Below are positions 1-32,807 of a stretch of 32,807 nucleotides of DNA, piece after piece. The notes below the pieces were generated by a model that was not told where the DNA came from, did not search any database, and saw only the letters and a program-made list of their open reading frames with translations. Location: positions 1 through 32,807 of the forward strand of contig PWVB01000418.1 in NCBI GenBank assembly GCA_003562365.1, written 5' to 3'. The translations under genes were made by a program, and so were the position numbers. This stretch comes from Anaerolineae bacterium. Lineage in GTDB: Bacteria > Chloroflexota > Anaerolineae > B4-G1 > SLSP01. Numbering within the stretch: position 1 is the first letter of the stretch; the number at the start of each line of letters is the position of its first letter.

Positions 1-1
1 C

Positions 2-928
2 ATTCCCGCTGCAGTCTGGGATGCGCTCGTCTATGATGTGACCCACGACGACACCAGCTTTCTTTCGGTGGTTGAGAGCCAGCTGCCACAGTCGAATCAG
101 GGCTCGACAGAACCCAGCCCTGATTGGCAGGACATCCTGTCGTCTGTGCGTCGTCATATGGTGCCATGTTTGAGTGATGGCGCACTGCTGGTCCGAATTG
201 AGAATCTGCTGCATCAGGGGCGGGTGTTGGTCGCCAATGCTGCCAGACGAAAGGTACAGGCAGATGCTGAGCAGGCAGAATCGCGAATGTCCCGAGCAAG
301 TGCACTTGGCTCTGCCTTGGCGGGAACCGTTGATGTGACCGATATGTTGGGCCCCCTGCGTGACTCTCTGCCACAGTTCAATATAGATCAGGCGTATGTT
401 GTTCTTGGCGACCGCACCGCTTCTGCAGATGGTCCCGATCTGTCTCGTCTTGCCATGGTGGTAGCCAATGGAGAGGTTGCGTTGGCAGATGAAACGTTTG
501 CGTCGCATGAGTTGCTGCCATCAGCCATACTGCCCCGGGATCGACACTATGCAGCGTTTGTCCTGCCCTTATGGTTGCGTGACCGGTTCTTTGGTTGGTG
601 TGTGTTTCTAGACGGCCCAACCTCCGATCCAGTCTATCAGCGAATTGCCGAAGGGATCAGTGGCGTGCTGTTCCGGTCACAGCTGCTTCAGAGCGTTGAG
701 GTTGCTCGTCGTAAGGCAGAAACTTCGTTAGCGGAGATCCACGATACACGGTTGATCGCTGATCGCATCCAGCAGGCTCCGGATGAGGAGGCTGTATTGC
801 GAATTGCTTTGGAAGAACTGAGTAGAGTCCTTGGTGCTTCCACTGCTGCCGCGCGATTGGGCACTCGCGAACAGCTAACCAAGGTCGCTGGCGCAGGCAT
901 CACTCAGCAAACGGAAGCTGATGACTGA
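2..928 (+). CDS. LacI-type ligand-binding/GAF sensor protein, 3' part only
   Basis: The reading frame is open to the left edge, so this is the C-terminal part (about 308 aa) of a longer protein; GTG 38 is probably only an internal codon. The residues before GTG 38 align with the next gene: the Trp of PAAVWDAL matches the Trp of AEAFWHAV, and DWQDILSSVRR matches NWHAVISELRR. This is therefore the remainder of a tandem paralogue whose LacI-like sugar-binding-protein domain lies outside the window. What remains is a helical linker, one degenerate GAF-like domain (roughly residues 100-230), a coiled coil, and about 55 residues resembling only the first helix and strand of another GAF domain (RIQQAPDEEAVLRIALEEL). 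No kinase or DNA-binding part is present. It likely acts as a cytoplasmic sensory partner of the downstream kinase. The family call rests on paralogy and is fairly secure; the function is inferred. Confidence 0.8.
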   Translation: MPAAVWDALVYDVTHDDTSFLSVVESQLPQSNQGSTEPSPDWQDILSSVRRHMVPCLSDGALLVRIENLLHQGRVLVANAARRKVQADAEQAESRMSRASALGSALAGTVDVTDMLGPLRDSLPQFNIDQAYVVLGDRTASADGPDLSRLAMVVANGEVALADETFASHELLPSAILPRDRHYAAFVLPLWLRDRFFGWCVFLDGPTSDPVYQRIAEGISGVLFRSQLLQSVEVARRKAETSLAEIHDTRLIADRIQQAPDEEAVLRIALEELSRVLGASTAAARLGTREQLTKVAGAGITQQTEADD

Positions 929-1011
929 AGATATGGCAACGGTGGCGGGGACGTAAGGGTTTGGACAGGCGCGTGCGGTAGCGGCGTAAGCGCTGGGTAG
1001 TAGCTTGGGTT

Positions 1012-1017
1012 GGGAGG
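1012..1017 (+). promoter_or_regulatory. Ribosome binding site GGGAGG
   Basis: GGGAGG lies 7 nt before ATG 1025 and 4 nt before ATG 1022. It overlaps the in-frame TTG at 1010, so that TTG cannot be the start. The 7-nt spacing favours ATG 1025; ATG 1022 is the alternative. Confidence 0.6.
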
Positions 1018-1024
1018 CGCTATG

Positions 1025-4000
1025 ATGGTTAAGGAAGATCATCAGTATCAAGCTTTTGACACGCTTGGGCAAGACTTGGGCTCGCGGTCTGCTGAGGTGG
1101 CGCCACGCCCGGCTGTCGGCATGCTGGTGAACTCGTTAGGCGATCCGTACACCGACGCACTCGTAGGCGGAGTCGTCGATTGTGCAGCTTCTGACGGTTT
1201 TGACCTACTGATCTACGTCTTGGACGGTATAGACGATCCCCACTCGGAAATGGGAAGCTTTGGGATAGTGCATCCTGAGCGACACGACGGTTTGATCCTA
1301 ACCGGATCCGTCGCCTATTACGGAAAACGCTCGGAGACGACATTACGTGTCTTTCTTGAGCGAATCGGGCCACTCCCTGTCGTTGGCATCTCGCTGTGGC
1401 TGCCGGGGATACCAGCAGTGAACCCGGACAGCTATGGCGGTATGCGAAAGGTAGTCGAGCATCTCCTTGACGTCCATCATCACCGGCGGTTGGGCTTCAT
1501 CGAAGGTCCTGCTGGCTCGCCCGAAGCTGAGGAGCGACAGCGTGCTTTCCACGATGCTCTCGAGGGTCGAGGGGTCATGCCCGATCCTGCGCTGATGGTC
1601 GCCGGCGACTTCACGTTGGAGGGTGGAAGGTCGGCCATGCGCACCCTGCTGGCGCGGGGCGAGGCGCTAGAGGCAGTGGTGTGTGCCAATGACGAGACTG
1701 CAATTGGCGTCTCGGAAGTCCTGCATTCTCGCGGCCTGCGAATCCCGGATGATGTGGCCCTGGTGGGGTTTGACGATATTGATGCTTCTTTCCGTATGCC
1801 CGCATCACTGACCACGGTGCGCCAGCCGATCCGTGAGATCGGGCATCAGGCTGCTGCGGAGCTGTATGCGCTAATCCAGGGTGGTGAGACCCCGGGGTCG
1901 ATTGTCGTCCCGACGCATCCGGTGTTGCGTCGATCTTGTGGCTGTCTGCCAGCGTATGTGAACCAGATCTCGCTGCACAAAGCCCCGTCAGTGGAGCCAG
2001 TGAGCTTTGCCAAGGAGAGGTCGCGAATCGTGGCGGCGTTACAGGAGGCTGGAGGCTCTGGCGTAGATTGGGGTGAGTTGGCAGAAGCCTTTTGGCACGC
2101 TGTTCACAACGCTGAGTCCAGTCAATGCCTCGATATCCTGCTACAGCTAATGCAGGATAGGCCGCCTTCGTCTGATTTGCTTCCTCCGACTGGCTTCGAC
2201 AACTGGCACGCAGTCATCTCGGAGCTGCGGCGGTCCACGCTTCCACTTCTCAGCGATCGAGATATACAAGTGCGGGCCGAGGATCTGTTCCAGCAAGCGA
2301 GAGCTTTGGTTAGCGAGGTCCAGCTACATGCACAAACTTACCGGCGCCGTTCACGCCAGCAACAAGAGGCGACGTTGCAGGCGTTTTCCGATCGGCTTGC
2401 TAATGTGGTGCAGTTGTCCGTGGGAGCACCTCTCATCTCCGAGATTCTCTCCAAACTGCGGCTGCGGCGCTGCCATTTGGCGCTCTTTGAGGACGCCGGA
2501 ACAGGGGCGAGATGGCGAGACGCGATGTACCTGCCGTTCTCGTATGTCGACGGTGCTGTCCGGCTAAGCGTGGAGCAAGCCCCTCATAGTGTGAGAGAGA
2601 TGCTGGTTTCGGAGCTATGGGACCAAGCTGCGGCTGCCCGCCCCGCTGGCGGTCTGCGTATGGCGCTACTGCCGCTCTACGTGGGGGACGAGTCCTTGGG
2701 CGTGGGGCTTTTCGAAGGTCCCGCCGCCGCCGTTGCCTTCTATTCACGTCTGAGACACGTTCTAAGTGGTCTTGTGCATCGAATGCGGCTATCTGAGTCA
2801 CAAAGGGCGGCACGGAAAGAGGCCGAGTCAGCGAGAGTCGAGGCAGACTTGGCCCTTCGCGATGCGCTGGCGGCTCAACGGCGGTATGCAGAGAGCGCCT
2901 GGCAGGCTGTGGTGGGAGGAAGTACCTCTGATTTCGTTCGGGGATATGTCTGGACCCCAGATGGCGCGAGCTCAGATGATGACGCTTGGCTACCGGTGAT
3001 GTCGCGCGTCGCCCAAAGTGGCGATACGATATTGGAGGACGATCGAGACAATGGGCAGATGCTGGGTGTGCCCCTGACCCTTTTTGGTGAGGAGATCATC
3101 GGATCTCTAGGGTTCAGCCGTAGCAAGGTCGATGCTGAGGATCAGCCGGGTGGCTGGACGCCAGAGCAGATTCGCCTTGTGGAGAACGTTGCCCGTCACG
3201 TTGCTCAGGCCCTCGAGACCCATCGATTGGTCTCTGATGCTAGACGTCGCGCAGCTCGGTTAGCAGCAGCAGCCGAGGTCTCCAGTGCGGCAACCTCCAT
3301 CACCGACCTTGATGAACTGCTGTCCGGGGCGGTGAGGTTGATCCAGGCGCGCTTTGATCTCGCGTATGCTGGGCTGTTCCTGGTGGATGACGCGCGGCGG
3401 TGGGCTGTGTTGGTGGCCGGCACGGGTGAAGCGGGGCAGATAATGCTTGCTCGGGAACACAAGCTAGAGGTGGGAGGGCAGTCGATGATCGGGACGTGCA
3501 TAGCAACGGGCGAGGCGCGGATCGCGGCTGATACTGCGCTTGAGACAGTGTGGCAGCCGAATCCCCTGTTACCGGAGACCCGTTCGGAACTGGCGCTCCC
3601 GCTGATCAGCCGAGCCAAGGTAATCGGAGCTATGACGATTCAGGATAGGCGGTCCGGAGCCTTCAGCGAGGAGGACGTCACGGCATTGCAGACGATGGCG
3701 GACCAGCTGGCTAATGCGATAGAGAACGCCAGGCTGATAGCGCAGATGGCCCGGAGCCTTCGGGAGCTGGAGGTGGCGACGGGGCGCTTCACAGGGCAAG
3801 CGTGGCGCGAATTCATTGTCGGGCAGGATCGTCGACTCGGTTTCCGCCACCGGCTGGTGGATACTGTGCCGGCGGAGGATCCCCATCCAGAGGCGGCGGC
3901 AGCGATAGCGCGCAGTGAGGCAGTGGTGGCACAGCTTTTGTCGGGGGCGGATGCCTCTGCCGAGCCAGGGGATCCTGCCGCTGGTTCAGTGGAAGGTGGG

Positions 4001-4438
4001 AGCAGGCCCAAAGCAGAGCGTGTGGGTGAAGCCCGCGCCGGATTGGGGGTGCCGATCCGGCTGCGCAACCAGGTATTGGGTGCGCTGAATCTGCGTTTTG
4101 AAGAGGATTACGTCGCTCCAGAGACGGTTCAGATGGTAGAGCAGATCGCTGACCGTCTGGCGATTGCATTGGAGAGCGCCAGGTTGCTAGAGACTTCACG
4201 CTGGACAGCTGAGCGAGAGCGGATGGCGCGGGAGATCACCGATCGGCTGCGGGGAACACTGGATTGGGATGAGCTCATGCAGACGGCAGTTAGCGAGATC
4301 GGTGAAGCAGTGGATGCCTCGCGGGTCTTTGTGCAGTGGACGCCGTTGGCAGACGACACACGGTCATCCGACGATGATATACCGACGGAAGGCAATGTGC
4401 TATCACGAGGCGGCGGCGTTGAGGGGGAGGATCTATGA
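1025..4438 (+). CDS. LacI-type ligand-binding domain fused to multiple GAF domains, no DNA-binding or kinase domain
   Basis: A protein of about 1137 aa. Residues about 28-306 form a type-1 periplasmic-binding fold of the LacI/PurR kind: PAVGMLVNSLGDPYTDALV at the start, CANDETAIGVSEVL, then VALVGFDDIDASFRMPASLT and RQPIREIG. There is no N-terminal helix-turn-helix and no signal peptide, so the domain should sense a ligand in the cytoplasm without binding DNA. A helical linker follows (307-440). Then come a degenerate GAF (about 445-592), a GAF-like domain (612-740), a clear GAF (742-903; FDLAYAGLFLVDD, PETRSELALPLISRAKVIGA), a further GAF (927-1055) introduced by QAWREF, and a C-terminal half GAF (1058-1137). 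It is a full-length paralogue of the gene before it. Its stop overlaps the next start as ATGA, indicating translational coupling to the membrane receptor. The ligand is unknown, possibly a sugar or nucleobase as for LacI relatives. Confidence 0.85.
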   Translation: MVKEDHQYQAFDTLGQDLGSRSAEVAPRPAVGMLVNSLGDPYTDALVGGVVDCAASDGFDLLIYVLDGIDDPHSEMGSFGIVHPERHDGLILTGSVAYYGKRSETTLRVFLERIGPLPVVGISLWLPGIPAVNPDSYGGMRKVVEHLLDVHHHRRLGFIEGPAGSPEAEERQRAFHDALEGRGVMPDPALMVAGDFTLEGGRSAMRTLLARGEALEAVVCANDETAIGVSEVLHSRGLRIPDDVALVGFDDIDASFRMPASLTTVRQPIREIGHQAAAELYALIQGGETPGSIVVPTHPVLRRSCGCLPAYVNQISLHKAPSVEPVSFAKERSRIVAALQEAGGSGVDWGELAEAFWHAVHNAESSQCLDILLQLMQDRPPSSDLLPPTGFDNWHAVISELRRSTLPLLSDRDIQVRAEDLFQQARALVSEVQLHAQTYRRRSRQQQEATLQAFSDRLANVVQLSVGAPLISEILSKLRLRRCHLALFEDAGTGARWRDAMYLPFSYVDGAVRLSVEQAPHSVREMLVSELWDQAAAARPAGGLRMALLPLYVGDESLGVGLFEGPAAAVAFYSRLRHVLSGLVHRMRLSESQRAARKEAESARVEADLALRDALAAQRRYAESAWQAVVGGSTSDFVRGYVWTPDGASSDDDAWLPVMSRVAQSGDTILEDDRDNGQMLGVPLTLFGEEIIGSLGFSRSKVDAEDQPGGWTPEQIRLVENVARHVAQALETHRLVSDARRRAARLAAAAEVSSAATSITDLDELLSGAVRLIQARFDLAYAGLFLVDDARRWAVLVAGTGEAGQIMLAREHKLEVGGQSMIGTCIATGEARIAADTALETVWQPNPLLPETRSELALPLISRAKVIGAMTIQDRRSGAFSEEDVTALQTMADQLANAIENARLIAQMARSLRELEVATGRFTGQAWREFIVGQDRRLGFRHRLVDTVPAEDPHPEAAAAIARSEAVVAQLLSGADASAEPGDPAAGSVEGGSRPKAERVGEARAGLGVPIRLRNQVLGALNLRFEEDYVAPETVQMVEQIADRLAIALESARLLETSRWTAERERMAREITDRLRGTLDWDELMQTAVSEIGEAVDASRVFVQWTPLADDTRSSDDDIPTEGNVLSRGGGVEGEDL

Positions 4439-7400
4439 GCGATCGGATGGCGCAACCAGGTCCGGGTGATCCGAGCCGACCCGGTGGTCGACGGACAAGA
4501 AACCGGTCCAGTGAGATGTGGAGTGTGAATCTGGGATGGCTGACAAAAGTTGTACCGTTCTTCTGGGGCCTTATGGGCGCAGGGGTCGCACTGGCGTACG
4601 CGATCACGGAGATCTGGCAGCATCTGGCGGTGGCAGGGATAGGCTTTCTCGGCCTGCTGATCAGTGGCGCCGGCTGGCTGGCTTTGCGGCGAGACCGTGA
4701 AGAGACTGCAGCGATGTTGATGCTCGTCGGAGCGTTTCTGGTGGCGCCCCTGGTTTCACTTTTCTGGGCAGGAATAGTGCCAGCGCTGGCACTGATGGCA
4801 ATGAGCCTGGCCGCGATGGTGGTGGCGCTGCTCGTGTTCTCGCCTGCGCGTTGGTGGTTGTGGGCGCTGAGTCTGCTAATAGGGCTCGGTATCTGGGCAT
4901 TGGAGCCGGTGCAGCTTCCGTGGGCTCGCTACGATATCAGGACGGCACCGGTGGCCGCATGGAGCATCCAGCTGCTGACGATTGCCTTGGTTGCTTTGGT
5001 TGTCTGGCAGCTAGTCCGGGCCTATCAGCGCATCACAGAGATACGGGCGCGGCTGACGAGTACCCTTATCTCGTTGGTGCTGGTCGTGACGCTGGTGATT
5101 AGCGGGACATCGATCTTGGTAGGTATTCAGACAGCTCGAGGGCAGGTCTATGATCAGCTTGAAACGAGCGTGGTGCTAAAGAGGCAGGCTATCGACGACT
5201 GGGTCGATCAGCTCAGATTTGCACTGGATTCGCTGGTGGTTGAGGAGTATGAGGTGCAGCGAGCTCAGGCACTCTTGCTGGAGACGTTCACGCTAGAATA
5301 CCGATTGACAGCAGGCCACGAGCTGCGTGTGCGCTTCAACAGCGTGATCCGGCGGACGGGATGGTTCACCGAGATCTTCCTGATCAACACTGAGGGCATA
5401 GCAGTGCTGTCGACCGAGCGGGCCTTGGAGGGCCGGTCCTTAGCCGACATGCGGTACTTCACGGAGGGTTTGTTGGACGCGTATGTGGCGCCACCCTACT
5501 ACGATCCTGCCCTTGGGGAGTTGTCAATCGTCTTCGCTCGTCCACTGACGTTGGGTGCTTTCACCTACGGTGTTATCGCGGCACGGACAGATCTGTCGCA
5601 GCTCAATGCGATCACTGCGGCGGGGAAAATGGGAGAGACCGGCGCAAGCTATGTGGTCGGGCCCGGGCACGAGCTGCTGACGGGGCTGGGAGAGTCTTCG
5701 GGGACTACAGAGCGAGGCGAACCCGGACAACTGGCGGCAGCATTTGAGTCTCTGCCGGTGACGGCCAGCGGACACCCCGTCGTGCGCAGTGATGCAATTG
5801 AGACAGTTATGGCTGGGGACGAGGCTATGCAGCGTGGTTCTTATGTTAACCACCTGAATGTCCCAGTGCTGGGCGTAGCCATGGGCTTGCCAGAGTTGTC
5901 CTCGGCCCTCGTGGCCGAATTCTCCCAGACGGAGATGCTGCGCGGGGCCCGGACGGCTTCTTTGGTCAATGCTGCAGTAGCCTTAGTGGCCATGCTGAGT
6001 GCAGCAGCCGTGGCTATTGTATTTGCACGGGGCATTTCGGAACCTATTTCGGCATTGGCGACCACGGCAACGCGGATTGCGGGCGGTGAGCTGAGCCTGG
6101 AGGCACAGATTGAGCGCGATGATGAAGTTGGCCTTCTAGCGCTGGCGTTTAACGCAATGACGACACAGCTGCGTGACCTAATTGGCGGTTTGGAGGCACG
6201 GGTGGCGGAGCGCACTCGAGGGCTACAGGCGGTGACGGAGGTGTCTCGCGCGACGACATCGGTGTTGGATCCGGATGAACTACTGCCTCAGGTGGTGGAG
6301 ATGGTACGTCAGCGGTTCAACCTCTATTACGCCGGACTGTTTCTCCTGGACGAAGCACAAGGGTACGCTGTGCTGCGCGCTGGTACAGGTGATGCTGGAG
6401 CAGCGATGTTGGCTCAGGGTTGGCGATTGCCTCTGGATGGTAATTCGATGATCGGTCAGTGCGTGACATCAGAAAAAGCCATCATCAAACAGCAGGCCGG
6501 CGACAGTGTGGTGCGGTTTGACAACCCTTTCCTTCCGGAGACACAATCAGAGTTGGCATTACCGCTACGCTATGGCACCCGGATGATTGGGGCGATGACG
6601 ATCCAGAGTGACAGGGCTTCGGCTTTCGATGAGACCGGTATAGCGGTACTGCAAAACCTAGCTGATCAGGTGGCGGTAGCAGTTCAAAATGCGGCACTGT
6701 TCGCCGAGACGCAGACCGAACTGAAGCGGGCGCGGCGACTTCAACAGCGGTACCAGCGTCAGGCGTGGACGAGTTACCTGCAGGTACACACCACGACGGG
6801 CTACGAACAGCAGGGTAAGGACGTGCTACCATTGGGGGAGACGCTGCTACCGGAGGTGCGCAAGGCGCTGGCCTCAGGGGGCTCATTAGTGGAGAAAGGC
6901 CAGCTGCGAGTTCCGATTCGCCAGGCAGGCAAGGTGGTGGGAATACTGGGGCTGGAGCGAGATGCCAGTTGGACCGCGGCGGAGGCGGCGCTCGTTGAGG
7001 GTCTGGCCGAGCAGCTAGGGGTTGCAGCGGAGAATCAGCGTCTGCTGGAGGAAAGCCAGCGACGGGAGGCTGCCGAGCGGTTGATGCGCCAGGTCACCTC
7101 GCGCATGCGGCAGTCGCTGGAGCAGGAGGCTGTGCTGCAGGTCGCGGCTGAAGAGATTCGGCTGGCATTTGGGTGCGATCGGGTTGTGGTGCGGGCACTC
7201 GTAGAAGGACAGCCCGGAGCCGGGTTTTTGAGCGACAAGCGCGGTATCAAGGCAGCGAGCGATCTCTGGGATCCTGAGATGGCGAAGGCGTGTGAGACTG
7301 GTGAGATCGTGATAAGCGGTAACGGCACCTTGGCGGTTCCGGTTCAGTCCGCAAGCGGAGATGCTATCGCCGTCGTCAGTGTACAGTTGCTGTCTGATCA

Positions 7401-9336
7401 GGCGGGATGGGTATCAGAACGGGTGGCGCTGATGGCACAGCTATCCATGCAGCTCTCGCAAGCGCTAGAGCGTGCACGGTTGTATCAGGAGATGCAGCGT
7501 CGCGCCGATGAGTTCTCGCAGCTCTACGAGGCGGGAATCGACCTGATCACGATCCTAGATGCCGAAACGCTTCTGGAGCGAGCTGCCGAGTGGACGCGGC
7601 GGGTGTTAGGCGCTGAGCGGGCCGTTGTCTATCTTCGTGATCCTCAGTCGGGACAAAAGCTGCAGGGTCAGAGCGCCAGTGAGCCGCGGTACCGGCTGGA
7701 AGCTGGGTGGGATGCCCCTAGCGTCAGAGACTTGATCGAAAGGATAATGCAGACCCAGCACACGCTTCTGATCGCTGACTGCCGGGAGACGGATATGCCT
7801 GGTGCGGCGGCGTTGGTGCGCGCAGGTTTGCTCTCCCAGATGGCGACGCCGCTGAAGGTAGGGGTTGAGGTTCTGGGGGTGCTAGCGGTAAACAACGCGT
7901 CGGCACGGATGCATGGAGAGCAGGAGAAGACGCTGCTGACCTTCTTGGCGGCGCAGGTCTCTTCGGCACTGCAGAACTCGCTTCAGTTCGAGAAGACCGA
8001 GCGGGCATTGGCAGTGGTGGGGCGGCAGGCACAGTATCAAACGGCGATCTCGCAAGCTGTCGCACTGCTGAACGAGCAGGGGACTTCAATTACGGGAAAG
8101 GTATTAGGACTGCTGGGCAGCGCAGCTGGTGTGGCTTGCGTGGGTTATTATGAACCCTTGAGCTCCGATGCCGCATTGATGGGGGATGTTTTATCCGGTG
8201 ATGATCCGGTTGAGGTAGTCTGGCAGTTAGCCGAGAGCAGGAGTGAAGACAACGTAAGCAGGCAGTCGGCACTCACTTATGCGGGACCGCGCCGGATTGC
8301 GGTGAATCAGATGGAGGATTGGGCTGGCGCGCTGTCTGAGACGGGCTTTGCGGTGGGGCGAAGCGAAGATCTGAGGCGAGAAGAGAGCACCGTGGCTCTT
8401 GCGGAAAGCGGTTCAGGTTTTATGCTGGGGCTGGCGGTCCCTGGGCCGGCGCCTTTGCCGGGGCTCATTGCCTTCTTCTGTGAAGAGGAAACGCTGTGGG
8501 ATGAGCAGGAGATCGTAGCGCTGCAGACGGCTGCGGCGGCGCTATCCAATGTGCTGGCACGTGAGCGACTATTCGAACAGGTGCAGCAGACGTTGAGTGA
8601 GACCGAGGCTCTCTACCGTGGCGCCGCTGCATTGAGTGAGGCCAGCAGCTATCAGGCAATTCTTGAGGTGCTACTGGAGTATACGGTCTTGGGCGACGGT
8701 GCTGGTACAGCTACGCTGCAGCTCTTTGACAAAATCGGGAACGACAGCCAGCTTCCGGACTATGCGGAGGTGGTTGCTGCGCGATGGGCGGATCTGGCGC
8801 TGGGTGGGCCTGAAGGGCTGGATCACCTGCGTCGTCGGTTCGAGTTGCGGCGATTTCCCGCCGCATTGCGGCTGATGCAAGACGGTGCCCCGATGTTTGT
8901 GGAGGATCTGAACCAAGCGGCCCGCACAAACGATGGCCGTCTGGATAGGCGCGCTCGGGCGTTGTTTGGGCGGGTGCAAGGCGCGCATAGTCTGATTCTC
9001 GTACCGTTGATCGTAGGCGGCCATCGGATCGGCCTGCTGCACGCCGACTACGCAGATCAGCGCACCTTCTCTGACACTGAGCGACGACGGTTGGTCAGTT
9101 TGGCACAACAGGCTTCGATTGCAGCGCTCAATATCCGCCAGTTACAGGCCACGCAGGCACGGGCGCAGCGTGAGCAACTCATCCGCCAGATTACCGGACG
9201 CATCCAAGAAGCGGGTGACGTTGAGGGGGTGCTGCAGACAGCGGTGCAGGAGTTGGGTCGCGCTTTCGGCACCCAGCGGAATCGGATCCTGTTCAGGTCC
9301 TCCGCGGCAGTAGGGGAAGGGCAGGCAGAGGAATGA
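4435..9336 (+). CDS. Membrane receptor: multi-TM, Cache-like sensor, HAMP and six GAF domains, no kinase
   Basis: A 1633-aa protein starting at ATG 4435 inside the previous stop (ATGA), with GGGGGAGG just upstream. Residues about 38-200 hold roughly six hydrophobic helices. A seventh (209-231) and an eighth (508-531) flank an extracytoplasmic double-Cache-like region (232-505; VYDQLETSVVLKRQAIDDW, FLINTEGIAVLST, and the SLADMRYF segment). HAMP is at about 530-585 (ISEPISALATTATRIAGGEL). Six GAF domains follow at about 598-757, 780-873, 880-1020, 1024-1187, 1190-1382 and 1387-1570. GAF1 is very close to the clear GAF of the preceding protein (PETQSELALPL, IGAMTIQ). The last 55 residues are a half GAF (ITGRIQEAGDVEGVLQTAV). 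There is no histidine kinase, cyclase, phosphatase or methyl-accepting module, so the signal probably passes to the neighbouring kinase by protein contact. Domain order is secure; the signalling partner is inferred. Confidence 0.85.
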   Translation: MSDRMAQPGPGDPSRPGGRRTRNRSSEMWSVNLGWLTKVVPFFWGLMGAGVALAYAITEIWQHLAVAGIGFLGLLISGAGWLALRRDREETAAMLMLVGAFLVAPLVSLFWAGIVPALALMAMSLAAMVVALLVFSPARWWLWALSLLIGLGIWALEPVQLPWARYDIRTAPVAAWSIQLLTIALVALVVWQLVRAYQRITEIRARLTSTLISLVLVVTLVISGTSILVGIQTARGQVYDQLETSVVLKRQAIDDWVDQLRFALDSLVVEEYEVQRAQALLLETFTLEYRLTAGHELRVRFNSVIRRTGWFTEIFLINTEGIAVLSTERALEGRSLADMRYFTEGLLDAYVAPPYYDPALGELSIVFARPLTLGAFTYGVIAARTDLSQLNAITAAGKMGETGASYVVGPGHELLTGLGESSGTTERGEPGQLAAAFESLPVTASGHPVVRSDAIETVMAGDEAMQRGSYVNHLNVPVLGVAMGLPELSSALVAEFSQTEMLRGARTASLVNAAVALVAMLSAAAVAIVFARGISEPISALATTATRIAGGELSLEAQIERDDEVGLLALAFNAMTTQLRDLIGGLEARVAERTRGLQAVTEVSRATTSVLDPDELLPQVVEMVRQRFNLYYAGLFLLDEAQGYAVLRAGTGDAGAAMLAQGWRLPLDGNSMIGQCVTSEKAIIKQQAGDSVVRFDNPFLPETQSELALPLRYGTRMIGAMTIQSDRASAFDETGIAVLQNLADQVAVAVQNAALFAETQTELKRARRLQQRYQRQAWTSYLQVHTTTGYEQQGKDVLPLGETLLPEVRKALASGGSLVEKGQLRVPIRQAGKVVGILGLERDASWTAAEAALVEGLAEQLGVAAENQRLLEESQRREAAERLMRQVTSRMRQSLEQEAVLQVAAEEIRLAFGCDRVVVRALVEGQPGAGFLSDKRGIKAASDLWDPEMAKACETGEIVISGNGTLAVPVQSASGDAIAVVSVQLLSDQAGWVSERVALMAQLSMQLSQALERARLYQEMQRRADEFSQLYEAGIDLITILDAETLLERAAEWTRRVLGAERAVVYLRDPQSGQKLQGQSASEPRYRLEAGWDAPSVRDLIERIMQTQHTLLIADCRETDMPGAAALVRAGLLSQMATPLKVGVEVLGVLAVNNASARMHGEQEKTLLTFLAAQVSSALQNSLQFEKTERALAVVGRQAQYQTAISQAVALLNEQGTSITGKVLGLLGSAAGVACVGYYEPLSSDAALMGDVLSGDDPVEVVWQLAESRSEDNVSRQSALTYAGPRRIAVNQMEDWAGALSETGFAVGRSEDLRREESTVALAESGSGFMLGLAVPGPAPLPGLIAFFCEEETLWDEQEIVALQTAAAALSNVLARERLFEQVQQTLSETEALYRGAAALSEASSYQAILEVLLEYTVLGDGAGTATLQLFDKIGNDSQLPDYAEVVAARWADLALGGPEGLDHLRRRFELRRFPAALRLMQDGAPMFVEDLNQAARTNDGRLDRRARALFGRVQGAHSLILVPLIVGGHRIGLLHADYADQRTFSDTERRRLVSLAQQASIAALNIRQLQATQARAQREQLIRQITGRIQEAGDVEGVLQTAVQELGRAFGTQRNRILFRSSAAVGEGQAEE

Positions 9337-9380
9337 TGGCTGCGCTAGGCCGGGACCGCGGATCGCTGCAGGGTGATTGC

Positions 9381-9389
9381 AGGAAGGGG
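9381..9389 (+). promoter_or_regulatory. Ribosome binding site AGGAAGGGG
   Basis: This purine-rich site lies 8 nt before ATG 9398 and fixes that start. The longer frame beginning at TTG 9377 would put the Shine-Dalgarno site inside the coding region. The second ATG, 9401, is 11 nt away. Confidence 0.55.
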
Positions 9390-9397
9390 CAACGACG

Positions 9398-12300
9398 ATG
9401 ATGGACGTAGGTAAGCCCAGAACGGAGCTGATTGAAGAGCTTCGAGAACTGCGAGAGCGACTTGCACAGATGGTCAGCGGTCAGGCTGGAGAGCAGGGAC
9501 ACTTTATACAGGCGCTGATCGATGCGATTCCCAACCCGATATTCTACAAGAATACACGAGGGGTCTACTTAGGATGCAACACAGCTTTTGCCGAGAAGGT
9601 GATCGGTTTGCCACGTTCTCGGATCGTGGGGGCTACGGTCTATGAGCTGACAGAGGCAATACCATTGGAGTTGGCTGAGGCTTATCATCAATCGGATCTA
9701 GACCTGTTAACCTCACGAGGGAGCCAAGTCTATGAGGCTCCGATGCGGTTCGCAGATGGGAGCACCCGGCAGGTGTTGTTCAACAAAGCGGTACTGGAGG
9801 ATTCGTCCGGTCGGGTGGCAGGAATGGTGGGCATCCTACTAGATGTGACAGGACGCCGTGCTGATGAGGCAGCGTGGGCCGACGTGGCTCAGGCAGCAGA
9901 GAGGCGGTCAGCGCGGCGACAGGTGGCAGCTGAAATTGCAGAAGCCGCTGCGGCGCTGTTAAGTATGGAGGAGCTGTTATCGCAGTCAGTGGCGCTGGTC
10001 CAAGAGCGACTTGGCTTTCGGTGTGTAGCGGTCTATCTGCTGGATGCGGCAGAACATCTAGCGCTACTGCGAGCGAGCTGTGCCCATGAATCTGAGGGGG
10101 TTGGGCATCTTGAGCGGCAGATCGTCGTTGATCGTGATTCTGTGATCGGTGCTGTTATTCTCAATCGGCAGCTTTGTGCCATCTCGAGAGCAGACAATCC
10201 AACCTTTACTGCGCCAGAAGCGTTTGTCGGTGCATCATCTGGAAAGTCGCTCGACGATCCCCCAACAGAGGACACTCCGGAAGATACTGTCAGCGTCGTT
10301 GTTCCCCTTGTCAGTCGCGGCGAGACGTTGGGCGCTGTGTGGATTGAGGCTCAGGAAGGCGATCTGATCTCCGAGGATGACTGTACGATTCTTACGACGT
10401 TCGCCGGTCAGCTAGCTGTCGCGATTGACAATGCACGGCTTCACGAGCGTGCGCAAGCCAACCTTGTGGCGTTGCAGCGGCTGCAGCGTCGCGATGCAGT
10501 AGACATGTGGCAGACGTATGTCGAAGAACAGGAGGTGCTGGGTTACAGTTACGATCTCGATGAGGTGACAAAACTGATGGTGCCTGAGCAGTATGATGTC
10601 AAGGATTTACCAGCGGATCCAGTACTAGATCGGGGGAGGGAGGGCGGTGACGGGGCACGACTCCTGCAGCCATTGGAGATTCGTGGCGAGCCTGTAGGGC
10701 TGCTCAGCTTTGAGGCACCAGGCGCGATTCGGGATTGGTCAGATGATCAGTTGGCGGTGTTGCAAGCGGTGAGTGACCAGCTAGCGCTGGCGTTGGAGAA
10801 TCGGCTGCTGATCGATCGTTCGCAGCGAGCGCTGCGGGAGGCACAGCAGCGCGAAGCTGAGCTAGGCTTTCTGCACGAGATCTCAGCCCTGCTTAATGCC
10901 ACCACTGATGTCGTGGCAGCCCGCGCAACGTTGCTGGAGAGACTCCAGGCTTTCACGCCGATTAACCAATTTACACTGATGAGTTGGGAGGCAGAGGCGG
11001 CACGCCTGAGGTTTCTCACCGCGGTAGGGGTAGCTATCATCCAATTAGAGAGCACGGACCAGAGAGCGGGGCTAACCGCGTCGGATGGGTGCGAAACTTA
11101 TGTCGCAGCGGCAGCGCTGACAGCGGAATCGGCATTTGAGTCGGTGGCAGCCAATGGGACGTGGATTCTGCGGGAGGACTTGCGCTCAGGCGCTGAGTAC
11201 CCGGAGGAGGAGGCCCTGGCTGCGGTGGGTGTGGTGTCGCGGTTGCTACTGCCACTGCGACTTGGGAGGCGGTTACTGGGGGTACTGGAGTTGGGCAGCG
11301 GGCAGGTTGATGCCTTCTCCCGGCCCGGACTACTTTCGCTTCTGGAACAGGTGGCGGCGCAGCTGGCATCGGCCTTAGAACGGGGAAATCTTCTGAGGAC
11401 AGCGCAGGGCAGTGCTGAGGAGTCTCGTCGGCTCTACGAAGTGACGGCCGATCTGGCTGAGGCGGTGGGAGGTTCGGAGGTGCTGCAGGCGGTGATCCGT
11501 CACGCCTTTCCTGAAGTGCCGGTGCGAGCAGAGATCGGTCTATACACTCCCGACCCCGAGACACAGGCGCAAATGACGTGGCTGGAAATCGTGGCAAGCA
11601 CGGGGGAGAGTGATGCGGTGGCGGCTTTGGCACCAGGAACCCGGATCTCGGCTGCGGAGATCCCCGAGTTGGCCTTGCTGGAGGACGGGGGCTTATATGC
11701 CTGTGCAGATGTGGAGGCTGATGCCGAGGTTGGCGGCGCCGCCGGTATAACGTCGGAGCTTCGGGCGGCCTATCGCGCCGAAGGGGTGCGCGGGGTGCTG
11801 GTGCTGGCACTCGCGGTCGGGGCCGGAGCCGTGGAGCAGCTGGGGGTGCTGCGGGTGCGGTCGGGTATGCCGCTGAGGGTTACAGAGCAGGACCTGCGGC
11901 TATACCGGACGATTGCTGACCAGGCGGCTGTGGTTTTGTCGAATCGACGACTTTTCGAGCAGTCGCAGGCGCGCATCGCACGTCAAGCTGTGGCTGTGGA
12001 GCTGGCTAGCCTAACAACGGCGCTATCAGAGCAGGATGCGTTGCTGCAGGCGGTGGTGGACTTCCTGGCAGAGCGGTTTGATCTATATTTTGCGGGGATC
12101 TTTCTCGTAGATGGTCATAGCGAGTGGGCGGTGCTACGGGCTGGAAGCGGAGAGCTTGGCGAGCGCCTGATGCTGATGGGGCATCGGGTGCAGGTAGATG
12201 GTGGGACGATGAATGGGCGCGCTATTCAGACCCGTCAGCGACTGGTGGCGCCAGACATTGAGCCCCGGACGGCATTGGGTGAGAACCCGCTGTTGGCTGG

Positions 12301-15040
12301 GATGCGCTCGGCCGTGGTCTTTCCCTTGATCAGTCGAGGTCAGACACAGGGCGCTGTCACTCTGCAGAGCGGCCGGCGTTTCGCTTTTACAGAGGAGGAC
12401 GTGGCAACGCTGGCGTTGATGATCAACCAGCTGGCAAATGTTATCGAGAGCACTAACCTCTATGAGAGATCGCAAAGCTCATTGGCGGAGACGCGGATGC
12501 TCTATCGGATCGCGCAGCAGATCACCGATGCCCGAGACGCCGAAGCGGTATTGCAAGCGGCGGTAGACGGTATTGCGCAGCGGGACGAGCCGGACTGGAT
12601 CATCGCGGGTTTGTTGACACCCCATCAGGAGCCCACGGCATTGAGTGTGGTCGCCGTGTGGTGTAGGGAGCCGCGGGGAGATGTCGCTCTGACGCTGGCC
12701 TCCTTGGACTTGGTGGACATTCCGCGATTTTATGAAGTACTGCGGTTGGATGAGCGGTTCGTCACGCCGGATATCACACAAGACCCGATGGTTGATGACT
12801 TTCTGCGACGGCTGTTCGGGGACCTCGAGCTGCGGGCGACGGCGGCTTTTCAGCTGCGGGTGCGTGGCAAGCAGTATGGGATGCTGATGGTCCATAGCCG
12901 ACATGCACGGGAGTTTAGTACAGCAGAGTTGAGTTTCTACGAGAACGTAGCGCGCCAGGCCTTTGTGGCGCTCGAGAACCTTAACCTGGTGGAGGTGACC
13001 CGCGAGCTGGCCGAGCGGCGGGCTATCCTCAACGAAGTATTACAGACGGCATCTAGTGCATTGGTCCCGATCACCATCCTGGGCGAAGTGGGAGAGGTGA
13101 TTGCCCGGCGACTTCAGAGGCCGGTGATCATGTGGTCGTGGGAGGCGGAGACCAGTGTAGGAGGGATTGTGCGAGCAGCATCGATGCACGCTTCGGACGG
13201 CGACGCGCTTCTGCCTGACGGTGAGACGTATCGGCTGGGGCGCCACGAGGCTGCGCCGCTCTATGCTGCCATAGATTCAAGGAGCCCGGTGACGCTACAC
13301 CTTGAGAAACAGGCCTGGACGGGAGGATGGCCAGAGCGGTTGGGATCGCCATTGGTTGATGGGTATGCGGTGCCGCTAGTGGCCCGAGCGCGTATCTACG
13401 GCGTGATGATGGTGGCGCGTACGGCAGAACAGGCGGCGGTCAACGAGCGCATCCGAGAGCTGCTGGAGACAGTGGGAGCAAACCTGAGCGTAGCTCTGGA
13501 GACTGCGAGTCTCTACCGGGAGGCGCAAGAGACGGCAGCGAAGCTCCAAGAGGTAGATGAACTGAAGAACCAGTTTATGGCCAATATGTCACACGAGTTA
13601 CGGACACCGCTGAACTCCATCATCGGATTCTCACGTGTGATGCTGAAGGGTATCGATGGGCCTCTGACGGAGATGCAGGAGACGGATCTGACTGCGATCT
13701 ACGACAGTGGACGCCATTTGCTGAATTTGATCAACGACATTCTGGATATCTCCAAGATCAACGCGGGCAAGATGGAGATCGTGTTTGAGCCGGTAGACCT
13801 GAAAGACATGATCACCAGCGTCATGTCGACGGCGCTAGGATTTGTGAAGGACAAGCCGGTGGAGCTGCGGACCTATGTCGCGCCGGACCTACCGATGATT
13901 GTGGCGGATGGACGGCGCATTCGCCAGGTGCTGATAAATCTGTTGGGTAATGCGGGCAAATTTACCGAACAGGGCTTCATCGAGGTTTCAGCAACCTTCG
14001 ACAGCGAGCAGGTTGTCGTCAGCGTGGAAGATAGCGGGATAGGCATTGCACCGGGTCGCCTTCACGCAGTCTTTGAGCAATTTGAGCAGGTGGATGCGAC
14101 GTCCACGCGACGTTACGGGGGAACGGGTTTGGGCATTCCGTTGAGCCGGGAGTTTGTGCGGTTGCATGGTGGCGATATGTGGATCGAGGAAACAACAGTG
14201 GGTAAGGGAACTACCTTCTGCTTTTCGCTACCGATTGGCGGACCGCAGGCAGTGCCGGCCGAAACGGGTGGCGGGCGTGTTGTGTTGACGGTGGACGATG
14301 ATGAAAGCATCGTGATGCTGTTTAGGCGGTTCCTGGCACCGGAAGGGTATCAGGTATTCGGGCTGACTAATAGCGCACAGGTGGTGGCGGAGGCGAAACG
14401 ATTGCGTCCATACGCGATCACTCTGGACGTGTTGATGCCAGGAGAAGACGGATGGGCCACGATCCGCGTGCTGAAGTCAGACCCGGCGACTCGCGACATA
14501 CCGATCATTGTCTGTTCGATCCTGGGAGATCGCGAGAGAGGAATGAGTCTGGGGGTGGCAGATTACTTGGTGAAGCCGATCTCTGAAGATGCGCTTCGAG
14601 CGGCTTTGGTGCGGGTGGGGCGGCAGCGCGAAGATGGAGACGTGCTGGTCGTGGACGACAACAGAGAGGATCGGAAGCTCCTTCGGAGGATCCTGGAAAG
14701 CGCAGGACACGATGTCAGGGAGGCCTCTGGAGGTGCCGAGGCGCTGGAGATATTGCGCTGGGATCCGCCCGCGCTGTTGGTTTTGGACCTGATGATGCCG
14801 CAGGTGGACGGGTTTGCGGTTCTCGAGGCGCTAAAGCAAGACTCCGGCACAAGGACGATTCCCGTGATCGTCGTAACAGCGAAAGATCTCACGAAAAACG
14901 ACGAGGCGCGACTCCAGGAGAGAGCGGAAGCACTGATACAGAAGGGCCTTTTTGATCAACAGCAGTTGCTCACTGATGTTAAGATGGCGCTTGAGCGTCT
15001 TGACAAGCGCCGTCTGGATAACGCGCGTGAGGCTGCTTGA
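9398..15040 (+). CDS. Hybrid sensor histidine kinase: PAS, seven GAF, HisKA, HATPase, two receiver domains
   Basis: A soluble protein of about 1880 aa with no TM segments. A short coiled coil is followed by PAS (35-152; ALIDAIPNPIFYKNTRGVYL) and GAF domains at about 169-349, 371-472, 484-667, 676-856, 861-1024, 1029-1199 and 1204-1376. HisKA is at 1387-1464 with the phospho-acceptor H1399 in MSHELRTPLN. The HATPase (1495-1614) shows an N box (INLLGNAGKFT), a G1 box (VEDSGIGI) and a G2 box (GGTGLGIPLS). Receiver 1 (1626-1742) has acidic DDD, D1677 and the KP lysine (YLVKPIS). Receiver 2 (1748-1867) has DD and D1797, but the usual KP is replaced by an IQKG-type ending. It autophosphorylates on His and should pass phosphate to the attached receivers. 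It is the only catalytic protein of the cluster, 61 nt after the receptor gene and probably co-transcribed. No output domain is attached or encoded nearby. Confidence 0.92.
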   Translation: MMDVGKPRTELIEELRELRERLAQMVSGQAGEQGHFIQALIDAIPNPIFYKNTRGVYLGCNTAFAEKVIGLPRSRIVGATVYELTEAIPLELAEAYHQSDLDLLTSRGSQVYEAPMRFADGSTRQVLFNKAVLEDSSGRVAGMVGILLDVTGRRADEAAWADVAQAAERRSARRQVAAEIAEAAAALLSMEELLSQSVALVQERLGFRCVAVYLLDAAEHLALLRASCAHESEGVGHLERQIVVDRDSVIGAVILNRQLCAISRADNPTFTAPEAFVGASSGKSLDDPPTEDTPEDTVSVVVPLVSRGETLGAVWIEAQEGDLISEDDCTILTTFAGQLAVAIDNARLHERAQANLVALQRLQRRDAVDMWQTYVEEQEVLGYSYDLDEVTKLMVPEQYDVKDLPADPVLDRGREGGDGARLLQPLEIRGEPVGLLSFEAPGAIRDWSDDQLAVLQAVSDQLALALENRLLIDRSQRALREAQQREAELGFLHEISALLNATTDVVAARATLLERLQAFTPINQFTLMSWEAEAARLRFLTAVGVAIIQLESTDQRAGLTASDGCETYVAAAALTAESAFESVAANGTWILREDLRSGAEYPEEEALAAVGVVSRLLLPLRLGRRLLGVLELGSGQVDAFSRPGLLSLLEQVAAQLASALERGNLLRTAQGSAEESRRLYEVTADLAEAVGGSEVLQAVIRHAFPEVPVRAEIGLYTPDPETQAQMTWLEIVASTGESDAVAALAPGTRISAAEIPELALLEDGGLYACADVEADAEVGGAAGITSELRAAYRAEGVRGVLVLALAVGAGAVEQLGVLRVRSGMPLRVTEQDLRLYRTIADQAAVVLSNRRLFEQSQARIARQAVAVELASLTTALSEQDALLQAVVDFLAERFDLYFAGIFLVDGHSEWAVLRAGSGELGERLMLMGHRVQVDGGTMNGRAIQTRQRLVAPDIEPRTALGENPLLAGMRSAVVFPLISRGQTQGAVTLQSGRRFAFTEEDVATLALMINQLANVIESTNLYERSQSSLAETRMLYRIAQQITDARDAEAVLQAAVDGIAQRDEPDWIIAGLLTPHQEPTALSVVAVWCREPRGDVALTLASLDLVDIPRFYEVLRLDERFVTPDITQDPMVDDFLRRLFGDLELRATAAFQLRVRGKQYGMLMVHSRHAREFSTAELSFYENVARQAFVALENLNLVEVTRELAERRAILNEVLQTASSALVPITILGEVGEVIARRLQRPVIMWSWEAETSVGGIVRAASMHASDGDALLPDGETYRLGRHEAAPLYAAIDSRSPVTLHLEKQAWTGGWPERLGSPLVDGYAVPLVARARIYGVMMVARTAEQAAVNERIRELLETVGANLSVALETASLYREAQETAAKLQEVDELKNQFMANMSHELRTPLNSIIGFSRVMLKGIDGPLTEMQETDLTAIYDSGRHLLNLINDILDISKINAGKMEIVFEPVDLKDMITSVMSTALGFVKDKPVELRTYVAPDLPMIVADGRRIRQVLINLLGNAGKFTEQGFIEVSATFDSEQVVVSVEDSGIGIAPGRLHAVFEQFEQVDATSTRRYGGTGLGIPLSREFVRLHGGDMWIEETTVGKGTTFCFSLPIGGPQAVPAETGGGRVVLTVDDDESIVMLFRRFLAPEGYQVFGLTNSAQVVAEAKRLRPYAITLDVLMPGEDGWATIRVLKSDPATRDIPIIVCSILGDRERGMSLGVADYLVKPISEDALRAALVRVGRQREDGDVLVVDDNREDRKLLRRILESAGHDVREASGGAEALEILRWDPPALLVLDLMMPQVDGFAVLEALKQDSGTRTIPVIVVTAKDLTKNDEARLQERAEALIQKGLFDQQQLLTDVKMALERLDKRRLDNAREAA

Positions 15041-15064
15041 CATATACTCGGCGCGGTTTAAAAT
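15037..15064 (+). promoter_or_regulatory. Sigma-70 promoter of the ferredoxin gene
   Basis: -35 TTGACA (15037-15042), a 16-nt spacer and -10 TAAAAT (15059-15064). The -35 box overlaps the kinase stop codon TGA (15038-15040). The predicted start near 15071 gives a leader of about 64 nt. Ferredoxin can therefore be expressed independently of the signalling cluster. Confidence 0.65.
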
Positions 15065-15121
15065 GCATTGGCATTCGAAGTTTGGGCGAGGCGTCGTCTA
15101 CCATATCCACCAAAGATTATC

Positions 15122-15127
15122 AGGAGG
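15122..15127 (+). promoter_or_regulatory. Ribosome binding site AGGAGG of the ferredoxin gene
   Basis: Perfect AGGAGG 7 nt before ATG 15135. It shows that the frame does not start at upstream codons that would overlap the kinase gene. Confidence 0.75.
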
Positions 15128-15134
15128 CTCTACG

Positions 15135-15401
15135 ATGACATATGTGATCACCCCACTCTGTGAGCGCGCCGGTCTATGCGTCGATGTCTGTCCCACCGAT
15201 TCGGTTCATTTTGTCGACGGGGATGATGAGTGGCCGATCTACTACATCAACCCTGAGACGTGCATCGACTGTGGGGCGTGCGCCGCGGAATGTCCGCAAG
15301 AGGCGATCTTTATGGCTGAAGATGTGCCGGCTGAGTACGAAGAGTATACGGATATCAATGAGGCATTCTTCACTCAGGGGCCGGGCGCTGATCTCGTTTA
15401 A
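15135..15401 (+). CDS. 7Fe-type ([3Fe-4S][4Fe-4S]) ferredoxin
   Basis: A small acidic 88-aa electron carrier. The first cysteine group is C9, C15, C19-Pro; the second is C43, C46, C49, C53-Pro (CIDCGACAAECPQEAIF). By analogy with Thermus and Azotobacter 7Fe ferredoxins, C19 with C43/C46/C49 should hold a [4Fe-4S] cluster and C9/C15 with C53 a [3Fe-4S] cluster, because the first motif lacks the fourth cysteine of 8Fe ferredoxins. The C9-C15 spacing (five residues between) is shorter than the seven usual in those homologues. The tail (EDVPAEYEEYTDIN) resembles the C-terminus of the same family. It has its own promoter, ribosome site and terminator. It is a cytoplasmic general redox partner; the specific partner is not visible. 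Confidence 0.88.
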   Translation: MTYVITPLCERAGLCVDVCPTDSVHFVDGDDEWPIYYINPETCIDCGACAAECPQEAIFMAEDVPAEYEEYTDINEAFFTQGPGADLV

Positions 15402-15416
15402 CTGCTTTGTTAGTTG

Positions 15417-15458
15417 ACCAGCATCGAGGGGGGGATGCGTTGCCTCCTTGATGCTGGT
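15417..15458. terminator. Hairpin between convergent genes, probable bidirectional terminator
   Basis: ACCAGCATCGAGG (15417-15429) pairs with CCTTGATGCTGGT (ending 15458) allowing one G-T pair. Further G-C/G-T pairs extend the stem towards a short loop. It lies between the converging ferredoxin and PHP-protein genes. Only a weak T-rich tail (TTGTGT) follows on the + side and none on the - side, so efficiency is uncertain. Confidence 0.6.
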
Positions 15459-15466
15459 TGTGTCAC

Positions 15467-16534
15467 CTATGAGGCATAGATGGGGCTTGCGAAGATCCAG
15501 GCGACCTTCCGCCCACGAAATCTTCTGTAAGCTTCTACTCTGTAAATACCCGCTTCCACGGACGTGTATTTCATCGAGGTTCCCGTTGTGCGGCGGATGA
15601 CTTTGCCGTCTCGGCGCAAGATGATCTCGCCATCCGTCGGCAGCGTAACGCTGAGGTTAATCGCTCCTAGCCGACGTAGCTCCTCTCCTGGACCGGCCAT
15701 CGCTGATCCGCTTCGGGCAAAGCAGCGGAAACCACGGGTGGAATGCGGTAAGTCATAACCCACCCACGTGCGTCCCGCCCGAAGTGCATCGTAAATGAGG
15801 GCCTTGTCCTCCACAGGATCGCCGGTTAGAGGGGCTTTGGTCAAGATATGAGTGTTCACGGCGCGAAAGAGATACTCATATGGGAAGACCCGTCGTCGAA
15901 AGGGTCCCCAGCGGTAAGATGTGGCGTGGGCATCCGCGCCGCCCAGAGCAGCGATCTTATGGCCAGAGGCTAGGAGTTCGTCCCAGAGCTTTAGCGTAGC
16001 CCGATAAGGTCCGCGGATCCCCCACTCCGGCCGATAGGCGTAAACCAGAGCGACGAGTTTGTTCCACAGCAGTCCTTTGAACTCCGACATATAGTTCCAA
16101 ATCTCCAAGCCGTGAATTCCCTCAGGTGGCCACTGCGTCCAGGGGATGGCGGCCAGGTCGGTCCCGATAGCGCTGGGGCGTTCGATAGGGTGAGCGATGT
16201 AGCAGATACCATCTCGCTCTCGTGCAGCTCGGATCAGTGTTTGGGTGCTGCCAAAGCTATATGGCGCCATCTCGTGTTCCGCGCCGTAGACAAGGAGATG
16301 GTTGGCCTGCGGATCGCGCCGGACATTATGCACTTCCTCTCCTGAGAGCATCAGTGTCTGTCCGACATAGCCCTCAAGGCCCTGTGGGCGCACATTGTGA
16401 TCCGTCACAATCACAAAGTTGAGTTGGGCCGCATTGGCTGCTGCCGCAATCGTTCGATACGACCCTGATCCATCGGAGTAGACTGAATGAACGTGGGGAC
16501 TACCCACGTATTCGCGGTAAGCCGTGTCAATCAT
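15467..16534 (-). CDS. PHP-domain metal-dependent phosphoesterase family protein
   Basis: A 355-aa protein with metal-ligand motifs of the PHP superfamily: HVHSVYSDG (H14, H16, D21), VTDHN (D45, H46), SGEEVH (E66/E67, H69), IAHP (H115) and GGADAH (D201, H203). The last about 80 residues (INLSVTLPTDGEIILRRDG onward) form a small beta-rich tail, as in CehA/McbA-like members that act on small phosphoesters or other hydrolysable substrates. The substrate cannot be read from the sequence. ATG 16534 lies 15 nt after the queA stop and has no obvious Shine-Dalgarno site, suggesting reinitiation or coupling from queA. No signal peptide, so it is likely cytoplasmic. Confidence 0.8.
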   Translation of the reverse strand: MIDTAYREYVGSPHVHSVYSDGSGSYRTIAAAANAAQLNFVIVTDHNVRPQGLEGYVGQTLMLSGEEVHNVRRDPQANHLLVYGAEHEMAPYSFGSTQTLIRAARERDGICYIAHPIERPSAIGTDLAAIPWTQWPPEGIHGLEIWNYMSEFKGLLWNKLVALVYAYRPEWGIRGPYRATLKLWDELLASGHKIAALGGADAHATSYRWGPFRRRVFPYEYLFRAVNTHILTKAPLTGDPVEDKALIYDALRAGRTWVGYDLPHSTRGFRCFARSGSAMAGPGEELRRLGAINLSVTLPTDGEIILRRDGKVIRRTTGTSMKYTSVEAGIYRVEAYRRFRGRKVAWIFASPIYAS

Positions 16535-16549
16535 AGCGCGATCGAGGGC

Positions 16550-17611
16550 TCAGAGAATCAGCATTGCATCGCCGAAGGAGTAGAAACGGTACTGTTGAGC
16601 AATGGCCGTCTGGTAAGCGTGGCGGATTCTTTCCTTCCCGGCAAAGGCCATCACCAAGGCCAGCAGGCTACTGCGGGGGAGGTGAAAGTTCGTCACCAGG
16701 GAATCAACGACCCGAAAATCGAACCCCGGTGTGATGTAGAGGTCGGTGAAGCCCTCATAGGGCGCAATGGGGCGCCACGGACACGTCTCCTCCGTTGACT
16801 TTAGCAAGCCGTGACGGGCCGCTGTCTCCAAGACTCTGACGCTCGTGGTTCCCACGGCCACTACACGCCGTCCCATCAGCTTGGTGTGGTTGATTCGCTC
16901 GGCGGTGGTTGTGTCCAGGCTACACCACTCACTGTGGATAACGTGCTCGTCGACTGTCGCTTCGGTGATGGGGCGAAAGGTATCCAGCCCGACGTGCAAA
17001 GTGACAGAGACCAGTTTGATGCCGGCGGCTCTCAGATCGAGCAAAAGATCCGGGGTGAAGTGCAGACCCGCAGTAGGCGCCGCCGCGCTTCCTGGGGCTC
17101 GCGCGTAGACGGTCTGATAACGCTCGGGGTCCTCCAGGTGGCGGTGGATATACGGAGGCAGCGGCATCTCTCCAAGCTGGTCGAGGAGTGGCAGCAGAGG
17201 TTCCGAAAAGCGGAGAACTCGTTGGCCTTGAGCGCCAGACTCGATCACCTCCGCATAGAGTTCAACAGGTGTCCCGTCACTGTGAAAACGAATCAGCGAG
17301 CCTGGGCGGGTACGCGCACCTCCTACCAGGCAGCGCCAGTGCTCTTCCTCAAGCTGACGCAAAAGCAGGATCTCTACTTGTCCCCCCGTGGGCTCTTTGT
17401 GTCCGTACATCCGGGCCCGGATCACACGGCTTTCATTGACCACCAGGCAGTCCCCTGCGACGAGAAAGTCACCAATCTCTCGGAACCGACGGTGATCGAT
17501 TTGATTCGTGGTGCGATTCAGCACCAAGAGCCTCGACTCATCTCGTGGTTCGATGGGCTCCTGGGCAATCAGCGTTTCAGGCAGTGTATAGTCCAATTCT
17601 GCAGTTTTCAT
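16550..17611 (-). CDS. queA: S-adenosylmethionine:tRNA ribosyltransferase-isomerase
   Basis: A 353-aa enzyme that transfers the ribosyl part of SAM to preQ1-modified tRNA, giving epoxyqueuosine at wobble position 34. Recognisable family segments in order are FDYTLP-like ELDYTLPETLIAQ at the N-terminus, PRDESRLLVL, LVVNESRVIRARM, GGQVEILLL, TAGLHFTPDLL, LHVGLDTFRPI, VGTTSVRVLE, and VTNFHLPRSSLLALVMAFAG near the C-terminus. ATG 17611 is chosen because the protein then starts MKTAEL like other QueA proteins and has the usual length; the frame runs on to ATG 17656, which would add 15 atypical residues. It is 87 nt downstream of the glycosidase gene and 15 nt upstream of the PHP gene. No other queuosine gene is in the window. 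Confidence 0.96.
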   Translation of the reverse strand: MKTAELDYTLPETLIAQEPIEPRDESRLLVLNRTTNQIDHRRFREIGDFLVAGDCLVVNESRVIRARMYGHKEPTGGQVEILLLRQLEEEHWRCLVGGARTRPGSLIRFHSDGTPVELYAEVIESGAQGQRVLRFSEPLLPLLDQLGEMPLPPYIHRHLEDPERYQTVYARAPGSAAAPTAGLHFTPDLLLDLRAAGIKLVSVTLHVGLDTFRPITEATVDEHVIHSEWCSLDTTTAERINHTKLMGRRVVAVGTTSVRVLETAARHGLLKSTEETCPWRPIAPYEGFTDLYITPGFDFRVVDSLVTNFHLPRSSLLALVMAFAGKERIRHAYQTAIAQQYRFYSFGDAMLIL

Positions 17612-17698
17612 AAATCGGTCATCCGTCTCGACTTGTAGTGCTTGCGGCAGCGGCATCTGCGCATGGCTTATATAGATCTCACCCTCGGTGCCTGTGGC

Positions 17699-19036
17699 TC
17701 AGGCTGGTAGAAGGACGGGCCTCAGCTCAGGTGCATAGGCATCGATCACCTCTGGTGTGATTGCATTGCCTTTGGCGATGGCTGCGTAGAGCGCAGCACT
17801 GGGCCGTGGGGTTCGAACCTGGGACTGAGGGTCTAGCTCGATCAAGCCGAAGGGCAGGGTCCATCCGTCAGCCCACTCGAAATTGTCGACCAATGTCCAA
17901 TGATAATAGCTCATGACACGGATATTCCCTTGTATGGCCTTCCATAGTTGATGAAGATGGCGGAGTAGGGCCCGAGGTCGCTGATCGTCATCAGCATCCG
18001 GGATGCCGTTCTCTGTGATGTGAATGGGGAGACCCAGGCTCGCTAGTCTTCTGATGGCACGGGACAAACCCTCTGGATAGAGCTCCCCGTAGCCACCGTC
18101 CAGAGGCTCGGCATCTTGGGAATGGGTGATACGGCCAAAAGCGGTCGTCTTGGCGTTGCGATCAAACGCTACCAGATCCCGTGTATAGTAGTTGAGGCCG
18201 ATCCAATCCAAGGTGTGGCGTGATGCTAGGGCCGGCCCAAAACCGAGCGGAGGCAACCACCATCCCCGCCAGATGGCGGCGGGGGTTGTCTGGTTGAACC
18301 ACAGATCCCGAATCCAAGCCGCGGTGCGGTCCAGAGGATTTCGTGGGTTCGCCGGATCAAAGAAGCGGAGATTGTGCGCCAATCCCACCTCTGCCTCCTC
18401 TTGGAGCTGGTGAATCAGCTGGTAGGCTGCGCTGTGAGCCTGCAGCATGTGCCGTAAGACGATGGATGCGGTTCTGAGGTCCTGCACTCCTGGTGGAAAC
18501 TGGCCCAGGATGTAGCCGAGCGAGGCATAGACGTTGGGTTCGTTGATGGTACACCACAGTTTCACTGTGTCTCTTAGTGCGCTCACAACCTGCTCGACAT
18601 AGCGGGTAAAATACGGAATTGCGTCAGGATTGGCCCACCCGCGCTTCTCCTTCAACCATAGGGGATCCGAGAAGTGATGTAATGTGACCAGTGGCTCAAT
18701 CCCGCGAGCTCGCAGACCTTGAAGCATATCGTGGTAACGATCCAGCGCGGCAGTATCAACGCGGCCAGGTGAGATCTCTACACGGCTCCATTCTATTGAG
18801 AGGCGCAGGGTTGTGAGCCCCATCGCTGCAGCACGATCAAAGTCGGCCTCCGCATCCTGCCACCAGTTGCAGGCAAGCTCGGATTTGTGGCCATGGGCAA
18901 TGCGGTCCGGTTGGTGTTCCCACTCCCACCATTGGTTGTTGCGGTTGTTCCCTTCCACTTGGTGTGAGGCCGTGGCAACACCCCAGCGGAAGTCAGGCGG
19001 GAAATGGAATATGGCATCTGGCATGGTAGGTCTCAT
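17699..19036 (-). CDS. Glycoside hydrolase family 1 beta-glycosidase
   Basis: A 445-aa (beta/alpha)8 retaining beta-glycosidase of normal GH1 length. It starts with FPPDFRWGVATASHQVEG, where Q26 and E28 are sugar-contacting positions. The acid/base is E166 in TINEPN, the nucleophile E342 in ITENG, and the aglycone/substrate loop is WTLVDNFEWADGW. There is no signal peptide, so it acts inside the cell on imported oligosaccharides or glucosides; the sugar specificity is not determinable. ATG 19036 is used; ATG 19024 is an equally possible start, as ribosome-site evidence is weak for both. A good promoter lies about 53 nt upstream of the start. It is probably the first gene of a three-gene unit with queA and the PHP gene, although the functions are unrelated. 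Confidence 0.95.
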   Translation of the reverse strand: MRPTMPDAIFHFPPDFRWGVATASHQVEGNNRNNQWWEWEHQPDRIAHGHKSELACNWWQDAEADFDRAAAMGLTTLRLSIEWSRVEISPGRVDTAALDRYHDMLQGLRARGIEPLVTLHHFSDPLWLKEKRGWANPDAIPYFTRYVEQVVSALRDTVKLWCTINEPNVYASLGYILGQFPPGVQDLRTASIVLRHMLQAHSAAYQLIHQLQEEAEVGLAHNLRFFDPANPRNPLDRTAAWIRDLWFNQTTPAAIWRGWWLPPLGFGPALASRHTLDWIGLNYYTRDLVAFDRNAKTTAFGRITHSQDAEPLDGGYGELYPEGLSRAIRRLASLGLPIHITENGIPDADDDQRPRALLRHLHQLWKAIQGNIRVMSYYHWTLVDNFEWADGWTLPFGLIELDPQSQVRTPRPSAALYAAIAKGNAITPEVIDAYAPELRPVLLPA

Positions 19037-19088
19037 CCTGCTAGCTATCTATAACAAGGCCCCGGAAACTCACCGGGCCCCAAGATTT

Positions 19089-19116
19089 ATTATAACGGAT
19101 GCCGTCTATCAGACAA
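19089..19116 (-). promoter_or_regulatory. Promoter of the GH1 glycosidase gene
   Basis: Read on the - strand: -35 TTGTCT (19116-19111), a 16-nt spacer and a perfect -10 TATAAT (19094-19089). The predicted start near 19082 leaves a leader of about 45 nt containing a short GC-rich hairpin. Confidence 0.6.
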
Positions 19117-19145
19117 CGCTTGGCTTCAGTGACCAGAAAGTTTGA

Positions 19146-19295
19146 AAGGCCTCTCCAATCGCCTATCAGGTTCCTACGCCCGTGATGCTGGGCATGATGC
19201 GCCATCAAAACAGGCAGTTGGTACGTCAACTGAAGACCTTGAGTGCCCTCGCAGAGCTCGGGCATTCGCTCTTAAGCCACCTAGAGCCTACGTAA
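19146..19295 (+). pseudogene. Short coding-like remnant resembling a sensor-protein coiled-coil/GAF linker
   Basis: An open frame of about 50 codons bounded by TGA (19143) and TAA (19293). Its translation contains VMLGMMRHQNRQLVRQL and TLSALAELGHSLLSHLEP. The second string resembles the helix that leads into GAF domains in bacterial sensor proteins (LSALAELGRSLLSSLD-type). No ribosome site or promoter is evident, and the frame breaks where the GAF core should begin. It may be a decayed fragment of a signalling gene. Chance resemblance in a short frame cannot be excluded. Confidence 0.3.
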
Positions 19296-19523
19296 TAACC
19301 AGTATGGACTCATTTTGGAGAGATTGGGCGTTATGCGCACTGAGCACTGTAACCGAACTGGCAACGGTGGCCAGAAAAGCTCTCGTTTCAGGATGCTCGC
19401 AAAGTGGCACTACGACCTGGATCGACGTGGGTTCCAAGCATTTGCACGGTGGCCATTGCTGATGTCTAGCTCCTGCGGTGCCCCAGCAACAGTTACGACG
19501 ACAGGGATGTCTGCCTAATTAAC

Positions 19524-22500
19524 TCAGGGATGTGTCACCGGTAGGGTGAGGGTGACTCGATTATCGCTGACGAGCGCATCGTCAGCTCCTGTGACCGTGA
19601 GACGATTCATAGTCTCGGGGATATACCATCCGACCGCAAGGTGGTAGGTTCCCTGTGGAGCTCCAGACATGCTCAGTTTGACGGTCTCGCTGACCACCTC
19701 TCCTTTCAGCCACCATGTGGTTGGGTAGGTCCAACCTCGCGGTGCGCCATCCTCCTGTGCGACAATCTCCTCGGTTTCTGGATCGTAGAGGTGTACGAAG
19801 CGCGTGTAGTCGAGCTCCGGTGTCTGCAATGCTTGCCACCATACCGTGAGTCGCACTTCCTGAGCTTTCTGATCCTCTGAAAGTGCATAGCCTAGCAACT
19901 TTACGCTATTGCCAAAGACGGCAGTCTGAGGATGAGGTACCGACGGTATGTCGAAAGATCGGGGGCTCGATTGCACAGTTACAGTTGTCAGCACACCACA
20001 GTCGGTTAGCTTCCCCTCGGCGCCTGCCATTGACAACGTGAGCTCATAGTCACCCTCGGGTACGCGCGGCGGAAGCGCCAGTCTCACGGGCGAGAGAACC
20101 CAAGTGTGGCGAGGCCACAATGAGGTCGGGCTTCCCGGTGCCAACGGGCTCGTGGTAGAAACGACAGCAGCACCATAGGGATCGATCAGCGACCAGGTTG
20201 CCCGGAGGTCGTCAGCAGGTACCAGCTGCGCCGACCATTCAGCTTGTAAATACAGGGTGTCGACTTCTTGGACCACCGAAGGGGCTTCCAGCCCGAGCAA
20301 TACCACGCCTTCCGCTTGGCAGAGGATCGTGGCGCCCTTACGGTTCAGTTCGCAGCAGGCCTTGCGTAGGTCATAGAGGGTTGGCAGGGTTACCTGAATG
20401 GGGATGTCGACTTCACCACCACCTTCCATCGAATTCTGAAGGTAAGCCACGACTCTCAGCGTATAGGCTCCAGGCGCGAGGCCATTAGGGAGGGCGAGAT
20501 GCGGATTATCCACAATCCGTTCCTCAGGGTGCCAGAGCGTGGTGGGCAGATAACCGTAACCCGGCTGTGCATCCTGTTGGACCCGCAGGTTGCCATCTAG
20601 ATCGAGGAGCCTGAGTGAGAGTCGCCAGTTCCTCGGCGTGCCTGGTGTGGACCAGATCATCCTAAGTGGCAGTGTGTCTGGCTCAGTCTGCCGAGTCTCG
20701 ACGGAGTGCAGTGTCATATCCTTCAACACAGCCAGCGGTGGTGACGAGGGCGGCTTGGCAAATGCTTGCGATATGCGCAAGCTTCCCACGTAGAGCGGAC
20801 CCATAGCGCTGCCGGCTTCGGTGTGTGCTCGGAGCTCACCATCGGGACTGTGCAGGCGCAGCTGTAGCAGATAGAGACCTCGAGACAAATCGTCAGGCAG
20901 GGAAAGCAGTAACCTGGTCTGAGACGACACTGGTGCAGAGATCTCAGCGATACCTTGCTTGATACCGTGGCGTGGCTCAGCAGGAGAGACGAGGCGAAGG
21001 GTTGCAGTGAGGGGCTCGGCGGTTCTCATCTCGAATCCGAGCACCGTCTCGAGCTTCTGGCCAGGTCCCGTGGCAGTCTGGGTTACATCTGCGGACACTG
21101 CAGATACCAAGAGGGCCTCTCCGAACTCGATTGGGCCCTGATGAGGGTAGGGCATCTGTTGGAAGTCAAAAAAGACTGCGGGCGAATCAGGTGTCTTCTG
21201 CAACAGGATTGGACCAACTAGCGCGAGCAATAGGCAGCTAAGCGCAGCGCCGGCTATCCTAACCATGCCGCGAGCCATCGTACGTCGATACGCTTCCGAT
21301 CCAATAGTGACACCCAACGCAAGTAGGCCCACGGTGGTGGAGACGCCGATGGCCAGCTGCTGGAGTGGCGTTGCTCGCAGGCGTAAGTCTACTGTCCAGA
21401 TACCGGGCTCCAGTTTGATACCCAGCCACCCGGAGCCGGGAAGCGGATAGGAATCGACCGGTATCCCCTTCACCACTGCTTGCCAGCCGGGCCACCAGTG
21501 CACGGGGAAAGCAACAGAAGCCGCGTGATAGCGTAGATCGACGTGCCAGATCTGATGGTGAGGAGAGCGTGCTGCCAGCTGGGCGATCAGCTCCGCGTCC
21601 CCATCGGCGATGGGCTGTCCTTCTCCATCAATAACTGCGTCGGAGATATATGGCCGGGGCACGACGTCTCGGGGTAACCACTCATGACGGATGGTGGTAC
21701 CTATATTGCCAGTGAAAGCCTCGTAGAACAGCAGGTTCTCCCAGGTGACCGCGTGCGAATTGATGCGAAGGCGATCGGGGCGGAGGGTCATCAGGGCCGC
21801 GCCAATGACCAGCACGGCGCCGATGCTGCCAAGTACGTGGTTCAAAGCGCGCCTGATTGACAGCGGGATCTTTGTCGGCCACCAAGCTAGCTCTGCGACG
21901 GCACCGCTCAGGGCCGCAGTGAAGAGAGCCTGAACCGAGAGGAAGCGCCAAGGGAACTGAGTTATCTCCAGGAGAGGCAGAGTATCCCAGAAGGGCCTCG
22001 AGAGCGACGTAATCATAACCGATGCCAATGCTGCGCCGGCGAGCAAAAACCACTGTCGGCGTCGATCATACTGGGCGATGTCGCGCGGCACTTGCGCTCG
22101 CTTCAGCAGATGGCTGACTAGCACGGTGGCGCCGGCAAGCGCGACGGTGACCTGGGCCAGGCCTGCAGCGAAGGGTCCAGCTTCGTGCACTGTGACCGCT
22201 ACGCTGTAGTCGAAGAACAGCGAGGGTTGGATTAGGTCAAGTCCGCGGAAGTGACTGGTGTAGTGGAAGTAATCCTCGGTGAAGGCCGGACCCAGCTGCA
22301 CATAATCTGTCTCCATCACAGCGGGTATCCAGAACCAGGCGCTGAGCAAGATGCCGACAGCGAAGACCCCGATCACAGCGAGGAACCCCCGCTTTCTAAG
22401 AACGTTCAGCGAGTCGCGGTAGTGTTGTCTAAGTGGCGGTGCGATGATGATCAGACCATAGAGCAATGCAAAAGGCGAGAAGATCAGTGCCGACACGTTG

Positions 22501-23123
22501 TGCGTCAGGATAAGTGCTCCGTAGGAAAGCCCGCCTCCGAGAACTGCCGGTGGATTGGGTCGTTCAGCAACCCGATCGAGACTCCACAAGATGAGCGGAT
22601 ACCAGACAAAAGCGTAGAACTCTGACAGCGAGTCGCCCCGGACGTAGACGTTAACCAGGTGAAAGGGAGCAAAGGTGTAGGCCGCCACGGCCAGCAGTTG
22701 GGCCGCGCGGCTTCTGAAAATGCGCCGTGACCAGAGGCCCATAGTCACGGCAGCGAACAGGAAGCCGAGAGTCTGGGTGGTCTGGATCGCCGAAAGGATG
22801 TTAACGCCCAGGACCGTCAGAGCGCCGCTCACATAGTAGGGTAGGGCAGCGTAGTGGTTGAAGAAAGGATAGCCCAAGCCGTAAGCGGCGTGCGACATCC
22901 AGCGCGGGGGGAGGACACCGTGGCGGAGCGTCTCAGCCATCTCCATCGTTCGTTGAAGGAGAAAGGGGCTGTCGCCACCCCCGCGAGTGTTGACTATGCC
23001 CGGTCCCCAGAGCGGTGCGGCCGCCAGCAGAGCAAGGAGTACCGCTGCGGCCCAGAACAGGGCTTGCGAGCGCTCTAGGTCGCACCGTCGCTGGCAATGG
23101 GATCGCGCGCGGTCTGGCCTCAT
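19524..23123 (-). CDS. Large GT-C-like membrane protein (PTPS-related family) with repeated beta-sandwich ectodomains
   Basis: A 1199-aa integral membrane protein. Residues about 20-440 carry many hydrophobic helices. The first extracytoplasmic loop contains RGGGDSPFLLQRTMEMAETL (D51) followed by GVLPPRWMSHAAYGLGYPFF. This is characteristic of the family named 6-pyruvoyl-tetrahydropterin-synthase-related, a misleading name for GT-C-like proteins. An outside domain spans about 445-590, further TM helices about 591-650, and then roughly four beta-sandwich modules at about 665-785, 800-910, 935-1060 and 1069-1199. The last reads DYTRFVHLYDPETEEIVAQ, PTTWWLKGEVV, GTYHLAVGWY. It probably transfers sugars from a lipid carrier, or handles a glycan, at the outer membrane face. 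It starts at ATG 23123, overlapping the previous stop by 4 nt. Catalysis is not proven from sequence. Confidence 0.78.
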   Translation of the reverse strand: MRPDRARSHCQRRCDLERSQALFWAAAVLLALLAAAPLWGPGIVNTRGGGDSPFLLQRTMEMAETLRHGVLPPRWMSHAAYGLGYPFFNHYAALPYYVSGALTVLGVNILSAIQTTQTLGFLFAAVTMGLWSRRIFRSRAAQLLAVAAYTFAPFHLVNVYVRGDSLSEFYAFVWYPLILWSLDRVAERPNPPAVLGGGLSYGALILTHNVSALIFSPFALLYGLIIIAPPLRQHYRDSLNVLRKRGFLAVIGVFAVGILLSAWFWIPAVMETDYVQLGPAFTEDYFHYTSHFRGLDLIQPSLFFDYSVAVTVHEAGPFAAGLAQVTVALAGATVLVSHLLKRAQVPRDIAQYDRRRQWFLLAGAALASVMITSLSRPFWDTLPLLEITQFPWRFLSVQALFTAALSGAVAELAWWPTKIPLSIRRALNHVLGSIGAVLVIGAALMTLRPDRLRINSHAVTWENLLFYEAFTGNIGTTIRHEWLPRDVVPRPYISDAVIDGEGQPIADGDAELIAQLAARSPHHQIWHVDLRYHAASVAFPVHWWPGWQAVVKGIPVDSYPLPGSGWLGIKLEPGIWTVDLRLRATPLQQLAIGVSTTVGLLALGVTIGSEAYRRTMARGMVRIAGAALSCLLLALVGPILLQKTPDSPAVFFDFQQMPYPHQGPIEFGEALLVSAVSADVTQTATGPGQKLETVLGFEMRTAEPLTATLRLVSPAEPRHGIKQGIAEISAPVSSQTRLLLSLPDDLSRGLYLLQLRLHSPDGELRAHTEAGSAMGPLYVGSLRISQAFAKPPSSPPLAVLKDMTLHSVETRQTEPDTLPLRMIWSTPGTPRNWRLSLRLLDLDGNLRVQQDAQPGYGYLPTTLWHPEERIVDNPHLALPNGLAPGAYTLRVVAYLQNSMEGGGEVDIPIQVTLPTLYDLRKACCELNRKGATILCQAEGVVLLGLEAPSVVQEVDTLYLQAEWSAQLVPADDLRATWSLIDPYGAAVVSTTSPLAPGSPTSLWPRHTWVLSPVRLALPPRVPEGDYELTLSMAGAEGKLTDCGVLTTVTVQSSPRSFDIPSVPHPQTAVFGNSVKLLGYALSEDQKAQEVRLTVWWQALQTPELDYTRFVHLYDPETEEIVAQEDGAPRGWTYPTTWWLKGEVVSETVKLSMSGAPQGTYHLAVGWYIPETMNRLTVTGADDALVSDNRVTLTLPVTHP

Positions 23124-25195
23124 GGATTCGTCACAATCACGGGTATCTCGAAGGCGTCGGCAATCGGGTGGCCTGCCGCATCCAACCGGGCCAGGCCTTC
23201 GCCGGTTTCTGGGTCGTAGAAACCGAGGCGCAACGTGTCGTCAGCCAGCACGCGCTCAACCCCCGGCAGGGGATGTTCGTCAAGAATCAGGTCGCCCGGC
23301 TGCCAGAAGGTGGTGCGCAGGTGGCCGAATCCCGGCTGCCGTTCATCCTGGGCAATACGTTCGCCATTTCGCTGATAATGCACAAAGACCGTATAGTCGT
23401 AGTTGATGGGTATGGTGGTCTCCCACCATAGTAGTGCCGTTACACTGGAGCGGTCGTCAACCCGCACCAAAGCGGCTCTCAAGAGTATTCCGTTTTCAAA
23501 TCGGGCGATTGGATCAGGGACCGGTGGGACCGTGCTGGCGCTGACGAGCATCGCGATGGTGAATGGGGCGGGATCTAGGTCCCCTTGCGCTGCCGGTCCG
23601 CGGCTGATGTGCAGGTAGGCTGGACGTGGGAGGTAGGGGAGCACGTCAGGTTCCCAATCACGATAGGGCCAGACCGCAAAGTGGACAGGACCATCCACAC
23701 CTGTGCCTTCCTGAACGGGCAGGAAGGCGACAGCTGACTCGGGCACCAGAAAGGGAATGGACTCCCATTCGTCCCAAAGCTGCTGGTCCAAGAAGATCCT
23801 CAGCTCTTGATCGGCCCCGTGTCGCATGCGGGCACCATCCCATCCCTGATTCCGGGCGAAATTGAGCTGTTCTGCCAAATTGGCAGGCCCAGCCTCAAAC
23901 CAATGGTGGGTAAGGGACGAGGAGGGATAGCGGAAGAAATAGTCAATAACCGTGCTGGATAGCCCGCCGATCAACAGAAGCAGCGGCAGAGCCCTTACGC
24001 CAAGTCTCCCCCACCGGCTGGCTGGTGAAAGCCGGCCTCGCCCGACTCGATGAAGTCCGCGAGACAGCCACCTGAGACCAAGGGCCGGGATGAGCGCTGC
24101 CGTGGGTAGTACACCGACGCCACGGAGGAAGTGAGGAGCATCCTCGGCAAGCAAGGTGGGCAGCGTCATCACGGTGGTCCAGAGCAGAATGACGGCAACT
24201 GGTGGATCTCGCCTGAATCGGACTAGTGTCAGCCCTAAGCCCACAAGAAACGCCAGCCCCAGCGCCGGATCCCAGACAGGTCGGAGGGAGAGATTGTGAC
24301 GCCAAATGCGATCGCCTCTCACGACGAACATCGCCGCGGTGTCGCGGGCGTGTCGGGCTAGGGTTGGCCAGAAGCGACCGCTGTGGATATGCTCACTGAA
24401 TACGGAAACCTGTCCGCTACGAGCTAGGACGACCGTCGGATGAGCCAGGGTGTAGAGTCCTAGAGGAAGGAGGGTCAGCAGGGCAGCGGCGGCGGCCAAG
24501 GAGGCTCCGCGCAACGCCTTGAGCAGCTGTCGGCGATCATACCAGAGACCATAGATCAAGACCGCAGCAAGAGCGATCGGGGTGAACCTGGCCGCCATGT
24601 AAGTATACCAGCTGGCTCCATAGAGCACACCGGCAGCCAGCCAATGCCCGGCTCGGCCGCTGCGAACTCCTTTGGCACCCTGCCATAGATAGCTGGCAGT
24701 GAGGAGCGGCAGCAAGACAGCCCGAAACGCGACGCGGCTCAGGTGAACGTGCCAGAATGTAACAGCCATTACAGCCAATGCCCACTTACCGCTCCGACGC
24801 CCCAACAGCGTCTGCGTCAGCGCATAGGTGGTCGCTAAGGTTAGAACGCCTGTAAAGAAAGATGGGATCCGCACCGCCATAGGGGTGCGGCCCAAGACCC
24901 CAACGGCGAAAGCGACTAGATAGATGAACAGTGGTTCACGACCGTTGTTTGCCTCGAAATAGAGCGGAAAACGTCCGGTCAGGACACTAAGTGCATCCAG
25001 ACCATTCTGTGCTTCGTCGTGATATAGTCCAGGTGGAACACTACCTATGCCCGGCAAGCGTAGCGCTGTACCCAGAAGGAGCAAAGCCAGAAGGACCAGA
25101 CGCTCTCGCCAGAAGACCGCATGCAGTGGCGGTGATGCAGCGCTATCATGATTATTGTCCAGGCCTGACTCTGAATCCGCGAATCTCATCTGCAA
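23120..25195 (-). CDS. GT-C glycosyltransferase of the ArnT/PMT (GT39/GT83-like) type
   Basis: A 691-aa polytopic membrane protein. After a short cytoplasmic N-terminus and TM1 (about 33-48), the first outside loop holds the GT-C acidic motif PPGLYHDEAQNG (D60, E61). About ten more hydrophobic helices run to about 430. Such enzymes use polyprenyl-phosphate-linked sugars as donors on the outer membrane face. The C-terminal part (about 563-691) is a beta-sandwich module (YDYTVFVHYQRNGERIAQ, TTFWQPGDLI) shared with the next gene. TTG 25195 is used because AGGGAG stands 7 nt upstream; ATG 25189 is the alternative but is 13 nt from that site. It begins 2 nt after the isopentenyl phosphate kinase stop and overlaps the following gene by 4 nt. 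Acceptor and sugar are unknown. Confidence 0.85.
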   Translation of the reverse strand: MQMRFADSESGLDNNHDSAASPPLHAVFWRERLVLLALLLLGTALRLPGIGSVPPGLYHDEAQNGLDALSVLTGRFPLYFEANNGREPLFIYLVAFAVGVLGRTPMAVRIPSFFTGVLTLATTYALTQTLLGRRSGKWALAVMAVTFWHVHLSRVAFRAVLLPLLTASYLWQGAKGVRSGRAGHWLAAGVLYGASWYTYMAARFTPIALAAVLIYGLWYDRRQLLKALRGASLAAAAALLTLLPLGLYTLAHPTVVLARSGQVSVFSEHIHSGRFWPTLARHARDTAAMFVVRGDRIWRHNLSLRPVWDPALGLAFLVGLGLTLVRFRRDPPVAVILLWTTVMTLPTLLAEDAPHFLRGVGVLPTAALIPALGLRWLSRGLHRVGRGRLSPASRWGRLGVRALPLLLLIGGLSSTVIDYFFRYPSSSLTHHWFEAGPANLAEQLNFARNQGWDGARMRHGADQELRIFLDQQLWDEWESIPFLVPESAVAFLPVQEGTGVDGPVHFAVWPYRDWEPDVLPYLPRPAYLHISRGPAAQGDLDPAPFTIAMLVSASTVPPVPDPIARFENGILLRAALVRVDDRSSVTALLWWETTIPINYDYTVFVHYQRNGERIAQDERQPGFGHLRTTFWQPGDLILDEHPLPGVERVLADDTLRLGFYDPETGEGLARLDAAGHPIADAFEIPVIVTNP

Positions 25196-25197
25196 TG

Positions 25198-26010
25198 TCA
25201 GGCTCCCTCCGAATCGGCGCAGATCAGTGTGCCTTTGCTGAAGTTGGCTGGATCGAGGAGGGCTTTCTCAAGATTACCCGGTTCGGCACCTGTCAAAATT
25301 CTCACCCGCAGATCGGGACGATTCTCCACCAGAGCCAGCATCCGCTCGACTTTGTCTGCCATGCCGCCAGTCACGTCTGTGTAACCGGAACGCCGCAGAT
25401 GCGTCCGGATCATCGGCAGTCGTCGTGGCGTGATCAGCGGCACCAGCTGGTGGTTGCCGTCCAGTACCCCGGGGGCGTTACCTAGAAGGAAGATCCAATC
25501 GGGTTGGAGGCGCTCAGCCAGATAGACAAAGATGTCCTCGGTGGAGAGAATAGTGCCGCCGAGACGAGCGTCAAATGTCACGTCGCCGAAGACAAGCGGC
25601 ACCAGTCCGTGGGCAAGCGCACGGCGCAGTGGATCAAGCTCGAATCGGATAAGGACACCGTCATCGGCCAGGGCCGATGCAGAAGGCTGCAGGCTGAGCA
25701 GCGGGACTTCTGCGTCGATGAAGCTATCCACGACCAGCCGATTGAGCTGGAGTGCTGCTGCGCTTACTTTTGCAAAGCCTCCCCATTGAGCTGGCGTTGT
25801 CACTCCTTTGTGGGTAGCATGCTGGCTGGCCTCCCAATGGCCGAAAGAGCCCGACCCGTGACCCAAGACGACCTGAAGCATGGGGTCGGCTCTACGGGCT
25901 CTGCTGAGCTCGCCAGCAAGCCGTTTCAGGACATCGGGACGCGGAGTCAATCGTCGGCGCTTGTCCGTGATCAAGGATCCGCCGAGCTTCACATAGTAGA
26001 GCCTGCTCAC
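25198..26010 (-). CDS. ipk: Isopentenyl phosphate kinase
   Basis: A 270-aa amino-acid-kinase-fold enzyme phosphorylating isopentenyl phosphate to isopentenyl diphosphate with ATP, the last step of the archaeal-type mevalonate branch. Features are YVKLGGSLIT (K8) at the N-terminus and GHGSGSFGHWEASQH with H58 matching the catalytic substrate-binding His of known IPKs. LVFGDVTFD, ILSTEDIFVYLAERL, the LLGNAPGVLD segment and TDVTGGMADKVERML follow. The GSGSFGH form separates it from acetylglutamate and UMP kinases. GTG 26010 is used, with AAAGG 8 nt upstream. It lies 55 nt after mevalonate kinase. Roseiflexus-type Chloroflexota are known to use phosphomevalonate decarboxylase plus IPK; the decarboxylase is not in this window. 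Confidence 0.93.
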   Translation of the reverse strand: MSRLYYVKLGGSLITDKRRRLTPRPDVLKRLAGELSRARRADPMLQVVLGHGSGSFGHWEASQHATHKGVTTPAQWGGFAKVSAAALQLNRLVVDSFIDAEVPLLSLQPSASALADDGVLIRFELDPLRRALAHGLVPLVFGDVTFDARLGGTILSTEDIFVYLAERLQPDWIFLLGNAPGVLDGNHQLVPLITPRRLPMIRTHLRRSGYTDVTGGMADKVERMLALVENRPDLRVRILTGAEPGNLEKALLDPANFSKGTLICADSEGA

Positions 26011-26065
26011 TTCCTATGCCTTTCCCCATACGCGCAGGTACCAGGGTGCGGTTGGCTTAGCTGAG

Positions 26066-27016
26066 TCAAGCATTCCGTAATCCTAAGTGAGTCTGCCAAA
26101 GGTGGACCGCTCCAGCGGCGGTCAGTGCCTCTACCACTGCGGGTAGTCTGCTCTCTTCCACCAAAGCGATGATATTGCCGCCTTGCCCAGATCCTGTCAA
26201 TTTGGCGCCCAAGGCGCCGGCGCTGCGCGCCGCGAGCGTCAAGGTGTCGAGTTGCGAGAGTGACACTCCCATTTTCATTAGAAGTTCATGATTCTCATTG
26301 AGAAGCGTGCCCAGTGCCGGTAGCGCGCCCTGCTCGATGGCTGCTCGTGCAGCTCGCACTATGGCTCCGATGCAGTTGAAGATGACGTTATAATAGTCAG
26401 GGGCGGCCATCCAACGGCGTCGGACCCCGGTGATTGCTGTACGGCTGGAACTGGCGATGCCGCTATTGGCAATCACGAGGTGAAAGGGTGACCGAATGCT
26501 GAAGATCTCAGGCGGGGACCCTTTCACAAAGTAGACTGGTTGCTCCCAAGCAATGACAGTGTTGTCTATGCCGCTGGGTGTGCCGTGGTGGATCTTCTCG
26601 ACTTCGTAGGTGAGCTCGCTAACAATGGTAGGGGAAAGTTCCACACCAAGGGCGGCGCTTAAGGCGCGCACAGTGGCGGCGGTGATCGCTGCACCGCTAC
26701 CCATTCCGGAGCCGATGGGCAAGTCGGATTTTAGGGTGAGGGTGGCGTCCGGTTCGTCCTCTCCCAGATAGTCCAGTACTAGATCGACGGTTTGCTTGAG
26801 GGGATTCCCGTCGCGCAGATCGCGGTAGGCAAATTCCCGGTGTAGGTCGAGCGCTATGATTTGCATTCCCTCACCGCAAGCGGTTGGCCTAATCTCTGCT
26901 CGAGCGCGTCTATCGCTCACCGGCAGGGCGATGGCGGGCTGACCGTAGACGACGCTATGTTCGCCGCAGAGGATCACCTTCCCGGTAGCCGTACGCTCAG
27001 TCGCTCTTATTTTCAT
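26066..27016 (-). CDS. mvk: Mevalonate kinase
   Basis: A 316-aa GHMP-family kinase that converts mevalonate to 5-phosphomevalonate. Visible motifs are GKVILCGEHSVVYGQPAIA (K13, E19, H20), the ATP-binding PIGSGMGSGAA (100-110), EKIHHGTPSGIDN with the catalytic base D151, and the third GHMP motif GAKLTGSGQGGN near the C-terminus. Length and motifs fit mevalonate kinase better than phosphomevalonate kinase or galactokinase. ATG 27016 starts 7 nt after the prenyltransferase stop, so it belongs to the same transcript. It feeds the isopentenyl phosphate kinase encoded next. Confidence 0.95.
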   Translation of the reverse strand: MKIRATERTATGKVILCGEHSVVYGQPAIALPVSDRRARAEIRPTACGEGMQIIALDLHREFAYRDLRDGNPLKQTVDLVLDYLGEDEPDATLTLKSDLPIGSGMGSGAAITAATVRALSAALGVELSPTIVSELTYEVEKIHHGTPSGIDNTVIAWEQPVYFVKGSPPEIFSIRSPFHLVIANSGIASSSRTAITGVRRRWMAAPDYYNVIFNCIGAIVRAARAAIEQGALPALGTLLNENHELLMKMGVSLSQLDTLTLAARSAGALGAKLTGSGQGGNIIALVEESRLPAVVEALTAAGAVHLWQTHLGLRNA

Positions 27017-27023
27017 CGGGACA

Positions 27024-27899
27024 TCAGCGTAGGTACATAATAGCCACGACCGTAAAGCCCCATAGGAAGATATTGGCTTGAGAGGGAAGGTCGGTCAACA
27101 AGACCTCATCAGGGGCAAGGGTGCACTGCTCGGCATGGATAAGGTACATATAACGAAAGAGGCCATAGATCACGAAGGGGATGGTGAGCATCATTGCGTG
27201 GTTCTCCGGCAGGTTGGTCGCCGAAAAGGTGTAAAGAGCATAGGCCAAGATCGTAGAGGAGGTGACGATGGTGATCAGTTGATCCAGCAGGGGCAGTGTA
27301 TACGCCCTAAGGGTGGGGCGGTGGTTCCCGGCCTTGCCCTTAAGAGCGATCAGCTCCCCACGACGCTTCGAGAGACCTAAAAAAAGCGCCAACAGTGTCG
27401 TGCAGATGTAGAGCCAGGGCGAAAAGCGCTCCGCCTGCACCAAGGGCACACCGGCCCCGACGCGCAGAACAAAGCCCGTCGCGATGGCAAGTATATCGAT
27501 TAGGACGATATGCTTTAAAGCAAAGGAGTAGCTGATCTGGAGAACCAGGTAGCCCGCTAAGATCAACGCAAATCCCCATTCAAGCAAGACCGCGGCTATG
27601 AGCGAACCTGCCGCGATGCCGGTGGCCGCGACGATGGCAAGGCGTGGTGAAAGCGCGCCAGAGGCTAGGGGGCGCTGCCGTTTTCTGGGGTGCTGTCGAT
27701 CCTTGTCTAGATCAACGACGTCGTTAATTGTGTAGACGACGCCGGAGACCAAGCAAAACAGGATAAAGCCTGCCACAGTCCTGAGCAGATAAGGAACCCT
27801 GAACAGCTTGATATCAAAGACCAGGGCTGCAAAGATGATGGCGTTCTTCGTCCACTGGTGCGGGCGCATCGTCTTGAGAAACGCAAGCAGAACTGTCAC
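27024..27899 (-). CDS. UbiA-family prenyltransferase, polyprenyl-phosphate phosphoribosyltransferase type
   Basis: A 291-aa protein with about eight or nine TM helices. It begins KTMRPHQWTKNAIIFAALVF, typical of decaprenyl-phosphate phosphoribosyltransferases (Rv3806c type) in the UbiA superfamily. The first Asp-rich motif is NDVVDLDKD (N59, D60, D63, D67), followed by HPRKRQRPLASG. The second conserved region is HIVLIDILAIATGFVLR, and LFLGLSKRRGEL follows. Such enzymes join PRPP to a polyprenyl phosphate, giving lipid-linked phosphoribose, the precursor of arabinofuranosyl or ribofuranosyl donors. Other UbiA reactions remain possible. It is the first gene of the five-gene unit. GTG 27899 is used; an internal ATG (codon 11) would cut off the conserved start. 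It has a good promoter about 50-80 nt upstream. Confidence 0.87.
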   Translation of the reverse strand: MTVLLAFLKTMRPHQWTKNAIIFAALVFDIKLFRVPYLLRTVAGFILFCLVSGVVYTINDVVDLDKDRQHPRKRQRPLASGALSPRLAIVAATGIAAGSLIAAVLLEWGFALILAGYLVLQISYSFALKHIVLIDILAIATGFVLRVGAGVPLVQAERFSPWLYICTTLLALFLGLSKRRGELIALKGKAGNHRPTLRAYTLPLLDQLITIVTSSTILAYALYTFSATNLPENHAMMLTIPFVIYGLFRYMYLIHAEQCTLAPDEVLLTDLPSQANIFLWGFTVVAIMYLR

Positions 27900-27949
27900 G
27901 GTTGGTCTCGTTGGTCAACTCAGCTATGATCTGGCGATAATCCAGGGCA

Positions 27950-27977
27950 ATCATAGCGCGTTCACGGAGTTTGACAA
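27950..27977 (-). promoter_or_regulatory. Promoter of the prenyltransferase-led operon
   Basis: On the - strand: -35 TTGTCA (27977-27972), a 16-nt spacer and -10 TATGAT (27955-27950). The predicted start near 27943 gives a leader of about 43 nt. The -35 box overlaps that of a + strand promoter on the opposite strand. Confidence 0.6.
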
Positions 27978-27998
27978 CTCCCGGCAGGTGTGTATACT
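27971..27998 (+). promoter_or_regulatory. Distal + strand promoter (P1) upstream of rpoC
   Basis: Perfect -35 TTGACA (27971-27976), a 16-nt spacer and -10 TATACT (27993-27998), with a predicted start near 28005. It could drive a separate short RNA or a long rpoC leader of about 325 nt. Confidence 0.6.
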
Positions 27999-28032
27999 GG
28001 GCATAGTTGGCTGAACAAGAGGTCACATAAGT

Positions 28033-28107
28033 ATGCTGATCTCTACGGAGGCGTCAGTGTGGGCTGAAAGACGCGACGGTGGGGCCGTTAGAGGATCAGA
28101 ACGATAA
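28033..28107 (+). CDS. Possible 24-aa leader peptide
   Basis: ATG 28033 to TAA 28105-28107, with AAGAGG 10 nt upstream and promoter P1 in front. The peptide begins MLISTEASVWAERRDGG and has one Trp and several Arg residues, but no run of regulatory codons. The hairpin T-tract follows 24 nt after the stop. Very short frames occur by chance, and this one overlaps the candidate RNA helices. Confidence 0.2.
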   Translation: MLISTEASVWAERRDGGAVRGSER

Positions 28108-28130
28108 GTGAGGCAGGCAGACGATTCCAT

Positions 28131-28163
28131 AACCTGCGGTGAGACTATCTCCTCGGGGGTTTT
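28131..28163 (+). terminator. Imperfect hairpin with T-tract after the candidate small RNA
   Basis: The stem pairs AACCT with GGGTT, CGG with TCG and GAG with CTC around the loop ACTAT, with two mismatches and G-T pairs. It runs into TTTT (28160-28163). It could end P1 transcripts before the second promoter. Confidence 0.4.
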
Positions 28164-28187
28164 GTGCTGCCTGTCGGTCGTTTGTGG

Positions 28188-28215
28188 TTGACTTCTGGGG
28201 GCTATCGGCTATAAT
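28188..28215 (+). promoter_or_regulatory. Proximal rpoC promoter (P2)
   Basis: -35 TTGACT (28188-28193), a 16-nt spacer and perfect -10 TATAAT (28210-28215). The predicted start near 28222 leaves a leader of about 109 nt before rpoC. A palindrome CTGTGTCACAG lies just after the start and could be an operator. Confidence 0.75.
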
Positions 28216-28251
28216 GCGTTGAACTGTGTCACAGATCAAGGCCGGAAAAAA

Positions 28252-28292
28252 GAGCACTGAGATCCACATCTGCTCAGCTGCTCCTTTTATTT
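28252..28292 (+). terminator. Attenuator-like hairpin in the rpoC leader
   Basis: GAGCACTGAG (28252-28261) pairs with CTCAG-C-TGCTC (28273-28283) with one bulged C and an 11-nt loop. CTTTTATTT follows (28284-28292). It looks like an intrinsic terminator between promoter P2 and the rpoC start, so it may attenuate rpoC transcription. Confidence 0.5.
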
Positions 28293-28330
28293 CTAAGGCT
28301 GCTTGAGAGCAATCCGCTAGGGGAGGAAGC

Positions 28331-31300
28331 ATGAACCGAGATGAACGGGTGACCGAAGCACGCACGTTTAAGGTTCTCCGTATCAGCCTGGCTTCACCGG
28401 ATGACATTCTTTCTTGGTCGTATGGTGAGGTCACCAAGCCTGAGACGATCAACTACCGCCGACTGCGTCCTGAAAAAGACGGACTCTTCTGTGAAGCGAT
28501 CTTTGGCCCGTCGCGCGACTATCAGTGTTATTGTGGCAAGTATAAGGGCATTCGATATCGTGGCATCATCTGCGACAAGTGTGGTGTGGAGGTCACGCGT
28601 TCTTCGGTCCGCCGCGAGCGCATGGGGCACATCACTCTGGCTGCACCGGTCGCACATATATGGTACACACGTCGGATTCCCAGCCATTTGAGTGTGGTCC
28701 TGGATCTAAGCAAACGAAACCTGGACCGGGTTCTCTATTTCGCTCAGTACATTGTCATTTCGGTTGATGAGGATGCTCGTCAGCGAGCGTTGAAGCGCAT
28801 TGACGAAGAGGAAAACGCGCGTGTGACAAGGATGGAAGAGGCTGCTACAGCGCGCATTGATGAGTTGGAGGGCCGGGTTACTGAGCGGCAGGAGAAGTTT
28901 GAAGCCGCACAGGAAAAGCTCAAGGCGCAGCTGGAGGAAGAGCTGAACAGCCGTACTGAGAAGATTCTTGGTGAGGCGCGGCGTCTCCAGGATCGCCTTG
29001 AGGGGATGATGGGGCGTGCCACCAGTGACCCCATCTTATTCAGCCCGACGGACACAGTCATTGTGGACGCTGATGAGGTGATCAGCCGCGACCATTACGC
29101 TGTGCTGAACACTGTCGCACAGGACGCATTGGACACCTTGGAATCAGAGATCCGCCAGCGGGAGACCGACGCGCTGAGCCCTGTAGAACAGAGGGTTGAG
29201 GCACAGGCTGAGGATACTCAGGTCTCGGTGACGCAGGTAGATGAGGAGTTAGCCGAGAAGGTCAACATCATCCGCACGCATTACGGCGATCTGCGCGAAG
29301 AGCTCCTGGGACTGGCCGAACTGCAATTCTTTAATGAGCAGCGGTACCGTGAGCTGCGTCAGCGCTGGGGGCAGGTGTTCAAAGCCGGGATGGGCGCTGA
29401 AGCCGTATATGAGTTGCTCCGGGGCCTAGATCTGGAAGAGGTCTCGGAGAAGCTGTGGCACGAAGTGCGGTACGGTCGCTCGGCCCAACGACGTAAGCGG
29501 GCCACGCGACGCCTGCGGGTGGTGGAGGCTTTGCGAAAAAGCCGCAACAATTCAGAGTGGATGATCCTGACAGTGCTGCCCGTCCTGCCACCGGAGCTCC
29601 GCCCGATGGTGCAGTTGGATGGAGGGCGTTTTGCCACCTCGGATCTCAACGATCTCTATCGACGAGTAATCAACCGCAACAACCGCCTTAAGCGTTTGCT
29701 GGAGTTGGGGGCGCCTGAGGTGATTGTCAATAACGAGAAGCGTATGCTTCAGGAGGCCGTCGACAGCCTCATTGATAACAGCCAGCGCGGGAAGGCGATG
29801 AGCCGCCGCGGACGCCGTCAGTTGAAGTCGCTGAGCGATATGCTTAAGGGTAAGAAAGGTCGGTTCCGCCGAAACTTGCTGGGTAAGCGGGTAGACTACT
29901 CTGGACGTTCAGTGATCGTGGTTGGACCGGCTTTGCAGATGCATCAGTGTGGACTGCCAAAGACGATGGCACTGGAGCTTTACCGCCCTTTCATCATTCA
30001 GCGTCTGGTGGAGTATAATTACGCGACCAACGTGAAGGCTGCCAAGCGCTTGATTGAGCGCCAGCGCCCTGAGGTATGGGAGGTGTTGGAAGAGGTTATC
30101 TCCGATCGACCTGTGATGCTTAACCGGGCGCCGACTCTGCACCGTCTAGGCATTCAGGCATTTGAGCCGGTACTGGTTGAAGGGAAAGCTATTCAGCTGC
30201 ATCCGCTGGTCTGTTCTGCTTTCAATGCCGACTTCGACGGTGATCAGATGGCTGTGCACGTGCCGCTCTCCCGAAAAGCTGTTGAGGAGGCCCGTAAGCT
30301 TATGTTGGCGACTCGCAATCTCCTCAAGCCAGCGGATGGCCAGCCGATCGTGGGGCCGTCAAAAGATATGTGTATGGGCATCTACTATATGACGATGGAT
30401 ATGGAGTCCGACAACGGCGATGACAAGGTCTTTGCCGATCTGAACGAGATAGAGATGGCGTATGCGCTGGGTAGGGTCGGTCTGCACGCCAAAATCAAGG
30501 TGGCGCAGGTCTACGACGATCGTACTGCACCGGACGAACCGGTTACGACCACGGTTGGTCGGGCGCTGTTCAACCGCATCGTTCCTGATCCGTTGCGCTA
30601 CATTAACCATCCCCTGGACAAGGGCGAGCTGCAGGACCTTATCGCGCTCTGTTACCGGAAAATGGGTGAGGAGGTCACCGTCGAGTTTGCCGATGCCATC
30701 AAGTCTATGGGCTTTGAGTATGCCACTATCTCCGGCGTGACGATCTCAGTCTTCGACCTCACGGTTCCGGAAGACAAGACTCGGATTCTCGAAGGGGCAA
30801 CCAGTGAGGTCTCTGAGATAGAGCGCCAGTATCGGCGTGGCCTTCTGACCGAGGAGGAACAGTATAATCGGACGATTGAAATCTGGTCACGAGCACGGGA
30901 TTCTGTGTCCAAAGCTGTGGCCAATCAGCTCGATCCCTATGGCCCAATCTCGATCATGGCGAAGTCGGGCGCGTCCAAAGGCGGATTCGGCCCGGTGTCG
31001 CAGCTTTCGGGCATGCGAGGCTTGATGGCCGATCCTTCGGGTCGGATTATCCCGCTGCCGATCCGTTCCAATTTGCGTGAAGGATTGACGGCGTTGGAGT
31101 ACTTCATCTCCACCCACGGCTCACGTAAAGGTCTGGCAGACACGGCGTTGCGCACAGCGGATGCTGGCTATCTAACTCGGCGTCTGGTAGATACCGTTCA
31201 AGACATCATCGTGAACGCCCAAGACTGCGGGACGCGGGCTGGCATCTGGATCCGCCGGACGGACAACGTTGGTGGCCAGTCGATAATCTCTCGGCTGTTG

Positions 31301-32650
31301 GGGCGCATAGCGGCATCGCCGATTGTTCATCCGGAAACAGGTGAGGTTCTAGTAGACCGCGATGAGGAGATTGACGAAGACTGGGCCGAAGTGATTGATC
31401 GACTTGGCATCGAAGAGGTCTACGTGCGCTCCCCGATGACCTGTGAGTTGGAGCACGGCATCTGTCGCCTCTGTTATGGTCGCGACCTAGGCCGTGGTGG
31501 GCTGGTGAAGATCGGCACCGCGGTGGGTATTATTTCCGCACAGTCGATCGGGGAGCCGGGAACGCAGCTGACGCTGCGCACATTCCATACCGGAGGTACG
31601 GCTACTTCGAGTGGTGACATCACCAGCGGCCTGCCCCGTGTTGAGGAGTTACTGGAAGCAAGGAAGTCTCCCAAAGGTGAGGCTGAGATCGCCGATCTTA
31701 GCGGTGTGGTTCACATCACTCGTCAGGGTGACCTGGCAGAAGTGACCATCGTGGACAGTCAAGTTAAGAAGGTCAGTTATGACATTCCCGAAGATTGGGA
31801 GATCTTCGTGGAGGATGGTGACGAGGTGGACCAAGAGGACGTGCTAGCTCGTGGCGAGGCGGATGAGGGCGAGCAAGAGTTGCGCGCCAAATCATCTGGT
31901 CGGATCAGTCGTGATGATCGCGACATCGTGCTGATCTATGAGATCAGTGAGGAGCAAACGTACGCGGTACCACCTTCAGCGAGATTGCTGGTGGCCGAGG
32001 GACAGGAGATTCCCGCTGGGACTCAGCTCTATGAAGGTGTGCCGAACCCGCATCGGATTCTCGAGGTGCAGGGTCGGGAGGCTGTGCAGTTGCACCTCTT
32101 GAATGAAGTCCAGCAGGTATATCGAACTCAGGGTGTTAACATCGCGGACAAGCACTTCGAGGTCATCATCCGCCGGATGCTGAATCGGGTGTTGGTGACG
32201 GAGTCTGGTGACACAGAGTTCTTACCGGGAGACCTTGCCGATCGCGTGCATTTTGAACGCACGAATAGGGAGCTTGTGGAACAAGGCAAGACGCCGGCCC
32301 GGGCGCGCCAGGTACTATTGGGACTGACTAAGGCCTCGCTCGCATCGGAGTCATTCCTGTCAGCCGCTTCCTTCCAGCACACAATTAAGATCCTCTCGAA
32401 TGCCGCAGTGAGTTCTTCGGAGGATCCGTTGTACGGTCTGAAGGAGAACGTCATCATCGGCAAGCTAATACCTGCAGGTACTGGGTACCGCGGCGATGTT
32501 GAAGGGGCAGACGGTCCGATCGAGGAATACGAGGGGGTGCGGATTGAGGGGGATCAGCCAAAGGGCACCTTGCTTAGCGAGATGGAAGAAGAGCCTGAGT
32601 CACTGCTGCTCTCTGACCTTCAACAGCCATTTCGGCTGGAGCCCATCTGA
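28331..32650 (+). CDS. rpoC: DNA-directed RNA polymerase subunit beta'
   Basis: A 1439-aa catalytic subunit. The N-terminal zinc site is C66, C68, C81, C84 ([17 protein letters not shown]). The active-site Mg loop is [12 protein letters not shown] with D634, D636 and D638. The second zinc site is C966, C1038, C1045, C1048 ([20 protein letters not shown]). The trigger-loop region is [18 protein letters not shown]. Residues about 149-335 form a charged, coiled-coil-rich insertion ([31 protein letters not shown]) between [13 protein letters not shown] and the clamp segment [17 protein letters not shown] 28331 has GGGAGG just upstream (4-nt spacing). rpoB is not adjacent; the upstream neighbour is divergent. 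Transcription is likely from promoter P2 through an attenuator-like hairpin, and a strong terminator follows the stop. Confidence 0.98.
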
Positions 32651-32676
32651 TCGTTCGTGCGTGAGGCATTCACTTG

Positions 32677-32705
32677 GAGGGCGACTTTAAGGTCGCCCTC
32701 TTTTT
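32677..32705 (+). terminator. Intrinsic terminator of rpoC
   Basis: A perfect 9-bp stem GAGGGCGAC/GTCGCCCTC (32677-32685 with 32692-32700), a 6-nt loop and TTTTT (32701-32705), starting 27 nt after the rpoC stop. Confidence 0.92.
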
Positions 32706-32743
32706 CATGCAACTTCCGACTCATAGGTGCGTAGTACAAAGAA

Positions 32744-32807
32744 ATGGAAACAGAGGAACTGCGCCGTGCACAGCTGGGTGACGAGCGCGCGATCACCCAG
32801 CTTGTGG
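32744..32807 (+). CDS. Probable sigma-70-family (ECF-like) RNA polymerase sigma factor, 5' end only
   Basis: Only the first 21 codons are in the window (METEELRRAQLGDERAITQL). The pattern (E/D)-LRRAQ-x-GD-x-x-A-x-x-x-L is typical of the start of sigma region 2 in ECF and other small sigma-70 factors. ATG 32744 is the only start possible because TAG at 32732 closes the frame upstream. The ribosome site is weak (AAAGAA). It follows the rpoC terminator, so it should have separate control. The assignment rests on a short segment. Confidence 0.55.
   Translation, partial: METEELRRAQLGDERAITQLV

Follow-up and report, generated by a model that had tools for sequence, protein, structure and literature searches.

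The window analyzed here is the whole 32,807 nt stretch of DNA, which is one 32.8 kb contig of a fragmented Anaerolineae assembly (4.99 Mb in 570 contigs). Near its right end lies rpoC, which encodes the RNA polymerase β′ subunit according to TIGR02386; its start had been placed at 28331 by the first-pass annotation, and this position was borne out. The region upstream of rpoC carries two promoters, P1 and P2, and the following features.

27950-27977, minus strand: divergent promoter-like site TTGTCA-16-TATGAT (10/12) for the ubiA-type gene at 27024-27899
27971-27998, plus strand: P1, second upstream promoter TTGACA-16-TATACT (11/12), genus-specific
28112-28175, plus strand: structure 1, a long bulged stem GGCAGGCAG (28112-28120)/CTGCCTGTC (28167-28175) that holds hairpin 1
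28188-28215, plus strand: P2, sigma-70-type rpoC promoter TTGACT-16-TATAAT (11/12 consensus match)
28226-28306, plus strand: possible, weakly supported leader ORF of 26 codons, from a GTG 10 bases after the P2 -10 box through hairpin 2
28252-28283, plus strand: hairpin 2 (fold z -2.7; alignment A1; 39.5-bit match to covariance model R1, the window being among its 29 sequences)
28252-28256/28279-28283, plus strand: lower stem of hairpin 2, GAGCA/TGCTC
28257-28261/28273-28277, plus strand: upper stem of hairpin 2, CTGAG/CTCAG, with the loop at 28262-28272
28278, plus strand: one-base bulge (C) on the 3′ side of hairpin 2
28284-28293, plus strand: T-rich tail CTTTTATTTC after hairpin 2, from T content and A1 columns
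28320-28329, plus strand: Shine-Dalgarno-like GGGGAGGAAG before rpoC, from sequence; the relatives have G-rich ribosome-binding sites
28331-32650, plus strand: rpoC (TIGR02386, 1683 bits; 1439 aa)

The divergently oriented genes at 25198-27899 (minus strand) comprise a mevalonate kinase (TIGR00549) adjoining an isopentenyl phosphate kinase (NF040647) and a decaprenyl-phosphate phosphoribosyltransferase/UbiA-type gene. Together they resemble an archaeal-type module for the alternative mevalonate pathway, here in a member of the Chloroflexota. Elsewhere in the window, a 1199-aa protein without a Pfam match (19524-23123) is encoded beside a 691-aa PMT_2-type protein (the two together at 19524-25195, minus strand), and three consecutive very large signalling proteins of 1142, 1633 and 1887 aa (1010-15040, plus strand) contain periplasmic-binding-protein-like, HAMP, multiple GAF, histidine kinase and receiver domains. 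The window yielded no tRNA and no Rfam family at gathering score, only weak chance-like matches.

Bacteria usually make β and β′ from one transcript, which keeps both in step. We surveyed 40 relatives and 296 genomes of the class, for the most part metagenome assemblies, by anchoring upstream regions with the RpoC N-terminus, and read 114 upstream regions of rpoC; promoters and transcription starts are inferred from sequence throughout. The named relatives found by the N-terminus search are Anaerolineae and Thermoflexia/Thermoflexales MAGs. In the source genome, rpoB was first located with a generic probe, and the genome's own rpoB was used as the probe afterwards; it sits on another contig (G000:C490) with a promoter of its own, as most of the family has TTGACG-16-TATAAT in front of rpoB. 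Of the named loci, only those of Dehalococcoidia, Ktedonobacteria-type and other groups have rpoB in front of rpoC, and these rpoB-linked loci are without an R1 match. No such linkage was found in loci L046-L095, some of which are on short contigs. In Anaerolineae, rpoC has thus apparently left the usual rpoB-rpoC operon and is preceded by a predicted promoter of its own. In several Anaerolineae families (L051, L053, L090 and similar loci), what by eye is the coding end of a XerC/D-like tyrosine recombinase abuts rpoC, seemingly without a P2-hairpin leader.

P1 and P2 had been proposed as promoters at exactly these places and are the two best of six promoter-like sites in 1.4 kb, where shuffled sequences give 0.8. 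P1 is kept as TTGACAAC...GTATACT in all three congeners whose contig extends there (G001, G002 and G003). The -35 box of the divergent site overlaps that of P1, and its ATCATA core is also kept in the congeners. Structure 1, which ends 12 bases before P2, folds at -32.2 (z -3.5) in the window and at z -3.5 to -5.9 over all five genus members, the pair counts of these five sequences not exceeding those of shuffles. Model R2, built from the genus members, matched strongly only to the genus members, and strong R2 and pattern matches fell only at rpoC of this genus, so that structure 1 was rejected as a repeat or a regulon element.

The first-pass annotation had read the region as two successive promoter-hairpin modules, the first of which would yield a terminated RNA about 160 nt long. 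The TTTT at the end of hairpin 1 is replaced by TTAG, TTAG, TTATTG and TAAAG in the congeners, and together with hairpin 1 it lies inside the longer, genus-only stem 28112-28175; we therefore rejected hairpin 1 as an intrinsic terminator, and the short RNA is not supported. Transcription from P1 most likely continues into rpoC, giving a longer leader. What remains of the two modules is the one formed by P2 and hairpin 2, the only one seen elsewhere, while P1 and structure 1 stand side by side in this genus only. Hairpin 2 had further been called the stronger of the two, which does not hold for folding energy (28252-28292, -13.8 kcal/mol, versus -15.2 kcal/mol for hairpin 1 at 28131-28163) but does in that it is more unlike its own shuffles (z -2.7 versus -2.0). 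Hairpin 2 is bulged, the T-tracts of both hairpins are short or interrupted, and a generic terminator scan of this region flagged neither.

About 85% of the order's genera, and several Anaerolineae families outside it, have P2 and hairpin 2 in front of rpoC. Almost all rpoC leaders of the order have TTGAC[AT]-16/17-TATAAT in the position of P2, followed after a variable spacer of 20-45 bases by a hairpin of the GAAGCGC-TGAG...CTCA-n-GCGCTTC-TTTTGTG type. rpoC was found in 38 relatives, and in 34 of them the rpoC leader was the best match to covariance model R1, built from 29 rpoC leaders; as most of these relatives supplied sequences to the model, this mainly shows that no other genomic place competes. 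We therefore also used an independent detector, which allows any bulge of 0-2 bases on either side and takes the 95% shuffle level as the threshold. By this measure, 89% of the order loci and 61% of the promoter-bearing class loci have a hairpin after the promoter, although the class hits L201, L220, L221 and L239 may be chance.

The detector forces stem pairs to be complementary, whereas the order alignment A1 does not. In A1, 88% of the cells are paired, compared with 29-54% in a slid-pair control, and 6 of the 12 pairs have changed on both sides; pair changes at the order level exceed shuffles only modestly, with kinship not removed. Class-wide, the stem letters are highly variable (AAGCGC, AGAGCG, GGCGC, CAGCGC and others). 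The T content of the 8 bases after the leader hairpins is 0.60, compared with 0.23 further downstream, the tail being partly a selection criterion, and T reaches 0.83-1.00 in A1 columns 46-49. The first-pass annotation had counted a lack of hairpin conservation against its reading; P2 and hairpin 2 recur across the order and in some other families of the class.

The most distinctive trait of these hairpins is a single-base bulge on the 3′ side, present in 48 of the 62 rpoC-leader hairpins versus 3 of 44 shuffles and 6 of 49 terminator-like hairpins taken from intergenic regions in 400 kb of genomes of the order. Kinship among the sequences was handled crudely, by counting genera and families: with one vote per genus, the 3′ bulge occurs in 19 of 23 hairpin-bearing order genera (p about 1e-8), and outside the order in 6 of 10 hairpin-bearing class families (p = 0.003). 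The architecture of hairpin 2 is seen in 19 of the 27 order genera and in 6 further families of the class. A conserved promoter, hairpin, bulge and tail are therefore present at rpoC genes that are separated from rpoB. It is highly improbable that the hairpin is a constitutive relic or a chance structure without a regulatory role: it went undetected in congener G002 and in roughly every second promoter-bearing family of the class, as such a reading would have it, but the hairpins stand far above shuffles and their architecture is unlike that of ordinary terminators.

We consider it reasonably probable that the P2-driven rpoC leader holds, in this bulged hairpin and its T-rich tract, a partial intrinsic terminator, i.e. 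an attenuator. The hairpin followed by the T-tract lies between the promoter and the gene start, and it is the preferred fold of the full leader, with a median pair probability of 0.91. Eight of the weaker R1 matches were read, and most of them, lying between genes or close to a tmRNA-like sequence for instance, resemble ordinary intrinsic terminators with the same TTTTTGTG-type tail; hairpin 2 thus looks like a terminator of this clade. By an approximate re-implementation of the d'Aubenton-Carafa formula, which is E. coli-trained, the order leaders have a median score of -6.5 versus +9.8 for 20 ordinary clade terminators (p = 0.0003), as expected for a leaky attenuator. Since most leaders score below zero by this approximate formula, there may be little termination, and the hairpin may instead cause pausing or have some other role. 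The lack of a detected hairpin in G002 and in about half the promoter-bearing families of the class also weighs against an attenuator. An unsystematic reading of the leaders revealed no conserved antiterminator pairing.

The low scores would also suit a protein-binding or processing/stability element that acts on translation or decay of the rpoC mRNA rather than on termination, with an RNA polymerase subunit, a ribosomal protein or an RNase as candidate binders. The conserved bulge and the partly conserved stem AGCGCTGAG...CTCA-n-GCGCTT, unusual for a plain terminator, point in the same direction. We regard such an element as rather unlikely, since conservation extends to the T-rich tail that immediately follows the stem, a tail similar to that of ordinary clade terminators, and since any of the four bases can be bulged (A17 T14 C7 G5). 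A leaky terminator is the simplest fit for the rpoC-leader hairpin.

The suggestion of the first-pass annotation that rpoC may be controlled by attenuation thus gains support from the conserved promoter, bulged hairpin and T-rich tail. As an attenuator, the leader would work as follows. Transcription of rpoC from P2 would begin with a leader roughly 110 nt long, and about 30 nt into it RNA polymerase would meet the bulged hairpin and T-rich tract, which would act as a weak intrinsic terminator. Some transcripts would stop near 28290 and the remainder would continue into rpoC, so that read-through would set the dose of β′, rpoC no longer sharing a transcript with rpoB. The hairpin would then probably throttle the amount of β′ made, and the attenuator could be a feedback point that senses the supply of RNA polymerase or of an elongation factor. 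Termination at hairpin 2, its partial extent and any regulation of it are what we infer from the conserved sequence features.

The leaders of family f1 have a further trait close to P2. An ATG lies 9-12 bases after the -10 box in 19 of 22 rpoC loci of this family, the window having GTG at 10, compared with 1 of 35 control sites, which were other strong promoter-like sites from the clade. This rpoC-specific ATG/GTG may be the start of a leader ORF or a conserved start-site sequence. In the former case, a near-leaderless ORF starting 3-4 nt into the P2 transcript would enter the hairpin, and a translating ribosome would keep the terminator open, such that rpoC transcription would track translation capacity. 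The frame is open up to the hairpin in all 17 f1 cases with ATG/GTG and a detected hairpin, and leaderless short ORFs are known as attenuators in mycobacteria, according to the passage of PMC13236596 that cites Canestrari 2020. We nevertheless find such translation-coupled attenuation very unlikely: neither the peptide nor the frame through the hairpin is conserved among the f1 loci, the other two frames are often open too (26/34), and the start is absent from two other family members and occurs in only 7/24 loci in the rest of the order (16/38 in the class). No conserved codon run was seen by eye, and an amino-acid-specific leader peptide was rejected on this ground.

The rpoB leaders were compared with those of rpoC. 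In genera g11, g2 and g3, they contain a GAAGCGG...CCGCTTC hairpin with a T-rich tail, the outer stem of which resembles the rpoC-leader stems of the order; g6 has a different hairpin, and none is evident in most other genera. The rpoB leader was therefore rejected as a general carrier of the rpoC-type element. These hairpins hint at a control common to rpoB and rpoC. It is quite unlikely that a common bulged leader attenuator coordinates the separated rpoB and rpoC in trans, with a shared factor, or translation of the near-leaderless ORF, tuning rpoC read-through. As further observations, the rpoB leaders of genus g9 (L283, L285 and L290) carry tandem short repeats of the CACCCACCGTCAGGTGGG type, and the rpoB promoters of the order (L273-L313) have a recurring GTTCG/ATTCG-like sequence about 4-9 bases past the -10 box, which differs from the ATG at rpoC.

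This large clade keeps rpoB and rpoC apart, and its rpoC genes mostly have the same type of predicted leaky stop signal. If the attenuator works, it offers a natural test of the β/β′ balance and of how RNA polymerase supply is sensed, as well as a searchable RNA element that is absent from Rfam. The literature searched contained no description of this element, nor of an rpoC leader in the clade. In the same Anaerolineae genomes, ordinary intrinsic terminators likewise consist of a stem and a T-rich, often TTTTTGTG-type tail, but they are located at gene ends, score better, and have unbulged perfect stems in 27/49 and a 3′ bulge in only 6/49 cases. Likeness to the following systems was judged by their descriptions, not by sequence comparison. 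The E. coli rplL-rpoB attenuator in the rplKAJL-rpoBC operon is leaky according to the passages of PMC1242208 that cite Barry 1980 and Steward and Linn 1992 (also Newman 1982, as cited in a passage of PMC6181997); the same passages mention a proposed autogenous control by read-through before rpoBC (PMC1242208) and stimulation of read-through by rifampicin (PMC6181997). The cyanobacterial rpoBC leader (cluster 245) has a predicted conserved structure, the predicted counterpart of the E. coli attenuator (PMC1242208). The Anaerolineae element resembles this leader as a predicted conserved structure in front of an RNA polymerase gene, and differs in that the cyanobacterial one leads an rpoBC operon. 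It shares with the E. coli attenuator a leaky terminator, here predicted, just upstream of a large RNA polymerase subunit gene. However, the E. coli attenuator lies between ribosomal protein genes and rpoB within one operon, whereas the Anaerolineae element is found not between rplL and rpoB but in the leader of a stand-alone rpoC, in another phylum, with its own promoter and a conserved bulged hairpin.
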